DNA of 64,000 bases from Streptomyces sp. TLI_053 (GTDB lineage: Bacteria > Actinomycetota > Actinomycetes > Streptomycetales > Streptomycetaceae): positions 1,302,001 to 1,366,000 of the forward strand of contig NZ_LT629775.1 in the NCBI RefSeq assembly GCF_900105395.1, in the 5' to 3' direction. Position numbers and translations under genes: made by a program. The notes beneath the pieces were generated by a model. That model did not search any database. It was not told the origin of the DNA and was given only the letters and a program-made list of their open reading frames with translations. Below are positions 1 through 64,000 of the stretch, in pieces. Positions within the stretch are counted from its first letter, which is position 1. Each line of letters opens with the position of its first letter.

Positions 1-852
1 GTGCGCGTCGAAGGCCGCCGGGTCGAACTTGGTCATCGCGTTGATGTAACGCGGGTCGTCCTTCGGGAAGTTGTGGAACTGCTTGAAGTACGAGAGCGCG
101 TTGTCGTCGTAGTCGCCGGTGCGGTCGTCCTTGCTGGGGTTGTGGTAGACCCGCCAGGTGACGCCCGCCGACTGGAGGCGCTCGGCGTAGGTGGTCCAGT
201 CGGCGACCGGGTTGTCGGTGACCGGGGTGTTGTCGATCCACGGGCCGGTGGTGCCGTCCCGGCCGGGGCCGGAGGTGCCGGTCCACAGGTAGAGCCGGTT
301 GGGATCGGTCGGCCCGGCCAGCGAGGTGAAGTAGGCGTCGCACAGGGTGAAGGCGTCGGCCAGCGCGTACTGGTAGGGGATGTCCTCACGGGTGAAGTAC
401 CCCATGGTGCGCTCGCCCTTGGCAGCGATCCACTTGTTCATCGCGCCGTTGTTGATGGCCTGGTGACCGGTGGCCCAGTCGTGCGGCAGGCCGCCGGCGT
501 TCTGCGCGTTGTACTTCGAGGTGTCCATCCGGTACGGCAGCATCACATTGCCGTCGCTGCGGCGCGGGTCCGGCTGGCGGAACACGTCGGTGCCGTCGGG
601 GAACTGCAGCCCCTGCTTGTCACCGAAGCCGCGCACGCCGTTGAGAGCGCCGAAGTAGTGGTCGAAGCTGCGGTTCTCCTGCATCAGCACCACGACGTGC
701 TTGACGTCCTTGATGGTGCCGGTGAGGCGGGCCGGCGCGGCGGCGGGCTGGGTGGGCGCGGCCTGGGCCGGGGTGCCCTGGAGGCCGGTCAGGGCGGCGG
801 CGCCGGCGGCCGCGGTGGCGCCGACGAAGGTGCGGCGGGAGAGCTCGGACAT
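1..852 (-). CDS. Phosphocholine-type phospholipase C, secreted (3' end outside window)
   Basis: The gene runs off the left edge, so only the first 284 codons are present. The protein begins with a twin-arginine signal (SRRTFVG followed by an Ala-rich stretch, cleaved near TPAQAAP). The mature part opens with IKDVKHVVVLMQENRSFDHY, the metal-binding start of the bacterial phosphoesterase/phospholipase C family, which hydrolyses phospholipid head groups outside the cell. Later segments (GPTDPNRLYLWTGT, VTWRVYHNP) fit the same family. The ATG at 852 lies 14 nt after the stop of the upstream gene, so the two are probably co-transcribed. Acid phosphatase is the main alternative within the superfamily; the C-terminal domain that would decide is missing. 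Confidence 0.9.
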   Translation of the reverse strand, partial: MSELSRRTFVGATAAAGAAALTGLQGTPAQAAPTQPAAAPARLTGTIKDVKHVVVLMQENRSFDHYFGALNGVRGFGDKQGLQFPDGTDVFRQPDPRRSDGNVMLPYRMDTSKYNAQNAGGLPHDWATGHQAINNGAMNKWIAAKGERTMGYFTREDIPYQYALADAFTLCDAYFTSLAGPTDPNRLYLWTGTSGPGRDGTTGPWIDNTPVTDNPVADWTTYAERLQSAGVTWRVYHNPSKDDRTGDYDDNALSYFKQFHNFPKDDPRYINAMTKFDPAAFDAH

Positions 853-866
853 CGCGAACTGGCCTT

Positions 867-2318
867 TCAGAGCTGGAAGGTGGCGACCGCGGCGGCGGTG
901 TCGGACGGCCACTGGTTGGCGGCGAGGGCGGCCGGGTCGGCGGCGGTGGCCGGCCAGTCGGCGACCAGCGTGTGCGCCTCGACGAGCCGCAGCCTGCCCC
1001 GGTACAGCACGTAGTCGATCCGGTCCTGCGGCTCGGCCTTGCCGGCGGCGCGCTGCTTGCGGACCGGCGACCAGGTGGTGCCGGGGGCCTTCACCGGGTC
1101 CCGGTTCTCCTCACGGAAGGTGTCGGTGAGTCCGGCCGCCTGGAGGGTGGTGGTGACCGGCCAGGCGAGCGCCCCGGCTCCGCCGTGCGCGGCGGCGGTG
1201 GCGGCCGTCCAGTCGAGGTGCGAGGGCGAGGACAGCGCGCCGGCGAGCACCACCGGGGCGCCCGCGGCGGCGTCGGCGGTGACGGCGGCGGCCAGCGCCC
1301 GCGCCTGCCGGAGCCGGGCCGAGGCGTTCTCGGTGTCGAGGACCTGCGCGGCGGTGCGGCCGTCCTGGACGGCGTACGGGCCGTAGTCGGACTCATCGAG
1401 GTGCGCGGTCCAGACCCGGACGGCGCGGCCGCCGGGCAGCTGCACGGTCGCCCCGGCGGCGGGCAGTTCGGCGGTGGCCGGGGTGACGGCGGTCAGCGGG
1501 TAGCGGCTGAGCAGGCCGACGCTGCCGGCGCTCTGGTGGGCGTACCAGCCGAGGGCGTCGGCCAGCGCCTGGGCGGCCTTGCCGGCCGTCTCCTGGAGCG
1601 CGAGCACGTCCAGGCCCTGGGCCAGCACGACCCGCAGCTGCTTCTCGAGGGCGTCGGTGAAGGCGGCACCGGCGTTGGCGAGGTTCCAGCTCGCGACCTT
1701 GAGCCGGGGCGCGGTGGCCGGGTCCACGACCGGGAGCAGCACGGTGACGGTGTCGGTGGCTCCGGCGCTGTCCTTGACGCCGACGACCAGGACCTCGGGG
1801 GTGCGCGGCGCGGCGCCGCCCGGCGCGGTGCCGGTGACGGTGCCGTCGGCGGCGACCGCGAGCCAGGCCGGTCCGGAGATCTTGCGGAAGGCCGCGCTGC
1901 CGGCCGGGTTGCCGGCGGGGCGGGCCCAGAGGCCGCCGAGCTTGACGGTGACGGCCGCGCCGGGGGCGACGGGGGTGGCGGTGAGGGAGTCCACCACGGC
2001 GTGCGGGCGGACCACGGCCGGCTTGGGCCGGAAGGTGAACGGCTGGGTCTTGGCGAGGACGCCGTAGCCGTCCTTGGCGAGCAGGTAGGCCGTGTACGGG
2101 CCGCCGGTGAGGGCGGAGGTGTCGAGCTGGACGTCGCCCTCGCCGGCCGGGGTGTACTTCCAGAGCAGGGAGCTGCCCGTGCCGGGCTGACGGTCCCCGT
2201 CGTAGATGCCGACCCAGTTCTTGGGGTCGGGGGCGTCGGTGGTCCAGTGGAAGGTGAGGCGGTCGCCCTCGACGGGGCTGCTCGACGACGTGCTGGTCAG
2301 GGTGCTGCCGGTGGCCAC
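867..2318 (-). CDS. Endonuclease/exonuclease/phosphatase-fold protein with PLC-type beta-domain
   Basis: About 483 residues from the GTG at 2318, chosen because AGGA lies six bases upstream and no signal peptide exists in the longer open frame (to 2450). Order of parts: a beta-sandwich like the C-terminal domain of phospholipase C (FHWTTDAPDPKNWVGIYD), an Ig-like putative domain, then an EEP domain from about residue 205 (LKVASWNLANAG, LALQET, WTAHLDE, DRIDYVLY). The EEP family cleaves phosphodiesters or phosphomonoesters. The C-terminal SDH catalytic motif of the family reads SDT here (PSDTAAAVATF), so the usual general-base histidine is absent and activity is uncertain. It sits directly upstream of the secreted phospholipase C and probably acts with it. 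Export without a visible signal is unexplained. Confidence 0.8.
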   Translation of the reverse strand: MATGSTLTSTSSSSPVEGDRLTFHWTTDAPDPKNWVGIYDGDRQPGTGSSLLWKYTPAGEGDVQLDTSALTGGPYTAYLLAKDGYGVLAKTQPFTFRPKPAVVRPHAVVDSLTATPVAPGAAVTVKLGGLWARPAGNPAGSAAFRKISGPAWLAVAADGTVTGTAPGGAAPRTPEVLVVGVKDSAGATDTVTVLLPVVDPATAPRLKVASWNLANAGAAFTDALEKQLRVVLAQGLDVLALQETAGKAAQALADALGWYAHQSAGSVGLLSRYPLTAVTPATAELPAAGATVQLPGGRAVRVWTAHLDESDYGPYAVQDGRTAAQVLDTENASARLRQARALAAAVTADAAAGAPVVLAGALSSPSHLDWTAATAAAHGGAGALAWPVTTTLQAAGLTDTFREENRDPVKAPGTTWSPVRKQRAAGKAEPQDRIDYVLYRGRLRLVEAHTLVADWPATAADPAALAANQWPSDTAAAVATFQL

Positions 2319-2541
2319 GGATGTCCTGTCCGCCGCTCGGGCACCGGGCCGTCGGGGGGTGCCGGGCCGGGGCCGTCCGCGGCTGGTGACGGAGGCTTGG
2401 GAGGGTCGGCCCGTCAACAGTTGGCTGTACAACTGCAGGGCCGCGCCCATTCATCCGAAGACCGGCGACCAGGACATGAACGAGACGTGACGGATTGTCG
2501 GGCGGAACGGGAACTGTGGGGCCGTCCGACGGACGGGGTGC

Positions 2542-2584
2542 CGGAACGCGGGTGTCCGGAAGGGCGGAACGCGGGTGTCCGGAA
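2542..2584. repeat. Two 20-nt direct repeats in a GGAACG-rich stretch
   Basis: A 20-base unit beginning CGGAACGCGG occurs at 2542-2561 and 2565-2584. The surrounding 2500-2690 is built of degenerate (C)GGAACG words. No gene is supported between 2319 and 2702, so the repeats are intergenic, upstream of the endonuclease-fold gene. Confidence 0.7.
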
Positions 2585-2597
2585 CGCCGGAACGGCG

Positions 2598-2625
2598 GAG
2601 GACCCGGCCCTGGGGCCGGGTCCTC
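2598..2625. terminator. Hairpin terminator
   Basis: Perfect 12-bp arms (GAGGACCCGGCC and its complement) enclose four bases. It lies 78 nt past the stop of the leftward CsoR-family gene and probably ends that transcript. There is no T-run, as is usual in streptomycetes. Confidence 0.7.
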
Positions 2626-2702
2626 GGAACGGCGGACCGCCGGAACGGCGGGCACGGGCAACAGCGGACATTCGGCACACGAACCGCCGGACGTGCGGGC
2701 CG

Positions 2703-3477
<775 letters not shown>

Positions 3478-3560
3478 GGTTGCCTCCCACTCCCGCTCCA
3501 CGGCGGCACGCCGCGCTTGCGGGCGGCGCCCCGGACCCTCCCATCCTGCGCCTGTCCGCC

Positions 3561-3617
3561 CCGTCCCGCCCGCCGGGACGGGGCGGGGCGGGGCCGTCCC
3601 GCCCGCCGGGACGGGGC
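3561..3617. repeat. Two copies of a GC-rich 24-nt palindromic unit
   Basis: The same 24-base unit occurs at 3561-3584 and 3594-3617. Each can form a hairpin with 8-bp arms (CCGTCCCG / CGGGACGG) and a five-base loop. They lie in the 281-nt divergent region 3478-3758 between the PRC-barrel gene and the DUF574 methyltransferase. They may be paired operators or attenuator hairpins; no partner is identified. Confidence 0.7.
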
Positions 3618-3758
3618 CGTTCCGGCCCATCCCGCCGCAACGCGGCCATTGCGCACAAGCGGGTGTGAACCGACCTCGCCGCACCACGGGTGTACTCGAA
3701 CACCTACGCTGTCCGCCGACGGATCATCAGTTCGGCCAGGTGCGGAGGCGTGCAGACA

Positions 3759-4592
3759 GTGGTGGGTTACAACGAGATGTGGGAGCCGGGCGAGCCCGGT
3801 GTCCCCGCCGACCTCCGGCCGGAGATCCCGCACCCCGCGCGGATGTACGACTACTACCTGGGCGGCAAGGACAACTTCCCGTCCGACCGCGAGGCGGCCG
3901 AGCGGGCGCTGGCGGCCAACCCGGAGTTCAGATCCACCGCGCGCGCCAACCGGGGCTTCCTGACCCGGGCGGTGCGCCATGTGGCCGGGCTCGGCATCGG
4001 CCAGTTCCTCGACATCGGCACCGGCATCCCGACCGCGGGCAACACCCACGAGATCGCCCAGGCCGTCGATCCGGGCGCCCGGATCGTCTACGTCGACAAC
4101 GACCCGATCGTGCTCGCCCACGCCCGCGCCCTGATGGGCGGCACCGCCGTCGGCCGGACCACCGTCATCCAGGCCGACCTGCGCGAGCCGCTCGACCTGC
4201 TCGCCGCCGCCGAGGCCGAGAAGCTGCTCGACTTCGAGAAGCCGATGGCCCTCGTGCTGGCCGCCGTGCTGCACTTCGTGCCGGACGAGAACGGACCGTA
4301 CGAGATCGTCCGCACACTGCTGGACACCCTCGCGCCCGGCAGCCACCTGATCCTGTCCCACGGCACCGCCGACTTCATCCCCGCCGAGGTCCGCGACCGG
4401 GTCACCGGCGTCTACAGCAAGGCCACGGCACCGCTGGTCGGCCGCAGCCGGGAGCAGGTGGGCGCCTTCCTGGACGGCCTGGACGTGCTCGACCCCGGGG
4501 TGGTCACCGTCCCGCTGTGGCGTCCGGAGGGCGACCCCGTCCCCGGCGCGGACCGGGTCAGCATGTACGGCGCGGTCGCCCGCAAGTCCTGA
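3759..4592 (+). CDS. SAM-dependent methyltransferase, DUF574 family
   Basis: About 277 residues. PHPARMYDYYLGGKDNF is the hallmark of the DUF574 family, abundant in streptomycetes. The SAM site follows as FLDIGTGIPT, then IVYVDNDPIV and VIQADLREP. The family is methyltransferase-fold; physiological substrates are mostly unknown. I chose GTG 3759 because GGAGG lies ten bases upstream; the open frame begins at 3690 and an ATG at 3777 is also possible. The gene stands alone, convergent with the MFS gene. Confidence 0.85.
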   Translation: MVGYNEMWEPGEPGVPADLRPEIPHPARMYDYYLGGKDNFPSDREAAERALAANPEFRSTARANRGFLTRAVRHVAGLGIGQFLDIGTGIPTAGNTHEIAQAVDPGARIVYVDNDPIVLAHARALMGGTAVGRTTVIQADLREPLDLLAAAEAEKLLDFEKPMALVLAAVLHFVPDENGPYEIVRTLLDTLAPGSHLILSHGTADFIPAEVRDRVTGVYSKATAPLVGRSREQVGAFLDGLDVLDPGVVTVPLWRPEGDPVPGADRVSMYGAVARKS

Positions 4593-4607
4593 CGGCGCGG
4601 CGACGGT

Positions 4608-4632
4608 GGCGGCCCGGATCCGTCCGGCCGCC
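4608..4632. terminator. Hairpin between convergent genes
   Basis: GGCGGCC with one bulged C then GGA pairs with TCCGGCCGCC across four bases, between the stops of the DUF574 methyltransferase and the MFS transporter. A 13-nt direct repeat (CCTCATCCGGTGG) follows at 4641-4666 and overlaps the MFS stop codon. Confidence 0.5.
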
Positions 4633-4655
4633 GCCGCGGGCCTCATCCGGTGGCC

Positions 4656-5951
4656 TCATCCGGTGGCCGCGCCGGTCAGCGGCCGGGACGCGGGTTCCGC
4701 CGGGGCGCAGGGCAGTTCGCGCATCCGGCGCAGCGGTGAGCAGAGCACCGGCAGGACGGCGAGCAGCTCGCCCAGGGCGCCCGCCCAGAGCGCCTGCCGG
4801 ACGCCTAGGCCCTGCCCCAGCACACCGCCGGCCAGCGCTCCGATCGGCATCACGCCCCAGACCAGGAAACGGACCGTTGCCGTCGTCCGGCCCAGCAGCG
4901 GCTTCGGGCAGAGCCGCTGGCGGAAGGCGACCGAGGTGATCCTGAAGGTCATGAAGAGGACCCAGCCCGCGGCCTGCAGCAGGACGGCCAGGACGAAGCG
5001 GCCGTCGGCCCGGAAGAACGGCACCGCCAGCAGCCAGAGCACGGCGCTGCCCGCCACCGCCGCGCACATCGCCGGTCCCTGACCGAGCCGGGCGGTGAAC
5101 CGCGCCGTGAGCAGGCTGCCGATCAGGCCGCCGACCGCCTCCGCGGTGAACACGAGTCCGCACAGGAACGGCGACAGACGCAGCTCGCCGACCAGCAGCA
5201 CCATCAGCATCGAGGCGCCGATCGTGCCGCACAGGTTGGAGGCGGCGGCGGTGAGGGTGACCGCCCGCAGCAGCCGGTCGCCGAGGACGAAGCGCAGCCC
5301 CTCGGCGATCTCCGTCCGCAGCGCTCCCCCCGACCGGGTGCCCGAGGAACCCTCCGGCCGGGCCTCGGGCCGCCGGATCCGGCCCAGCAGCAGCGCGGAG
5401 AGGCCGAAGCTCAGTACGTCCACCACCAACGCGACCGGCGCGGTCAGCGCACCCACCAGCGCCCCGCCCACGCCCGGGCCGCCGACCTGGACGGTGCTCC
5501 GGCCCGCCTCGATCCGGATGTTCGCCGCCACCAGCTGCTCGTCCGGCACCAGGTGCGGCAGGTAGCTGCCGTACGCCACGTCGAAGAACGCGGTGCAGAC
5601 GGACATCCCGAACGCCACCGCGTACAGCTGGGGCAGGGTCAGCGCGCCCAGCCAGGAGGCGGCCGGGACGGAGAACAGCAGCACGGCCCGGACGACGTCC
5701 GCGGCGACCATCACCGGCCGCCGCCGCACCTGGTCCACCCAGGCGCCCGCGGGCAGTCCGATCAGCAGGAAGGCCGCGTACTCGAAGGCGACCAGCAGGC
5801 CCGCCTCGAACGGTGTGGCGCCCAGCGTGCCGACGGCCACCAGCGGAAGCGCGACCAGGGTGACGGCCGCACCCGCCTGACTGACGGTGTCGGCGGCCCA
5901 GAACCGTCGGAAGTCGGCATGCCGGAGCAGGCCCGGAAGTGGAGGAGTCAT
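4656..5951 (-). CDS. MFS transporter
   Basis: About 431 residues with twelve hydrophobic segments. The N-terminus (LLRHADFRRFWAADTVSQAG) and the loop LPAGAWVDQVRRRPVM are typical of the MFS exporter subfamily related to macrolide and enterobactin exporters. ATG 5951 was chosen because it fits the family N-terminus; two further in-frame starts up to 5978 are possible. It is divergent from an ArsR-type regulator starting at 6028, so the regulator probably controls it from the shared 76-nt gap. The substrate cannot be deduced. Confidence 0.88.
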   Translation of the reverse strand: MTPPLPGLLRHADFRRFWAADTVSQAGAAVTLVALPLVAVGTLGATPFEAGLLVAFEYAAFLLIGLPAGAWVDQVRRRPVMVAADVVRAVLLFSVPAASWLGALTLPQLYAVAFGMSVCTAFFDVAYGSYLPHLVPDEQLVAANIRIEAGRSTVQVGGPGVGGALVGALTAPVALVVDVLSFGLSALLLGRIRRPEARPEGSSGTRSGGALRTEIAEGLRFVLGDRLLRAVTLTAAASNLCGTIGASMLMVLLVGELRLSPFLCGLVFTAEAVGGLIGSLLTARFTARLGQGPAMCAAVAGSAVLWLLAVPFFRADGRFVLAVLLQAAGWVLFMTFRITSVAFRQRLCPKPLLGRTTATVRFLVWGVMPIGALAGGVLGQGLGVRQALWAGALGELLAVLPVLCSPLRRMRELPCAPAEPASRPLTGAATG

Positions 5952-6027
5952 GCCGGCCAGCATCCTGAGCGTGATCACCGCGCGGCCAGTGTTTTAGTCT
6001 GGGCGAAAACGTCGACCGGGGGTGGGG

Positions 6028-7002
6028 ATGGGCGAGCTGCGGTTCGGGGCGCGCGACCTGGGCAATCTCAGGTTCGCGATCTCCCCGCTCTGGGAGACCG
6101 CGGCGGCCGCACGCGCCGTCACCGATCCCGGTCGGCACGTGGTGCACCTGCCCTGGATCCGCCGGGCCGCGTCCCTGGGCCGGGGCGGCGGCCTCGGTGG
6201 GCGGACCTCGCCGCCCGCGGCGCTCACCGCCCGGTCCGGCCTGCTGGCGGGGCGACTGCTGCCGGCTCCGCGCTGCCCGCTGGCCGAGATCGAGGAGGAG
6301 TTGTCCGCCCTGCTGGCCACCCCGCCCGAACAGGTCCGGGACGCTCTCGCCGCTGTGCCGCGGCCGGCGCCGACCGGCGCCGGACGGCAGCCTGCCGAGG
6401 ACCCGGAACGCGTCCTGCCCGAGCTCGCCGAGGCCCTGCACTCCTGGTGGGAGGCGGCGGTCCGGCCGTACTGGCCGCGGATCCGCGCCGCCCTGGAGGC
6501 GGACATCGCCCACCGGACGCGCCTGCTCGCCGAGGACGGCATCCACGAGGTGCTGTCCTCGCTCCACCCCACCCTGCGCCGGGACGGGGACCGGCTGCGC
6601 TCACCCGACCTGCCGGCGGACAGCGACGGCCTCGGCGGCACCGGACTCACCCTCACCCCGAGCGCGTTCGCCGACCGCTGCCGGGTGCTGGGCGGCCGCC
6701 GGGGAACACCGCCCGCCCTGGTCTACCCGGCCCGCGCCCTCGGCCTGCTCTGGGAGCGCCGGGAGAACACCGACGACGCGCTCGCCCGGCTGCTCGGGCG
6801 CAGCCGCGCCCGCCTGCTCGCCTGCACCGGATCCCCGTCCACCACCACCCAGCTCGCCGCCCGGACCGGCCTCAGCCTGGGCGCGGTCTCCCAGCACCTC
6901 GCCGTCCTGCGCGACGCCGGGCTGGTCACCGGCCACCGCTACCGCCGCGAGGTCCACTACACCGCCACCGACCTGGGCACGGCCCTGCTCACCCGGGCGT
7001 AG
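6028..7002 (+). CDS. ArsR-family transcriptional regulator with DUF5937-type N-terminal region
   Basis: 324 residues. The long N-terminal region (LRFGARDLGNLRFAISPLWE) is characteristic of streptomycete regulators annotated as DUF5937. The C-terminal winged helix-turn-helix (TTTQLAARTGLSLGAVSQHL, then LRDAGLVTGHRYRREVHY) is ArsR-like. No metal-binding cysteine pair is visible, so metal sensing is unlikely. ATG 6028 has a GGGGGTGGGG ribosome site. The divergent MFS gene is the obvious target. Confidence 0.88.
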   Translation: MGELRFGARDLGNLRFAISPLWETAAAARAVTDPGRHVVHLPWIRRAASLGRGGGLGGRTSPPAALTARSGLLAGRLLPAPRCPLAEIEEELSALLATPPEQVRDALAAVPRPAPTGAGRQPAEDPERVLPELAEALHSWWEAAVRPYWPRIRAALEADIAHRTRLLAEDGIHEVLSSLHPTLRRDGDRLRSPDLPADSDGLGGTGLTLTPSAFADRCRVLGGRRGTPPALVYPARALGLLWERRENTDDALARLLGRSRARLLACTGSPSTTTQLAARTGLSLGAVSQHLAVLRDAGLVTGHRYRREVHYTATDLGTALLTRA

Positions 7003-7054
7003 GCCGCGGCGGGGCGGAGGGCCGCACCGGACGGCCGGCGCCTCGGAGCGGGCG

Positions 7055-7870
7055 TCAGGCGGGCTTGCTCGCGCGGAGCGAGTACATCAGCGGGACGCGG
7101 GGCTGCCCGGCCGGGAAACGGAAGCCCCGGTCGCGCTCCAGCACCGGGAAGCGCGGGAACAGCGTGAAGTCGTGCTCGTGCAGGAACTCCACCCGCAGGC
7201 CCTCGGTCACCAGGGCGCTGAGGACGTCGCCGATCCCGTGCTGCCACTCGACCGTCTTGGAGGCCAGGGACGTCACCTCGCCGTCGGTGTAGGTGCTGGG
7301 GTCGTCCCAGACCGTGGCGTCGCGGTCGAAGTAGTCGTACTCCACCGTCCGGCCGTCGTCGCCCAGGGTGTCGCCGAAGGGGTGGAACTCCGCCAGGTAG
7401 AGGAAGCCGCCCGGGGCGACCAGGGAGGCCGCGGTGCGGGCCCAGCGCGCGATGTCCGGGAGCCAGCACAGGGCGCCGAGGCCGGTGTAGACGATGTCGA
7501 AGGTCTGCCCGTCGAGCGCCGCCACCGCCTCGTACACGTCGGAGACGACGAATCGGGCCGTGTCCGCGCCGATCTTCCCGGCCAGTTCGGTGGCGGTCTC
7601 CACCGCCGGCGCGGAGAAGTCCAGGCCGGTCACGGTGGCGCCGTGGCGGGCCCAGGACAGGGTGTCCAGGCCGATGTGGCACTGGAGGTGGAGCAGGGAC
7701 TTGCCGCTGACGTCACCGACCTCGGCCAGCTCGAAACCGCGCAGTGCCTCGTCGCCGGACACGAAGCCGGGGAGGTCGTAGAAATCGCTGGCCTTGTGCA
7801 CCGGGACACGGCCGTCCCAGTTGGCGCGGTTGGTCGCCAGCCAGTCGTCGGGGGCAGGGGTCTTCTCCAT
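7055..7870 (-). CDS. Class I SAM-dependent methyltransferase
   Basis: 271 residues from ATG 7870. The Rossmann methyltransferase motifs are SLLHLQCHIGLDTLSWAR (motif I region), VTGLDFSAPAV (post I) and FDIVYTGLGALCWLPD. The family includes small-molecule and tellurite-type methyltransferases; the substrate is not evident. It converges with the ArsR gene (52-nt gap). The next gene upstream on the same strand ends 43 nt away. Confidence 0.87.
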   Translation of the reverse strand: MEKTPAPDDWLATNRANWDGRVPVHKASDFYDLPGFVSGDEALRGFELAEVGDVSGKSLLHLQCHIGLDTLSWARHGATVTGLDFSAPAVETATELAGKIGADTARFVVSDVYEAVAALDGQTFDIVYTGLGALCWLPDIARWARTAASLVAPGGFLYLAEFHPFGDTLGDDGRTVEYDYFDRDATVWDDPSTYTDGEVTSLASKTVEWQHGIGDVLSALVTEGLRVEFLHEHDFTLFPRFPVLERDRGFRFPAGQPRVPLMYSLRASKPA

Positions 7871-7913
7871 ACCGACCACGCTGCCAGAGCCGGGAGCACC
7901 GCTCAAACGCTTT

Positions 7914-9059
7914 TCACGGCCGCCGCGGGCCGTCGGCGGCGGGGAGGTCGAGGACGGCGGGGAGGTCGAGGACGGCGAGCAGGGGCGGGTCCAGCGGCCA
8001 GGGGAAGTCCGGTGCGGCGGTGCCGACGGTGGCGCTGCTGACGGTGGCGGTGCTGACAGTGGCGCTGCCGAGCGCGGATGCCGGGGCAGCGGGGGTGGTG
8101 ACGGCGGTCGCGGCGGCCCGGGCCAGCCGGAGGGCTCCGAGCAGCGGCGGGCCGTCCGGAGGGCGGGGGCGGGCGGCGGGGAGGCGGACCGCGAGCGCGT
8201 CCAGGGTCGCCCGGCGCAGTGGGTCGAAGCGGAACAGACCCCCGGTCAGGGCGAGCCGGGGCTCGGTCCGACCGGCGGCCGCGGCGGCGGCGCTCGCGCT
8301 GTCGGCGATCTCCTCGCCCGCACGGCGGAGCAGGTCCGCGGCGACCGGACAGCCGCCCCCGGCAGCCGCGACCACCGCCGGGGCGAACTCCGCGAGCAGC
8401 GCCGCCCGGTCCGGACGCGGCTGGAGCGCGGCCGGGAGGCCGGCCACCGGGCCGTAGTGCCGCTCGGCCGCCGCCAGCAGCGCGGGCGAACCCCCGTTGC
8501 GGCCGTCCTGCGCCCGCAGCGCCGCTTCCAGCCCGGCCCGGCCGAGCCAGGCGCCGCCGCCGCAGTCCCCGAGCAACTGGCCCCAGCCGTCGGCACGGCA
8601 CCAGTTCCCGCCCGGGCGGAGGCCGATCGCGACCAGCCCCGTCCCGCCGGCCACCACCACCCCGGCGGCGGTGCCCAGCGCGCCCACGTAGGCCGTGACC
8701 GCGTCCCCCGCGAGCACCAGCCGCCGGGCGCCGGTGGCGCGGGCGAGCGGGCCGGGCAGCCGGGCCGCCAGGTCGCGGCCGAGCAGGGCCATCCCGGTGG
8801 CGCCCACGGCGACCGCGCCGATCCCGGCCCCGTCGGGCAGGCCGGCGACCAGGGCGCCGAGTGCGGGCAGCAGCCGGTCGAGCAGCGCCCGCGCGTCCTG
8901 CCCTCCGGCCGAGGCGGACACCCGCGCGGCGGCGGCCGACCCGACCGTCCGCACCCCCGCCGGATCCACCGGCCGGCCCGCGGGCGCCGCCCCGACCCGG
9001 ATGCCGGAGCCGCCGACGTCCACCCCGACCACCCAGGACTCCCCCGCCGCCCGCTCCAT
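7914..9059 (-). CDS. BadF/BadG-type sugar kinase (N-acetylglucosamine kinase-like)
   Basis: 381 residues from ATG 9059 with GGAGGCGGC upstream. WVVGVDVGGSGIRVG is the phosphate-1 loop of the ASKHA fold, VVVAGGTGLVAIGLRPGG and GWGQLLGDCGGGAWLGR are characteristic of the BadF/BadG group that includes N-acetylglucosamine kinases, and LALTGGLFRFDPL is the adenosine motif. The role is probably ATP-dependent phosphorylation of an amino sugar. The last 70 residues are an Ala/Thr/Ser/Pro tail encoded by short imperfect DNA repeats (around 7930-8075). No sugar transporter is adjacent. Confidence 0.82.
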   Translation of the reverse strand: MERAAGESWVVGVDVGGSGIRVGAAPAGRPVDPAGVRTVGSAAAARVSASAGGQDARALLDRLLPALGALVAGLPDGAGIGAVAVGATGMALLGRDLAARLPGPLARATGARRLVLAGDAVTAYVGALGTAAGVVVAGGTGLVAIGLRPGGNWCRADGWGQLLGDCGGGAWLGRAGLEAALRAQDGRNGGSPALLAAAERHYGPVAGLPAALQPRPDRAALLAEFAPAVVAAAGGGCPVAADLLRRAGEEIADSASAAAAAAGRTEPRLALTGGLFRFDPLRRATLDALAVRLPAARPRPPDGPPLLGALRLARAAATAVTTPAAPASALGSATVSTATVSSATVGTAAPDFPWPLDPPLLAVLDLPAVLDLPAADGPRRP

Positions 9060-9259
9060 GCCGCCTCCGCCCGCCTCGTCCGCACCCCGTCCTGCCCATC
9101 GTGCCCATCGTGCCCGGCGGACGGCGGGGCGGCGCCGTGGCACGGCGGACGCAGGGCCTCCAGAACGTTCTGCGCCGCCTCTGACCGGGTGCCTCCACGG
9201 CATCGGCCGGAGCGTCAACGGCTGCGAATCCGGCACATCGCGTTCACCCGCGAGCGCCG

Positions 9260-9309
9260 GCGGAGGGGCGACGGCCCGCACCACGTGGTGCGGGCCGTCG
9301 CCCCTCCGC
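9260..9309. terminator. 50-nt perfect palindrome, probable terminator of the SulP operon
   Basis: Positions 9260-9309 are self-complementary over all 50 bases, centred on CACCAC/GTGGTG. It lies 79 nt beyond the SulP stop and is the only strong structure in the 329-nt gap 9060-9388. Being symmetrical it could stop transcription from both sides. Confidence 0.75.
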
Positions 9310-9388
9310 ACGCCCGCTCCCGGACCGGCGGGCCGGCAGGTCGGAACAGCACCCCGACCCGCCCGCCCCCGGAGCGCGGCAACGGGTT

Positions 9389-10867
9389 TCAGGCGGGCAG
9401 CCCCACGAGTTCGGCGGACCCACTGCGGTTGTGGCGCTCCTGCCACTGGTCCAGGGCGCTGCGGCAGGCGTGGTCGAGGTGACGCACGCCGGCGAGGTCG
9501 AGGCGGACCGGGCGGTCCGCCGGCAGGCCCTCCAGGGATTCGAGGGTCTCCAGGAGGCGGGGCAGCCGGAGGAAGGTGGCGCTGCCGTGGAGGGTCACCC
9601 GGACCGCGCCGTCGGGCAGTTCGGTGACGGCGACCTGGAGGTGGGAGGTGTCCCAGGCGCTCTTGAGCACGGCGAGCAGGAGGCCGAGCAGGACGCCTTC
9701 GAGCAGGTTGGTCAGCACGATGGCGATCGCGGTGACGGCGAGGATCGCGGCCTCGCCCCGGTCGGCCCGCCAGAGCGGCCGCAGGGCGCGCAGCGGAACG
9801 AGCTTGGCCCCGGCGTGGACCAGGACGCCGGCCAGGGCGGCGAGCGGGATGACACCGAGGGCGGCGGGGAGCAGCGCGGCGAAGAGCAGCAGCCAGACCC
9901 CGTGCAGCACCCGGGACGCCTTGGTCCTGGCGCCGGCCTGGACGTTGGCCGCGCTGCGGACGATCACGGCGGTCATGGGCAGGGCGCCCAGCAGGCCGCA
10001 GACGGTGTTGCCGACGCCCTGGGCGAGCAGTTCGCGGTCGTAGTCGGTGCGCGGGCCGTGGTGCAGGCGGTCGACGGCGGCGGCGCTGAACAGGCTCTCG
10101 GCGGAGGCGATCAGCGCGAAGGCGAAGGCCGTGCCGAGCACGCCGAGGCTGCCGAGCGCCGCGAAGTCGGACAGGCCGGGCACATCGACGACGCCCACGA
10201 GCCCGGCCACGTCGACCCGGGCGACGGGCAGGTCGAACAGCGCGGTGACGGCCGTCGCACCGGCCACGGCGGCCAGCGGCGCGGGCACGATCCGGACCTT
10301 GGCGGGCAGGCGCGGCCAGAGCAGCAGGACCGCGATCGTCCCTGCGCCGATCGCGACGGCGGCGAGCGCGCGCCCGTCCCCGGCGATGTCGGCGGCGAGG
10401 CCGGGGAGTCCGGCGAGCTTGGCGGGGCCGCCGGTGGGGCCCTTGATGTCGGCCAGCGCGTAGAGCTGACCGGCGATCAGGATCAGGCCGATGCCCGCCA
10501 GCATGCCCTGGACGACCGAGACGGAGATCGCCCGGAAGAGCCGGCCGAGGCGGGCGGCGCCCATGGCGAGCTGGAGCAGGCCGGCCGCGGCGGTGATCAC
10601 GCCGAGGGTGGCGAGGCCGTGCTCCTGGACGGCGGCGAGGACGAGGACGGTCAGCCCGGCGGCGGGGCCGGACACCTGGAGGCTGCTGCCGGGCATCAGG
10701 CCGGTCACCAGGCCACCGACGATGCCGGTGACCAGGCCGAGTTCGGCCGGTACGCCGGAGGCGACGGCGACGCCCACGCAGAGCGGCAGCGCCACCAGGA
10801 AGACGACGAGGGAGGCGGGGAGGTCGGAGCGCAGAGTGCTCAGCCGAAGGGCGGGACGACGAGTCAT
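9389..10867 (-). CDS. SulP-family anion transporter with STAS domain
   Basis: 492 residues. Ten or more hydrophobic helices begin with LPASLVVFLVALPLCVGVAV and include SLQVSGPAAGLTVLVL, the conserved SulP TM3 region. The C-terminal hundred residues (VAVTELPDGAVRVTLHG to VRLDLAGVRHLDH) form a STAS domain. The family moves sulfate, bicarbonate or other anions. The gene upstream is a beta-carbonic anhydrase, and SulP/carbonic anhydrase pairing points to bicarbonate. ATG 10867 has GAGGACCCG before it. Confidence 0.9.
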   Translation of the reverse strand: MTRRPALRLSTLRSDLPASLVVFLVALPLCVGVAVASGVPAELGLVTGIVGGLVTGLMPGSSLQVSGPAAGLTVLVLAAVQEHGLATLGVITAAAGLLQLAMGAARLGRLFRAISVSVVQGMLAGIGLILIAGQLYALADIKGPTGGPAKLAGLPGLAADIAGDGRALAAVAIGAGTIAVLLLWPRLPAKVRIVPAPLAAVAGATAVTALFDLPVARVDVAGLVGVVDVPGLSDFAALGSLGVLGTAFAFALIASAESLFSAAAVDRLHHGPRTDYDRELLAQGVGNTVCGLLGALPMTAVIVRSAANVQAGARTKASRVLHGVWLLLFAALLPAALGVIPLAALAGVLVHAGAKLVPLRALRPLWRADRGEAAILAVTAIAIVLTNLLEGVLLGLLLAVLKSAWDTSHLQVAVTELPDGAVRVTLHGSATFLRLPRLLETLESLEGLPADRPVRLDLAGVRHLDHACRSALDQWQERHNRSGSAELVGLPA

Positions 10868-10974
10868 CGGGTCCTCGGGAGAGTGGCGGTTCGGACGGTG
10901 GTCGGGGGATATCGGGCCGGAGGGCGGCGGGGCGTGCGGCCGCTGGTCGTGCGGCGGCCCGTGCGGCGCGGGGC

Positions 10975-11577
10975 TCACAGCGGCAGGAACAGACCGCTGT
11001 CGGCCCGGTGTTCGAGCACCAGGCCGGTGTGGATCTCGTAGAACCAGCCGCGCAGCCGGACCCGCCCGTCGGCCAGCCGCCGGGCGACGGCCGGGTAGCC
11101 GCGCAGCCGGTCGAGCTGGGCCAGGACGTGCCGCTGCACGGGGCCGGCGACCGTCGGGTCGAAGACCTCGGCCTCGTCCGCGCGGAGCACTGCCCGGTCC
11201 GCGTGGCGAAGCCAGGAGCGGACGGCGGGCACCACGCTGAGGTCCTCGCCGCGGACCACGGCGCCGACGGCGCCGCAGTGCGAGTGGCCGCAGACCACGA
11301 TGTCGCGCACGCCCAGCACCTCGACGGCGTACTCGACGGTGGCGGTCTCGCCGGAGGCGTCGTCGGCCCGGTAGACGGGGACGATGTTGCCCGCGGTGCG
11401 GAGCTCGAAGAGGTCGCCGGGGTCGGCGTTGGTGATCAGGGCCGGGACCACGCGGGAGTCGGAACAGGTGATGAACAGCGCCTGCGGGCTCTGGCCGGCG
11501 GCGAGGCCGGTGAGTTCGCGGCCGGTGTCCCCGGCCCGCTGCGGGAAGGCCCGGGCCCGGTCGATGAGCGGTTCCAT
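10975..11577 (-). CDS. Beta-carbonic anhydrase
   Basis: 200 residues, normal for the family. All zinc and catalytic residues are present: Cys38-Ser-Asp40-Ser-Arg42 and His98 with Cys101 in CGHSHCGAV. It interconverts CO2 and bicarbonate in the cytoplasm. It is the first gene of the operon with the SulP transporter (107-nt gap). The start is ATG 11577 with GGAGG upstream. Confidence 0.95.
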   Translation of the reverse strand: MEPLIDRARAFPQRAGDTGRELTGLAAGQSPQALFITCSDSRVVPALITNADPGDLFELRTAGNIVPVYRADDASGETATVEYAVEVLGVRDIVVCGHSHCGAVGAVVRGEDLSVVPAVRSWLRHADRAVLRADEAEVFDPTVAGPVQRHVLAQLDRLRGYPAVARRLADGRVRLRGWFYEIHTGLVLEHRADSGLFLPL

Positions 11578-11600
11578 GAGGGTGACTGCCTCCTTCGGTG

Positions 11601-11630
11601 ACGTCAGGTGCGCCTCTGGTCACCTGACGT
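11601..11630. promoter_or_regulatory. Inverted repeat upstream of the carbonic anhydrase
   Basis: ACGTCAGGTG and its exact complement CACCTGACGT are separated by ten bases, 24-53 nt upstream of the carbonic anhydrase start. The position between promoter and ribosome site fits an operator or a 5'-UTR hairpin. No regulator is identified. Confidence 0.6.
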
Positions 11631-11639
11631 TGCGTCAAG

Positions 11640-12015
11640 AAGGAGTAAAACATGGGTATGGGGCAAGCAAAAGCGAGTTCTGGGCGCAGAGTGTGCCGAT
11701 CCGGTTAACATCCTGTTGCCTCGAACGAAATGACGCCTTCCACTACGGAAAGCGCAGGTCAAGCGGTACGGCCCGGACCGGCCGGCGATGGGCGCACAAA
11801 ATTTTCCGCGCGCCCCTCCTGCTTCTCTGCGCCGTCTTCACACCTCGCGCACCCCGTCTTCCGCACCCCGCCTTCCGCGCACCGCAGCCCGTGGTCCCGC
11901 AGCCCCGGCTGCGGGTCCGGACGGCCCCCGCGGAACATTCCGGCCGTTCGGCGAATCAGAGTCCGGGAGGCCGACGCGCGGGCGCCGGCGCCGGGGCGAG
12001 GGGAGCCGGGCGGGC
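11640..12015. other. Divergent promoter region before the dynamin/Hsp70 island
   Basis: No gene is supported here. The first 170 bases are strikingly A/T-richer than the surroundings (for example 11640-11680 and GGTTAACATCC near 11703), so promoters for both the carbonic anhydrase operon and the island are probably within. I could not fix a -35/-10 pair with confidence. The remainder is C-rich with CGCACCCCG/CTTCCGCACC words. Confidence 0.5.
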
Positions 12016-14136
12016 ATGACGGGGATCGACACGGGCACGGTCGCGGCCGACACCACGGCCGCCCTGGAACGGCTCGGTGCGGCGGCGCGGGCGCGCGGGC
12101 TGGCCGGGACCGCCGAACGGCTGGACGAGGCGGTGCGGCGGCTCGCGGACGGACGGATCGTGGTCGTGGTCTGCGGCGAGTTCAACCGGGGCAAGTCCAG
12201 CCTGGTCAACGCGCTGGTGCGGCGACCGGGGCTGCTGCCGGTGGACGTGCTCCAGACCACCAGCGTGGTCACCACGCTGGCCTGGGGCACCCGGGACACG
12301 GCGACCGTGCACCTTCGCGAGCAGAACGGCGGCACGCGGCAGCGGGAGGTCCCGTTCACCGAACTGGCCGACTACGTGGCGGAGAGCGCCAACCCCGGCA
12401 ACCGGCTGCGGGCCGAACTGCTCGACCTGCGACTGCCGTCCGAGGCGCTGACGGGGGGCACCGTCCTGGTCGACACCCCGGGCATCGGCGGGGTGTTCCC
12501 CGAGCACACGGCGGTGACCGCCGGCTTCCTCGCCTCCGCCGACGCGGTGGTCTTCGTCGCCGACACGACCTCGCCGCTCTCCGCCGCCGAACTGCGCTTC
12601 CTCCGCCACGCCCTGACCGCCGCGGCCGCCGGCAGCACGGGACCGGACGCACCGGACGCCGACAGCGCGGGGCCGGACCGGCCGGCCGCCGGCAGCACCG
12701 GTCCGGACAAGCCGGCCGCAGATCCGGGCGGCCTGCTGGTCGTCCTCACCCGCGCCGACCAGGCGGACGCCGAGGACCGGCGGGCCATGCTCGACAACAC
12801 CCGCGCCAAGCTCGCCGCACTGACCGGCGACAGGGACGGCGGCCCCGCCGTGCTGGCGGTGTCGACCCGCGCCCGGCTGCGCCACCTGGCCGCCGCCGGG
12901 GCCCGGCCGGACGCGCCCGCCTCCGCGGACGGGGCCGCCGACCCCGACAGCGGCTACCCCGAATTCGAGTCCGCACTCCGGGGCCTGCTGCGCCGCCGCC
13001 GGGCGAGCCTGCTGCTGGCCCGGCCGCTGGCCGAGGCGGACGCCGCCGTCACGGCCCTGCTGCGACCGCTGGAGGCGGAACGGGAGGCACTCGCCCGGGA
13101 GACCGACGAGACGCTGGCCCGGCTGCGGGCCTCGGCCGAGGCCGGGCAGCGCGAGGCCGCCGGAGCCCGCCGGTCCGGCGCCGAGTGGCGCACCGAACTC
13201 CGCGCCGAGCTGCGGAAGCTGCGCAACGCGCTGACCGGCTCCCTGCACGACGACCTGGACGCGGTGTGGGAACGGATCTGCAACGACCTGCTGCACGACG
13301 AGTCCCTCCAGGACGACGCGGACCGGCTGGCCGCCGAGGTGGCCTCCGCCTACGCGGCGGTGGCGGGCGCGACCGCGCACCGGGCCGAGACCGAACTCCG
13401 TGCCGTGGTGGCCGCCTTCGCCCGGCAGCACCGGCTCGGGATCGGGCCGGTCGGGGCGGGACGGATCGCCGCGCCCGGAGCGGTGCGGCTGGACCCGGAC
13501 CTGGGCTCCGGCCGAGCGCCCGGGCCGATGATGCCGGTGAGCCGGGACGGCTCGTTCGGGGCCTCGATGGGCGCCGCCGTCGGCGGGATGCTGTTCGGAC
13601 CGGCGGGCGCTGCCGTCGGCGGCGCGATCGGCCTGGTCGCGGGCCTGCTGCGCGGGCTCGGAGCCGTCCGCGACCAGGAGGTCCAGGCCCGCCGGCGCAA
13701 TCTGCGCGACCAGCTCGCCCTGGTGCGCTCGCGCCAGCAGCGGGTGATCACCGAGGGCCTGCGGAGCCTGCTCGACACCGCGGCGGAGCAGGCCGAGCGG
13801 GAGCTGGACAGTCTGCTGCGCCAGCAGGACGAGAGCGCGCAGGAGACCGTGTCGCGGCTCCGGGCGGCGGCGGAGACCACCCGCGCCGAGGCCGGGGCCC
13901 GGCACAAGGTGCTGACCGAGGAGCACGGCGCACTGATCGCGGCCGGACGCGAGGTGGCCCGGCTGGCGGCCCTGGTCGCGGCGGTCGTCGACGAGCCCCC
14001 GGCCGGGACGGGCCCCGCGGGCGCGCCCCGGTCCGGCCCCGCGGGCGCGCCCGACGAAGGTCCCGGGGCCGCGCCCCGCCCCGCGCCCGAGGACGGTCCC
14101 GGGGCCGCACCCGGCCCCGGGGCGGTGGGGCGGTGA
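12016..14136 (+). CDS. Dynamin-like GTPase A1 (IniA-type), first gene of module 1
   Basis: 706 residues. The G domain has G1 GEFNRGKS (54-61), G2 in LQTTSVVTTL (about 81), G3 DTPG (153-156) and G4 TRAD (245-248, family consensus TKAD). Residues about 203-238 are an Ala/Gly/Pro/Asp insert containing AGSTGPD twice. Long helices follow, then a Gly/Ala-rich hydrophobic stretch near 515-555 (GAAVGGMLFGPAGAAVGGAI), the expected membrane-inserting paddle of a bacterial dynamin. The Pro-rich tail is disordered. Dynamins bind and remodel membranes upon GTP hydrolysis. The stop overlaps the next start by 4 nt (GTGA). The open frame extends upstream to 11788, but conserved-looking sequence begins at ATG 12016. 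Confidence 0.88.
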   Translation: MTGIDTGTVAADTTAALERLGAAARARGLAGTAERLDEAVRRLADGRIVVVVCGEFNRGKSSLVNALVRRPGLLPVDVLQTTSVVTTLAWGTRDTATVHLREQNGGTRQREVPFTELADYVAESANPGNRLRAELLDLRLPSEALTGGTVLVDTPGIGGVFPEHTAVTAGFLASADAVVFVADTTSPLSAAELRFLRHALTAAAAGSTGPDAPDADSAGPDRPAAGSTGPDKPAADPGGLLVVLTRADQADAEDRRAMLDNTRAKLAALTGDRDGGPAVLAVSTRARLRHLAAAGARPDAPASADGAADPDSGYPEFESALRGLLRRRRASLLLARPLAEADAAVTALLRPLEAEREALARETDETLARLRASAEAGQREAAGARRSGAEWRTELRAELRKLRNALTGSLHDDLDAVWERICNDLLHDESLQDDADRLAAEVASAYAAVAGATAHRAETELRAVVAAFARQHRLGIGPVGAGRIAAPGAVRLDPDLGSGRAPGPMMPVSRDGSFGASMGAAVGGMLFGPAGAAVGGAIGLVAGLLRGLGAVRDQEVQARRRNLRDQLALVRSRQQRVITEGLRSLLDTAAEQAERELDSLLRQQDESAQETVSRLRAAAETTRAEAGARHKVLTEEHGALIAAGREVARLAALVAAVVDEPPAGTGPAGAPRSGPAGAPDEGPGAAPRPAPEDGPGAAPGPGAVGR

Positions 14137-15698
14137 CCGCCGCCGACCTCCGGCGGGCCGCGCTGGCCGTCCTCACCGACGCGGCCGGGGCCGAGCACCT
14201 GCCCGGGGAGTTCCGGCGGACGCTGGCCGAGCAGGCCGGACGGCTCGCCGCGCCGTTCGCCGTCGCCCTGGTCGGCCGGGTCAGCAGCGGCAAGTCCACC
14301 CTGGTCAACGCCCTGCTCGGGACCAGGCTCGCCCCGACGGGGGTGACCGAGCTGACCATGACGGTCAACCGGTTCCGCTACGGCGCCCCGGCCGCGCTGG
14401 CGGTGCACTTCGAGGACGGCACCGTGGTCCACCACCCGGACCTGTCCGCCCTGGAGGCCCTCACCGTCCGCACCGCCGACGCCCCCCGGCGGCACGGACC
14501 GCCGCACCGGATCGACCATCTGGAGACCGCCTTCCCGCACCCCGCGCTGGCCGGCACGGAGATCGTCGACACCCCGGGGCTGGACTCCGCCACCGGCCCC
14601 GAGTCGGCCGCCACCCTGCGACTGCTGGGCCGCACCGCGAGCGGCGTCACCGGGTCGACGGTGACCGAGGGCGCGAGGGCCGACGCGCTGGTGCTGACCT
14701 TCACCGCCCGAGGGGTCCACCGGGAGGAACTGCGCCTCACCTCCGACTTCCTGGCCCATGTGCCCGGGCTCGGTCCGCTCAACACCGTCGGCGCGCTGAC
14801 CAAGACCGAACTGTTCTGGGACCCGGTCGACACCCCGGACCCGTTCCTGCCCGCCCGGCGGGTCGCGGACCAACTGCTGCGCGCCGCCGGGGCATCCCGG
14901 CTGCTGTACACGGCGGTGCCGGTGGCGGGCCTGCTCGCCTCGGGCGCAGCCGACCTGGACGCCGCCGACCTCGCCGACCTGACCGCGCTCGCCACCGGTT
15001 GCGAGCCGCACCGGCTGGCCGAACTCGCCGCGGAGGCCGACCGGTTCACCGCGGCGGACGGCGTACTGCCGCTGCCGGCCGCCGCCCGGTCCCGCCTCTA
15101 CCGGCGCTTCGGCGGCTGGGGCGTGGCGACCGCGCAGCGGCTGGTCCGCGACGGCGCCACCGAGGCCGGGCCGCTGCGCGCCGAACTGCTCCGGATCTCC
15201 GGCATCGACACGCTGCGCGCCCTGCTCCGCGACCATTTCGGCGGACGCGCCGACCTCATCAAGGCCGCCCGGGCGTTCCGCACCGTGCCCCGGCTCGCCG
15301 GGCTGACGGCGGCCGGGCTGACCGGCGAGCCGGCCCGCGCCGTGGCCGCCGTGGCCGGCGCGTTCACCGCCGTCGAACTCCGGCACGCCCAGGCGTACGC
15401 CGAACTGCGCTCGCTGCGCGACCACTTCGAGGGCCGGCTCGACCTGCCCGCCGACCAGGTGGCCGAGTTGCTGCGGGTCACCGGTGAGCACGGCAGCACC
15501 GCGGCGGACCGGCTGGGCCTGCCGCCGGGCACGGACCGCGCGGTGCTGCTGGCCGCCGCCCGCGCCCGGCTCGACCACTGGCACCGGCTGCTCGCCGCTC
15601 CCACCGTCGGCGGTCCGGCCCGGCAGGCCCAACTGACCGTCCGGGACGCCTACGAGGCGATCCACCACGACCTCTCGCGATCGGAGCCGTCCAGGTGA
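14133..15698 (+). CDS. Dynamin-like GTPase B1 (IniC-type), module 1
   Basis: 521 residues. G1 GRVSSGKS (48-55), G2 region LTMTVNRFRY, G3 DTPG (146-149) followed by LDSATG, G4 TKTE (223-226) where the Asp of TKxD is Glu. No hydrophobic paddle is present, so it probably works as the partner of the preceding, membrane-binding dynamin, as in bacterial dynamin pairs. It starts with GTG overlapping the previous stop by 4 nt and ends with a 4-nt overlap on the Hsp70 gene, so the three are translationally coupled. Confidence 0.88.
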   Translation: MTAADLRRAALAVLTDAAGAEHLPGEFRRTLAEQAGRLAAPFAVALVGRVSSGKSTLVNALLGTRLAPTGVTELTMTVNRFRYGAPAALAVHFEDGTVVHHPDLSALEALTVRTADAPRRHGPPHRIDHLETAFPHPALAGTEIVDTPGLDSATGPESAATLRLLGRTASGVTGSTVTEGARADALVLTFTARGVHREELRLTSDFLAHVPGLGPLNTVGALTKTELFWDPVDTPDPFLPARRVADQLLRAAGASRLLYTAVPVAGLLASGAADLDAADLADLTALATGCEPHRLAELAAEADRFTAADGVLPLPAAARSRLYRRFGGWGVATAQRLVRDGATEAGPLRAELLRISGIDTLRALLRDHFGGRADLIKAARAFRTVPRLAGLTAAGLTGEPARAVAAVAGAFTAVELRHAQAYAELRSLRDHFEGRLDLPADQVAELLRVTGEHGSTAADRLGLPPGTDRAVLLAAARARLDHWHRLLAAPTVGGPARQAQLTVRDAYEAIHHDLSRSEPSR

Positions 15699-18091
15699 GC
15701 AAGAAGTCCAAGCGGACCGCGGCGGTGGAACCGGCAGCACCCGCAGAACCGGCAGCACCCGCAGAACCGGCGGCAACGGCGGCAACGGCGGAACCGGCGG
15801 AGGAGCCCGCACCGGTCGGGCCGGTACTGGTCGTCGACTTCGGCACGAGCACCACCCAGGCCGCCGTCGTCGAGGGCGGCACCGTCCGGATGCTGCACGA
15901 GCCGGCCACCGGCGCCGCGTCCTGGCCCTCGGCCGTGCTCGCCGACGGCTCCGGCGGCGTCCTCGTCGGCGCCCCGGCCGAGCGCGGCAAGCGGCTCCAC
16001 CCGCTGCGCTACCGGGCGGAGATCAAGCGCGACCTGGGCAGCCGGGTGCCGCTGCTGCTCGACGGCGCGAGCCACTCCGCGACCGAGCTGGTGGCGGCCG
16101 TGCTGCGCGCCGTCGCCGCCGAGGCGCACCGGGTGCTGGGCCGCGCCCCCGAACGGACCGTGCTCACCGTCCCGGCCGGGGCCGGGACGCACGACGCCCG
16201 GCGGCAGGCGATGCTGGCGGCCGCCGAGGCGGCCGGGCTGAGCCGGGTCGGCCTGCTCGCCGAACCACTGGCGGCGGCCTGGGCGCCACCGGTCGGCGCG
16301 CCCTTCCCCGTGGGCTCGACCGTGCTGGTGCACGACCTGGGCGGCGGCACCTTCGACGCGGCCCTGGTGCGGATCGGCGACGCCGGACCGGAGTTGCTCG
16401 GGCACGGCTCCCTCGACGACTGCGGCGGGCGGGATCTCGACGTCGCGCTGCTGGCCCACCTGAGAGGGAGCGGCCCCGAGCTGCGTGCGGCTCCGCCGGA
16501 CACCGACGAGGCCGCCGCCCGGCGGGCGGCGCTCGACCTGGACACCTTCGTGCGCGAGCTGAAGCACGGGCTGGCGATGGCCGAGCGGGTCGAGGACCTC
16601 GCTCCCGACGGCACCGTCGTCGCCCTCGACCGGGACACCCTGCGCGCCGTGGCGGCGGAGCTACTGGAACCCACTGTCGAGAGCTGCCGCGCCCTGCTGC
16701 GCGTCGCGGCCGCCTCCGAGAACACCGACCCGGGTGGGGGTACCGCACGGGTGGACGCCGTCCTGGTGACCGGCGGGACCAGTCGCAGCCCCGTGGTCCG
16801 CGAGCTGATCGGGGAGGCGTTCGGAGCCCCGGTCCGCCAGCCCGAGGACCCGCAACTGGCCGTGGTGCGCGGCGCCGCCGCCTGGGCCGCGCTCACCGCC
16901 GCCCGCGACCTGCGCCCGGTGGTCCGCGAGCCGGGCACCGAACCGCTGGCCTGGGACGTGCCGGGCGGCTCGGCCGTCTTCCTCGGACCGCACGTCGCCG
17001 AGGGCACCCGGTACTCGGCGGGCGCGGTGCTGGCCGACGTGCGGTCGTCGACGGGCACCGTGCACCGGCTACGGGCCCGGTACCCCGGCGAACTGGTGCG
17101 CTGGCACACCGATCCGGGCGGACGGTTCCGCTCGGGCGACTGGCTGGCCACCACCGTCGGGGCCGGACCGGACGCCTTCCTCCCCGTGTGGCGGCACCCG
17201 TTCGCCGACCTCAGAACCATCGGGTGGACACCCAAGGGAGCGCTGCGGATCGCCACCGCGACGTCCGCCCACGAGTGGACCGGCGGCACCGAGGTCCGCC
17301 GGCTCGCCACGTTCCCGCCCTCCCAGGCGGAGCTGTACTTCTCTCCCCGTGCCGAGACGCTGTTCCAGCTCCAGGACGACCGGAGGACCGCCGCACTGCA
17401 CCCCTTGGACGGCGACGGGCCGGTCGACGGGAACCCCGCTGTGGTCCAACTCCTGCCGGGCAATCCCGCTCGGACCGACAGCCTGTGGCGCGCGCTCCCG
17501 GTCGGGCCGGACCGCCTGCTGGTGGCCGTCGCCAGGAGCTCGGGGAGGTATTCGTCGTACGAGATCTGGAGCGTCGGCGACGGCCTCACCCCGCAGCTCC
17601 TCACCGACCAGGGTATCCAGCCGACCGGGCCCGACCTCGGCCTCTGCACGGGATCCGACTCGCTGGCATGGAGCGTCGACCGGACGAACACCCGGATATT
17701 CCCCTGGCAGGGCAACAAGCCTCCCGTCCGGTCCGTCGCCTGGTCCACGTCAAAGCGGCCGCAGCGGAACGCCATGCACACCGGGCACCCTCCGGCGGAG
17801 GTGTCCGCCGATCTCTGCACGGTGCGGCTGGGCGACAGGACACTCGGAACGAAACCCGTGAGCGTCCTGGAGTTCGCCCCCGACGGCAAGCACCTGGCGC
17901 TCGGCCTCGACAGCGGCTGGGTGCTCGTGGCGGACAGCGAAAGCCTCACCGTCATCGCCGAACTCCCGCACTCCAGCGGTGGTTTGCATACCCTGGCCTG
18001 GTCCCCCGACAGCTCCGCACTGGCACTCGCGGGTGACGGAAAAGTCACGGTGTGGCGGCGGGAACTTTCCGCTCCGCACCGGGGTCTATGA
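15695..18091 (+). CDS. Hsp70-like ATPase 1 with lipoyl-like segment and beta-propeller tail
   Basis: 798 residues. Residues 12-40 are an Ala/Pro/Glu repeat. The Hsp70-type nucleotide-binding domain runs from about 45 to 410: phosphate-1 VVDFGTSTTQAAV, phosphate-2 VHDLGGGTFDAAL (near 212), adenosine motif VTGGTSRSPVVREL (near 357). The DnaK substrate-binding domain is missing. In its place comes a short all-beta segment with the Gly pattern of lipoyl/biotinyl barrels (LRARYPGELVRWHTDPGG, then SGDWLAT) but no modifiable lysine motif, then about 300 residues of propeller-like blades (LEFAPDGKHLALGLDSG; TLAWSPDSSALALAGDG). A peptide-folding role is therefore unlikely; an ATP-dependent sensor or scaffold for the dynamins is my inference. 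Coupled to dynamin B1 by a GTGA overlap. Confidence 0.85.
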   Translation: MSKKSKRTAAVEPAAPAEPAAPAEPAATAATAEPAEEPAPVGPVLVVDFGTSTTQAAVVEGGTVRMLHEPATGAASWPSAVLADGSGGVLVGAPAERGKRLHPLRYRAEIKRDLGSRVPLLLDGASHSATELVAAVLRAVAAEAHRVLGRAPERTVLTVPAGAGTHDARRQAMLAAAEAAGLSRVGLLAEPLAAAWAPPVGAPFPVGSTVLVHDLGGGTFDAALVRIGDAGPELLGHGSLDDCGGRDLDVALLAHLRGSGPELRAAPPDTDEAAARRAALDLDTFVRELKHGLAMAERVEDLAPDGTVVALDRDTLRAVAAELLEPTVESCRALLRVAAASENTDPGGGTARVDAVLVTGGTSRSPVVRELIGEAFGAPVRQPEDPQLAVVRGAAAWAALTAARDLRPVVREPGTEPLAWDVPGGSAVFLGPHVAEGTRYSAGAVLADVRSSTGTVHRLRARYPGELVRWHTDPGGRFRSGDWLATTVGAGPDAFLPVWRHPFADLRTIGWTPKGALRIATATSAHEWTGGTEVRRLATFPPSQAELYFSPRAETLFQLQDDRRTAALHPLDGDGPVDGNPAVVQLLPGNPARTDSLWRALPVGPDRLLVAVARSSGRYSSYEIWSVGDGLTPQLLTDQGIQPTGPDLGLCTGSDSLAWSVDRTNTRIFPWQGNKPPVRSVAWSTSKRPQRNAMHTGHPPAEVSADLCTVRLGDRTLGTKPVSVLEFAPDGKHLALGLDSGWVLVADSESLTVIAELPHSSGGLHTLAWSPDSSALALAGDGKVTVWRRELSAPHRGL

Positions 18092-18151
18092 ACCGTCAGG
18101 CGCCCGCCACCCGTCGCACCCGGCCGTCGGGGGCGCGCCTGTGGGGGGTCG

Positions 18152-18709
18152 GTGTTGCGGTACACGAGGTCGCCGGACCTGACGGGTCTGGGCGACGAGG
18201 AACTCGTCCCGCGCGCGGTCGCCGGCGACCGGTGCGCACTCGAAGAACTCCTGCGCCGGCACCGGACCACGGTGCTGACCGTCTGCGCGGGCATCACCGG
18301 CAACCGCGAGGACGCGCTGGACGCCTGCCAGAACGCGCTGATCCGGGTGGCCGGCGCGATCGGCTCGTTCCGGGCCGAGGCCCGGTTCACCACCTGGCTG
18401 CGGACGATCGCGGTCAACGCCGCCAGGGCCGAACTGGCCCAGCGCAAGCGACGGCCGTACCCGGTGCTGGACGAGGCGCTGCCGGTCGAGGCGGTACGGC
18501 CGGTGGACGGCAGTGTCACCGACGTGGTGCGGGTCCAACAGGCCCTGGCCGCACTGGAGGTGGACTTCCGGGCGGTGGTGGTGCTGCGGCACCTGTGCGG
18601 GTGCAGCTACGAGGAGATGGCGGAGGTGCTGGCGATCCCCGTCGGCACCGTCAAGAGCCGTCTGGCGCGGGCCCGTCAGGAGCTGGTGCGCGTGCTCGGA
18701 CCGGACTGA
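18152..18709 (+). CDS. ECF sigma factor, centre of the dynamin/Hsp70 island
   Basis: 185 residues. Region 2 covers DRCALEELLRRHRTTVLTVC through RFTTWLRTIAVNAARAE; region 4 covers VQQALAALEVDFRAVVVLRH and YEEMAEVLAIPVGTVKSRLA. It should direct RNA polymerase to a small stress regulon. GTG 18152 has a GGGGGG ribosome site. It starts 60 nt after Hsp70-1 and precedes the small repeat protein by 40 nt, in one co-directional run. No zinc-finger anti-sigma factor is next to it, so its control is unknown. It may transcribe the island itself. Confidence 0.92.
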   Translation: MLRYTRSPDLTGLGDEELVPRAVAGDRCALEELLRRHRTTVLTVCAGITGNREDALDACQNALIRVAGAIGSFRAEARFTTWLRTIAVNAARAELAQRKRRPYPVLDEALPVEAVRPVDGSVTDVVRVQQALAALEVDFRAVVVLRHLCGCSYEEMAEVLAIPVGTVKSRLARARQELVRVLGPD

Positions 18710-18749
18710 GGGGGACCCGGACAACAGGCCCCAGTGGGAGGAGTCCCCG

Positions 18750-19106
18750 GTGGAGGCGTCCCCGTTCAGCCAGGAGGGCCCGTTGAACCACGAGCACCCC
18801 CGCCACGAGCACCCCCGCCACGAGCACCCGCGCCGGGAGCTCCCCGGCAGGGAACGGTCGGCGCCGGACCCGGTGCTCGCGCCCGGGACAGTGGCCCGAC
18901 TGCATGCCCTGCTCACCGCCGTACCGCTGCCGGAGGTCGACGACGGGACGTGGCGACGGCTGGTCGCCACCGCCCTCGGCCGGCTCGGCACCGACAGCCG
19001 GACCGAGCCGCCCGACCGGACCGGCCCGCCCGGCCCGCCCGACCCGCCCGACCCGCCCGACCCGCGCGACCCGCCCCGCCGTCCCGAACCGAAGGACCAC
19101 CGGTGA
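18750..19106 (+). CDS. Small protein with HEHPR repeats and Pro-rich tail, unknown function
   Basis: 118 residues from GTG 18750 (GGGAGGAG upstream); an in-frame TTG at 18783 also has a strong AGGAGG site. Near the N-terminus HEHPR occurs three times in tandem, encoded by a 15-nt DNA repeat at 18789-18833. The middle (PGTVARLHALLTAVPLPEVD and DDGTWRRLVATAL) looks helical and folded. The tail is Pro/Asp-rich from short DNA repeats. It lies between the ECF sigma factor and Hsp70-2 and overlaps the latter's start by 4 nt, so it belongs to the operon. The position is where an anti-sigma factor would sit, but no ZAS motif or membrane helix is visible. I do not recognise the family. Confidence 0.7.
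   Translation: MEASPFSQEGPLNHEHPRHEHPRHEHPRRELPGRERSAPDPVLAPGTVARLHALLTAVPLPEVDDGTWRRLVATALGRLGTDSRTEPPDRTGPPGPPDPPDPPDPRDPPRRPEPKDHR
18789..18833 (+). repeat. 15-nt tandem repeat, three copies, inside the small-protein gene
   Basis: The unit CACGAGCACCCCCGC is repeated three times in frame; the third copy has one substitution. It encodes His-Glu-His-Pro-Arg, so the copy number may vary between strains without shifting the frame. Confidence 0.85.
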
Positions 19107-21472
19107 CCCGTGAACCCGTCCTCGCCGTCGACTTCGGCACCTCCACCTCCGCCGCCGCACTGGTCGCCGACGGCCGGGTGCGCCTGATCAAGGAACCGTC
19201 CGGCGACTCCTGGGCCTGGCCCTCCACCGTCTCCTGGGACGGCGCCCGGCTGCTCGTCGGCACCCCCGCCGAGCACCGCCGGGCCGTCCACCCCGCCTCC
19301 TTCCGCGGCGAGTTCAAACGCGACCTCGGCGAGCGCGCCCCGCTGCTGCTCGGCGACGCCTCCTACCGGGCCGAGGAGCTGGTGGCCGCACTGCTGGCGG
19401 CCGTGCGCGGCGAGGCAGAACGGCTGCACGGCCAGGCCGTCACCCGGGCCGTGCTGACCTACCCCGCCTCCTACGGGCCCGGCGACCCGCGCCGGCGGCT
19501 GCTGGTCGGGGCGGGCGAGGCGGCCGGTCTCACCGTCGTCGACCTGCTCGCCGAACCGGTGGCCGCCGCGCTCGCCCCGATCGCCGGGCCCGCCCTGCAA
19601 CCCGGCGACCTGGTCCTGGTCCACGACTTCGGCGGCGGCACCTTCGACGCCGCACTGGTCCGGATGCCGCCGCCGGACGCCTCGGCCGAGGCGGTGGAGG
19701 TCCTGGGACACACGGCGCTGGACGACTGCGGCGGCCACGACATCGACGTGCTGGTCGCCGAGGAACTGGTCCGGCTCGGCGGCGACCGGCTCACGGCGTG
19801 GCTGCGCCCGGGCGGCGCGCCGAAGGAGTCCGACGGCGCCACCGACCGGCTCCGCCGCGAGGTCGAACTCGCCGACCTCGCCCACCGGTTCAAGCACCGG
19901 CTGAGCGTCGAGGCCGAGGTCGACGACTACCTGCGCTCCGCCGGGCTGCCCACCGCCCTCGGCCGGGACCGGCTGGCCGAACTCGCCGCGCCGCTGGTCG
20001 CCCGGACCGTCACCCGCTGCCGGGAACTGCTCGAACGCTGCGGCCAGGCCCCGGACCGGCTCGCGGCCGTGCTGCTGGTCGGCGGCAGCACCCGGATGCC
20101 CGCCGTCCGCGACGCGCTGGCCGAGGCGTTCCCCGGACTGCTGCGCCACGTCGAGGACCCGGAACTGGCCGTCGCCCAGGGCGCGGCCGCCTGGGCCGGG
20201 CTCGCCACCCGGCGCTACTCGGCCGCCGAGCGGCCCACCTCCTCCGGCGTCCCGCTCGGCTGGCAGCTGCCCGGCGACTCCGGCCGACTGCTGCGCTGGT
20301 ACGTGACGCCGAGCGAGGAGTTCGCCGCGGACGCCGTGCTCGCGCTGGTCCGGCTGGCCGACGGCGGCCTGTGGGAGCTGCGCGCCGACGGGCGCCCCGG
20401 GACCGTCGCCCGGCTGCACGTCGCGGAGGGCGCGGCGGTGTCGTCCGGGGACTGGCTGCTGACCACCGGGCGGGCGGGCGGGCGCCGGACCGCCCGCTCG
20501 GGGAAGTACGGCGGCGCGAACGTCCGGCCGCGGTGGGCGGAGGCCGCACCGCTCCGGGCCCGGGTACGGGCGCTGCCCGAGCCGCGGCCGGTCGGCCCGG
20601 TACTGCCGGTCCCGGGCGACGTGCCACGGCTGCTCACCGTGCACGGCGAGCAACTGGTCTGTTCCGAACTGCTGCCGGCCGAGACGGTCCGGCAGTGGGA
20701 ACGTCCGGGGATCGGCTGGGCGACGGCGACCGCGCCCGGTGCCGGGGCGCCGCTGGCGGCCGCCATCCACAAGTCCGGCCGCCAGGTCGACGTCCTCGAC
20801 CTGACCACCGGAGCGCTCGAGTGCTCCGTCCCGCTCCCCACCAACGCTGCCGCGGTGGCCTTCTCCGCCGACGGGGCCCTGCTCGCGGTCACGGACATCC
20901 AGCGCCGCTTGCGCCTGGTCCGGACCGTCGACGGTGAGGTGACCGCCGAGATCGACCTGTCACGCTTCAGCCCGACCGGCGGGCAGGCGTTCTCCCCCGA
21001 TCTGGAGTTCACCGCGGTCCCGGTCGGCCAGACCGTGGTCCTCTGCCACACCTCGGGACGCCGCGCCGAGAGCGTGCCCCAGCTCACCCTGTCCGATCTC
21101 CGTCTGGTGCGCCCGCTGCCGGTGTCGGCCGGGTTCGCCAGTGGTGCCTCCGACCTGACCGCGGTGGACGTCTGGAGCCTCGGCGGCTACACCGCCCGGC
21201 TGCGGGACCCGGCGCTGGCCAAGGCCTTCGTGCTGGCGGTCGGCCCCGACGAACGGCTGCTCGCCGCCGCCGACCAGGCCGGCTGCGTCTCGGTCTGGGA
21301 ACTGCCGCAGCCCGACCCGGAGCAGCCGCACCGGCTGCTGGAGGTGTCCGGCCCGCTGCACCGGATGACGCTGCCCACCCCGCCACGGAACCTGGTGTTC
21401 GGCACCGACTCCAGCACCCTGTTCGCCGCCACCGACCGTGAACTCCACAGCTGGGACCTGGAGAAGGAGTGA
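19103..21472 (+). CDS. Hsp70-like ATPase 2 with lipoyl-like segment and beta-propeller tail, module 2
   Basis: 789 residues from GTG 19103, overlapping the previous stop by 4 nt. The nucleotide-binding domain has LAVDFGTSTSAAAL at the N-terminus, VHDFGGGTFDAALV (near 175) and VLLVGGSTRMPAVRDAL (near 325). After it comes ELRADGRPGTVARLHVAEG with SSGDWLLTT, the same lipoyl-like segment as in Hsp70-1, again without a lysine motif. The rest has propeller-like repeats (VAFSADGALLAVTD; LAVGPDERLLAAADQAG; VSVWELPQPD). It lacks the N-terminal Ala/Pro extension of Hsp70-1. No substrate-binding domain is recognisable. It precedes the dynamin pair here, whereas Hsp70-1 follows its pair. Confidence 0.85.
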   Translation: MTREPVLAVDFGTSTSAAALVADGRVRLIKEPSGDSWAWPSTVSWDGARLLVGTPAEHRRAVHPASFRGEFKRDLGERAPLLLGDASYRAEELVAALLAAVRGEAERLHGQAVTRAVLTYPASYGPGDPRRRLLVGAGEAAGLTVVDLLAEPVAAALAPIAGPALQPGDLVLVHDFGGGTFDAALVRMPPPDASAEAVEVLGHTALDDCGGHDIDVLVAEELVRLGGDRLTAWLRPGGAPKESDGATDRLRREVELADLAHRFKHRLSVEAEVDDYLRSAGLPTALGRDRLAELAAPLVARTVTRCRELLERCGQAPDRLAAVLLVGGSTRMPAVRDALAEAFPGLLRHVEDPELAVAQGAAAWAGLATRRYSAAERPTSSGVPLGWQLPGDSGRLLRWYVTPSEEFAADAVLALVRLADGGLWELRADGRPGTVARLHVAEGAAVSSGDWLLTTGRAGGRRTARSGKYGGANVRPRWAEAAPLRARVRALPEPRPVGPVLPVPGDVPRLLTVHGEQLVCSELLPAETVRQWERPGIGWATATAPGAGAPLAAAIHKSGRQVDVLDLTTGALECSVPLPTNAAAVAFSADGALLAVTDIQRRLRLVRTVDGEVTAEIDLSRFSPTGGQAFSPDLEFTAVPVGQTVVLCHTSGRRAESVPQLTLSDLRLVRPLPVSAGFASGASDLTAVDVWSLGGYTARLRDPALAKAFVLAVGPDERLLAAADQAGCVSVWELPQPDPEQPHRLLEVSGPLHRMTLPTPPRNLVFGTDSSTLFAATDRELHSWDLEKE

Positions 21473-21477
21473 GACCC

Positions 21478-23466
21478 GTGCCCGACTACGCGTCCCTGCG
21501 CGACGAGATCCTCGACCTGCTGGAGCCGCTCACCGCGACCGCCCGCACCCGCCGGGCCGAGCAGACCGCCGACCGGCTCTGCGGCGCCCACGAACGCCTG
21601 CTGTCAGGCGAGTTGACGGTGGTGGTGTGCGGGGAGTTCAACCGCGGCAAGTCCAGCCTGCTGAACGCGCTGCTGGAGCGCCCGAACATCCTCCCCGTGG
21701 ACCCGTACTTCGCCACCAGCGTCGCCGCCGTGATCCGCCACGGTGCCCCGGAACGCGCCGAGGTCACCCTCCGCCTCCCGGACGGCAGGCTGGAAGCGCG
21801 GCGGATCCCGCTCGACCGGATCGGCGACTACGCCGCCGAGGGCGGCGAGCACAGCGGCGAGGCCGTGCTGCTCGACCTGCGGCTCGACGTGCCGCGCCTC
21901 GAATCGGGGCTGGTCCTCGTGGACACACCGGGCGTGGGCGGCGTCTACCACCAGCACACGGCCGTGACCATGGGCCAGCTCCCCAACGCCGACGCGGTCG
22001 TGTTCGTGCTCTCCGCCGAGGAGCCGCTGACCGACAGCGAGACGGCCTTCCTCCGCGAGGCCGCGCACGCCGTCAGGGCCGCCGACCACCCGGACGCCCT
22101 GTTCTACGTGCTCACCAAGGCGGACCTGCCCGAGGACATCGGGGCCGACCTCGCCGCCGGGCGGCGCAAGATCGCCGCCGTGACCGGGCGCGAGCCGGAG
22201 GACGTGCTGATCGTCCCGGTGTCGAGCCGGCTCAAGCAGCGCCACCTGGCCGGGGTCGCCGACGACGATCCCGAGCGGCGGGCCAGACTGCTGGCCGCCT
22301 CGGGCTTCCCCCGGCTGGAGGAGGCCCTCTGGTCCCGGCTCGCCGCCCACCGCGCGCGGGTGCTGCTCGGCGGCGCCCTGGTCGAGGCGCAGGCCGCCGT
22401 GCGCACCCTGCTGGAGCCGCTGCTGACCGAGGAGAGCGCGCTCCGCGACGGCAGCCGGACCCGGCTGGCGGAACTGCGCGCCGAGACCGAGCGGGAGTCG
22501 GAGCGGCTGGCCGAGCTGTCCTCGGGCGCGGCGCCGTGGCGGGCTCGGCTGGAGCGCGAACTCGACAGCCTGCGGGCCGGGACGGCCGAACGCACCCGGG
22601 AGGAGTTCGAACGGGTGTGGCGGCGCGCGGAGACCGAGCACCTGGAGGTGCGGGCGCACCTCACCAAGCCCGACCGGCTGGCCGACCGGATCAACGCGGA
22701 CCTGACGCTGGCCCGGTCGACGGTCGGCGAGTGGGCCGCCCGGCGCGCCGCCGCGCTGCAGAGCGGGCTGGCCCGGGAGCTCGGCGTCGAGCTGGCGGGC
22801 GGCACGCTCGGGGAGCTGCCGCCCGCACCGGTGCTGGACCTCGGCGGTTTCGGCCGCCTGCACCGGCCGACCAAGGAGGTGCGCGAGGTCGAACCGGCGA
22901 CCTACCGCACCGTGACCAAGCAGCGGCAGGCGAAGCGGGCGGCCGGTCCGACGCCGTCGGGGTTCGGCAACCGGGTCAGGCATCTGTACCGGCAGGCCCA
23001 GGACTTCTTCGCCCCCCGCTACGAGTCCTACCAGGAGCGGGTGCTCGACCGGCCGGAGCGGGTCCGGTACCGGACCGTGGAGCAGGAGATCCCCGAGCGC
23101 GTCCTCAAGGAGCGCCGCCGGGAGCTCGCCGAGGCCGTCGGCCGGGCCCGGCGGGACCAGGAGCCGATGGTGGCACGGGCCGTGGAGGAGGCGGTCGCCG
23201 CCTTCGCCCGGGACATCGCGGCCGAGCTGGACAGCCGGATCGAGCGGGAGAAGGAGCGGACCGCGGACACCCTGGAGCGGCTGCGGCGCAGCGCCGAGCG
23301 CACGGCGGCGGAGGCGGCCCGGCGGCTCGGCGAACTGGCTCGGGAGCAGGGGCCGTTGCGGGAACTCGGGGAGCGGGTCGAGGTGCTGGCCGGCGCCGTG
23401 CAGGGGCTCGCCGGCCCCGAGGCTGCCGCTCCCGCCCCGCCCGACGCGGCCGGCGGTCGGGCATGA
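21478..23466 (+). CDS. Dynamin-like GTPase A2 (IniA-type), module 2
   Basis: 662 residues from GTG 21478, eight bases after AAGGAG; a GTG at 21469 overlapping the Hsp70 stop is the alternative. G1 GEFNRGKS (52-59), FATSVAAVIRHG as switch region, G3 VDTPGVGGVYHQHTAV and G4 TKAD. It is clearly the counterpart of dynamin A1 (same GEFNRGKSSL and HTAVT segments). It lacks the Gly-rich hydrophobic stretch; the same place holds a basic, aromatic segment (GNRVRHLYRQAQDFFAPRYE) between long coiled-coil helices. Peripheral rather than inserted membrane contact is my inference. Confidence 0.87.
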   Translation: MPDYASLRDEILDLLEPLTATARTRRAEQTADRLCGAHERLLSGELTVVVCGEFNRGKSSLLNALLERPNILPVDPYFATSVAAVIRHGAPERAEVTLRLPDGRLEARRIPLDRIGDYAAEGGEHSGEAVLLDLRLDVPRLESGLVLVDTPGVGGVYHQHTAVTMGQLPNADAVVFVLSAEEPLTDSETAFLREAAHAVRAADHPDALFYVLTKADLPEDIGADLAAGRRKIAAVTGREPEDVLIVPVSSRLKQRHLAGVADDDPERRARLLAASGFPRLEEALWSRLAAHRARVLLGGALVEAQAAVRTLLEPLLTEESALRDGSRTRLAELRAETERESERLAELSSGAAPWRARLERELDSLRAGTAERTREEFERVWRRAETEHLEVRAHLTKPDRLADRINADLTLARSTVGEWAARRAAALQSGLARELGVELAGGTLGELPPAPVLDLGGFGRLHRPTKEVREVEPATYRTVTKQRQAKRAAGPTPSGFGNRVRHLYRQAQDFFAPRYESYQERVLDRPERVRYRTVEQEIPERVLKERRRELAEAVGRARRDQEPMVARAVEEAVAAFARDIAAELDSRIEREKERTADTLERLRRSAERTAAEAARRLGELAREQGPLRELGERVEVLAGAVQGLAGPEAAAPAPPDAAGGRA

Positions 23467-25043
23467 CGAGCGCCCCCGGGGATCTCGGCGACCTCGGCGA
23501 CCTCGGGGCCCGGGCCGACGCCGCCCTCGCCGGGGCGCAGCGGCTGCTGTCCCGCGGCGGCGGCTCGGCCGAGGTCCTGCGCGCCGCCTTCGAGGCCGAA
23601 CAGCATCGGCTGCGGCGACAGATGAGCGTGGTCGTGGTGGGCCGGATCTCGGCCGGCAAGTCCACCCTGGTCAATGCGCTGATCGGCGAGGAGCGGGTGG
23701 CCACCGGCTCGCAGGAACTGACCTTCAACGTCAACCGGCTGCGGTACGCCGACACCCCGCGGCTGCTGGTCCGCTATCGGGAGGAGGGCCGTCCGTCCGT
23801 GGAGTACTCCCCGGACCGGCTGGCCGAGCTGACCGCGCGCCGCGAGGATCACCTGGAGCAACTGCGCGGCATCCGGGAGGTGCTGGTCGAGTTCCCCGCC
23901 CCCTATCTGCGGCTGTTCGAGCTGATCGACACCCCCGGGCTGGACTCGGTGTACGGCGAGGACTCGCTCAACACCCTGGCCTTCCTGCGGCTGCGGCCGG
24001 AGGAGGTGGCGAGCACCAGCCGCCGGCACGCCACCGCCGCCGACGCCCTGCTGCTGGTCCTGCCGGTCCGCGGGCCGTCGACCACGGACGCCGAGGTGGT
24101 GGCCCACTTCCTCGGCCGGGACTTCGAGAACTCCACCCCGCTCACCACCCTGGGTGCCCTCACCAAGTGCGAGGAGCTGTGGGAACCGGACGGACCGCAC
24201 CCGCTGGTGCTCGGCCGCCGGCTCGCCGACCGGATCCTCCAGGACGCCCCCGGCATGCGCCGACGCCTGTTCGACCTCACTCCGGTGTGCGGGCTGCTCG
24301 GCCAGGCCGCCGCCACCCTGGACGAGTCCGATGTCGCCGCCCTGGAGGAACTCGCCTCCCTCCGGCCGGACTTCCTCTCCTACCTGCTGGGAGCGGCCGC
24401 CTTCTTCCTCGGCGAGGACGAGGGCGCACCGCTGGACGGTGCCCGCCGCCGCGCCCTGTGGCGCCGCTTCGGGCCGTACGGCCTGCACACCCTCTGCGGG
24501 CTGGTCCGCGACGGCGAGCGGCGGGTCCCCGAACTGCGCGCCTTCCTGGCTGCGGACAGCGGGCTGGACGGGCTGCGCACCCAACTCGCCGACCACTTCG
24601 GCCACCGGTCCGCGCTGCTGAAGCTGCACACGGCGCTGGAGCGGATCCGGCGGATGCCCCTGGACCTCGCGGCCGGGGTCGGCCCGCGCGAACGGGCCCT
24701 GCTGGAGGAGGCGATCGGCCTGGTCGAGGCGCTGGTCCTGGACGAACCCGGCTTCGCCGAACTGCGCACGCTGCGCGAGCTGTACGGCGGGCGGCTCCGG
24801 CTGGACGCCGGGGCCACCGAGGAACTGCGGCGACTGCTGGGCGAGTTCGGGCGCGGCCCGGCCGACCGGCTGGGGCTGCCCGCGGACAGCGGCGCGGACG
24901 AGCTGCGGGCGGAGGCCCGGCGACGGCACGGGGTGTGGCTGAACCGCTGGCAGTCCGGCGGCCTGTCCGGCCCGACCCGGGCGGCGGCCCGCGCCGCCGT
25001 CCGGGCGTACGAGCACCTGCTGTACGGGCTGGACGGCGGCTGA
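23463..25043 (+). CDS. Dynamin-like GTPase B2 (IniC-type), module 2
   Basis: 526 residues, coupled to dynamin A2 by an ATGA overlap. G1 GRISAGKS (60-67), LTFNVNRLRY as switch region, G3 DTPGLDSVYG and G4 TKCE, matching the TKxE of dynamin B1. The C-terminal half (LADHFGHRSALLKLHTALER; GRGPADRLGLPADS) parallels B1 (LLRDHFGGRADLIKAARAF; DRLGLPPGTD), so the two B proteins are paralogues. GDLGDLGDLG near the N-terminus comes from a 9-nt DNA repeat. The stop lies 13 nt from that of the convergent Hsp70-3. Confidence 0.88.
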   Translation: MTSAPGDLGDLGDLGARADAALAGAQRLLSRGGGSAEVLRAAFEAEQHRLRRQMSVVVVGRISAGKSTLVNALIGEERVATGSQELTFNVNRLRYADTPRLLVRYREEGRPSVEYSPDRLAELTARREDHLEQLRGIREVLVEFPAPYLRLFELIDTPGLDSVYGEDSLNTLAFLRLRPEEVASTSRRHATAADALLLVLPVRGPSTTDAEVVAHFLGRDFENSTPLTTLGALTKCEELWEPDGPHPLVLGRRLADRILQDAPGMRRRLFDLTPVCGLLGQAAATLDESDVAALEELASLRPDFLSYLLGAAAFFLGEDEGAPLDGARRRALWRRFGPYGLHTLCGLVRDGERRVPELRAFLAADSGLDGLRTQLADHFGHRSALLKLHTALERIRRMPLDLAAGVGPRERALLEEAIGLVEALVLDEPGFAELRTLRELYGGRLRLDAGATEELRRLLGEFGRGPADRLGLPADSGADELRAEARRRHGVWLNRWQSGGLSGPTRAAARAAVRAYEHLLYGLDGG

Positions 25044-25056
25044 GAACGCGACCCGG

Positions 25057-26463
25057 TCAGTCCTCGTGATGCTGTTCGACCGTCACCAGCCAGTCGCCGT
25101 CCCGCACCTGCTCCCCCGGGCGGGCGTGCTGGGCCCGTACCCGGCCCGGCGCGGACGCCGAGAGGTGCAGCAGCGAGCCGTCGGCGGCCCGGGCCCGGCC
25201 CAGCACCGCCCCGGCCGGGTAGCGGCGACCGGGGCCGACCGACCACTCGAGCAGGACCGCGCCGCCGGGCGGCAGCGGCCAGCGCAGCGGCGTCCGCTCA
25301 GGGACCGGGCCGGACGCCTCGACGGTGCGCACCACCCGGGCCGCGGCCCAGGCCGCCGCGCCCTCGGCGACGGCGGTGCGCGGGTCCTCGGCCAGGACCA
25401 CCGGCAGCCCCAGCGTCTGCGCGACGTGCTCCACCAGGCCGGGCAGCCGGCTGGAGCCGCCGATCACCACCACCGCGTCGGGCCTCGGCGGGCGGCCGGT
25501 GGTGTCGAGCAGCGCGGTCTCGGCGAGCAGCCGTGCGCAGCAGGCGGTGGTGCGCGCGTACAGCGGCTCGGCCTGCCGCAGGAACCGGTCCCGGTGCAGA
25601 CCCAGCACCCGCCCGGCCGGGGCGAACACCTCGGCGGGGGCGCTCTCGTAGGCGAGCCGGTGCTTGAGCCGCCGGGCGAGGTCGAGCAGCTGGATCCGGT
25701 GACGCAGCGCGGTGTCGTCCCGCGCCGCGTCCCTGTTCTCCTCCCCGTGCTCCGACGGGAGCAGGGCCGCCAGCTCCGGGCCGCCCCGGTCGAGGAGTTC
25801 GGCGTACACCAGGGCGTCGAAGTCCCGGCCGCCGTACTCCTCGCCGTCGTGGGCGAGCACGGCGGGGCCGGGGCGGCCGTCCTCTCCCGGCAGCCGGACC
25901 AGGGCGGTGTCGAAGGTGCCGCCGCCGAGGTCGTGCACCAGGACGGTGCTGCCCGGCGGCAGCGGTCCGCCGGCGAGCGGGGCGAGCGCCCCGGCGACGG
26001 GTTCCGGGCAGAGTTCGGGCCCGGGCAGCCCGGCCCGCCGGGCCGCGTCCAGCAGTTCCTCCCCGCGCGGGTCGGCCGGCCCGTAGGCGGCGGGGACGGT
26101 GAGCACGCTCCGGTCGACCGGTCCGCCGTTGGCCCGCTCGGCCTCCGCCCGCACGGCCTGGAGCAGCAGCGACACCAGCAGCCCGGCCGGATGCCCGCGC
26201 CCGCCGAGGTCGACCGGCACGCCCCGGCCGAGGGTCCGCTTGAGTTCGTCCCGGTACGCGGCGGGGTCGAGCAGCCGCCGCTGCTCGGCCGCCGACCCGA
26301 CGTACGGCCGGTTCCCGGCCAGCAGCACCGCCGACGGCCAGGCCCAACCGTCCCCGACCGGCTCCCGCAGCCGCCGCACCGACCCGCCCCGCGCCAGCGC
26401 GGCACAGGTGGTGGTGGTCCCGAAGTCGACGGCCAGCACGGACTCGACGGCACTCGCACCCAC
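25057..26463 (-). CDS. Hsp70-like ATPase 3, short form without propeller
   Basis: 468 residues from GTG 26463 (GAGGAGGGA upstream). The nucleotide-binding domain has VLAVDFGTTTTCAALA, VHDLGGGTFDTALVRL and VVVIGGSSRLPGLVEHV. It ends just after the lipoyl-like segment (LSASAPGRVRAQHARPGEQV, then DGDWLVTVEQ), with neither a DnaK substrate-binding domain nor the propeller of the other two. It is transcribed towards the island and probably has its own promoter. The shared architecture suggests it works with the same dynamins or is a relic of a third module. Confidence 0.85.
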   Translation of the reverse strand: MGASAVESVLAVDFGTTTTCAALARGGSVRRLREPVGDGWAWPSAVLLAGNRPYVGSAAEQRRLLDPAAYRDELKRTLGRGVPVDLGGRGHPAGLLVSLLLQAVRAEAERANGGPVDRSVLTVPAAYGPADPRGEELLDAARRAGLPGPELCPEPVAGALAPLAGGPLPPGSTVLVHDLGGGTFDTALVRLPGEDGRPGPAVLAHDGEEYGGRDFDALVYAELLDRGGPELAALLPSEHGEENRDAARDDTALRHRIQLLDLARRLKHRLAYESAPAEVFAPAGRVLGLHRDRFLRQAEPLYARTTACCARLLAETALLDTTGRPPRPDAVVVIGGSSRLPGLVEHVAQTLGLPVVLAEDPRTAVAEGAAAWAAARVVRTVEASGPVPERTPLRWPLPPGGAVLLEWSVGPGRRYPAGAVLGRARAADGSLLHLSASAPGRVRAQHARPGEQVRDGDWLVTVEQHHED

Positions 26464-26631
26464 GGGGGTCCCTCCTCGCTCCGGGTCTCCCTCTCGGATC
26501 CGCCCGACGGTACTTTTGTTCCGCCCGGACCGCCGCCGGTGGCGTCATTCGCCCCGGCTCGGCTCCGCCCGGAGCGCGCCGACGAACCCAGCAGGGGTTT
26601 CACCGGCCCCTGAACCCGCTGGGGCGCCGGG

Positions 26632-26661
26632 CGGAGCGGCCTCCCGGGGAAGGCCGCTCCG
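26632..26661. terminator. Hairpin terminator of the TAP-like hydrolase
   Basis: CGGAGCGGCCT pairs with AGGCCGCTCCG across eight bases, seven bases beyond the hydrolase stop. The gap 26464-26668 otherwise holds only the likely Hsp70-3 promoter. Confidence 0.75.
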
Positions 26662-26668
26662 GCTGTGG

Positions 26669-28207
26669 TCAGCCGGTGGTGGGGGCCGGGTCCGGGGCGC
26701 AGGTGAGGTCGCGGGGCGGCAGGGTGCCGGTGGTCAGGAAGCGGTCGGCGGCGGTGACCGCGCAGGACGGGACGGAGCGGTCGTAGGCGCCGTGGTTGCC
26801 GCCGTCGACGGTGACCATGCGGGCGCGCCCGCCCAGGGTCGCCCGCATGCCGAGGGCGCCGACCAACGGGGTGGCCGGATCGCGCTCGGTCTGGAGGAGC
26901 AGGATGTTGGCGGGGCCCCGGCCGGTGATCCGGACGGCGGGCTCGACCGGGGCCGGCCAGAACGCGCAGGGCCAGATGTTGGCGCCCATGCCGGCCACGA
27001 TCGGGTTGCGCTGCCGGCTCTCCGCGACCGCCCGCCGGTAGTGGCCGAGGTCGCGCGGCGCCGGGGTGTCGCCGCAGAGCACGGCGGTCAGCGCGGCCAC
27101 GTCGTTGTCCTCCGGGATGCCCGGGGTGCCCTTCGCCAGCCACCAGTACGGGACCGGGCCGGCGCCGTCGTCGGCGAGGAAGCGCCACCAGTCGGCGATC
27201 TCCTGGAACAGCGCGGTGTGGTACGAGTCCAGCCGGTAGAGCGTGCGCCAGAGGTTGCCGTTGACCGGTCCGGCCACCGGGTGGGTCACCGGTGTCCGGT
27301 CCAGTTCCGCCGCCAGGGCGAGGTAGTTGGCGCGGACGGCCGCCGGGGTGGCGCCGAAGCGCAGGGTGGTGTCGCGCTCGGCCGCCCAGCGGGCGAAGTC
27401 CTCGAAGCGCAGCTCGCTCGCGCGGTCCCAGGTGGCGAGCCGGTCCTGCCAGGTGACGTTGGGGCTGACGTTGCCGTCCAGCACGAAGCGGTCGGTCCGC
27501 CCCGGGAACAGCTCGGCGTAGACGACGCCCAGGTAGGTGCCGTACGAGGCGGCGCGGTAGGAGATCCTCGGTTCGCCGAGCGCGGCCCGGATCCGGTCCA
27601 GGTCGCGGGCCGTGTTGGCGGTCGTGAGGTGGCGGATCGAGTCGCCGTTGCGGGCCAGGCAGTCGCGGGCCAGGTCGCGGGCGAAGCGCACGTTGGGGGC
27701 GATCGAGCCGTCCGGCGCGGGGAAGGGGAACACCAGCTCGTACGGCACCTCGGCGGCCGTCCGCCCGCAGCTGACCGGGGTGCTGCGGCCGACCCCGCGC
27801 GGGTCGAAGCCCACCAGGTCGTAGCGGTCCAGCACCTCCTGCGGGTAGCCGGACTCCTGGGCGCTCGGCAGGTGCAGGCTCGCCACGCCCGGGCCGCCGC
27901 CGTTGTGGACCAGGATCCCCCGGCGCAGCCCCGGCTTGGCGGTGGGGAGCCTGGAGACCGCGATCCCGATGGTCCGCCCGCGCGGCTCGCGGTAGTCCAG
28001 CGGCACGTTCAGGGTGGTGCAGCGCAGCCGGGGGTCCACCGGGGCCCCGGACGGGTCGGCGGGGCAGTCGGTCCAGACCAGGGGCACGGTCGGCCGCTCC
28101 GGTGCCGCTTCGGCGGCGCCGACGCCGGCGGTGGCCCCGGCGAGGGCCAGGGCGAGCGCGGCGCCGACGGTTCTCAAGGGGCCGGTGGGCCGTAATCTCC
28201 TCAACAT
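26669..28207 (-). CDS. Secreted alpha/beta hydrolase, tripeptidyl aminopeptidase type
   Basis: 512 residues. A Sec signal (LRTVGAALALALAGATAGVG, Ala-rich cleavage near AAEAAPE) is followed by the alpha/beta hydrolase fold: oxyanion HNGGGPG (101-107), DLVGFDPRGVGRS, nucleophile Ser221 in AASYGTYLG, and a TAP-like C-terminal domain with the acid in TERDPATPL and the His in GGNHGAY. Streptomycete relatives release tripeptides from secreted proteins. The ATG at 28207 has no strong ribosome site, so initiation may be weak or the transcript short-leadered. Downstream hairpin at 26632. Confidence 0.9.
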   Translation of the reverse strand: MLRRLRPTGPLRTVGAALALALAGATAGVGAAEAAPERPTVPLVWTDCPADPSGAPVDPRLRCTTLNVPLDYREPRGRTIGIAVSRLPTAKPGLRRGILVHNGGGPGVASLHLPSAQESGYPQEVLDRYDLVGFDPRGVGRSTPVSCGRTAAEVPYELVFPFPAPDGSIAPNVRFARDLARDCLARNGDSIRHLTTANTARDLDRIRAALGEPRISYRAASYGTYLGVVYAELFPGRTDRFVLDGNVSPNVTWQDRLATWDRASELRFEDFARWAAERDTTLRFGATPAAVRANYLALAAELDRTPVTHPVAGPVNGNLWRTLYRLDSYHTALFQEIADWWRFLADDGAGPVPYWWLAKGTPGIPEDNDVAALTAVLCGDTPAPRDLGHYRRAVAESRQRNPIVAGMGANIWPCAFWPAPVEPAVRITGRGPANILLLQTERDPATPLVGALGMRATLGGRARMVTVDGGNHGAYDRSVPSCAVTAADRFLTTGTLPPRDLTCAPDPAPTTG

Positions 28208-28279
28208 AGGTCTGGACCATAGGGTCGATGCCCCCGGGTGTCATCCCCCCGGGGTGGTACTGATCGGCGCCCGGGGCCC

Positions 28280-28321
28280 AGCGCCTCGGGACCAGCGCCT
28301 CGGGACCTGCGCCTCGGGACC
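28280..28321. repeat. 14-nt tandem repeat, three copies
   Basis: The unit AGCGCCTCGGGACC occurs three times head to tail (the third begins TG) in the 126-nt gap between the two-component operon and the hydrolase. No other structure is seen in this gap. Confidence 0.8.
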
Positions 28322-28333
28322 GGCCGACGGGGA

Positions 28334-29035
28334 TCAGTCGTTCGGGCCCGGGCCCGGGGCCGGGCGGGGCGTCCGGACCAGGCCGGTCTGGTAGGCGAGG
28401 GCGACGAGCTGGGCGCGGTCGCGGGCGTCGAGCTTGGCCATCGCCCGGTGGACGTGGGTGCGCACCGTGAACGGGCTGACGTACATCCGGGCGGCGATCT
28501 CCTCGTTGCTGAGGCCGGTGGCGGCCATCGCCATCACCTCGCGCTCCCGGGCGGTCAGCGCGGCCAGGCGCTCGGGGGCGGCGGCCGGAGCCCCGTCCGG
28601 GTCGGGCTGGGCGAGCAGCCGGTCGATGACGGCGCGGGTGGCGGCGGCCGACAGCAGCGGTTCGCCGGCGGCGACCCGGCGCAGGGCGGCGAGCAGTTCG
28701 GTGGGTTCGGCGTCCTTGCCGAGGAAGCCGCCGGCGCCGGCGCGCAGGGCCTGGGCCACGTACTCGTCGATCTCGAAGGTGGTGAGGATGAGCACCCGGG
28801 TGCCGGCGAGGTCGGGGTCGCCGCAGATGGCGGCGGTGGCGGAGAGACCGTCGACGCCGGGCATCCGGATGTCCATCAGGACCACGTCGGGGCGGGTGGC
28901 CCGGGCCAGTTCGACCGCCTCCCGGCCGTCGGCGGCCTCGCCGACCACCTCCATGTCGTCCTCGGCGTCGATGAGCACGCGGAAGGCGCCGCGCAGCAGG
29001 GCCTGGTCGTCGGCGAGCAGTACTCGGATGGTCAC
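28334..29035 (-). CDS. NarL/LuxR-type response regulator
   Basis: 233 residues. The receiver domain has acidic residues DD (9-10), phosphoacceptor Asp55 in VLMDIRMPG and Lys in GFLGKDA. The C-terminal LuxR helix-turn-helix is LTAREREVMAMAATGLSNEE followed by IAARMYVSPFTVRTHVHRAM. GTG 29035 overlaps the kinase stop by 4 nt, with AGAGGA upstream, so kinase and regulator are translationally coupled. A likely binding site is the palindrome at 30284-30307. Confidence 0.93.
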   Translation of the reverse strand: MTIRVLLADDQALLRGAFRVLIDAEDDMEVVGEAADGREAVELARATRPDVVLMDIRMPGVDGLSATAAICGDPDLAGTRVLILTTFEIDEYVAQALRAGAGGFLGKDAEPTELLAALRRVAAGEPLLSAAATRAVIDRLLAQPDPDGAPAAAPERLAALTAREREVMAMAATGLSNEEIAARMYVSPFTVRTHVHRAMAKLDARDRAQLVALAYQTGLVRTPRPAPGPGPND

Positions 29036-30231
29036 GCGGGTTCCTCTCGGGCTGCTGTGCGCAGGGGCAGTTCGGCGGAGACCAGGAAGCCGCCGCCGGG
29101 CCGGCGGTCGGCGCTGAGGCGGCCGCCCACGGCGGCGGCCCGCTCGCGCATGCCGATCAGGCCGAAGCCGCCGCCGGCCGGGGCGGACGCGGGCGGGACC
29201 GGGCGCGGCGGGCGGTCGTTGGCGACGGTCAGCAGGAACCTGCCGCCGGAGTAGGTGAGGGTGACGTCGGCGGCACTGCCGGCGGCGTGCTTGGACACGT
29301 TGGTCAGGGATTCCTGGAGGATCCGGTAGGCGGTGAGGTCGACGCCCGGGGACAGTCGCTGCCGCTCCCCCTCGACGGTGAGCCGCACCGGCAGCCCGGC
29401 GCGTTCGAAGGCGTCGACGAGGTCGGGCAGCCGGTCCAGGCCGGGCGCCGGTTCGAGCGGCGCCTCCGGGTCGTCGGCGCGGCGCAGCAGGCCGACGGTG
29501 GCCTTGAGCTCGCGCAGCGCGGAGCCGGTGGCGTCGGTGAGGTGGCTGAGCATCTCGCGGGCCTGGGCCGGGTTGCGGTCGAGCAGGTGGACGGCGATCC
29601 CGGCCTGGGCGTTGGCGAGCGCGATGTGGTGCGCGACGACGTCGTGCAGGTCGCGGGCGATCCGGATGCGTTCGTCGGCGACCCGGCGGCGGGCCTCCTC
29701 CTCCCGGGTTCGCTCGGCCCGTTCGGCGCGTTCCTCGATGGCGGCCAGGTGTGCGCGGCGGGTGCGGACGGAGTCGCCGATGGCTCCGGGCAGCAGGATC
29801 CAGGCGACGAAGCCGATCCGGGCGCCGATCGGGGCGCCGGGCTCGGCGACGAACGTGGCGCCGGTGACCAGGGCGGCCGAGACGGCGGTGGCGATCCGCG
29901 CGGTGGTGCGGTCGGTGTGGACCGCGAGGAAGTAGAGCGCGACGATCAGCGGGGTGACCAGCCCGACGTTGAGCTGGGTCGCGACGAGGCAGATGGCCAG
30001 GGCGCCGGCGAAGGCGATCCCGAACAGCGCGCGGGGGTGGCGCCGGTGGAGGAAGACGGCGGCACTGGTGACGACGGCCAGGACCAGTGCCCGCGGATTG
30101 GGCGCCAGGTGGTTGCCGAGGCGGTCGACGGTGGTGGTGCCCGCGGTGGCGGTGAACACGCCGAGCACGAGCAGCGTGTCGAGCAGGCGGGGGTGGCGGC
30201 GGCGGAAGCGGCGCGGCCAGGTGTCGGTCAT
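29032..30231 (-). CDS. Sensor histidine kinase, NarL/DesK class
   Basis: 399 residues. The N-terminal 155 residues hold four to five hydrophobic helices with almost no extracellular loop, suggesting sensing within the membrane. A coiled linker rich in Arg/Glu leads to the HisKA_3 motif with His196 in RIARDLHDVVAHH. The HATPase domain shows LQESLTNVSKHA and GFGLIGMRERAAAVGG. ATG 30231 has GGAGAG upstream. It forms an operon with the response regulator. An MmpL transporter lies immediately upstream on the same strand and shares a sequence element with this promoter. Confidence 0.93.
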   Translation of the reverse strand: MTDTWPRRFRRRHPRLLDTLLVLGVFTATAGTTTVDRLGNHLAPNPRALVLAVVTSAAVFLHRRHPRALFGIAFAGALAICLVATQLNVGLVTPLIVALYFLAVHTDRTTARIATAVSAALVTGATFVAEPGAPIGARIGFVAWILLPGAIGDSVRTRRAHLAAIEERAERAERTREEEARRRVADERIRIARDLHDVVAHHIALANAQAGIAVHLLDRNPAQAREMLSHLTDATGSALRELKATVGLLRRADDPEAPLEPAPGLDRLPDLVDAFERAGLPVRLTVEGERQRLSPGVDLTAYRILQESLTNVSKHAAGSAADVTLTYSGGRFLLTVANDRPPRPVPPASAPAGGGFGLIGMRERAAAVGGRLSADRRPGGGFLVSAELPLRTAAREEPA

Positions 30232-30283
30232 GCTCGGCTCTCCACGGGCCCGGACCGGTCGGCAAGGGGTTCGGGCGGTTGGG

Positions 30284-30307
30284 CGTGTACTGCGGACGCA
30301 GTACACG
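30284..30307. promoter_or_regulatory. Palindromic operator upstream of the histidine kinase
   Basis: CGTGTACTGCG, two bases, then its exact complement: 11-bp arms, 53-76 nt upstream of the kinase start. The core TACTGCGGACGCAG recurs identically at 32891-32904 upstream of the MmpL gene. A response-regulator dimer site controlling both is the simplest explanation. Confidence 0.65.
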
Positions 30308-30420
30308 GTCGTTCGGTCCGACTGCGGTCCGCCGGCGGCGTTCGTCTGCGGTTCGTACCATTTTGACCGGTCCGGCGGGGTGGCCGGTACACCGGCCGAC
30401 GGGGAGGCCGGAACACGGGC

Positions 30421-30461
30421 CGCCCCGCCGCGGTCCCGGGGAGAGGGATCGCGGCGGGGCG
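30421..30461. terminator. Hairpin terminator of the MmpL gene
   Basis: CGCCCCGCCGCG and its exact complement (12-bp arms) enclose 17 bases, seven bases after the MmpL stop. It separates MmpL transcription from the two-component operon. Confidence 0.75.
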
Positions 30462-30467
30462 GGGTAC

Positions 30468-32696
30468 TCAGACGCCGACCGAGTGGCGGGCCGGTTCGCT
30501 GCCGGTCCCGTCGGCGGGGGTGCCGGGGAGCGGCGGCTCGGTCCGGAGGTTGGCGCCCTCGACGTCGACGTCGGGGACGATCCGCTCCAGCGGGCGCGGC
30601 AGCCACCAGGCGCGGCGGCCGAGCAGGGCCAGGGCGGCCGGGACGATCGCCATCCGGACCACGAACGCGTCGAAGGCAACGGCCGCGGCCAGGCCGAAGC
30701 CCATCATCTTGATCATCGGCTCGTTCATGCCGATGAAGCCGGCGAAGACGCTGATCATGATGAGCGCGGCGGCCGTGACCACCCGGGCGTTGTACCGGAA
30801 GCCGGTGACCACGGCCTCGCCGGGTTCCTCGCCGTGCACGTAGGCCTCGCGGATCCGGGTGACCAGGAACACCTCGTAGTCCATGGCCAGGCCGAACACC
30901 ACGCCGATCATGAAGATCGGCATCATGCTCATCACCGGGCCGGTCTGCTCGATCCCGATCAGCTCGGCCAGCCAGCCCCACTGGAAGACCGCCACGACGG
31001 CGCCGAGCGCGGCGGCCACCGAGAGCAGGAATCCGGCGGCGGCCTTGATCGGGACGAGCACCGAGCGGAAGACCACCAGCAGCAGCACCACGGCGAGGCC
31101 GACCACCACCGCCAGGTAGGGCAGCAGCGCGTCGTTGAGCTTCTGCGAGACGTCGATGTTCATCGCCGTCGGACCGCTGACCAGCACGGTCGCGCCGGTG
31201 GCGGACTTGAGACCCGGCGCCTTGTCACGGATGGCGTGGACCAGGTCGGTGGTCGCGGCCTCGCTCGGCCCGGTGGCCGGCATGGCGGTGACGATGGCGG
31301 TGTCCCCGGCCTGGTTGAAGGCCGCCGGGGTGACGGCGACCACGCCGGGCAGGCCCTTCACGGCGTCGCCGACCTGCTGGGCGGCGGCCTTGGGGTCGGG
31401 CACGCCCTTGACGTCGACCAGCACGGTCAGCGGACCGTTGAAACCGGGGCCGAAGCCCTCGGAGAGGTGGTCGTAGGCGCGGCGCTGGGTGGTGGAGGTC
31501 GGCTTGGCCTCGTCGCCCGGCAGGCCGAGCCTCAGGTCGAGCGCGGGCAGGGCGAGCACGCCGAGCCCGATCACACCGCCGACCAGCACGGCGACCGGAC
31601 GGCGCAGCACGAACCGGGCCCAGCGGGTACCGCCGTTGGGGCGACCGGTGTCGCCCGCCGCGGCCCGGCCCCGCTTGCGGAGCTTGCGCGGCAGCACCCG
31701 CTGACCGATGAAGCCGAGCAGCGCGGGGACGAGGGTGAGCGCGACCAGGACGGCGATCACCACGGTGCCGGCCGCCGCCAGGCCCATCTTGGCCAGCAGC
31801 GGGATGCCCACCACGGAGAGCCCGGCCAGCGCGATGATCACGGTGAGCCCCGCGAACACCACGGCCGATCCGGCCGTGCCGACGGCCCGCCCGGCGGCCT
31901 CCTTGGGGGCGTACCCGTCGAGCAGCTCGGCCCGGTAGCGGGACACGATGAAGACCGCGTAGTCGATGCCGACGGCGAGGCCGAGCATCATCGCCAGGGT
32001 GCTGGTGGTGCTGGACAGGCCGAGCACGCTGCCGAGACCGGTGATCAGCGCGATACCGAGCCCGACGCCGATCACCGCGGTGAGCAGCGGGAGTCCGGCG
32101 GCCAGCAGCGAGCCGAAGGTGATCACCAGGACGACGGCCGAGATCGCCATGCCGATCGCCTCGGCGGACCCGCCCGCCTCGGCGCCGGCCATCAGGGCCG
32201 TGCCGCCGATGTCCACGGTGAGGCCCGCGTCCCGGGCGTGCTGGGCCGCCTGCTCCAGGGCCTCGGTGGCCCCGGTGGAGACCTTGCCGGGCTTGGCGTC
32301 GTAGCTGACCGTCGCGTACGCGGTGGTGCCGTCCTGGGAGACGGCGCCGGCCTTGAACGGTCCGGTGGCCGAGAGGACCTGCTCGCCGTGGGCGAGCTCG
32401 GCGACCGCCTTGTCGACCGTCTGCTGGTTCTGGGCCGCGGTGATCTTCTGGCCGGACGGCGCGACGAAGACGATCCGGGCCGAGGCACCGTCGGACATGG
32501 CGCCGGGGAAGCGCTCGTCCATGAGGTCGAAGGCCTTCTGCGCCTCGGTGCCGGGCATGGCGAAGCCGTCGTCGGGGGCGGCGGGCGCCTTGGCGGCCAG
32601 CACCCCCACGGCGGCCAGCAGGGCGACCCAGAGCAGGGTCACCAGCCGGCGCCTGAGGAAGGACCATCGGCCCAGGCGGTACAGGAAAGTGGCCAC
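30468..32696 (-). CDS. MMPL-family transporter
   Basis: 742 residues from GTG 32696 (AAGGAG upstream). It has the RND/MmpL layout: TM1, a large extracytoplasmic loop (FAMPGTEAQKAFDLMDERFP), six TMs with MMLGLAVGIDYAVFIVSRYR, a second loop (DHLSEGFGPGFNGPL) and six TMs with IGVVFGLAMDYEVFLVTRIR. The GxxxDY motifs in TM4 and TM10 carry the proton-relay aspartates. The family exports lipids or hydrophobic drugs. The downstream two-component pair and shared sequence element suggest envelope-stress or drug induction. The C-terminal cytoplasmic tail is short. Confidence 0.92.
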   Translation of the reverse strand: MATFLYRLGRWSFLRRRLVTLLWVALLAAVGVLAAKAPAAPDDGFAMPGTEAQKAFDLMDERFPGAMSDGASARIVFVAPSGQKITAAQNQQTVDKAVAELAHGEQVLSATGPFKAGAVSQDGTTAYATVSYDAKPGKVSTGATEALEQAAQHARDAGLTVDIGGTALMAGAEAGGSAEAIGMAISAVVLVITFGSLLAAGLPLLTAVIGVGLGIALITGLGSVLGLSSTTSTLAMMLGLAVGIDYAVFIVSRYRAELLDGYAPKEAAGRAVGTAGSAVVFAGLTVIIALAGLSVVGIPLLAKMGLAAAGTVVIAVLVALTLVPALLGFIGQRVLPRKLRKRGRAAAGDTGRPNGGTRWARFVLRRPVAVLVGGVIGLGVLALPALDLRLGLPGDEAKPTSTTQRRAYDHLSEGFGPGFNGPLTVLVDVKGVPDPKAAAQQVGDAVKGLPGVVAVTPAAFNQAGDTAIVTAMPATGPSEAATTDLVHAIRDKAPGLKSATGATVLVSGPTAMNIDVSQKLNDALLPYLAVVVGLAVVLLLVVFRSVLVPIKAAAGFLLSVAAALGAVVAVFQWGWLAELIGIEQTGPVMSMMPIFMIGVVFGLAMDYEVFLVTRIREAYVHGEEPGEAVVTGFRYNARVVTAAALIMISVFAGFIGMNEPMIKMMGFGLAAAVAFDAFVVRMAIVPAALALLGRRAWWLPRPLERIVPDVDVEGANLRTEPPLPGTPADGTGSEPARHSVGV

Positions 32697-33211
32697 GGGA
32701 GAGCGGACTCCTTCGGATGTCGGACGGCAGGCGTCGGATTTCGGACAGCGGGCCCGTCGGACGGCGGCCGTCCAGCGGGATCGGTGGCCGGGAGCGCTGC
32801 CCGGCCGTCGCGGCCAGGGGCTTCCGGAGCATGGCCATCCTGCTCGGGCGGGCGTCTCGTCGGCGTCGGCCCAGCGCAGGCATTCCGGACTACTGCGGAC
32901 GCAGCAGGACGACCCGGGCGGCGTAGTGCCCGGAGCGCGGCCGCCGCGGTCCGGCTCCGACCTGCGGCCGAGGGCGGCGGGAGCCCGGGTCGGGGTTCCG
33001 GGGGCACGGGGGGCACCGGGCCCGAGGTCGGCCGGGTCACCCGGGCGGGGGTACGGACGGGCCGCGTCCCGACCGGCGAAGTAGCGTGATGTGCCTGGAC
33101 CGGACTTTTCGCACCGGTTCGTTCGCATCTGTCCGTCCCCGGTGACCGGGAAGCCCGCAGGCCCCCGGAACACCGCCCGTCCGCAGCTCGACCCGCTGCC
33201 GGAGGTGGCCC
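32697..33211. promoter_or_regulatory. 515-nt divergent region with second copy of the TACTGCGGACGCAG element
   Basis: No gene is supported. The element at 32891-32904 is identical over 14 bases to the core of the palindrome upstream of the kinase; only the inner CTGCG/CGCAG arms are preserved here. It lies about 195 nt upstream of the MmpL start. The stretch 32715-32770 repeats GTCGGAC words. The right end should hold the promoter of the aminotransferase operon; TAGCGT near 33083 is a possible -10. Confidence 0.5.
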
Positions 33212-34336
33212 ATGGGCGTTCCCGCCGCCCGCATCGTGTTCGACGAGAACGACCGCGCGGCCGTCGCGGAGGCGGTGAGCGAGATGCTCGCCACCGGCGC
33301 ACTCACCCTCGGCCCCTGGACCGAACGGTTCGAGCAGTCGTTCGCCGCCGAGCACGGCGCCACGCACGCGGTCGCCGTCGCCAGCGGCACCGCCGCACTG
33401 GAGATCGTCCTGCGCGGCCTCGACGTCCGCGGCCGCGACGTGGTCGTCCCCGCCGTCACCTTCTACGCGACCGCCGGTGCGGTCCTGCACGCAGGCGGCC
33501 GGCCGGTCCTCGCCGACGTCGACCCGGCCACCCTCGCGCTCGGCCCGGACACCCTGGAGGCCGCCCTCACCCCGGACACCGCCGCCGTGGTGCTGGTCCA
33601 CATCGGCGGACTGATCACCCCCGAGGTCGACGCGCTGCGCGCGATCTGCGACGCCCGGGGCATCCCGCTGGTCGAGGACGCCGCGCACGCGCACGGCAGC
33701 AGCTACCTCGGGCGGGCCGCCGGCACCTTCGGCACGGCCGGAGCCTTCTCCTTCTACCCGACCAAGGTCACCACCAGCGGCGAGGGCGGCATGATCCTCA
33801 CCGAGTCCGCCGAACTGCGCGACGAGGCCCGGATCCACCGCGACCAGGGCAAGGGCTCCTTCACCACCAACCACCACGTGCGGCTCGGCGCGTCGTGGCG
33901 GATGAGCGAGCCCAACGCCGCCATCGGCACCGTCCACCTGCGCCGGCTCAAGGAGTTCGTGGAGACCAGGCGCCGGGTCGCCCAGCGCTACGACGCCGCG
34001 CTCGGCGCGCTGGACGGCCTGACCCCCGTCCTCGAACCGGCCGGCTCCCGCGGCAACTACTACAAGTACGTCGCCCTGCTGCCGCCCGGCACCGACCGCG
34101 CGGCGTTCAAGCGGGCCGTCGCCGAGGAGTACGACGTCCGGCTGTCCGGCGAGGTCTACGACCTGCCGCTGCACCTGCAGCCGGTGCTCGCCCCGTACCG
34201 GCGGGCGGCGCTGCCGGTCGCCGAGGACGTCTGCGCCCGGCAGATCTGCCTGCCGGTGCACTCCGACATGACCGAGGACGAGACCGAGCTGGTGATCGAG
34301 GCGGTGTCCGCCGTCCATCGCCGCTTCACGGGCTGA
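33212..34336 (+). CDS. DegT/DnrJ/EryC1/StrS-family sugar aminotransferase
   Basis: 374 residues. Lys185 in FYPTKVTTSGEGG is the PLP-binding lysine; AVASGTAALEIVLRGL and LVEDAAHAHGSSY complete the cofactor site. The family transaminates keto groups of nucleotide sugars or cyclitols. ATG 33212 follows GGAGGTGGCCC. It leads an operon with an epimerase (122-nt gap) and a glycosyltransferase, so an amino-sugar building block is likely, perhaps for a cell-surface glycan rather than the downstream cluster. Confidence 0.9.
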   Translation: MGVPAARIVFDENDRAAVAEAVSEMLATGALTLGPWTERFEQSFAAEHGATHAVAVASGTAALEIVLRGLDVRGRDVVVPAVTFYATAGAVLHAGGRPVLADVDPATLALGPDTLEAALTPDTAAVVLVHIGGLITPEVDALRAICDARGIPLVEDAAHAHGSSYLGRAAGTFGTAGAFSFYPTKVTTSGEGGMILTESAELRDEARIHRDQGKGSFTTNHHVRLGASWRMSEPNAAIGTVHLRRLKEFVETRRRVAQRYDAALGALDGLTPVLEPAGSRGNYYKYVALLPPGTDRAAFKRAVAEEYDVRLSGEVYDLPLHLQPVLAPYRRAALPVAEDVCARQICLPVHSDMTEDETELVIEAVSAVHRRFTG

Positions 34337-34458
34337 CGGACCTCACGGGCCGACGGACCGCGCCGGTCGCGGGAACCGTCGGGCGCAGTCGGCCGGGAGC
34401 ACCCGGCCGGGAGCAGTCAGTCGGGAGCAGTCAGTCGACAGAGAGACAGGAGAGAACC

Positions 34459-35415
34459 GTGCGGATAGCGGTCACCGGAGGATGCGGCTTCATCGGCTCA
34501 CACGTCGTCGACCGGCTGCTCGCCGCCGGGCACGAGGTGCTCGCGGTGGACTCCACCGACAAGTACCTCAACCCCGACGCCGACCACGCGCGGATCGACA
34601 TCCTCGACCTGCCCGCCCTCACCGCCGCCCTGGACGGCTGCGAGGTGGTCTTCCACCTGGCCGCGCAGGCCGACGTCGAGCGGGTCGCCGCCGACCCGGT
34701 CGGCGCCGTGCGGGCCAACATCGACGGGACCGAGGCGGTGCTCGAGGCCGCCCGTCGCAACGACCTCAGCCGGACCGTCCTGGCCAGCACCGTCTGGGTG
34801 TACGGGGCCGCCCTCGGCGAGGCCGGCATGGAGGACGAGGAGCAGGAGCTCGACGAGCACGTGCCGATCGAGCTCGAGCACAGCGGGCACCTCTACGTCG
34901 CCACCAAACTGGCCGCCGAGATGCTCGTGCACAGCTACCGCCAGCTGTACGGGCGGCACTTCACCATCCTGCGGTACGGCATCCCGTACGGGCCGCGGAT
35001 GCGCGACGAGCTGGTCGTCGCCCGGTTCGTGCAGGCCGCGCTCGACGGGCGGCCGATCACCATCGCGGGCGACGGGCGGCAGAGCCGCAACTTCGTCTAC
35101 GTCGAGGACCTCGCCGACGCGCACGTCCGCGCCCTCTCCCCCGCCGCCGAGGACCAGACCTTCGCGCTGGAGGGCTCCACCGCCGTCTCGGTCCGCGACA
35201 TCGCCGACACCGTGGACCGGCTGCTCGGACCGGTCAGCATCGAACACATCGAGGCCCGCACCGCCGACTACGCCGGGCGCCGGATCTCCGCCGCGCAGGC
35301 CAAGCGGCTGCTCGGCTGGTCCCCGCACACCAACTTCACCGACGGCGTGCGGCGGTACGCCGACTGGTACCGCTCCGAGGCCGCGCCCGCGGCCGGCCCC
35401 CGCCAGGGCGCCTGA
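34459..35415 (+). CDS. NAD-dependent sugar epimerase/dehydratase
   Basis: 318 residues from GTG 34459 with AGGAGAG upstream. Extended SDR: TGGCGFIGSH nucleotide loop (6-15), catalytic Ser/Thr110-111, Tyr146-x3-Lys150 in LYVATKLAAE, and the C-terminal substrate region RNFVYVEDLADAH. It probably epimerises or dehydrates a nucleotide sugar that the preceding aminotransferase acts on. The glycosyltransferase gene begins 14 nt after its stop. Confidence 0.9.
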   Translation: MRIAVTGGCGFIGSHVVDRLLAAGHEVLAVDSTDKYLNPDADHARIDILDLPALTAALDGCEVVFHLAAQADVERVAADPVGAVRANIDGTEAVLEAARRNDLSRTVLASTVWVYGAALGEAGMEDEEQELDEHVPIELEHSGHLYVATKLAAEMLVHSYRQLYGRHFTILRYGIPYGPRMRDELVVARFVQAALDGRPITIAGDGRQSRNFVYVEDLADAHVRALSPAAEDQTFALEGSTAVSVRDIADTVDRLLGPVSIEHIEARTADYAGRRISAAQAKRLLGWSPHTNFTDGVRRYADWYRSEAAPAAGPRQGA

Positions 35416-35429
35416 ACCGGGGCCGGGCG

Positions 35430-36515
35430 GTGCCGCACGCGCTGCTGGTCTCCGGATCGCTCGGCCAGGGCCACGACGTGATGGCCCGGGCCTGCGCCGA
35501 CTCCCTGGAGGCACGCGGCTGGACCACCGCCACGGTCGACGCGATGGCCCTGCTCGGGCAGCACGCGGGCAACGCCGGGGAGGCCGTTTTCCGGCGGCTG
35601 CTCGACCTGCCCGGCGTCTACGACGCGTTCCACTTCTCCGCCCTGCGCCCCGGCGCCCGGATCGCCCTGCTCGCCGACGCGGCGGCCCGGCGGCGGCTGG
35701 TACCCGCCGTCCGGGCGCTGCTCGCCGAGCAGCGCCCGGAACTGGTGGTCTCGGTCTTCGCGACCGCCACCTCCGCCGTCAACCGGCTGCGCGGCGACCC
35801 GCCGGCCTTCCGGCACCTGGTGCTCTGCACCGACGTCACCCCGCACCGGCTCTGGGTGCAGGACGGCACCGACCTGTTCCTGGTCACCTCCGAGGTCGCC
35901 GCCTGCGGCGTCCGCCGCTACCGCCCGGACGCGCCGGTGGCCGTCCTGCCCGCACCGCTGCGCGCGCCGTTCTACCGGCCGCCCTCCCGCGCCGAGGCGC
36001 GGGCGGAGCTGGGCGTGCCGCCGGACGCGCGCTGCGTGCTGCTGATGTCCGGCGCCTGGGGCCTCGGTCCGCTCGCCCGTACCGCCGCCGAACTCGCCGA
36101 CGCCGGACCGCACGTGCTCGCGGTGGCCGGCAGCAACGCCGAACTCGAACGCCGCCTGCGCCACGCCGCCACCCACCGGCCCCGGCTGCACCCCTACGGC
36201 TGGACCGACCGGGTACCCGCCCTGATGTCCGCCGCCGACCTCGTCGTCACCAGCTCCGGCGACACCTGCAGCGAGGCCCGCGCCCTCGGCCGGCGCCTCC
36301 TCCTCCTGGACGTCGTCCAGGGCCACGGCCGCGACAACCTCCAGCACGAACTGGAGCTGGGCCACGCCGATGTCGTCTCCGCCCGCCCCGCCGAGGTCGT
36401 CCGCTCCGCCCTCGCCGCCCTCACCCGCCCCGAACCACCCCCCTCCCCCGGCGCCACCCCGGACGGCTGGCGCACCGGCTTCGCCGCGGCCCTGGAACAA
36501 GTCGGCCTGGCCTGA
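35430..36515 (+). CDS. Glycosyltransferase, MGDG synthase / MurG-like GT-B fold
   Basis: 361 residues from GTG 35430. The N-terminal domain begins HALLVSGSLGQGHDVMARA, the GxGH signature of the monogalactosyl-diacylglycerol synthase family. The C-terminal domain has LLMSGAWGLGPLARTA and the nucleotide-sugar site SAADLVVTSSGDTCSEARA. Such enzymes add one sugar to a lipid acceptor at the inner membrane face. With the two preceding genes this suggests a (possibly amino-) glycolipid. Confidence 0.83.
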   Translation: MPHALLVSGSLGQGHDVMARACADSLEARGWTTATVDAMALLGQHAGNAGEAVFRRLLDLPGVYDAFHFSALRPGARIALLADAAARRRLVPAVRALLAEQRPELVVSVFATATSAVNRLRGDPPAFRHLVLCTDVTPHRLWVQDGTDLFLVTSEVAACGVRRYRPDAPVAVLPAPLRAPFYRPPSRAEARAELGVPPDARCVLLMSGAWGLGPLARTAAELADAGPHVLAVAGSNAELERRLRHAATHRPRLHPYGWTDRVPALMSAADLVVTSSGDTCSEARALGRRLLLLDVVQGHGRDNLQHELELGHADVVSARPAEVVRSALAALTRPEPPPSPGATPDGWRTGFAAALEQVGLA

Positions 36516-36652
36516 CAAGCCACCTGACAGGGCCCGGTTACAGCGGTTCCTGGTTGACCCCACCCAGAGGATCCCGACAGCGCACCGCGGGCCGCGTCGT
36601 GTCTGGCACTGTTGGAACTCCTCCCCCCAGGCGCCCGCATGACAGGTCGTCA

Positions 36653-37444
36653 TCACTGAACGGGAGGCCCGGCTATGGCATTTCCTGCCCGAGAGACGCG
36701 GCCCCCGGACCCGCTTCGGGGAATTCCGTGGTCACGGAGCGGGCCGAGGGTGATCCCCCGGGCGCGGCAGTGGGCGGCGAGCAGGGGGAGGGCGGCGAGG
36801 GTGGCGCGCCAGGAGTCGGGGGCGGAGGTGCAGTCGGAGTCGTGCAGGAGGAGGGTGGCGCCGCCGGTGAGGTGGGGGCGGGCGGTGGCGAGTACGGAGG
36901 GGCCGGTGGCGCCCGGCTCCCAGTCCCGGCCCCAGGCCGTCCACAGCACCGTGCGCAGGCCGAGGCGGCGGGCGGCCAGCGCCTGGCCGGCGGTCAGGAC
37001 GCCGTAGGGCGGGCGGTACCAGAGCGGGGGCGTGCCGGTGAGGGCGGTCACGGCCTCGGTGGCGCGGCGCAGTTCGCGCAGGTCGCGGGCCGGGGCGGGG
37101 TAGTACTGGCGGCTGTGGTGCCAGCCGTGGACGGCGACCTCGTGACCCCGGGCGACGAGCTCGCGGCCGAGGTCCGGGGAGCGTTCGAGCATCGCGCCGA
37201 GGAGGAAGAAGGTGGCGCGGAGGCCGAGGGTGTCGAGGGCATCCAGGATCGGCGGGGTGCCGCGCGGGTCGGGGCCGTCGTCGAAGGTGAGGGCGAGGTG
37301 CCCCGGGACGGTGCCCCGGCCGGCGGTGCGGCGGGCCAGCAGGCGCTTGACGGGCGGCAGTCGGACGGCGGCCGGGGCGAGGTGGAGCAGTTCGACGCCG
37401 GCGGCGGCGCCGAGCAGGAGGCCAGTGCCCCTCCGGACCCTCAC
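36653..37444 (-). CDS. Polysaccharide deacetylase, NodB family
   Basis: 263 residues from GTG 37444, overlapping the SDR stop by 4 nt. One N-terminal hydrophobic segment (TGLLLGAAAGVELLHLA) is a signal anchor. The NodB motifs are LTFDDGPD (catalytic and metal Asp55-Asp56), HGWHHS (His106, His109/110), WYRPPYG (Arg144) and LLHDSD. It removes N- or O-acetyl groups from an extracellular sugar polymer or glycolipid. The convergent glycosyltransferase operon across a 137-nt gap without a clear terminator may be functionally linked. Confidence 0.9.
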   Translation of the reverse strand: MRVRRGTGLLLGAAAGVELLHLAPAAVRLPPVKRLLARRTAGRGTVPGHLALTFDDGPDPRGTPPILDALDTLGLRATFFLLGAMLERSPDLGRELVARGHEVAVHGWHHSRQYYPAPARDLRELRRATEAVTALTGTPPLWYRPPYGVLTAGQALAARRLGLRTVLWTAWGRDWEPGATGPSVLATARPHLTGGATLLLHDSDCTSAPDSWRATLAALPLLAAHCRARGITLGPLRDHGIPRSGSGGRVSRAGNAIAGPPVQ

Positions 37445-38268
37445 CCGAACCGGGCCGCCATCCGCCGGAAGAAGCCCGGGGCGGCGCCGTGGATCCGGGC
37501 CGGGAGGTCCAGCCAGTGCGGCAGGAAGGCGCGGTCGCGGTCGGTGGTGATCGCCGCGTGGACGAGGTCGGCGACCGCCTCGGCGGAGACGGGGCGGGGG
37601 CGTTCGCGCTGGTAGTCGGTGCCGCGGGTGGCGAAGAAGGGGGTCGCCACCGCCCCCGGGAGGATCAGCCGGACACCGACGCCGGTGCCGCGCAGCTCGT
37701 ACCAGAGGCTCTCGGCGAACATGGTCAGCCCGGCCTTGGTGGCGGCGTAGGCGGCCTCCTCCCGGACGCCGACCTGGCCGGCCATCGAGCCGAGCAGCAC
37801 GATCCGGCCCCGGTCGCGCTCCAGCATGGCGGGCAGGAGCAGCCTGGCCAGCCGGAGCGGGGCGGCGAGGTTGACCTCCAGCATCCGGTCCAGGGTGTCG
37901 GTGGGGGTCTGCGCGAAGGGGCCGCGCCAGCCGAGACCGGCGCTGGCGATCAGGGCGTCCACCCGGCCGGCGGCGGCGAGGGCGGCTTCGGCCAGGCGCT
38001 GGGCGCCGTCGGGTTTGGCGAGGTCCGCGGGGAGCGGGCGGCCTCCGGTGCGCGCGGCGACGGCGTCGAGGCGGGCCTGGTCGGTACCGGAGAGCAGCAG
38101 CCGCCAGCCGGCGGCGGCGAGCCGTTCGGCGGTGGCGGCGCCGATGCCGGAGGAGGCTCCGGTGACGAGGGCGATCGGCGGGTTGTCGGCGGGGCACCGC
38201 CGGGCCCCCCGGGAGCGTGGACGGGCGTCTTCGGTGCCGTCCGTGCTGTCCGTGGCGTCCGTGGTCAT
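37441..38268 (-). CDS. Short-chain dehydrogenase/reductase
   Basis: 275 residues. TGASSGIG (36-43), Asn/Ser-Ala-Gly in LIASAGLGW, Ser161, Tyr174-x3-Lys178 in AYAATKAGL: a complete classical SDR with NADP(H) preference not decidable from sequence alone. The first 30 residues are a Thr/Asp-rich extension encoded by short repeats. It starts the operon with the deacetylase (4-nt overlap). The substrate is unknown; the C-terminal PHWLDLPARIHG tail is typical of membrane-associated DltE/YdfG-like SDRs. Confidence 0.88.
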   Translation of the reverse strand: MTTDATDSTDGTEDARPRSRGARRCPADNPPIALVTGASSGIGAATAERLAAAGWRLLLSGTDQARLDAVAARTGGRPLPADLAKPDGAQRLAEAALAAAGRVDALIASAGLGWRGPFAQTPTDTLDRMLEVNLAAPLRLARLLLPAMLERDRGRIVLLGSMAGQVGVREEAAYAATKAGLTMFAESLWYELRGTGVGVRLILPGAVATPFFATRGTDYQRERPRPVSAEAVADLVHAAITTDRDRAFLPHWLDLPARIHGAAPGFFRRMAARFG

Positions 38269-38316
38269 GGCACCTGCCGCTCTGTGCGCGTCTCGCCGTC
38301 CGATTTGTCCGGCAAA

Positions 38317-39291
38317 TCACCTTTGCATGGCGGAGCCGTTCGGGCGACCGGGGTGACGTCCGGGCCGGTCGCCGTCCGGACCGGACGGCGGGGACGACGA
38401 GGACGACGAGGACGGCGAGGAGGACGGGGACGACGGGGCCGAGGGGGACGGCGCGGACGGGACCAGCTCGGACTCCACCTCGCCGAACCGGGACAGTACG
38501 AAGGTGCCGCCGACCGCCACCACGAACCCGGTCAGCGCGCACCAGGCGTAACCGGACCTGGCGGTGTCACCGAGCGCCACCACCCCGACCAGCGCCGGGC
38601 CGAAGGTCTCCGAGACGGTCCCGGCGGCGGTCACCGCCGTCACCGTGCCGCGCTGGAGCGCCAGCGCGTAGGCGAGGTACCCGCCGAGGCCGCCCAGGGC
38701 CAGCCCGTAGGCAGCCGGGTCGGTGAACACGTCCAGCGGCCCGGAGACGTCGAGGACCCGGACCGCGAGGCTGGTGACCCCGAAGCCGACCCCCGCCAGC
38801 AGGCCGAGGCCGACCGCCGCCGCGTTCCCGCTGCGGCGGGCGAGGACGAACGTGAGCAGCAGCATCAGCACGGTGGCGGCGAGCAGCGCCCAGTGGAACG
38901 CGGCCGAGGCGTGGTCCCGGCCCGCGTGCCCGGAGCCGAGGGCCAGCAGGGTCAGGCCGGCCACCACGGCGGCGATGCCCAGCAGGTCGGCGCGGTGCAG
39001 CCGGGCCCCGAGCAGCCGGGCGGCGGCGAGCGCGGTGACGGCCAGGCTGGCGTTGGTGACGGCCTGGACCAGGAACAGCGGCAGGGTGCGCAGGGCGACG
39101 ACGCTCAGCGCGAAGCCCGCGATGTCGAGGCCGGTGCCGAGCAGGAACCGCCAGGACCGGAGCAGGGCGGCGAGCAGGCCGACGCGTACCCGGTCCGCGT
39201 GCGGCGCCTCCCGCGCGCCGCCCGCCTGGAACACCGAGCCGAAGCCGAAGCAGACGGTGGCGACCAGGGCGGTGGTGAGTCCGAGCAGCAT
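38317..39291 (-). CDS. DMT-superfamily transporter (EamA/NIPA-like)
   Basis: 324 residues with about nine or ten hydrophobic helices beginning LLGLTTALVATVCFGFGSVF. The two-fold repeat and loop positions fit the drug/metabolite superfamily. The C-terminal 45 residues are a Ser/Pro-rich tail arising from GAC/GAG-repeat DNA at 38395-38460 and are probably unstructured. ATG 39291 has GGGAGGG. The substrate is unknown. It follows the small membrane protein gene by 128 nt. Confidence 0.83.
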   Translation of the reverse strand: MLLGLTTALVATVCFGFGSVFQAGGAREAPHADRVRVGLLAALLRSWRFLLGTGLDIAGFALSVVALRTLPLFLVQAVTNASLAVTALAAARLLGARLHRADLLGIAAVVAGLTLLALGSGHAGRDHASAAFHWALLAATVLMLLLTFVLARRSGNAAAVGLGLLAGVGFGVTSLAVRVLDVSGPLDVFTDPAAYGLALGGLGGYLAYALALQRGTVTAVTAAGTVSETFGPALVGVVALGDTARSGYAWCALTGFVVAVGGTFVLSRFGEVESELVPSAPSPSAPSSPSSSPSSSSSSSPPSGPDGDRPGRHPGRPNGSAMQR

Positions 39292-39383
39292 GGCCCTCCC
39301 GGCGTCCGGGGCACCCCGGGGGCCGGGGTCCGTCCCCAGTCTCCGCCGGGCCCGGCCGAGCCGCAGCGGGGAGGCCCGGGGCC

Positions 39384-39437
39384 GGGCGGGGTCAGCCCTC
39401 GGCCGGGCGAAGGGCGGGGTCAGCCCTCGGCCGGGCG
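39384..39437. repeat. Two 26-nt direct repeats, 28-nt period
   Basis: A 26-base unit beginning GGGCGGGGTC occurs at 39384-39409 and 39412-39437. The second copy contains the stop codon of the upstream membrane protein; the first repeats the stop beyond it, so the gene end appears duplicated. Confidence 0.8.
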
Positions 39438-39830
39438 GCCCGCGGCGGCGAGCGCGCCGTCGGCCGGACGGCCCGCGGCGAGGGCGAGCACGCCGTTGGC
39501 CAGCGGCAGCGCGACGAACAGGGCGATCGCGCCGACCGGCCCGGTCCCGGCGGCGTCCGGCAGCACGCGGTCCGCCACCATCGCGACCCCGACGGCCACC
39601 ACACCGAGGACGGCCAGGCCGGACAGCAGCCCGCGCAGCCGACGCGGCGGACGTTCACGGTCGTACTCGACCGCGACCCCCACGGCGCCGAGGGCACCGA
39701 GGGCCCAGGGCAGGTCGCGCAGCCACTGCTCACCCAGCAGCAGCCACACCGCCAGGGCCAGCAGGCAGGCGAACAGCAGCCCCACGACCTCGGCCACCAC
39801 CGTCGCCGCCACCATGTCCCGGACGTGCAT
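39420..39830 (-). CDS. Small four-helix membrane protein, unknown function
   Basis: 136 residues with hydrophobic segments near 8-32, 38-54, 68-88 and 98-116, joined by short charged loops (VEYDRERPPRRLRG). The tail RPADGALAAAGRPAEG is Ala/Gly-rich and repeats at the DNA level past the stop. The start is ATG 39830; GGGGGAGGCGG lies upstream. I do not recognise the family. The codon-position GC pattern supports a real gene. Confidence 0.65.
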   Translation of the reverse strand: MHVRDMVAATVVAEVVGLLFACLLALAVWLLLGEQWLRDLPWALGALGAVGVAVEYDRERPPRRLRGLLSGLAVLGVVAVGVAMVADRVLPDAAGTGPVGAIALFVALPLANGVLALAAGRPADGALAAAGRPAEG

Positions 39831-39959
39831 CCGCCTCCCCCTCCGCTCGCCCCACCGGGAGGCTACCCGGGAAGGAGCGCGTACGGTACAGGGCCGAACG
39901 CGCCGCGTGAGCGGGTGCAGGCGTTCCCCGGGAGGACCGGGGCGGGCCCCGGCGGGCCG

Positions 39960-41702
39960 CTACCCGGCCGGCGCCGCCTCCGCGCGGCCCGAACCCTCCA
40001 CGTGGGCGGGGAGGGTCGGCCAGGTGAGCGGCGGCAGCGGGCCGGGGTGGTGGTGGACGGCGTAGTGGTGCGGGGCCATCGCGGTCTCGTGGCCGGGGAG
40101 GGTGGCGACGACCGCGCGGTGCACCTCGGCCGGAGCGAGGTCCTGCTCGGTGGTGGCGACCCGCGCGGTGAGCCGGCCGTCCTCGCACCCGAGGTCGACC
40201 GCCGTCGCCCGCGTGCCGAGGGCGTCGGCGACCAGGGCGCGGACGGCCTCGAGGTCGATCCAGTCGGCGCCGATCCGCCGCCAGTCGCCGGTGCGGGTGG
40301 CGGGGTTCAGGCCGCTGAGGGCGGCCAGCCCGGAGAGCGGCAGCGGTCCCGCCGCCGCGGCCGCGAGTACGGCGGGGACGGCGCGGGCGAAGCGCTCGGT
40401 GTCGGCGCGCTCGAACACCTGGGGGCAGGCCAGCAGGGCGAACTCCAGACTGCCGGCGGTCCGCAGGATGTTGAGCATCAGGCGCACCGGCAGCGGCTGG
40501 TCCGGCAGCCACAGCACCTCGGGGTCGGCGGTCGCGGCGGGGCGGGCCTCGGAGAGGGTCTCGGGGATGGCGAGGCTGAGGTCGTTGACGACGATCTGCC
40601 GGGCGAAGCGGGCGCCGCGCCGCTCCGCGACGTCCTCCACCAGTTGCCAGACCTTGTCCGCGTTGAGCGTGCTGTGCCAGTAGCCGGTGAAGGAGGCGAC
40701 CTTGGTACGGCCGATCAGGGCGTCCAGGTCGTCGTCCGCGGCAAGGGGACCGACCTCGAGGGCGATCAGGGCGTCCTGGGCCAGGGTGCCGATGTGGTCG
40801 GCGAGGGCGGAGCGCTGGCGGTTCGCCGACAGGGCCGAGATCACCAGGTCGGTGCGGGCCGCGCGGTGTGCGGCGAGGGCGGCGAAGACGGCCAGCAGCA
40901 CGGCCGAGGGGCCGGCGGCGGTGCGGCGGCAGACCGCTTCGAGGTCGGCGGCGGCGGTCCGGGAGCGCAGCAGCAGGGCAGCCGTGCCCTCGGACGGGCC
41001 GGGGGTCATGCCGTCGACGGAGAAGGAGCTCGACGGCCCGGTGGTGAGGACGCTCTCCCAGTGCTTGAGCGCGGCCGCGGTCTTGCGGCGCCCCTGGGGG
41101 CTCTGCTCCAGGGCGGCCAGTTCCAGCGGGGTGCGGGAGGCGGCGGGCGGCAGCCGCACCCCGGTGGCGAGGGCGAGCCAGTCCCGGATGAGCAGGGTGA
41201 CGGCGACGCCGTCGACCCCGGCGTGGCAGCCCACCACGACCAGCCGGCGCACGAGTTGTCCGTCGGTGAGCAGCGTGAAGCGCAGCCGCGGGGCAGCGGT
41301 GAGGTCGAAGGGCAGGGCGACGTCGGTCCGGCCCGTCTCGTCGGCGAGGGCGTCGATCCCGGCACCCTCGCGGTCGCCGACGGGGACCAGGGCGACGGTG
41401 AACTCGCCCTCGGTGCGCACCTCCTGGCGTTCGGGGAAGCCGTCCGGGCCGGGGCCGGGCGGGAAGGCGGTGCGCAGCGACTCGTGCCGTTCCAGCAGTG
41501 CGCGCAGGGCGTCGACGGCGGTGGCGACGGTGGTGCCCTCGGGGACGGGCCAGACCGACTCGCGGTTGATCTGTTCGGGCCGGTCGCGCCCGATGCAGCG
41601 GAGCATGTTGTCCTGGCCGAGGGTGAGCGGGCCGGAGCCGCCGCCCACGCCGTGGAAGCGGGCCGTGATCAGGCCCTCGGTCTCGGTCACGTCGTGCGTC
41701 AT
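39960..41702 (-). CDS. Free-standing condensation-domain protein
   Basis: 580 residues. The first ~430 have the chloramphenicol-acetyltransferase-like condensation fold: LTLGQDNMLRCIGRD at the N-terminus, the active-site motif VGCHAGVDGVAVTLLIRDW (HHxxxDG with the first His replaced by Cys, catalytic His kept), and RQIVVNDLSLAIPE. The C-terminal 130 residues are a further domain I do not recognise. Such stand-alone proteins join an acyl group on a carrier protein to an amine or alcohol (PapA-like or NRPS-like). ATG 41702 was chosen because the conserved region starts soon after; upstream starts to 41816 exist. It is last in the KASIII operon after a 129-nt AT-richer gap. Confidence 0.8.
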   Translation of the reverse strand: MTHDVTETEGLITARFHGVGGGSGPLTLGQDNMLRCIGRDRPEQINRESVWPVPEGTTVATAVDALRALLERHESLRTAFPPGPGPDGFPERQEVRTEGEFTVALVPVGDREGAGIDALADETGRTDVALPFDLTAAPRLRFTLLTDGQLVRRLVVVGCHAGVDGVAVTLLIRDWLALATGVRLPPAASRTPLELAALEQSPQGRRKTAAALKHWESVLTTGPSSSFSVDGMTPGPSEGTAALLLRSRTAAADLEAVCRRTAAGPSAVLLAVFAALAAHRAARTDLVISALSANRQRSALADHIGTLAQDALIALEVGPLAADDDLDALIGRTKVASFTGYWHSTLNADKVWQLVEDVAERRGARFARQIVVNDLSLAIPETLSEARPAATADPEVLWLPDQPLPVRLMLNILRTAGSLEFALLACPQVFERADTERFARAVPAVLAAAAAGPLPLSGLAALSGLNPATRTGDWRRIGADWIDLEAVRALVADALGTRATAVDLGCEDGRLTARVATTEQDLAPAEVHRAVVATLPGHETAMAPHHYAVHHHPGPLPPLTWPTLPAHVEGSGRAEAAPAG

Positions 41703-41831
41703 CACGTCGATCGCGCCCTTCGGTTCGCAGGTCTGGGCGAGGTGCGGTCGGGACGCTACCAGCGGGCCGATCATGTGGTCCAGACCAGAAACCTGGGATA
41801 CCGGCGGGGCACGCAAATTTCTGATGTTTCG

Positions 41832-42662
41832 TCAAGTACCTGTCAGAACAGGGGAGTTGGCCGGAGACCAGATCCTGGCGCGGACGCTGCACGGGTCGGC
41901 GCCGACGGCGGCCACCGCGGCCCGGAACCGGCCGGGCGCGGGTACGTCCTCGATCCGGCAGGGGCCGGCGCCGAGCGTTCCGGGATCGGCGAGCAGCAGC
42001 GGCGACGGCCCGTCCAGCGGCAGCCCGAAGCCCTGGACCAGCCGCCCGCCGTAAGCCTTGACGCACGCCTCGCGGCGGCACCAGAGCACGGTGAAGCGCC
42101 CGGCCGGGTCCGGGTCGGCGGCGACCGACTCGGCCTCGGCGGGCGGGAACCAGCGCCGGGTCATCCGCAGCGCGACCCGCACGTCCCGGACCTCCTCGAC
42201 GTCCACCCCGACGGCGCGCCCCTCGGTGAGGGCGACGGCCGCCAGCGCGCCGGAGGCGGAGTGGTTGACGGCGAGCCCGTCGATCCCGGGCTTGCCGTGC
42301 GGGCCGTAGTGCCAAGCCAGCCGCGCGGGGTCGCGGCCGAGCCGGGCACCGGCGAGCAGGCGCACCGCGCCGTGGGCGACGGTGAAGCGCCGCCCGAAGC
42401 GCCGGTCCGGACCGTCCGCGCGGGCGCGTTCGGCCGGGTCGAGCAGACCGTACAGGGCGCGGACCACCGGCTCGGGCTGGTCGGTGGGGATCAGCCACAC
42501 GTCGACCAGGTCGGCGCGGAGCACCGGGACGACCGGAGCACCGGCAGTACCGGAAGCACCGCAAGCACTGGAACCACCGGGAACGACCGGAGCACCGGGA
42601 ACGACGAAGTGCGCAGGAGCAGTGGGACCGGTACCGGCCGGGGCCGCACCGGAACCGGTCAC
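41832..42662 (-). CDS. 4'-phosphopantetheinyl transferase, Sfp type
   Basis: 276 residues. GVDVEEV (Asp154, Glu156: magnesium ligands) and WCRREACVKAYG (194-205) are the two Sfp/PPTase signatures; HYGPHGKPGIDG and NHSASG are the substrate loops. It attaches phosphopantetheine to the Ser of carrier proteins and probably serves the cluster's ACPs. GTG 42662 overlaps the preceding stop by 4 nt. The first 46 residues are low-complexity Gly/Pro/Ala encoded by an ACCGG-type DNA repeat (42536-42650); translation might start later. Confidence 0.9.
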   Translation of the reverse strand: MTGSGAAPAGTGPTAPAHFVVPGAPVVPGGSSACGASGTAGAPVVPVLRADLVDVWLIPTDQPEPVVRALYGLLDPAERARADGPDRRFGRRFTVAHGAVRLLAGARLGRDPARLAWHYGPHGKPGIDGLAVNHSASGALAAVALTEGRAVGVDVEEVRDVRVALRMTRRWFPPAEAESVAADPDPAGRFTVLWCRREACVKAYGGRLVQGFGLPLDGPSPLLLADPGTLGAGPCRIEDVPAPGRFRAAVAAVGADPCSVRARIWSPANSPVLTGT

Positions 42663-43471
42663 GACGGCGGACCCGCGCGCAGGGTCAGGGTGGAGAGCAC
42701 GCCGAGCCTCGGGTCGAGGTCGGCCAGCAGCACGGGTCGCCGCTCGGACCGCCAGCCGGGCAACCGGTCGGCGAGCACCGACCAGAGTCCGGTGAACGGC
42801 TGGCCGGCGGGGGTGCGGACGACGTCCGGACCGGGCACCTCCAGCCCGGCGGCGAGCAGCACGACGGCCTCCTCCCCCAGCTCCTTCGCCTGCCGGCGGA
42901 CCTCCTCGGCGGCCGACTCGGCCGTCGCACCACTGTCCTGACGAATCGTCAACTCCTCGCCGGGCAAGGTCTCGCAGACCAGGACGACGGCGCAGTGGCG
43001 GTCCGGCAGCGTGACCGGTTCGGGCGGCAGATGGTGCAGGGTGGTCTGCTCGGCGAGGACGACCACCGCACGCCGGGCGACGCCGGTCCGCTGGTACGCG
43101 AGCGCGGCGCGCAGCGCGGCGAACGCCCCGGCGGTGCCCTGGTCGCAGAGCGCGAGCGCGGTGGGCGTTCCCGCGCAGGAGCGGCTGAGCGCGAGCGAGG
43201 TGGGTGCGCCGGGCCGGACGTCCGGCGAGTCGAAGGCCTGGATCAGCACGTCCGCCGGTTCGTCCGGCCCGAGCGCCTCGGCGAGCAGGCCGGCGGCCAG
43301 TTCCTCGTACGCGTGTCCGGCCCCTTCGGCCAGCAGGTCCTCGCGCAGCGGCAGGCCGTAGGGGCGGACCAGGTCGGTGACGAAGACCCGGAGGTCGGGG
43401 TCGAGGGAGAGTTCGGAGCGGCCGTCGGCGTACCGCGTCAGCACCCGGGTGAGACCCGGGGCGGCGGACAC
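42659..43471 (-). CDS. Ketosynthase-like partial protein (KASIII N-terminal half-like)
   Basis: 270 residues. TALALCDQGTAGAFAALRAA resembles the nucleophilic-Cys helix of KASIII/thiolase proteins, and ARRAVVVLAEQ the following strand. Only about one half of a ketosynthase is present and no His/Asn motif (GHS, NTS) follows, so it is not a complete enzyme. It lies between the ACP (3-nt gap) and the PPTase (4-nt overlap), in the operon that begins with a KASIII-like gene. It may be a partner subunit. Family assignment is tentative. Confidence 0.6.
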   Translation of the reverse strand: MSAAPGLTRVLTRYADGRSELSLDPDLRVFVTDLVRPYGLPLREDLLAEGAGHAYEELAAGLLAEALGPDEPADVLIQAFDSPDVRPGAPTSLALSRSCAGTPTALALCDQGTAGAFAALRAALAYQRTGVARRAVVVLAEQTTLHHLPPEPVTLPDRHCAVVLVCETLPGEELTIRQDSGATAESAAEEVRRQAKELGEEAVVLLAAGLEVPGPDVVRTPAGQPFTGLWSVLADRLPGWRSERRPVLLADLDPRLGVLSTLTLRAGPPS

Positions 43472-43474
43472 CGG

Positions 43475-43765
43475 TCAGTCCTCGGCGATGATGTGCGCGG
43501 CGACGTAGTCGGCCAGGTTGGTGACCGAGCGCAGGTCGTCCTCGGTGATCTGCTCGACGTCGACCTGGATGTCGAGCGCCTCCTCGACCTCGAGGATCAG
43601 CTCGATGGTGCCGGCCGAGGTGAGGCCGAGGTCGTCGAAGAGGCAGGCGTTCTCGGGGATCTCGAACGGGTCCCGCTTCAGGACGCGCGGGATCAGCTCG
43701 CCGAGGCTGTGCAGGATCCGGACGCGCAGCTCGGCGTCGGTGGTCTGGACCACTTGGTCGGACAT
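43475..43765 (-). CDS. Acyl carrier protein
   Basis: 96 residues. The phosphopantetheine Ser lies in DDLGLTSAGTIEL at the start of helix 2; acidic helices and the length are typical. It carries acyl intermediates for the neighbouring KASIII-like enzyme. It is followed after 3 nt by the KS-like gene. No strong ribosome site precedes ATG 43765 (GGGACGG 8 nt away). Confidence 0.92.
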   Translation of the reverse strand: MSDQVVQTTDAELRVRILHSLGELIPRVLKRDPFEIPENACLFDDLGLTSAGTIELILEVEEALDIQVDVEQITEDDLRSVTNLADYVAAHIIAED

Positions 43766-43884
43766 GGATGGGACCGTCCCGTCGTGCGTGGTGGAGTGGG
43801 GCGGAGCGGCCGGAGGGCCGGCGCCCGGGGGAAGAGGACAAGGACCGGGGGAGGACGGACCGACGGCGGGTCGGTCGTCCGGCC

Positions 43885-44817
43885 TCAGTGCTCGACGACC
43901 ATGGCGGAGAAGGTCGCTCCGATACCGGCGGCCGCGACGAGGTAGCGGTCGCCCCGCTCGAGCAGCCCCCGCGTGGTGGCGGTGTGCAGGTTGATGAGGC
44001 CGTCCGCAGCGAAACTGTGCCCCACCGACGTCACGTTGTCCAGCACCACCTTCCCGATCGGGAAGCCGATCCGGCGCGCGATCGTGCGCCAGGACGCCTG
44101 GTTGACGTTGTGCGGGAGCACCAGCGCCAGCTCGGAGAGGTCCAGACCTGCCTGGTCGAGGGCGGCCTCGATCGCCTCGACCATCACGTCCGGGTACTCC
44201 CGCTGGTAGCGGGCGAGCAGATCCGGGTCCTCGGCCAGCCGGCCGTCGTACTCGGGCCGCTGGCGCACCGCGTAGGACAGCACCCGGTCGTGCTCGCCGT
44301 CGGCGCTGACCAGACAGGCGGCCGCGCCCTCGGCGAAGATCCCGGTCTCGGGCACCACCTGGGCGTCCTTGGTGAAGGTCTTCTCCCCCGTGAGCAGCAG
44401 GGCCAGCGCCCGCGGATCGCCCTCACCGGCGAGCAGGCGCCCGGCCAGGTCGACGGCCAGCAGGCCGACGGCGCAGGCATGGTGGGTCACGGTGAAGGCC
44501 TGGGCGTGGCCCAGGCCGTAGCGCGGGAGCAGGTCGTGCAGGGGGTTGAGCGGGTACGGCACGGCCACCGGCATGCTGCGCGCGTGGATCACGAAACGGA
44601 CGTCCCGTTCGCGTCCGCGCAGCTCCGGAAGGGCGTCGACGGCGGCGCCGAGCAGGTCGGACAGCCTCCCGTCCGGGTCCAGCCGCAGCTGGTCCAGGCC
44701 GTGGAAGCGGCGGAAGAGTCGAAGTTGACGTGGGGTCAGGCCCAGACGCTCGCCCACTGCCTCGATGGGCACGATGTGGTGGGGGAGGTGGACGGCCACT
44801 GCCTCCAGTGCGGTCAC
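43885..44817 (-). CDS. 3-oxoacyl-ACP synthase III-like enzyme
   Basis: 310 residues, normal for FabH. Catalytic Cys115 (THHACAVGLL), His236 (LPHNVNQASW) and, where FabH has Asn in GNTS, a His (His267 in TSVGHSFAADG). A Cys-His-His set is the arrangement of decarboxylating KAS I/II, or may suit non-decarboxylating acyl transfer as in some KASIII-like esterases. GTG 44817 has no ribosome site but a promoter that would start transcription at the GTG itself, so the mRNA is probably leaderless. First gene of the leftward operon KASIII, ACP, KS-like, PPTase, condensation protein. Confidence 0.85.
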   Translation of the reverse strand: MTALEAVAVHLPHHIVPIEAVGERLGLTPRQLRLFRRFHGLDQLRLDPDGRLSDLLGAAVDALPELRGRERDVRFVIHARSMPVAVPYPLNPLHDLLPRYGLGHAQAFTVTHHACAVGLLAVDLAGRLLAGEGDPRALALLLTGEKTFTKDAQVVPETGIFAEGAAACLVSADGEHDRVLSYAVRQRPEYDGRLAEDPDLLARYQREYPDVMVEAIEAALDQAGLDLSELALVLPHNVNQASWRTIARRIGFPIGKVVLDNVTSVGHSFAADGLINLHTATTRGLLERGDRYLVAAAGIGATFSAMVVEH

Positions 44818-44824
44818 GCGGGCT

Positions 44825-44854
44825 AGTATTCCCACGCCCGACGGGTCCGCACAA
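44825..44854 (-). promoter_or_regulatory. Promoter of the KASIII operon, predicted leaderless
   Basis: On the minus strand TTGTGC (44849-44854) and AATACT (44825-44830) are 18 bases apart. The seventh base after the -10 is the G of the GTG start codon. This matches the vegetative streptomycete consensus TTGaca-TAgaaT and a leaderless start. Confidence 0.6.
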
Positions 44855-44963
44855 GTGATCTCGGGCGGTTGCGGCACACAGTCCGCACAGCTCACCCCAC
44901 GGAACGCGCAGGCCGAGCGCCGCCGTCCCCCGCCCCCGCGTCGTCGAGCCGGTGGAGTCCCAG

Positions 44964-45263
44964 ATGAACGATCGTGAACGTCCCGTCCCCGTACCGCCGG
45001 TCCGTCCGGCCCTGGTCGCACTGCTGGTGGAGGCCGCACAGGCGCCGCCAGGCTGGGCCGCCGGTGTGACCGGGCAGTCCCGGCTGGACGGGGACCTGCT
45101 GCTCGACGAGACCGAGCTCGCCGCACTGCACGAGGGTCTGCGCCGGAGCTTCGGCCCCTCGGTGGACCTCGCCGCGCTGCGGGCCGGACTGGACCTGGCG
45201 GCGCTGGAGGCCCTCACCGTCGCCGACGTCGAGCGGCTGCTGCCCGCGGAGGACGCCCGATGA
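44964..45263 (+). CDS. ACP-like small protein without the phosphopantetheine serine
   Basis: 99 residues from ATG 44964 (GGTGGAG upstream). The pattern DGDLLLDETELAALHEGLRR follows the ACP helix-2 layout (DLGLDSLELVEL...), but the Ser of DSL is Glu, so it cannot be phosphopantetheinylated. The C-terminal LTVADVERLLPAE is ACP-like. It overlaps the glycosyltransferase start by 4 nt. Possible roles are as a docking or regulatory partner of the glycosyltransferase or KS; this is inference. Confidence 0.7.
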   Translation: MNDRERPVPVPPVRPALVALLVEAAQAPPGWAAGVTGQSRLDGDLLLDETELAALHEGLRRSFGPSVDLAALRAGLDLAALEALTVADVERLLPAEDAR

Positions 45264-46441
45264 GCCGCTTCCTGCTGGTGGTCCCGCCGTTGACCGGACA
45301 CGTCAATCCGACCGTGGGCCTGGCCCGGGAACTGGTGGCGCGCGGCCACGAGGTGGCCTGGACCGGCACCGAGTCGGCGCTGCGGCCGCTGCTCGGGCCG
45401 GACGCGACCGTGTTCGGCACCGGCACCCGGGCGTTCCGGGCCCAGGGCGGACACGGGCTGGCCGCCGTCCGCTCGCTGTGGGAGGGCTTCATCGTCCCGT
45501 ACGCGCGGTTCACCACCAAGGCGCTGGACGCGGCGGTGCGGGAGTACCGGCCGGACGCGCTGCTGGTGGACCAGCACACCCCGGCCGGGGCGCTGGTGGC
45601 GCACCGGCACCGGCTGCCCTGGGGCACGCTGGCGCCGGGGGCGATGGAGCTGGGGCGGCCGTTCCGGGGACTGCCGCTGCTGGAGGAGTGGATGACCGGC
45701 CTGCTCCAGGGCCTGTGGCGGCGGGCCGGACTGCCCGAGGAGGAGTACGTCGACCCGCGCTTCTCCCCCGCGCTGGTGCTCGCCTTCACCGGTCCGGCGC
45801 TGACCGGCCCCGAGCCCGTTGCCCCGCACTGTGCGGCCGTCGGACCGGTGCTGACGGACCGGCCGGCCGATCCGGCCTTCCCCTGGGAGCGGCTGCTGCC
45901 CGAACGGCGCCGCGTCCTGGTCACCATGGGCACTCTGTCCGGCGAGCTCGGCGCGGACTTCCTGGCCCGGGCGGTGCGGGCACTCGAGCTGTGCGGGCCG
46001 GACGTGCAGCCGGTGTTCGCGGCGCCCGACGGGCTGCTGCCGGAACTGCCCGGCCACGCGGTGGCGGTGGACCGGGCACCGGTGCTGGAACTGATGCGGC
46101 GCGGGGCGCTGGACGCCGTGCTGTGCCACGGCGGGATGAACACCGTCGGCGAGGCCCTGGTGCACGGACTTCCGCTGGTCACGGCACCGATCCGGCACGA
46201 CCAGCCGTTCGTCGCGGCGCAGGTGGCGGCCGCCGGGGCGGGTCTGCGGGTACCGTTCGCCCGGGTGACGCCGGATCACCTGGCGGCGGCCCTGCGGAGC
46301 GTGCTGGAGGAGCCCGGGTACCGGTCGGCGGCCGCCCGGGTCGGGGCGGGACTGCTCGCCGGCGGCGGGGCCGCGGCGGCCGCCGACCGGGTGGAGGCAC
46401 TGGTCACACCGGGTGCCCCTCGGGCCAATCCATTGGTCTAG
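45260..46441 (+). CDS. Macrolide-type glycosyltransferase (MGT family, GT1)
   Basis: 393 residues. N-terminal domain LLVVPPLTGHVNPTVGLARE (His in GHVNP is the usual catalytic base), C-terminal nucleotide-sugar site VLCHGGMNTVGEALVHG and RHDQPFVAAQV. The family transfers a sugar from UDP- or TDP-sugar to polyketide, phenolic or lipid aglycones. Translationally coupled to the ACP-like protein by ATGA. It probably glycosylates the cluster product, or inactivates it for self-protection, before export by the following ABC pump. Confidence 0.9.
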   Translation: MSRFLLVVPPLTGHVNPTVGLARELVARGHEVAWTGTESALRPLLGPDATVFGTGTRAFRAQGGHGLAAVRSLWEGFIVPYARFTTKALDAAVREYRPDALLVDQHTPAGALVAHRHRLPWGTLAPGAMELGRPFRGLPLLEEWMTGLLQGLWRRAGLPEEEYVDPRFSPALVLAFTGPALTGPEPVAPHCAAVGPVLTDRPADPAFPWERLLPERRRVLVTMGTLSGELGADFLARAVRALELCGPDVQPVFAAPDGLLPELPGHAVAVDRAPVLELMRRGALDAVLCHGGMNTVGEALVHGLPLVTAPIRHDQPFVAAQVAAAGAGLRVPFARVTPDHLAAALRSVLEEPGYRSAAARVGAGLLAGGGAAAAADRVEALVTPGAPRANPLV

Positions 46442-46555
46442 GCCATTGTTTCCGGGGTGCCGGAACCCCTAGGGTGGCCCGCAGCACCACTTCCCAGGTG
46501 TCCCGCGCGCCGCCTTCCGGCGCCCCGGCAACCCCACCCCGCACGGGAGTTCTGG

Positions 46556-47521
46556 TTGATCGAGACCAAGGGGCTCAGCAAGTCCTACCCCTCCAAGAAA
46601 CGCGGCCAGCCCCCCGTGGACGCCGTCCGAGGCATCGACCTGGACGTCGCTCCGGGTGAGATCTTCGGCTTCCTCGGCCCCAACGGCGCCGGGAAGACCA
46701 CCACCCTGCGGATGCTCGCCACCCTGATCCGCCCCGACGGCGGCGAGGCCCGGATCGCCGGGGCCGACCTGTTCGCCGATCCCGCCGAGGTCCGCCGCCG
46801 GATCGGCTACGTCGCCCAGGGCGGCGGCACCACCGACGCCGTCACCGCGCGCGAGGAACTCGTGATGCAGGCGCGGATGCACGGCACCGGCAAGGCCGAG
46901 GCGGTCCGCCGCGCCGGCGAGGCACTCGAGGCCTTCGAACTCACCGAGTTCGCCGACCGGCCGTGCCGCACCTACTCCGGCGGCCAGCGCCGCCGGGTGG
47001 ACATCGCGCTCGGTGTCATCCACTCGCCCAAGGTGCTGTTCCTGGACGAGCCCACGGTGGGCCTCGACCCGGCCAGCCGGGGCCACGTCTGGACCGAGAT
47101 CCGGCGGCTGCGCGACGAGGGCATGACCGTCGTCGTCACCACGCACTACCTCGACGAGGCCGACGCGCTCTGCGACCGGGTCTCCATCGTCGACCACGGC
47201 GGCATCGTCGCCGAGGGCACACCGGAGACGCTCAAGCGCGAGATATCCGGTGACGTCGTCCTCGTCGGCCTCGACACCGGTGAGGCCGAGCGCGCCGCCA
47301 AGGCCCTGCGCGAGCAGCCCGGCCTGCCGGAACTGCACCGGCTGGAACTGCGCGGCGAGGACGGTCTGCGGCTCTACCTGGACGACGGCGCGGCCGCCGT
47401 CCCGCACCTGCTGCGCGCCCTCGACGGGGCGGGTGTCACCACCGGCACGGTCCAGCTGCAGCGCCCGAGCCTGGACGACGTGTTCCTGGCCCGCACGGGC
47501 CGCTCCATCGACCAGTCCTGA
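46556..47521 (+). CDS. ABC transporter ATP-binding protein, DrrA-like
   Basis: 321 residues from TTG 46556, six bases after GGGAG. Walker A GPNGAGKTT (41-49), Q-loop in YVAQGGGTTD, signature YSGGQRRRVD, Walker B VLFLDEPTVGLDP and H-loop TTHYLDEAD are all present. The C-terminal 70 residues are the DrrA-type extension. With the following permease it forms an ABC-2 exporter of the daunorubicin-resistance type, probably for the cluster product. Confidence 0.93.
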   Translation: MIETKGLSKSYPSKKRGQPPVDAVRGIDLDVAPGEIFGFLGPNGAGKTTTLRMLATLIRPDGGEARIAGADLFADPAEVRRRIGYVAQGGGTTDAVTAREELVMQARMHGTGKAEAVRRAGEALEAFELTEFADRPCRTYSGGQRRRVDIALGVIHSPKVLFLDEPTVGLDPASRGHVWTEIRRLRDEGMTVVVTTHYLDEADALCDRVSIVDHGGIVAEGTPETLKREISGDVVLVGLDTGEAERAAKALREQPGLPELHRLELRGEDGLRLYLDDGAAAVPHLLRALDGAGVTTGTVQLQRPSLDDVFLARTGRSIDQS

Positions 47522-47553
47522 CCCTCACCTCCGAACCCCGAGGAGGGGCTCCG

Positions 47554-48318
47554 ATGAAGCTCGCCCGCGACACCTGGCTGGTCTTCCAGCGCCAGCTGCT
47601 GCTGATGTGGCGAACCCCGGTCTGGATCGCCGTCGGCGTGATCCAGCCGATCTTCTACCTGCTGCTGTTCGCACCACTGCTCAAGCAGGTGCTGGCGCCG
47701 ATGGGCGCGACCACCTATGCCGAGGCCTACCAGATCTACGTGCCGGGCCTGTTGGCGGTGCTGTGCATCTTCGGCGGTCTGTACACCGGCTTCAGCCTGC
47801 TCGGCGAACTCAAGGCCGGCATCATCGAACGGGCCCGGGTGACCCCGGTCAGCCGGCTCGCGCTGCTGCTCGGCCGGGCACTGCGGGAGACCGTGGCGCT
47901 GCTCGTCCAGGCGGTGATCATCACGCTCATCGCACTGCCGTTCGGCCTGCGGGTCGGCCCGCTGAACCTGGTGCTGGCCTTCCTGCTGATGGGCCTGCTC
48001 GCGCTGATGACCTCGGCGATCTCGTACGGGATCGCGCTGGTGCTGCCGGCCGACGAGGCGATGGCGCCGGTGGTGAACACCCTCGCCCAGCCGATCGCGC
48101 TGCTCTCGGGGGTGCTGCTGCCGCTGGCGCTGGCGCCGATGTGGCTGCAGACCATGGCCAAGTGGAACCCCTTCTACTGGGCCGTGGAGGGCATGCGCGC
48201 GCTGTTCTCGGGCCATGTCGGGGACAACGTGGTCTGGCAGGGGCTGCTGGTGGTCGCCGTGATGACGGTGGCGGCCGTGTACTGGTCGGCCCGGCTGTTC
48301 TCGACCCGGGTGCGCTGA
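47554..48318 (+). CDS. ABC-2 transporter permease, DrrB-like
   Basis: 254 residues with six hydrophobic helices (QPIFYLLLFAPLLKQVL; LLAVLCIFGGLYTGFSLLGE; the ABC-2 motif ERARVTPVSRLALLLGRALR). Partner of the ATP-binding protein 32 nt upstream; ATG 47554 follows GAGGAGGGG. Exports the cluster product or a toxic intermediate by inference. Confidence 0.92.
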   Translation: MKLARDTWLVFQRQLLLMWRTPVWIAVGVIQPIFYLLLFAPLLKQVLAPMGATTYAEAYQIYVPGLLAVLCIFGGLYTGFSLLGELKAGIIERARVTPVSRLALLLGRALRETVALLVQAVIITLIALPFGLRVGPLNLVLAFLLMGLLALMTSAISYGIALVLPADEAMAPVVNTLAQPIALLSGVLLPLALAPMWLQTMAKWNPFYWAVEGMRALFSGHVGDNVVWQGLLVVAVMTVAAVYWSARLFSTRVR

Positions 48319-48560
48319 GGGGGACGCCCCCGGACGGGCGGTCGGACGGGAGGCGGGCGGGCCGGGCCGGAGGGGATCCGGTCGGCCCGCCTTCCGGCCT
48401 CCGCGTTCCCGCCGCCGTGTTCCGGCCTCCGTGTTCCGCCCGGGTTCTGCTCCGCGTTCCGCCCCGTCAACACGGTTCGGGCGACGAGCGGTTGTGGGTT
48501 CGGAGGCCACGGCCCTATCGTCGGGACCGGTCGATCGTCCGTTCGTCAGGAGGAATCCGA

Positions 48561-48998
48561 ATGAGCCCCCGGTCCGAGAACACCCCGGCCTCCGCCCGGC
48601 GCCGCGGCACCCGCCTGGCCATCGCGGGCGGGGCCATCGCCGCGCTGCCGGTGGTCGGCCTGCTCACCGCGGGCCCGGCCGCCGCGAAGCCGCCGATCAA
48701 GGCCGCCGAGGCCCGGCCGGCGGCGGTGGCCGAGGTCGCTCCCGACGCCGTGGCCGCGAAGCCGCCGATGAAGATCGCCGCCAAGCCGCCCGTCAAGGCC
48801 GTCGCCGCGAAGCCGCCGGTCAAGGCCACGGCCGCCAAGCCGCCCGTCAAGGCCGTCGCCGCCAAGCCCCCGGCGAAAGCCGTCCCCGCGAAGCCCCCCG
48901 TTAAGGCGATCGCCGCCAAGCCCCCGACGAAGGCCGTCGCCGCGAAGCCGCCCGCCAAGGCTGCGGCGAGCGACCCCCGGGCCGTCCAGGGCCACTGA
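48561..48998 (+). CDS. Secreted AKPP-repeat protein, unknown function
   Basis: 145 residues. A signal peptide (ARRRGTRLAIAGGAIAALPV, cleavage near GPAAA-KPP) leads into a repeat of AKPP plus three or four residues (AKPPVKAVA, AKPPVKATA, AKPPAKAVP...), about nine units with one Lys before and one after each PP. The mature protein is highly basic and extended, like Lys/Pro-rich polymers that bind anionic wall or nucleic acid. AGGAGG precedes ATG 48561. It follows the exporter by 242 nt, a gap holding only GCCTCCG/GTTCCG repeats. No database-type domain is recognised. Confidence 0.75.
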   Translation: MSPRSENTPASARRRGTRLAIAGGAIAALPVVGLLTAGPAAAKPPIKAAEARPAAVAEVAPDAVAAKPPMKIAAKPPVKAVAAKPPVKATAAKPPVKAVAAKPPAKAVPAKPPVKAIAAKPPTKAVAAKPPAKAAASDPRAVQGH

Positions 48999-49027
48999 GG
49001 CCCGACGCTCCGCCGGACCCCGCCCGC

Positions 49028-49086
49028 GCGCACGACGGAACGGCGGTGCCCCTTGCACGAAGGGGCACCGCCGTTCCGTCGTGCGC
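49028..49086. terminator. Perfect 27-bp hairpin terminator between convergent genes
   Basis: Positions 49028-49054 and 49060-49086 are exact complements with a five-base loop. It lies 30 nt after the AKPP-repeat gene and 11 nt before the aminotransferase stop, and should terminate both. Confidence 0.85.
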
Positions 49087-49096
49087 CGGTCGCGGG

Positions 49097-50464
49097 CTAC
49101 CCCGCCGTCCCGGCTCCGGCCCGCAGGAAGCCCGCCAGCCGGGCCACGCCCTCCGCGATCCGCTCGGGCGTCAACGAGCTAATGGAGAGCCGCAACCGCC
49201 GCTCCCCGCCCCCGGCGGGGTAGAACGGCGCCATCGGCGTCCACAGCACGCCGTAGTCCCGCGCACAGCGCTCCATCGCCGCTTCGTCGGCCGCGAATCC
49301 CACCGTGAGCACGGCGAAGAACCCACCCTCCGGCACGTTCCACGACACGCCCAGGCGGTCCCGCTCGGCAGCCGGGAGCTGCCGCTCCAGCTCGGTCAGC
49401 AACGCCCCCATGGCGGCCGCGTAGTGGGCCGTCGCCGGGGCGTTGGCGGACCGCAGCCGGCAGTCGTGGGTCAGCAGCATCCCCCCGATCACCGCCTGGC
49501 TGAGGGCCGGGGTGTTGACCGTCGTCATGCTCTTCAGCTTGGCGATCTCGTCGGCCAGCAGGGTGCGGCGGCCGCCCGGACCGGTCACCTCCTGGTCGGC
49601 GACCAGATAGCCGAGCCGCGCGCCGGGGAAGCAGGTCTTGGCGAAGGAGCCCAGGTAGACCACCCGGCGGTCGCGGTCGAGCGCCTTCAGGGTGGGCCTG
49701 GCGCCGATGTCCCGGGCGAAGAACCCGTACGGATTGTCCTCGACGACCAGCAGGCCCTCCTCGGCGGCCGTCTCCAGCAGCCGGGCCCTGGCGGCCACCG
49801 GCATCGAGGTGCCGGAGGGGTTGGCGAAGTCCGGCACCACGTACAGCGCGCGCGGACGTCGGCCGGTGGCGCGGACCTCCCGGGCGGCGGCGCGGACGGC
49901 CGCCGGGTCCGGCCCGCCCTCCGGGCCCTCGGGGACCGGCACCGTGGTCAGGTCGAGCAGCCGGGCCGCCCCGGTGACCCCGACGTAGCAGGGCGAACTG
50001 ACCAGCAGGACGTCGTCGGGGCCCGCGCAGAGCGCCCGCAGCGTCAGCAGCATGCCCTCCTGGGCGCCGACGGTCAGCACCAGCGCCTCGGGCGCCACGG
50101 TGAGGCCCTCGTCGTGGGCCAGGGTGCGGGCGACGAGGTCGTTGATGATGCCCTTGGTCGGGCCGTACTGGAACAGCGTGGTGCGGATCGCGTCGCGGTC
50201 CAGGCCGGTGGCCGCCAGGTGGTCGAGGTAGGCGTCCAGGTAGGCAGGGACGTCCTCGGGCTCGAAGAAGCCCTCGTAGGGACGGCCCGGGGCGAAGGAG
50301 ATCGCCTGCGGGTAGCGGGTGGTGACCTCGTTCAGGAAGGTCATCGCGTCCAGCAGCGGGTCCGCGAGCGAGCCGTGCAGTTCCGCGAGCGGAAGCGTGA
50401 CGGGACCGGTGGCGGCCGCACCGGACGGAGCGGCGGGAGTGGCCGGGACGGCCGGGGCGCTCAC
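49097..50464 (-). CDS. hpgT: PLP-dependent aminotransferase, 4-hydroxyphenylglycine transaminase-like
   Basis: 455 residues. Fold-type I aminotransferase: LTVGAQEGMLLTLRAL, YVVPDFANPSGTSMP, EDNPYGFF and the PLP lysine in YLGSFAKTCFPGARLG. The N-terminal segment LHGSLADPLLDAMTFLNEVT and SFAPGRPYEGFFEPEDV are what I associate with HpgT, which converts 4-hydroxybenzoylformate to 4-hydroxyphenylglycine using tyrosine as amino donor. A hydroxymandelate oxidase-like gene lies upstream on the same strand and a hydroxymandelate synthase-like gene 10 kb away, completing the pathway. A general 2-aminoadipate-type aminotransferase is the alternative. GTG 50464 overlaps the esterase stop by 4 nt. Confidence 0.82.
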   Translation of the reverse strand: MSAPAVPATPAAPSGAAATGPVTLPLAELHGSLADPLLDAMTFLNEVTTRYPQAISFAPGRPYEGFFEPEDVPAYLDAYLDHLAATGLDRDAIRTTLFQYGPTKGIINDLVARTLAHDEGLTVAPEALVLTVGAQEGMLLTLRALCAGPDDVLLVSSPCYVGVTGAARLLDLTTVPVPEGPEGGPDPAAVRAAAREVRATGRRPRALYVVPDFANPSGTSMPVAARARLLETAAEEGLLVVEDNPYGFFARDIGARPTLKALDRDRRVVYLGSFAKTCFPGARLGYLVADQEVTGPGGRRTLLADEIAKLKSMTTVNTPALSQAVIGGMLLTHDCRLRSANAPATAHYAAAMGALLTELERQLPAAERDRLGVSWNVPEGGFFAVLTVGFAADEAAMERCARDYGVLWTPMAPFYPAGGGERRLRLSISSLTPERIAEGVARLAGFLRAGAGTAG

Positions 50465-51402
50465 GCGAGGGCCTCGCGCAGCCGCGCGGCCGCGTACGCC
50501 TGGGCCTCGGCGGCGCCGTCCAGGGTGCCGGTCATGGCGAAGAAGCCGTGCGGCATGCCCTCCCAGCGGCGGAGCTCCACCGGGACCCCGGCCGCGCGCA
50601 GCGCCTCGGCGTACTGCTCGCCCTCGTCGCGCAGCGGGTCGTACTCGGCGGTGACGACGGTGGCGGGCGGCAGTCCGGTCAGGTCCGGGGCCCGCAGCGG
50701 GGAGGCGTGCGGGTGGTCGCCGTCGGCCGGGTCGGCCAGGTAGTTGCCCCAGTACCAGGCGACCGAGCGGCGGTTGAACAGCGCCGGGTCGTCGTGCTCG
50801 CGCAGCGACGGGGTGTCGGCGCGGGCGTCGGTGTTGGGGTAGACGAGCAACTGGTGGCGCAGCGCGGGGCCGCCCCGGTCGCGGGCGAGCAGGGCGAGGA
50901 CGGCGGCCAGGTTGCCGCCCGCGCTGTCACCGGCGACGGCGAGGCGCCCGGTATCGAGGCCCAGTTCCTCCCCGTGGGCGGCGAGCCAGTCGGCCGCGGC
51001 GGCGCAGTCCTGGACGGCGGCGGGGAAGGGGTGTTCGGGGGCCAGCCGGTAGCCGACGGAGGCGGTGGCGCAGCCGACGGCGTTGGTCAGCGCGCGGCAG
51101 ATCGCGTCGCTGGTGTCGGGCGAGCCGAGGGTCCAGCCGCCGCCGAACAGGTAGAGCAGGACGGGCGGGCGGCCGCCGTCGGCGGGCGGTGCGGGCCGGT
51201 AGAGCCGGAGCGTGAGCTCGCCGCCGGGGCCAGCGAGGAGGTGCTCCTCGACGGCCTCGACCGGCTCGGGCGTGCCCGCGGCGGCACGGATGTCGGCGAG
51301 GTCGGCGGCGCGGGCCTCGGCCACGGTGAGCCGGTAGAGCGGGGGTGTTCCGGCGCTCGCGCGGCGGTCGCGCAGGGCCTGGGCCTGGGGGTGCAGGGGC
51401 AT
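50461..51402 (-). CDS. Alpha/beta hydrolase, hormone-sensitive-lipase family
   Basis: 313 residues. Nucleophile Ser160 in AGDSAGGNLA, acid in AEYDPLRDEG and His in MPHGFF form a complete triad. The oxyanion motif HGGGW of the family reads FGGGW (86-90); the two glycines that matter remain. It hydrolyses short-chain esters; in the cluster it may remove a protecting acyl group or release a product. It is coupled to the HpgT-like gene by a GTGA overlap. Confidence 0.87.
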   Translation of the reverse strand: MPLHPQAQALRDRRASAGTPPLYRLTVAEARAADLADIRAAAGTPEPVEAVEEHLLAGPGGELTLRLYRPAPPADGGRPPVLLYLFGGGWTLGSPDTSDAICRALTNAVGCATASVGYRLAPEHPFPAAVQDCAAAADWLAAHGEELGLDTGRLAVAGDSAGGNLAAVLALLARDRGGPALRHQLLVYPNTDARADTPSLREHDDPALFNRRSVAWYWGNYLADPADGDHPHASPLRAPDLTGLPPATVVTAEYDPLRDEGEQYAEALRAAGVPVELRRWEGMPHGFFAMTGTLDGAAEAQAYAAARLREALA

Positions 51403-51443
51403 CGGGGTTCCTCGGGACGGCGGTCCGGCCGTGGCGGCGGCCG

Positions 51444-51500
51444 GCGGTCGGGTGGGCGGCCAGCGGTCGGGTCGGCAGCCGTCGGTCGGGTCGGCAGCCG
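51444..51500. repeat. 19-nt tandem repeat, three copies
   Basis: Unit GCGGTCGGGTCGGCAGCCG with a few substitutions, three times head to tail, between the esterase and the methyltransferase. No other feature is seen in the 135-nt gap. Confidence 0.75.
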
Positions 51501-51537
51501 GGACGGCCTCGGTTCGGCGGCCGTGGCGGCCGTCGGG

Positions 51538-52311
51538 TCAGCGGTCGGCCTCGACGTAGATGGTCTCGTCGGTGCGGAAGGCGGTGTCCAGGTCGGCGAC
51601 GTCGGCGCGGACGCCCTCGCGGTAGGCGCAGTGGCGGATCCGCGCCTCCTCGAAGCCGGCCTCGGTGAGGACGTACCGCAGTTCGTCCAGATCGTAGATC
51701 CACTGGTGGCCGTAGTAGCGGAAGATCTGGTTGACCAGGAACGCCGGGCGCTTCGGCATCGGCGGGCCGAAGCCCATGGTGCTGAGCCGGCGGTGGTGCT
51801 TGGCGAGGAAGCCGTCGCCCGTCGCGTAGCCGTTCAGGTAGCGGGCCAGGTCAGGAGTGGTGACGCGCAGGACGCCGCCGGGGCGCAGGACCCGCCGGGC
51901 CTCGCGCAGCCAGCCGATCGCCACCGGCATGGTGACGTGCTCGATCAGGTGCTCCCCGTACACCCAGTCGACGCTGGCGTCGGCGAAGGGCAGCGGACGG
52001 GAGATGTCGAGCTGGGTGAACCAGCGGTCGCCGTCGACCCGGTAGAGCGTGCCCGGCTCGGTGACGGTGCCGGGACCGCGGAGCGCGGTGAGGTCGCTGC
52101 CGAGGCCGCCCGGGTGGGCGGTCCTGAAGGCGGCGAACTCGATGCCGGTGAGGCCGAGGGCGGTGAAGTCCTGGTGGTCGAACGGGAGCCCGCCGTCGGC
52201 CGGTTCGAGGCTTCGGCAGGTGGCGACGTCGGCGCTGAAGCGGTCGAGCTGCTCGGCCAGGCCGTCGGGGTCCTCCCAGTCCCAGCCGGGGAAGGCGTCC
52301 TGTCTGTTCAT
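51538..52311 (-). CDS. SAM-dependent methyltransferase (Methyltransf_11-like)
   Basis: 257 residues. The recognisable half is post-motif I: LPFADASVDWVYGEHLIEHV, then WLREARRVLRPGGVLRVTTP. Motif I itself (YRVDGDRWFTQLDISRPLPF) is degenerate, without the usual GxGxG. It might methylate the product or be a weak SAM binder. It lies between the esterase and the FMN oxidase on the same strand. Confidence 0.82.
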   Translation of the reverse strand: MNRQDAFPGWDWEDPDGLAEQLDRFSADVATCRSLEPADGGLPFDHQDFTALGLTGIEFAAFRTAHPGGLGSDLTALRGPGTVTEPGTLYRVDGDRWFTQLDISRPLPFADASVDWVYGEHLIEHVTMPVAIGWLREARRVLRPGGVLRVTTPDLARYLNGYATGDGFLAKHHRRLSTMGFGPPMPKRPAFLVNQIFRYYGHQWIYDLDELRYVLTEAGFEEARIRHCAYREGVRADVADLDTAFRTDETIYVEADR

Positions 52312-52405
52312 GGTCTCGCTCTTTCGGTCGCGGCGGTGGGGACGGAAGTCGGGGTGGCGGTCGGGGCGGTGGCCAGCGGGTCGGGGGCGATCGATGCACG
52401 CACCG

Positions 52406-53491
52406 TCAGAGCGGCCAGGGGGCGAGGGCGGTGCGGTCCAGGTCCGCGACCGAGGGGCGGCCCAACAGGGCCATGGTGTGGTCCAGTTCGTCGCGCAGCA
52501 GGTCGAGGACCTGTCCGACGCCGGCCTCGCCGCCGGTGGCCAGGCCCCAGAACACCGGTCGGCCGACCAGGACGGCGCGGGCGCCCAGGGCGAGCGCGAC
52601 GGCGATGTCGGCGCCGCTCCGGACCCCGCCGTCGAGCAGTGCCGGGATGTGCGGCGGCAGGGCGTCGACGACCTCGGGCAGTGCGGCGAGGGCGGGCAGC
52701 ACGCCGTCGAGCTGGCGGCCGCCGTGGTTGGAGACCACGACCGCGTCCACCCCGTGGTCGGCGGCGCGGCGGGCGTCCTCGGCGGTCAGCACGCCCTTGA
52801 GGACCAGCGGCAGCCGGCTGCGTTCGCGGAGCCAGGCGAGGTCGGCCCAGGTCAGGGTGGGGTCGAACTGCTCCCTGGCGTGCTCGGCGATGCCCGAACT
52901 GCCCCGGCTCGCGCGGTGGCTGGCGGCCATCAGGGCGGGGTCAAGGTTCACCGCGCGGATCTCGGGCGGGACGGCGAAGCCGTTGCGCAGGTCGCGCAGC
53001 CGACGGCCGATCCGGGGGGCGTCGACGGTGAGCAGCAGGGCCCGGTAGCCGGCCGCCTCGGCGCGTTCGACCAGGGCGGCGAGGGCTTCCCGGCGGCGCA
53101 GCCAGTAGAGCTGGAGCCAGAGCGGGCCGGTGGCGGCCTCGGCGATGTCCTCCAGGGTGCGGCTGGCGAAGATTCCGGCGACGAGCAGCGCACCGGCCTT
53201 TCCGGCCGCCCGGGCGGTCGCTGTTTCCCCGTCCGGATGGACCAACCGGTGGTAGGCCATCGGGGCAATTCCCACCGGGAGGCGCAGCGTTGCGCCGAGC
53301 AGGTCGACCGCCTGGGCGCACTCGGAGACGTCGACGAGCGCGCGCGGGCGGAACGCATGGCGTCCGAACATTTCCCGGTTCGCCGCCGCGGTGCGTTCCG
53401 CACCACTGCCGCCTTCGACGAAGTCCCAGATTTCCGGGGGAAGTTGATCGCGGGCCGCGCGTTCGATCCCGGCCAGTCCAAGTGGTGCCAC
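52406..53491 (-). CDS. hmo: FMN-dependent alpha-hydroxyacid oxidase, 4-hydroxymandelate oxidase-like
   Basis: 361 residues from GTG 53491, five bases after GAGGA; the frame is open to 53674 and beyond, but that stretch is promoter-like DNA. The TIM-barrel residues of the family are present: Tyr129 in LQLYW, Lys232 (LVLKG), His256 and Arg259 in SNHGGRQLDG, and DGGVRSGADI for FMN phosphate. The family oxidises L-2-hydroxyacids; in glycopeptide-type clusters Hmo makes 4-hydroxybenzoylformate from 4-hydroxymandelate. The HmaS-like and HpgT-like genes in the same cluster support that role. Glycolate/lactate oxidase is the alternative. Confidence 0.85.
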   Translation of the reverse strand: MAPLGLAGIERAARDQLPPEIWDFVEGGSGAERTAAANREMFGRHAFRPRALVDVSECAQAVDLLGATLRLPVGIAPMAYHRLVHPDGETATARAAGKAGALLVAGIFASRTLEDIAEAATGPLWLQLYWLRRREALAALVERAEAAGYRALLLTVDAPRIGRRLRDLRNGFAVPPEIRAVNLDPALMAASHRASRGSSGIAEHAREQFDPTLTWADLAWLRERSRLPLVLKGVLTAEDARRAADHGVDAVVVSNHGGRQLDGVLPALAALPEVVDALPPHIPALLDGGVRSGADIAVALALGARAVLVGRPVFWGLATGGEAGVGQVLDLLRDELDHTMALLGRPSVADLDRTALAPWPL

Positions 53492-53562
53492 GGGCGTCCT
53501 CGTTCCCGGACCGGCCGCGTTCGGACCGGCCCACGGATCGGCAGCGTAGGAGGTCTGGACCT

Positions 53563-53608
53563 GATTGGTATAGACCTTGATTTGACCAATCGTCTGTGCA
53601 ATCGTCTG
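53563..53608. promoter_or_regulatory. Divergent regulatory region with inverted and direct repeats
   Basis: Within the AT-richer gap 53492-53702, GATTGGT (53563-53569) and ACCAATC (53585-53591) form an inverted repeat over 15 bases, and CAATCGTCTG occurs twice (53587-53596 and 53599-53608) with a 12-base period. Overlapping direct and inverted elements between two divergent biosynthetic genes suggest an activator or repressor site. No cluster regulator gene is in the window. Confidence 0.6.
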
Positions 53609-53702
53609 GCAACGGAATTGGACGTATTGCCTGGTGTCGGCCACGGCCCGGGAAAGTAGCGACCAAGTGTCCATGACAAATCTCCTCACGTGTGGAGTGG
53701 CG

Positions 53703-55127
53703 TTGACCGGCTTTTCCTCTTCTTCACCGGCGCCCTTCTCACCCCCGCACGCCGATGCTCCCGCCGACTGGGTCGACCGGGTGCTGCTGGCCGGACCCGG
53801 GGGTGAGGAGTGCCTCCGCTTCGGCACACCCGTCGACCGCGACGCCCTGCGCGCGCTGGTCGCCGAGCAGGCCGAACGACTGGCCTCGGCCGGGCTCGGC
53901 CCGGGCGGCACCGCCGCCCTGCGGCTGCCGCCCTCGCTGGGCTTCGTCGCCGTGCTCCTGGCCGCCTGGCGGCTGGGGGCCCAGGTGGCACTGCTCGACC
54001 ACCGGCTGACCGAGCACGAGGTCGAGCAGGCGGTCGCCCGGCTGCGCCCGCAGGTGCTGGTCGGCTCTGCCGGGCGGCCCGCGGCGTCCGCCCTGCGCGG
54101 CTACTCCGTGGTCGACCCGGTGGCCGTGCAGCGGCCCGACGGCCGCCCCGCCGGGACCGGCCACGCGCTGGTCCAGCTCAGCTCGGGCTCGACCGGACCG
54201 GCCAAGGTGATCGCCCGCACCGCGAGCGACCTGATCCGCGAACTCGACTGCTACCGGAGGCTGGTGACGTTCCCCGGCGAGGGCGAGCGGGTGGTCCTGC
54301 TGTCCTCGGTGGTGCACGTGCTCGGCCTGGTCGGCGGGCTGCTCAACAGTCTGCACGCGCGCGCGCCGCTCACCGTCCCGGACCGGATGACGGCGGCCGG
54401 CATCCTCGGCACGGTCGCCGCCGACGACCGCCCGACCACCGTGATCGGGGTGCCGTTCCACGCCGAACTGCTGGCCGGCGCGAGCGATCCGCCGGAACTC
54501 CCGCAGCTGCGGCGCATGGTGGTCGCCGGCGAACTGGTCCGGCCCGGCCTGACCGAGACCTTCACCGCCCGCTACGGCGTGCCGCTCGGCACCATGTACG
54601 GGATGACCGAGCTCGGGGTGATCGCCACCGACCTGGACGGCACCCTGCACCCGGCCAAGCAGCCCGTGCACGGCATGGAACTGCGGCTCGTCGACGGCGA
54701 ACTGCGGCTCCGCACCGCCGCCTCCCCCTACCCGGGGCTCGACGACCCGACCCGCTGGGCGGACGGCTGGCTGCACACCCGTGACGCCGCCACCCTCGAC
54801 CCCGGCACCGGCCGGGTCACCGTACTCGGCCGCCGGGACTCGCAGGTCTCGATCGGCGGCCTCAAGGTCGACCTCACCGAGGTCGAGCAGACCCTCGCCG
54901 CGCTCCCCCACGTCCGGGAGGCCGTCGTGGTCTTCGACGAGGGCGCGATCGAGGCCTACCTCTCCGCCGAGGACGGCGCCGACCGGGCGCTCGTCCAGGA
55001 CGGGCTCGCCCGGCAGCTGGCCGCCTACAAGCGGCCGCGCCGGCTCGCCTTCCTCCCCCAGCTCCCCCGTACCGCCACCGGCAAACTGCTGCGCGACCCG
55101 GCCGCCCTGCGCGCCGCCGCCGGCTGA
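53703..55127 (+). CDS. AMP-forming acyl/aryl ligase
   Basis: 474 residues from TTG 53703, five bases after GGAG; ATG 53673 is an alternative without a ribosome site. ANL-family motifs: LSSGSTGPAKVIARTA (P-loop), YGMTELG, DGWLHTRDAATLD with GRRDSQVSIGGLKVDLTEVE (hinge), and Lys in RTATGKLLRDP. It activates a carboxylate as adenylate and transfers it to CoA or, given the ACP genes immediately downstream, to a carrier protein. It is somewhat short at the N-terminus. Substrate not deducible; an aryl acid or fatty acid is likely. Confidence 0.88.
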   Translation: MTGFSSSSPAPFSPPHADAPADWVDRVLLAGPGGEECLRFGTPVDRDALRALVAEQAERLASAGLGPGGTAALRLPPSLGFVAVLLAAWRLGAQVALLDHRLTEHEVEQAVARLRPQVLVGSAGRPAASALRGYSVVDPVAVQRPDGRPAGTGHALVQLSSGSTGPAKVIARTASDLIRELDCYRRLVTFPGEGERVVLLSSVVHVLGLVGGLLNSLHARAPLTVPDRMTAAGILGTVAADDRPTTVIGVPFHAELLAGASDPPELPQLRRMVVAGELVRPGLTETFTARYGVPLGTMYGMTELGVIATDLDGTLHPAKQPVHGMELRLVDGELRLRTAASPYPGLDDPTRWADGWLHTRDAATLDPGTGRVTVLGRRDSQVSIGGLKVDLTEVEQTLAALPHVREAVVVFDEGAIEAYLSAEDGADRALVQDGLARQLAAYKRPRRLAFLPQLPRTATGKLLRDPAALRAAAG

Positions 55128-55158
55128 GGCGGGCGCGCCGCGACCCGGCGCGCCCGCC
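55128..55158 (+). terminator. Hairpin directly after the ligase stop
   Basis: GGCGGGCGCGCC pairs exactly with GGCGCGCCCGCC across seven bases, beginning at the base after the stop codon. It may attenuate transcription between the ligase and the ACP operon (223-nt gap). Confidence 0.6.
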
Positions 55159-55350
55159 CGCACGCCGACCCACGCCACCGGGCGGGACCTCGCGTCCCGG
55201 CCGCCACGAACCACCCGGAAGGGCCGGGCGGGATTCCCCGACGGGCAGCCAGAACCTGCCCGCGGGCACCCGGGTCCGCCCCGAAGGACGGCTTTCCCCT
55301 CCCCGACGACCCCGTGCGCACCGCCTGCGCCCGGGCACAAGGAGCTCACC

Positions 55351-55626
55351 ATGCAGGACCGCATCCGCGCGTTCGTCCTCGCCGCACTGGCCGAGATGCA
55401 GTACGACGTCGAGGGCGTCACCGGCGACACCGACCTCGGGCCGGCCGGCCTGGACCTGGAGTCGCTCGCCCTCGCCGACCTCTCCGTCCAGGTCGAGGAC
55501 GAGTTCGGGGTCAAGTTCGACCTCGACGAGATGGAGACCACCGCGCTGATGACGCTCGACCAGTTCACCGCCGACGTCGAGGCCCGGATCACCGCCGCCA
55601 CCGCCACCTCGGGCAGCCCGGCGTGA
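55351..55626 (+). CDS. Acyl carrier protein
   Basis: 91 residues. The phosphopantetheine Ser is in GLDLESLALADL; the C-terminal helix EFGVKFDLDEMETTALMTLD is typical. AAGGAG precedes ATG 55351. It heads a run of coupled genes (ACP, second ACP, KAS, chain-length-factor-like). Confidence 0.92.
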   Translation: MQDRIRAFVLAALAEMQYDVEGVTGDTDLGPAGLDLESLALADLSVQVEDEFGVKFDLDEMETTALMTLDQFTADVEARITAATATSGSPA

Positions 55627-55952
55627 CCGACCTCGCCCGCCCCGACCGGGCCGAGGTCCTGGAGATGCTCGCGGCGTTCGGGCAGCGCGCCGCCGAGGAC
55701 GTGCCCGACGAACTCGGCTCGCTCGAACTCACCTGGCTGATAGCCGAGTTCGAGCAGCGCTACGGCATCGAGCCGGATCTGGACGACGAGGCGTTCGAGG
55801 CCGTCCGGACGGTGGACGACGCCGTCGCGGTGTTCCGCGCGGCCGTCCTCGCGGCCGGCGGCGGTACTTCCGCCGCGCCCTCCGACAGCGCCGGCCCGGA
55901 CCGCACCGACGCCGCCGACGCCGCCGTCACCGCGGGAGCCGCGCGGCCATGA
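55623..55952 (+). CDS. Second acyl carrier protein with disordered tail
   Basis: 109 residues from GTG 55623, overlapping the first ACP by 4 nt. DVPDELGSLELTWLIAEFEQ contains the carrier Ser in LGSLEL. It is followed by an Ala/Asp-rich tail of about 35 residues. Tandem ACPs usually raise flux or hold different intermediates. It overlaps the KAS start by 4 nt. Confidence 0.85.
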   Translation: MTDLARPDRAEVLEMLAAFGQRAAEDVPDELGSLELTWLIAEFEQRYGIEPDLDDEAFEAVRTVDDAVAVFRAAVLAAGGGTSAAPSDSAGPDRTDAADAAVTAGAARP

Positions 55953-57070
55953 ACCGCCACGCCCCGACCGCCGTCCGGCCCGTGGTGACCGGCGTCGGCG
56001 TGCTCAGCGCCGCCGGCGACGGGACCACCGCGCTGGCCGAGGCCGTCGTGCACGGCAAGGCCGCGTTCGGCCCGGTCACCCGGTTCGACGTCTCCGCCCG
56101 CCGCACCACCCGCGCCGCGCTGCTGCCCGAACCGCGTCCGCTCGCCGACGCGGTGCTCGCCGCCGTCGGCCAGGCCTGCCGAGGGGCCGGCCTGGACCCG
56201 GCCGGTCCCGACGGCGGCCCGCCCGTGCTGCTCGCCCTCCACAGCGACCGGCACACCAGGACGGCCCTGGCCGAGGTCTCCGCCGGGACCACCGCCCGCT
56301 GGGGCGGCCCGGGGGTGCTGCGCGCCTACACCGGCGCCTGCGTGGCCGCCGGAACGGCCGTCGCGGACGCCGCCCGGCTGGTCGCCACCGGACGTCGGGA
56401 CCGGGTCCTGGTCGCCGCCGGACACCTGGTCGAACCGGGCGTCTTCGCCGCTTTCGACGCCGGCCGGGCCCTCGCCCGGGACGGCGCGCTGCGCCCGTTC
56501 AGCACCGGCCGCAGCGGCACCCTGCTCGGTGACGCGGCGGTCGCCGTGCTGGTCGAGGCCGAGCCGGAGGCCGAACGGCGCGGCGCCCCCGTGCTGGCCC
56601 GGCTGGCCGGCTGGGGCCGGGCCGGCGACGCCCACCACGTCTGCCGCCCCGAACCCGAGGGCGACGGCGTGGCCCGGGCGATCGAGGCCGCGCTCGGCCG
56701 GGCCGGGATCGCGCCGGAGGAGGTCGACTACGTCAACGCCAACGGCACCGGCTCGACCCTCTCCGACCACGCCGAGGCCCTCGCCCTGCGGCGGGTCTTC
56801 GGCCGGCACACCGACCGACTGCCGGTCAGCTCCAGCAAGGCCGTGCACGGCCACGCGCTGGAGGCCTCGGCACTGCTCGAACTCGTCGTCACCATCGGCG
56901 CGTTGACCGACGGCCTGCTGCCGGTCAACGCCGGCTGGCTGGGCCCGGACCCGGACATCGGCCTGGACCTCGTCCTGGACGGTCCGCGTACCGCCCGGCC
57001 GCGCTACGCGCTCACCCTCAACTCCGCCTTCGGCGGCGCCAACACCGCACTCCTGGTGGCCGCCCGATGA
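55949..57070 (+). CDS. Beta-ketoacyl synthase with Cys-Asn-His active site
   Basis: 373 residues, shorter than the usual 410. Cys131 (YTGACVAAG) and the second His (His302 in KAVHGHALEAS) are conserved, but the first histidine of NAHGTGT is Asn265 (VNANGTGS). In KAS I/II that His helps malonyl decarboxylation, so this enzyme may condense poorly, act with an altered mechanism, or only transfer acyl chains. It pairs by ATGA overlap with a chain-length-factor-like gene, echoing KS/CLF pairs of type II systems. Confidence 0.85.
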   Translation: MNRHAPTAVRPVVTGVGVLSAAGDGTTALAEAVVHGKAAFGPVTRFDVSARRTTRAALLPEPRPLADAVLAAVGQACRGAGLDPAGPDGGPPVLLALHSDRHTRTALAEVSAGTTARWGGPGVLRAYTGACVAAGTAVADAARLVATGRRDRVLVAAGHLVEPGVFAAFDAGRALARDGALRPFSTGRSGTLLGDAAVAVLVEAEPEAERRGAPVLARLAGWGRAGDAHHVCRPEPEGDGVARAIEAALGRAGIAPEEVDYVNANGTGSTLSDHAEALALRRVFGRHTDRLPVSSSKAVHGHALEASALLELVVTIGALTDGLLPVNAGWLGPDPDIGLDLVLDGPRTARPRYALTLNSAFGGANTALLVAAR

Positions 57071-57615
57071 CCGCGCTGCGCATCCTCGCCGAGGCCGCCT
57101 GGCCCGACCCCGAGGCCGACGGGCCCGAGCAACTGCCGCCGCTGCCGGGCTTCTCCGCGTCCAGCTTCAACCCGCTGGTGGCCGAGACCGCCGAGCGCTG
57201 CCTGCGGGCCCGGCACGGCACCGCCCCCGCGCCCGGCCGGACGGCACTGCTGCTGGCCAGCGCGAGCGGCGACCTCGCCACCGCCCGGGCCATCGAGGAG
57301 GCCGCCGCCGACACCGCCCGGCGGATGCCCCCGCTGCTGTTCTTCCAGTCCAACCCGAACGCCGTGCTCGGCCACATCGCCGCCCGCTGGGGCCTGACCG
57401 GCCCGGTGGTGGCGATCTGCCCGCGCCAGCCCCCGCCGCCCGGACGGGTCCCCCAGGACGCGCTGGACCTGGCGGAACTGCTGCTCGCCGACGGCGACGC
57501 CGACCAGGTGCTCGTCATCGCCGCCGAGCAGGCCGACGACGACGCCCACGACCGCGGCACCGACCGCCCCGACCGCACCGACCGGGCGGTGGCCCTGCTG
57601 GTCACCACCGCCTGA
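57067..57615 (+). CDS. Short ketosynthase-like protein (chain-length-factor-like)
   Basis: 182 residues. LLLASASGDLATARAIEEAA and FFQSNPNAVLGHIAARWGLT resemble the N-terminal ketosynthase-like domain found in stand-alone form in aryl-polyene-type clusters. The nucleophile position has Cys in VVAICPRQ but the rest of a KS is absent. It probably forms a heterodimer with the preceding KAS. A Asp/Arg repeat lies near the C-terminus. Confidence 0.7.
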   Translation: MTALRILAEAAWPDPEADGPEQLPPLPGFSASSFNPLVAETAERCLRARHGTAPAPGRTALLLASASGDLATARAIEEAAADTARRMPPLLFFQSNPNAVLGHIAARWGLTGPVVAICPRQPPPPGRVPQDALDLAELLLADGDADQVLVIAAEQADDDAHDRGTDRPDRTDRAVALLVTTA

Positions 57616-57764
57616 CCCGGATCTCGAACCGACCGGAGCACCGACCCGAACCCGCCGAACGCCCCGCCCCACCCCCTGCGCACCCAGCGGCACGAGCGGT
57701 CCCCCGCCCGCCGCGTCCCGCCGCAGCACGCCCGCACGCCCGCACCTCGGGAGGGATCCACCCC

Positions 57765-59411
57765 GTGAGCATCCGCAGTATCCGCACCCTGCTGGCGGAC
57801 GACCCGGCCGTCGGCGCCGGCAACGTCCTCACCCGCCGCGTCGAACTCGGCCTCGGCCTCGACGAGCCGCTGCTGACCTTCGACACCCCGGTCGACGACC
57901 ACCCCGCCTGGCACCCGCTGACCCTCACCGAGCTGGACCGCGCCGTCCGGGCCCGGGCCGCCGCCCTGCACGCCCTCGGCATCGGCCGCCGCGACCCGGT
58001 CGTGGTGTACGCCGGCGACGCCGCCGACCAGGTCCTCGCCTTCCTCGCGCTGGCCCGGATCGGCGCCATCCCCGCGCTGCTCAACCCCAACCTGGACGGT
58101 GAGCGGGCCGCCCGCTACATCGCCAAGCTCGGCCCGGTCGGCGTCCTCGCCGACCCGCCGCACCTGGCCGCACTGGCCGGCCACGAGACCGGCGCCCCCG
58201 CGCTGCCGGAGATCGCGACGCTCGGCGCCGGCGACCCCGCGGCCGCCCCCGCGCCCTACCGGCACTCGGCCGACGACCCGGTGGCGATCACCCACTCCTC
58301 CGGCACCACCGGCCTCCCCAAGGCCGTCGTCCACTCGCACGCGAGCCTCTACGCGGCGATCCGCCACCGCGCCCGGCTGCCCCGCCCGCAGGGACAGGAG
58401 CGGATGCTCAGCGCGCTGCCCGCCCCGCACGCCGCCACCCTGATCGCGGTCAACCTCTCGCTCGCCTCGCACACCCAACTCGCCGTGCTCTCCAGCCAGT
58501 CCGGCGCCGGAGTGCTGGACGCGATCGAGCAGTGGCGCCCCAGCGGTGTGGTCGGCTTCGCCGCCACCTGGGCCGAGCTCGCCCACCACGACCTCACCGC
58601 CAGGCAGTTGGACTCCGTCGCACTCTGGTGGAACACCGGCGACTGCGCCCACGAGGTGCACATCCGCCGCCTCGTCGCCGCCGGCAGCCGTGAGTCGGTG
58701 ACCCGCGAGGGCCGGGTCAGGGTGCCGGGATCGCTGTTCGTGGACGGCCTCGGCTCCACCGAGATGGGCCACTCGCACTTCTTCATCACCCACGGACCCG
58801 GCACCGAGCGCTACGGCCGCTGCGTCGGCCGCCCGCACGCGTTCGTCGACTGCGAGCTGGTCGGCCCGGACGGCGAGCCGCTCGGCCCCGGCGAGGTCGG
58901 CGAACTCGCCACCACCTCACCGACCCTGGCGCTCGGCTACTGGAACGACTCGGCCACCACCTACCGCACCCGGCTCCGCGGCCGCTTCCTCACCGGCGAC
59001 CTCATGTACCGGGACGAGGAGGGCTACTACTACCACGTCGACCGGGCCGTCGACTCGGTCGAACTCGGCGACGGCAAGCGGCTGTTCACCGCCATGTCGG
59101 AGGAACGGGTGCTGGCCGCCCACCCCGACGTGCTGGACTGCACCGTGGTCGCGGTGCGCGACGGCGACCGGGTGGTCACCGATGTGCTGCTGGTCCTCGC
59201 CGCCGGCGCCGACCCGGACACCGACCGCACCGCGAGCGTCACCGCCGCCCTGGACTCCGCCGCCGCGGCCACCGTCCGCCAGGTGCTCGTGGTCGGCGGG
59301 GACGACATCCCGCTCGGCCCGACCGGCAAGGTCCGCAAGGTGCTGCTGCGGCAGCGCTACCTCGACTCGGTCGCCGCCGCGCCCGTCGCCGCCGCGGTGG
59401 CCGCCCGATGA
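57765..59411 (+). CDS. AMP-forming acyl-CoA synthetase / ligase
   Basis: 548 residues from GTG 57765 (GGGAGGGATC upstream). Complete ANL enzyme: ITHSSGTTGLPKAVVHSHAS, GLGSTEMGHSHF, RFLTGDLMYRDEEGYYYHVD, and the C-terminal Lys in LGPTGKVRKVLL. It activates a carboxylic acid for the downstream KAS. It differs from the 53.7-kb ligase and so probably handles another acid. A 149-nt gap without visible features precedes it. Confidence 0.9.
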   Translation: MSIRSIRTLLADDPAVGAGNVLTRRVELGLGLDEPLLTFDTPVDDHPAWHPLTLTELDRAVRARAAALHALGIGRRDPVVVYAGDAADQVLAFLALARIGAIPALLNPNLDGERAARYIAKLGPVGVLADPPHLAALAGHETGAPALPEIATLGAGDPAAAPAPYRHSADDPVAITHSSGTTGLPKAVVHSHASLYAAIRHRARLPRPQGQERMLSALPAPHAATLIAVNLSLASHTQLAVLSSQSGAGVLDAIEQWRPSGVVGFAATWAELAHHDLTARQLDSVALWWNTGDCAHEVHIRRLVAAGSRESVTREGRVRVPGSLFVDGLGSTEMGHSHFFITHGPGTERYGRCVGRPHAFVDCELVGPDGEPLGPGEVGELATTSPTLALGYWNDSATTYRTRLRGRFLTGDLMYRDEEGYYYHVDRAVDSVELGDGKRLFTAMSEERVLAAHPDVLDCTVVAVRDGDRVVTDVLLVLAAGADPDTDRTASVTAALDSAAAATVRQVLVVGGDDIPLGPTGKVRKVLLRQRYLDSVAAAPVAAAVAAR

Positions 59412-60670
59412 GCGCCGGACGCCGCCCGGGCGCCGTGGTCACCGGCATCGGCCTGGTCACCCCGCTCGGCCGAAAGCCCGCCGAGGTCTTCGACGCCCTC
59501 ACCGCGGGCCGCTCCGGCATCCGCGCCGTCCCCGAGGGCCACGCCGCCCACGGCTGGCTGAACGCCGCCGGCATCGCCCCGGCGATCGACGGCCGCGAGG
59601 TGCTGCCGCCCACCGAGACCCGCTGCGTGGACCGCTTCGTGCTGCTCGCCCTGGCGGCCGCCGACGACGCCCTGGCCGACGCCGGTCTGGTCGTCGGCCG
59701 GGACGCCGACCCGCACCGCACCGCCGTGGTGCTGGCCACCGGCGGCGGAGGCCTGGAGACCTTCGAGCAGCAGTCTCAGCGGCGCACGGAACGCGGCCGC
59801 CCCGGCGTCAGCCCCTACCTGCTGCCCGGCATGCTCTCCAACATGGCCACCGCCCGGATCGCCATCAAGCACGGCATCCGCGGCTTCAGCACGGCCATCG
59901 TCACCGCCTGCGCGGCCGGCGCCCAGGCCGTCGCCGAGGGCCTGCGCCTGATCCGCTCCGGCGACGCCGACGTGGTGGTGTGCGGCGGCACCGAATCCTC
60001 GCTGCACCCCACCATCGCCGCCGCTTTCACCAACGCCCGTGCCCTGGCCTCCGGCTGGGACGACCCCGGGCAGGCCAGCCGGCCGTTCGACAGCCGCCGC
60101 AACGGCTTCGTCCTGGGCGAGGGCAGCGCGGTACTGATCCTGGAGAGCCCCGAGCACGCCGCCGCCCGCGGCGCCGCCGGTTACGCCGAACTCACCGGCT
60201 GGGGTGCCTCCACCGACGCGCACCACCCGACCATGCCGCGCCCCGACGGCGCGGGCGCCGCCGACGCGATGCGCTCCGCCCTCGCCAACGCGGGGCTGGG
60301 CCCGTCCGACATCGGCTACGTCAACGCCCACGGCACCGGCACCAAGCTCGGCGACGTCGCCGAGACCGCCGCCCTGCGGGCCGTCTTCGGCGGACACACC
60401 CCCGCAGTCAGCTCCACCAAGGGAGCAACCGGTCATCTGCTGGGCGCCGCAGGCGCGTTGGAGGCAGCGGTCACCGCCCTGGCGGTGGCCCGGGGGACGC
60501 TGCCACCGACCGTCAACCTCAACGAGCCGGACCCGGCCTGCGACCTGGACCACGTCCGGGGCGCGGCCCGCACCGGCCCGCTCACCGCGGCCCTGAGCAA
60601 CGCCTTCGCCTTCGGCGGGCACAACCTCAGCCTGGTCTTCGAGCCCGCCTCCACCCCGTCCCTCCGCTGA
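59408..60670 (+). CDS. Beta-ketoacyl-ACP synthase II
   Basis: 420 residues, full length. Cys168 (TACAAGAQA), His308 (NAHGTGTKLGD) and His343 (KGATGHLLGAAGA) form the complete Cys-His-His triad; GFVLGEGSAVLILE is conserved. It decarboxylates malonyl-ACP and condenses it with an acyl chain. Coupled to the ligase by an ATGA overlap. This is the complete condensing enzyme of the cluster. Confidence 0.93.
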   Translation: MSAGRRPGAVVTGIGLVTPLGRKPAEVFDALTAGRSGIRAVPEGHAAHGWLNAAGIAPAIDGREVLPPTETRCVDRFVLLALAAADDALADAGLVVGRDADPHRTAVVLATGGGGLETFEQQSQRRTERGRPGVSPYLLPGMLSNMATARIAIKHGIRGFSTAIVTACAAGAQAVAEGLRLIRSGDADVVVCGGTESSLHPTIAAAFTNARALASGWDDPGQASRPFDSRRNGFVLGEGSAVLILESPEHAAARGAAGYAELTGWGASTDAHHPTMPRPDGAGAADAMRSALANAGLGPSDIGYVNAHGTGTKLGDVAETAALRAVFGGHTPAVSSTKGATGHLLGAAGALEAAVTALAVARGTLPPTVNLNEPDPACDLDHVRGAARTGPLTAALSNAFAFGGHNLSLVFEPASTPSLR

Positions 60671-60746
60671 CGCCGCAACCGCGCCGCAGCACGCGGACAT
60701 CCGGGCCAGGCCACTCGTCAACTCGCGATCCCCCGGGGAGATCCCG

Positions 60747-61760
60747 TTGTCCATCCAGTCCATAGCCCACGTCGAGTACCACAGCGCCGACGCCGACGCC
60801 ACCGCGGCGGACCTCTGCGCCGACTACGGCTTCACCGCCGTCCCGCCCGAGCCGGAACAGCTGGCCGCGGCCGAGTCCGCGAACGCCCGCACCGTCCTGG
60901 TGCGCCAGGGCAGCATCCGGTTCCTGCTGCGCTCCGCCGCCGACCCCGAGCACCCGGTGGCCCGCTACGCCGCCCGGCACGGCGAGGGCGTGGCCGCCCT
61001 CGCGCTCTCCTGCCCCGACCCGCAGGCCGCCCTCGACCGCGCCGAGCGGCACGGCGCCCGCGTCCTGGACCGGGCCGGCGGCCTGGTCGCCGGCTTCGGC
61101 GACACCGCCCTGCGGTTCGTCCCCGAGGTGCCGACCGCGGCCGGGACCACCGGGGACGGCCCGCAGCTGCTGGACGCCCTCGACCACGCCGCGATCTGCC
61201 TGCCGGCCGGCCAACTGGCGGACGCGGTGCGCTTCTGCGAGGCCGCGCTCGGCATGCACCGGATCTTCGGCGAGTACATCGAGGTCGGCGAGCAGGCGAT
61301 GGACTCCAGCGTGGTGCAGAGCGCCTCCGGCGAGGTCACCTTCACCCTGATCGAGCCCGACACCAGCCGCCGGGCCGGCCAGATCGACACCTTCCTCGCC
61401 GACCACGACGGCGCCGGTGTCCAGCACCTCGCCTTCCGCACCGCGGACATCGCCACCGCCGTGCGCGGCGCCCGCGAGCGCGGTGTGGCGTTCCTGACCA
61501 CGCCCGGCACGTACTACGACGCGCTCGCCGAGCGGCTCGGCACCACCGCCATCCCGGTCGAGACCCTGCGCGAACTGGACGTCCTGGTCGACCAGGACCA
61601 CGGCGGGCAGCTGTTCCAGATCTTCGCCGGGTCCACCCACCCGCGGCGGACGTACTTCGTGGAGCTGATCGAGCGCCAGGGCGCCGGCACCTTCGGCACC
61701 GCCAACATCAAGGCCCTGTACGAGGCCGTCGAACGGCAGCGCGCCGCCGCCTCCGTCTGA
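60747..61760 (+). CDS. hmaS: 4-hydroxymandelate synthase-like (HPPD-fold dioxygenase)
   Basis: 337 residues of vicinal-oxygen-chelate fold. Iron ligands His147, His227 and Glu306 are all in place. The C-terminal helix reads NIKALYEAVER; true HPP dioxygenases usually have GNFKALFE, and hydroxymandelate synthases carry aliphatic/other residues there and shorter length, so I favour HmaS, which turns 4-hydroxyphenylpyruvate into 4-hydroxymandelate. The Hmo-like and HpgT-like genes support this. HPPD remains possible. TTG 60747 follows GGGGAGATCCCG. Confidence 0.85.
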   Translation: MSIQSIAHVEYHSADADATAADLCADYGFTAVPPEPEQLAAAESANARTVLVRQGSIRFLLRSAADPEHPVARYAARHGEGVAALALSCPDPQAALDRAERHGARVLDRAGGLVAGFGDTALRFVPEVPTAAGTTGDGPQLLDALDHAAICLPAGQLADAVRFCEAALGMHRIFGEYIEVGEQAMDSSVVQSASGEVTFTLIEPDTSRRAGQIDTFLADHDGAGVQHLAFRTADIATAVRGARERGVAFLTTPGTYYDALAERLGTTAIPVETLRELDVLVDQDHGGQLFQIFAGSTHPRRTYFVELIERQGAGTFGTANIKALYEAVERQRAAASV

Positions 61761-61797
61761 TTCCACCCGCACCGCCCGAAGAGGAGGCCCGACCCCC

Positions 61798-62712
61798 ATG
61801 ACCATCGCACCCGAGTTCCACCTCACCGAGGCCGAACGCGCCCTGCTGCCCACCCCCGAGGAGGTGGCCGGCTACCTGGAGCACGGCTGGTACCTGTCCC
61901 GCCGGCTGTTCAGCGACGAGGAGCTGGACACCCTCCAGGCCGCCACCGAGCACTACTACACCGGCCACCGCGACCGCGACCTCCCGGTCCGCCCGCCGCG
62001 GCTGGCCTCCTGGTCGGCCGCGGACGGCCCGGTCCAGCGGCACAACGACTACGTGCACTACGAGAGCGACGCGATCGGCGCGATCCTGCGCAAGCCGCTG
62101 CTCGGCGCCGTCGCGGCGCTGCTCGCCGAGGCCGAGGAGACCCGGATCTTCCAGGCCACCCTCATCTACAAGCCCCCGGTGCCGGGCGAGCCCAGCAACC
62201 AGGTGCCGTGGCACTTCGACAAGCACTACTGGCAGACCTCCTCCTCGGACCGGATGCTGACCGCCTTCCTGCCGTTCCACGACTGCGGCGAGGAGAACGG
62301 CACCATCACCATGGTCGACGGCAGCCACCGCTGGAAGGAGCTTCCCTCGGGGGAGGACTCCACCCGGCACTTCGCCGAGCGCGACAACTCCGAGCTGGAC
62401 TCCATCCTGGACGCCAACGCGGAGTACAACGGCACCGAGGTCCGCAAGATCCCGATGATCATCCCGCGCGGGCACGTCAGCTTCCACCACTGCCGCACGT
62501 ACCACGGCAGCGGCCCCAACCTGGCCTCCTACCCGCGCCGGGCGGTGTCGCTGCACCTCCAGGACGGCGGCAACGCGTACCAGGCCGCCACCCGGCCCGA
62601 CGGCGGGCCGGTGGTCTACAACCACGACGTGCTGGTCCGCCGCACCCCCGACGGCCGGCCCGACTACGCCGACCCGGACTTCTGCCCGACCGTCTGGCGG
62701 GGAGCGCTGTGA
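61798..62712 (+). CDS. Phytanoyl-CoA dioxygenase-family (Fe(II)/2-oxoglutarate) oxygenase
   Basis: 304 residues. The facial triad is His139-x-Asp141 (WHFDKHYW) and His236 (TYHGSGPN), with Arg247/248 (YPRRAVSLHL) for 2-oxoglutarate. Family members hydroxylate or halogenate carrier-bound or free intermediates; no halide-type substitution of the Asp is seen, so hydroxylation is likely. GGAGGCC precedes ATG 61798. It overlaps E1 alpha by 4 nt. Confidence 0.9.
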   Translation: MTIAPEFHLTEAERALLPTPEEVAGYLEHGWYLSRRLFSDEELDTLQAATEHYYTGHRDRDLPVRPPRLASWSAADGPVQRHNDYVHYESDAIGAILRKPLLGAVAALLAEAEETRIFQATLIYKPPVPGEPSNQVPWHFDKHYWQTSSSDRMLTAFLPFHDCGEENGTITMVDGSHRWKELPSGEDSTRHFAERDNSELDSILDANAEYNGTEVRKIPMIIPRGHVSFHHCRTYHGSGPNLASYPRRAVSLHLQDGGNAYQAATRPDGGPVVYNHDVLVRRTPDGRPDYADPDFCPTVWRGAL

Positions 62713-63809
62713 CGCCTGGGGCTCCCGCCGGCACCGCGCCCGTGACCGCGCCCGCCGTCCCGTCGGCCGATGCCGCCCCGTCCGCCGACGTCCCGCCCGC
62801 CGACGCCCCTTCGGCCGATGCCCCGCCCGTCGTGGCGGCGCTCGACACGCCCGAGCGGCGGTACCGGATGCTGCGGCTGATCCGCTCCTTCGAGGAGCGG
62901 GCCCTCGGGCTGGTCAAGTCCGGGGTGATCACCGGCGGCATCCACCCCTACATCGGGCAGGAGGCCGTCGCGGTCGGCGTCTGCGCCGCGCTCGGCACGG
63001 GCGACCGGCTCGCCTCCACCCACCGGGGCCACGGCCATGTGCTGGCCCGGGGCCTCGACCCGGCCCGGCTGCTGGCCGAGCTCGCCGGTCGGGTCGGCGG
63101 GTCCAACCGGGGCCGGGGCGGCTCGATGCACGCCGCCGACCTGCGGCTGGGCATCCTCGGCGCCAACGGCATCGTCGGCGCCGGCGCCCCGATCGCGGTC
63201 GGCGCCGCCTGGGCCGACCGGCAGGCCGGTTCGGACGCGGTCGCGGTGGCGTTCTTCGGCGACGGCGCGCTCAACCAGGGCGTGCTGCTGGAGTCGCTCA
63301 ACCTGGCCGCGATGTGGCGGCTGCCGGTGCTCTTCGTCTGCGAGAACAACGGCTACGCCACCACCCTGCCGGCCGGCACCGCGGTGGCGGGCAGCGCGGT
63401 CGGCCGGGCCGCCGCCTTCGGCATCCCGGCCACCGAGGTGGACGGCATGGACACCGAGGCGGTGCGGGCCGCCGCCGAGGAGGCCGTCGCCCACGCCCGG
63501 AACGGCGGCGGACCGAGCTTCCTGGAATGCCGCACCTACCGGTTCGAGGGCCACCACACCATGGAACGGCTGATGAAGCTGCACTACCGCACCACCGAGG
63601 AGGTGGCCGCCTGGCGCGAACGCGACCCGCTCCCCCGGGCCGCCACCGCGCTCGGCACCGGGCGCGCCGCCGCCCTGGACGCCGAGGTCGCCGCCGAACT
63701 CGCGGCGGCCGAGGAGTTCGCGCTCGCCTCGCCGCACCCCGACCCGGCCGGCGCCGCCGACCACCTGTACGCCTCCGGCCTGCGGCCCCGGGCGGGGGCG
63801 GTCGTATGA
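62709..63809 (+). CDS. 2-oxoacid dehydrogenase E1 component, alpha subunit
   Basis: 366 residues. Thiamine-diphosphate motif GDGALNQG (184-191) to CENN (211-214), preceded by STHRGHGHVLARG and RGGSMHAAD. The first 40 residues are a Pro/Ala/Asp/Ser repeat. It decarboxylates a 2-oxoacid; the usual E2 and E3 are not in the window. In a Hpg-type cluster the natural 2-oxoacids are 4-hydroxyphenylpyruvate and 4-hydroxybenzoylformate, so it may make an aryl-acyl thioester. It overlaps the beta subunit start by 4 nt. Confidence 0.88.
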   Translation: MTPGAPAGTAPVTAPAVPSADAAPSADVPPADAPSADAPPVVAALDTPERRYRMLRLIRSFEERALGLVKSGVITGGIHPYIGQEAVAVGVCAALGTGDRLASTHRGHGHVLARGLDPARLLAELAGRVGGSNRGRGGSMHAADLRLGILGANGIVGAGAPIAVGAAWADRQAGSDAVAVAFFGDGALNQGVLLESLNLAAMWRLPVLFVCENNGYATTLPAGTAVAGSAVGRAAAFGIPATEVDGMDTEAVRAAAEEAVAHARNGGGPSFLECRTYRFEGHHTMERLMKLHYRTTEEVAAWRERDPLPRAATALGTGRAAALDAEVAAELAAAEEFALASPHPDPAGAADHLYASGLRPRAGAVV

Positions 63810-64000
63810 GACTGTCGTACACCAAGGCGCTCAACCGGGCGCTGGCCGACGAACTGGACGCCGACCCCTCGGTCTGCGTGTTCGGCGAGGACATCGGCGC
63901 CGGGATGGCCGGGCCCACGCTCGGGCTGCTGGACCGGTTCGGGTCGGAGCGGATCGTCGACACCCCGCTCTCCGAGCAGGCGTTCACCGCGATGGCGGTC
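63806..64000 (+). CDS. 2-oxoacid dehydrogenase E1 component, beta subunit (partial)
   Basis: The first 65 codons are present; the gene continues past the right edge. LSYTKALNRALADELDADP and VFGEDIG (cofactor Glu) are the standard start of E1 beta. It pairs with the E1 alpha subunit through an ATGA overlap. Confidence 0.9.
   Translation, partial: MRLSYTKALNRALADELDADPSVCVFGEDIGAGMAGPTLGLLDRFGSERIVDTPLSEQAFTAMAV

What the first reader, a model, noticed from the sequence alone, without database searches (positions are those of the whole stretch)
12016..26463. Doubled dynamin/dynamin/Hsp70 island around an ECF sigma factor
Seen: two co-directional three-gene modules (dynamin A1, B1, Hsp70-1; then Hsp70-2, dynamin A2, B2) flank an ECF sigma factor and a small repeat protein, with 4-nt overlaps at five junctions and a convergent third Hsp70-like gene. 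Known: paired dynamins occur in bacteria, for example IniA/IniC of the isoniazid-inducible mycobacterial operon, and mycobacterial and other actinobacterial loci place Hsp70-like genes next to them. Inferred: an envelope-stress or membrane-repair (possibly anti-phage) machine in which two dynamin heterodimers are switched by dedicated ATPase/propeller sensors and transcribed by their own sigma factor. The doubled layout around an ECF gene is one I do not know.
Basis: partly seen in the sequence, partly recalled or inferred. Interest (0 to 1): 0.85.

Follow-up and report, generated by a model that had tools for sequence, protein, structure and literature searches.

The report
Sigma-wired dynamin–Hsp70 membrane alarm island
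A bacterium that is likely a Kitasatospora carries a compact gene island with two pairs of dynamin-family proteins, three Hsp70-like proteins and a sigma factor, which likely works as a self-amplifying alarm that would remodel the cell membrane under attack, possibly by phage.

Summary
Nine genes at 12016-26463 form A1-B1-Hsp70(1)-ECF sigma-small protein-Hsp70(2)-A2-B2, converging on Hsp70(3), with five 4-nt overlaps. The layout is not a one-off: a second genome, inferred to be Streptomyces, has all nine genes in the same order, and DNA similarity stops at the island edges. The sigma looks dedicated: at E<=1e-33 it occurs in 2 of 391 order genomes, the two in which I found the island. A bipartite ECF-type box, GGAACA-N14-CGRATC, sits before both converging units in both genomes. 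The small protein's conserved core (not its repeats) also occurs as an N-terminal tail of a dynamin directly behind a related sigma gene in S. lushanensis. The Hsp70s keep the ATPase domain but have a lipoyl-like barrel in place of the substrate-binding domain; two add a propeller, and propellers in this family diverge fast. Dynamin A is IniA-like. A1 and A2 are separate lineages, not a recent duplication. I propose an accessory, immune-type membrane alarm: propeller-Hsp70s sense, dynamins act, the sigma gives positive feedback. Gene grouping, sigma dedication and domain replacement are well supported; sensing, sigma release and phage defence are inferred. No listed paper described it.

The parts
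11932..11957 (+). ECF-type promoter-like box GGAACA-N14-CGAATC, 58 nt before A1
   Evidence: exact site; the only CGAATC version in the 9.9 Mb own genome; same box 57 nt before A1 in G170
12016..14136 (+). dynamin A1 (706 aa), IniA-like, with a glycine-zipper segment at residues 531-547
   Evidence: Dynamin_N 2.5e-20; zipper; AF2 model pLDDT 82.5, zipper region unresolved; Foldseek best match IniA, TM-score only 0.37-0.47
14133..15698 (+). dynamin B1 (521 aa)
   Evidence: Dynamin_N 1.6e-12; 67% to B1 of G170; P-loop and DTPG present, TKTE where A2 has TKAD
15695..18091 (+). H1: Hsp70 ATPase domain + lipoyl-like barrel + WD-type propeller (798 aa)
   Evidence: HSP70 2.9e-31, propeller profiles below their cut-offs; barrel profile
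18152..18709 (+). ECF sigma factor (185 aa)
   Evidence: Sigma70_r2 and r4_2 above cut-off; close relatives found only with dynamin A or the island
18750..19106 (+). small sigma-adjacent protein (118 aa) with a conserved core of about 40 residues, related to an N-terminal tail of a dynamin in S. lushanensis-type loci
19103..21472 (+). H2: Hsp70 ATPase domain (1-370) + lipoyl-like barrel (383-456) + disordered linker (460-482) + propeller (487-785)
   Evidence: HSP70 4.4e-40; AF2 pLDDT 90.4, pTM 0.63; structure matches of the ATPase domain
21469..23466 (+). dynamin A2 (665 aa), IniA-like, no glycine zipper
   Evidence: Dynamin_N 3.3e-21; profile of the A family matches IniA over its length, 7.7e-74; zipper absent
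23463..25043 (+). dynamin B2 (526 aa)
   Evidence: Dynamin_N 1.3e-16; 75% to B2 of G170; P-loop and DTPG present, TKCE where A2 has TKAD
25057..26463 (-). H3: Hsp70 ATPase domain + lipoyl-like barrel only (468 aa), convergent
   Evidence: HSP70 3.2e-27; barrel; 70% to H3 of G170
26497..26522 (-). second promoter-like box GGAACA-N14-CGGATC, 33 nt before H3
   Evidence: counterpart before the H4-H3 unit of G170

Best explanation
The island looks like a self-contained, accessory system in which propeller-bearing Hsp70-type proteins likely act as sensors, two dynamin pairs would act on the cell membrane, and an ECF sigma factor, whose close relatives I found only in such loci, is predicted to switch on both of the island's converging transcription units, its own included. 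Shown: gene content and order, conservation as a block in a second genome, restriction of the sigma to the island-bearing genomes searched, one shared ECF-type box before both units in both genomes, conserved ATPase-domain residues and GTPase motifs, a lipoyl-like barrel in place of the Hsp70 substrate-binding domain, and propellers that diverge much faster than the ATPase domain. Inferred: (1) a ligand, perhaps a phage product or a lipid or wall fragment, binds the propeller and sets the Hsp70 nucleotide state; (2) this gates assembly of the A/B dynamins at the membrane, supported by a natural Hsp70-dynamin A fusion; (3) the small protein holds the sigma, in some species as a tail of dynamin A, so activation frees it; (4) the sigma then transcribes the whole island, a positive-feedback alarm; (5) the output is membrane guarding in an immune-type role, because the system is sporadic and its sensors change fast.
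For: Synteny in G170: sigma 78%, B2 75, H3 70, A2 68, B1 67, A1 61, H2 59, H1 50; small protein present between sigma and H2; DNA similarity stops at the island edges. Sigma: 2 of 391 order genomes at E<=1e-33, own included; 1 of 70 same-genus genomes at 1e-50, the own one; among the 7997 candidates scored in the protein search three clusters reach 76% or more, then a drop to 50%, and all three share a contig length with a dynamin A. Promoter box: 4 of 4 unit heads in two genomes; within one mismatch the window has 2 sites, both at heads, against 0.08 expected. Co-occurrence: 12 of 12 genomes with a dynamin A hit have an Hsp70-like gene nearby. Fusions: Hsp70 with dynamin A, P0144; small-protein core with dynamin A, S. 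lushanensis locus and four protein clusters, profile match E 4.7e-7 to the G170 protein and 0.0085 to the window protein. Propellers: H2 against K. purpeofusca 96% in the ATPase domain, 60% in the propeller; 68 protein pairs, median drop 34 points, against 10.6 for 160 dynamin A pairs. Literature: B. subtilis DynA delays phage lysis (PMC8844932, abstract).
Against: No expression data. No direct evidence for phage defence; the flanking genes with a family hit are ordinary metabolic, transport or regulatory genes. The window's small protein matches the dynamin-tail profile only weakly (0.0085), and that it binds the sigma is a guess. Seven single-module loci show no sigma match in the stretch fetched. 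Within two mismatches the promoter box is no commoner in the window than chance, 2 against 1.96; with CGRATC each of the two genomes has two further matches off the island, and a check whether these lie in coding frames does not separate them cleanly from the island sites. Faster change of a propeller than of an enzyme domain is partly expected anyway.
Confidence: 0.55

Rival explanations
1. Envelope-stress system of the iniBAC kind: cell-wall or membrane damage, not phage, is the cue, and the dynamins repair or reseal membrane; the propellers bind wall or lipid fragments.
For: The A profile matches IniA over its length and IniA is the best Foldseek match of A1; ECF factors often serve envelope stress (general knowledge); iniBAC is induced by drugs that block the cell wall (PMC6715688, passages).
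Against: Sporadic: 9 of 391 order genomes carry a close A; a general repair system would be expected to be wider. No gene that I would call IniB among the nine. Propellers diverge much faster than the dynamins.
Confidence: 0.25
2. Two unrelated dynamin/Hsp70 modules that happen to sit on either side of a sigma gene serving another regulon.
For: A1 and A2 belong to separate clades, single modules without sigma are common, and four off-island box matches exist in the two genomes.
Against: Same nine-gene order in two genera; sigma only where the island is; same box at both unit heads in both genomes.
Confidence: 0.08
3. A developmental or division system like Streptomyces DynA/DynB, stabilising septa in hyphae.
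For: Streptomyces DynA/DynB stabilise Z-rings during sporulation (PMC8748795, passages); the organisms are filamentous (general knowledge).
Against: Accessory distribution; none of the nine genes is a recognised division gene by domain; Hsp70 proteins with fast-changing propellers are not expected of a division machine.
Confidence: 0.07

Closest known systems
iniBAC operon (IniA/IniC dynamins of mycobacteria)
   Same: Paired dynamin-like genes; A matches IniA over its length.
   Different: No IniB-like gene recognised; adds Hsp70-lipoyl-propeller proteins, an ECF sigma with a small partner, and a second dynamin pair.
GTPase-centric conflict systems with DO-GTPase, GAP1 and HSP70 (Kaur et al. 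2020, PMC7159879; section 29 and passages read)
   Same: GTPases, often as a pair, with Hsp70 proteins, some reported without the peptide-binding domain; described for multicellular actinobacteria.
   Different: Dynamins where those have DO-GTPases; no DO-GTPase or GAP1 family hit in the island. A sister locus in the same genome (L011) joins an Hsp70, DO-GTPase2-like proteins and a dynamin pair.
Bacterial dynamin pairs (C. jejuni DLP1/2; LeoABC)
   Same: Different dynamins encoded together; fold matches of A1 to 5owv/5oxf and 4aur; LeoA profile 1-2e-26 for A1 and A2.
   Different: I saw only search listings of those papers and did not check their gene neighbours; that they lack Hsp70 and sigma partners is recalled.
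B. subtilis DynA, delays lysis by phage (PMC8844932, abstract)
   Same: Bacterial dynamin acting at the membrane during phage infection.
   Different: No Hsp70 or sigma partner is mentioned in the abstract; its gene neighbourhood was not checked.

Membership tests
Bacterial dynamin-like protein (IniA type) | Dynamin GTPase domain with intact motifs | tested here: met
   Dynamin_N above cut-off in all four; P-loop and DTPG in all four, last motif TRAD in A1, TKAD in A2, but TKTE/TKCE in B1/B2; P-loop and DTPG residues invariant in 55 A sequences
Bacterial dynamin-like protein (IniA type) | Similarity to IniA over its length | tested here: met
   profile of the A family to 6j72, E 7.7e-74, positions 11-638 of 651; not run for B
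Bacterial dynamin-like protein (IniA type) | Membrane remodelling activity | not testable with these tools
   needs biochemistry
iniBAC operon | iniB gene next to the dynamin pair | tested here: inconclusive
   eight of nine island genes have another family, the small protein has none; no IniB sequence was compared
Hsp70/DnaK chaperone | Hsp70 ATPase domain with conserved active-site residues | tested here: met
Hsp70/DnaK chaperone | Peptide-binding domain with helical lid | tested here: not met
   the Pfam HSP70 match of H2 ends at profile position 374 of 599; the next 80 residues match lipoyl/biotinyl domains (best single-domain hits 6.8e-5, 1.4e-4); no helical lid in the H2 model
ECF sigma factor | sigma2 and sigma4 domains without the further domains of larger sigma factors | tested here: met
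   Sigma70_r2 1.5e-13, r4_2 9.5e-16 in 185 aa
DO-GTPase/GAP1 conflict system | DO-GTPase and GAP1 genes | tested here: not met
   no DO-GTPase or GAP1 family among the Pfam hits of the nine island proteins
LeoABC | LeoA, LeoB and LeoC side by side | tested here: inconclusive
   all four dynamins match LeoA best, B1 and B2 less strongly; no trio
Streptomyces sporulation DynA/DynB | orthology to DynA/DynB | not tested
   no DynA/DynB sequence was compared

The most novel reading that the evidence does not exclude
The dynamin is itself the sigma factor's keeper: the small protein, free in this island and fused to the dynamin's N-terminus in S. lushanensis relatives, is a sigma-holding tag, so assembly of a dynamin on a damaged membrane releases a sigma factor and rewires transcription. 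This would be a direct membrane-to-promoter relay through a dynamin, gated by Hsp70-type ATPases that have a lipoyl-like barrel and a variable propeller instead of a peptide-binding domain.
Probability: 0.3. Interest if true: 0.9.

Novelty: new variant of a known kind. Interest (0 to 1): 0.74.

Why it matters
To my knowledge most bacterial dynamins have no known trigger. Here likely trigger proteins, a regulator and a candidate physical link between them are encoded side by side with a predicted two-promoter regulon, so sensing, switching and output become testable in a tractable soil bacterium. If the small protein ties a sigma factor to a dynamin, it would be a new way for a membrane event to reach transcription. 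The Hsp70-lipoyl-propeller proteins would be an Hsp70 re-used as a sensor switch, not a chaperone.

Tried and rejected
Recent tandem duplication: rejected. A1 and A2 form separate clades with starred support (the tool warned of some long branches elsewhere in that tree). B1, B2, H1, H2 and H3 each pair with their G170 counterpart; the deeper order of the B and H trees is unresolved.

Plasmid carriage: tblastn of A2 against 72,556 plasmid records gave 13 records, none covering 80%; H3 gave none at 1e-40.

Known defence label: PADLOC gave LeoA/LeoB/LeoBC-type matches and one weak mad8 match, for the dynamins alone.

Sporulation dynamins: two weak Dynamin_N places in the own genome were looked at; one is a HflX-type GTPase beside a RelA-type gene; the other is a 315-aa frame that I take for Era, not searched further. 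The sporulation pair was not identified.

Promoter by alignment: blastn of the two A1 upstream regions found no convincing homologous stretch; the box was seen by eye in those sequences and then tested, so the A1 pair is where it was found and the H3/H4 pair is the test. S. lushanensis has no site within one mismatch, so its sigma, 47% identical, may use another box. Coding-frame check of the off-island boxes: two lie about 440 and 1120 nt inside long high-GC3 frames and one is antisense to such a frame, one is unclear; but the frames of the island genes, read stop to stop, also cover the four island sites because they run upstream of the start codons, so this check is weak.

Paper searches listed no report of a dynamin/Hsp70/ECF island; searches had more papers than were listed, and only open-licence PMC text is held. 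VIA-align rows spanned mainly residues 3-421, so they say nothing about the propeller.

Not obtained: a class-wide survey, so distribution beyond the order rests on protein names and contig lengths.
Full report
WHAT IS THERE. The region 12016-26463 holds nine genes, confirmed by frame, codon-position GC and domain searches: dynamin A1, dynamin B1, Hsp70-like H1, an ECF sigma, a small protein, H2, A2, B2 on the + strand, and H3 on the - strand meeting B2 tail to tail 13 nt apart. Five junctions overlap by 4 nt. The window lies at 1.302-1.366 Mb of a single-contig 9.9 Mb genome. Its closest named relatives are K. purpeofusca proteins, 91% for A2 and 95% for the sigma, so I take it to be Kitasatospora. 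Of 12 flanking genes scanned, ten have an ordinary family: SulP transporter, BadF-type ATPase, methyltransferases, MFS exporter, ArsR-type regulator, secreted-type hydrolase, MMPL protein, aminotransferase, short-chain dehydrogenase; two have none.

CONSERVED AS A UNIT. Of 200 genomes of the family, 7 have a dynamin A match at E<=1e-20; of 391 of the order, 9 at E<=1e-40; the own genome is in both counts. Nucleotide similarity, about 70-76% over the main blocks, ends at the island edges. The other inspected genomes carry single modules in shuffled order: A-B-H (G408, G207), H-A-B (G030), B-A-H (G142, G324, G435), A-H at a contig end (G261), or the DO-GTPase type (G043, G118, G179, and a second locus in the own genome). 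In all 12 genomes an Hsp70-like gene lies within about 6 kb of a dynamin A; B is present in 11, and in G261 the contig ends.

NOT A RECENT DOUBLING. In a tree of 52 A proteins, A1-type and A2-type proteins form two well-supported, separate clades, each with G170 and K. purpeofusca members (long branches elsewhere in the tree were flagged). B1, B2, H1, H2 and H3 each pair with their G170 counterpart. A1 has the glycine-zipper pattern seen in 45 of 55 A proteins, although one of the 45 (P0127) has it only in its tail; A2 and its near relatives lack it. The two dynamin pairs probably do different things at the membrane (inference). Both B proteins have TKxE where A2 has TKAD, so their nucleotide choice is open.

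THE SIGMA GOES WITH THE ISLAND. It is found in 1 of 70 same-genus genomes at E<=1e-50, the own one, and in 2 of 391 order genomes at E<=1e-33, the own genome and G170. Among the 7997 candidates that the protein search scored, three clusters reach 76-95% identity and the next is 50%. Comparing the A1 upstream regions of the two genomes by eye (sequences) gave GGAACA-N14-CGAATC. It occurs once in the own 9.9 Mb genome, 58 nt before A1. With one mismatch the window has just one further site, 33 nt before H3 (0.08 expected in all, 1 of 100 shuffles reached two), and G170 has the same variant before H4-H3. With two mismatches allowed the window count equals chance (2 against 1.96). With CGRATC the own genome and G170 each have four matches, two of them at the island; ten other genomes have 0-7. 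Whether the off-island matches are in coding sequence could not be settled by open frames alone. No site within two mismatches lies directly before the sigma, so it would be made from the A1 promoter: a positive loop (inference).

THE SMALL PROTEIN. In G170 it has 65 residues and neither the HEHPR-type repeats nor the proline-rich tail of the window protein; the core RLHALLTxxPLPExDDxxWxxLVAxAL is shared. In S. lushanensis (L010) a sigma 47% identical to the window's is followed directly by a dynamin A whose N-terminus carries a related core, and four further dynamin clusters have the same tail. A profile of those five tails ranks the G170 protein first (4.7e-7) and the window protein next (0.0085), duplicates of the same two proteins aside, among 3253 targets. 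So the sigma's neighbour and a dynamin's tail look like the same element. I propose that it holds the sigma. It could instead dock the dynamin to the Hsp70, or do both.

LINK BETWEEN HSP70 AND DYNAMIN. One metagenomic protein (P0144, 1022 aa) is an Hsp70 ATPase domain fused directly to a dynamin A without the zipper pattern. With the 4-nt overlaps this favours a physical complex (inference).

WHAT IT WORKS LIKE. My order of likelihood: an immune-type membrane alarm with sigma feedback; an iniBAC-like envelope stress system; coincidence; a developmental system. The immune reading rests on sporadic distribution, fast-changing propellers, and likeness to DO-GTPase/HSP70 conflict systems (PMC7159879; passages and section 29 read), underlined by a locus about 180 kb away in the same genome that combines an Hsp70, DO-GTPase-like proteins and a dynamin pair. 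B. subtilis DynA shows that a bacterial dynamin can delay phage lysis (PMC8844932, abstract only). None of this proves defence.

NOVELTY. Ten full-text searches listed no description of a dynamin/Hsp70 system of this kind or of a sigma tied to a dynamin; three of them had more papers than were listed, and subscription papers and preprints are not held. I call it a new variant of a known kind (dynamin operons and NTP-switched conflict systems).

Noticed in passing
L011 (own genome C1:1119000-1138500), about 7831-17500 on -: A second dynamin/Hsp70 locus about 180 kb away: Hsp70, two DO-GTPase-like proteins, dynamin A, a third DO-GTPase-like protein, dynamin B. Two of the three exceed Pfam's DO-GTPase2 cut-off. 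Similar sets in G043, G118, G179.
   Followed up: partly
L030 4801-8616 and L032 3572-8338: In G043 and G118 an ECF sigma (39% and 35% to the window's, which any ECF might reach) lies upstream of another dynamin A-like gene next to the DO-GTPase type locus; the sigma-dynamin link may be wider.
   Followed up: no
L026 6184-8427: G170 has an extra propeller-bearing Hsp70 (H4) ahead of H3 whose phosphate motif is altered (DLGGST instead of DLGGGT), perhaps an inactive partner.
   Followed up: partly
window B1 (14133-15698) and B2 (23463-25043): Both B dynamins have TKxE in place of the TKxD guanine-binding motif (the motif's role is recalled).
   Followed up: no
P0144 (metagenome protein): Natural fusion of an Hsp70 ATPase domain to a dynamin A, seemingly without the barrel domain.
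   Followed up: partly
P0031, P0033, P0036 (Dactylosporangium): Relatives of the Hsp70s are listed with PF02861, which I recall as the Clp N-terminal repeat domain, and without a propeller family, suggesting exchangeable sensor parts.
   Followed up: no
window 18138-18157 and L026 about 16800-16830 on -: Twenty nt spanning the sigma start (CCTGTGGGGGGTCGGTGTTG) are identical in the two genomes, more than a ribosome-binding site needs.
   Followed up: no
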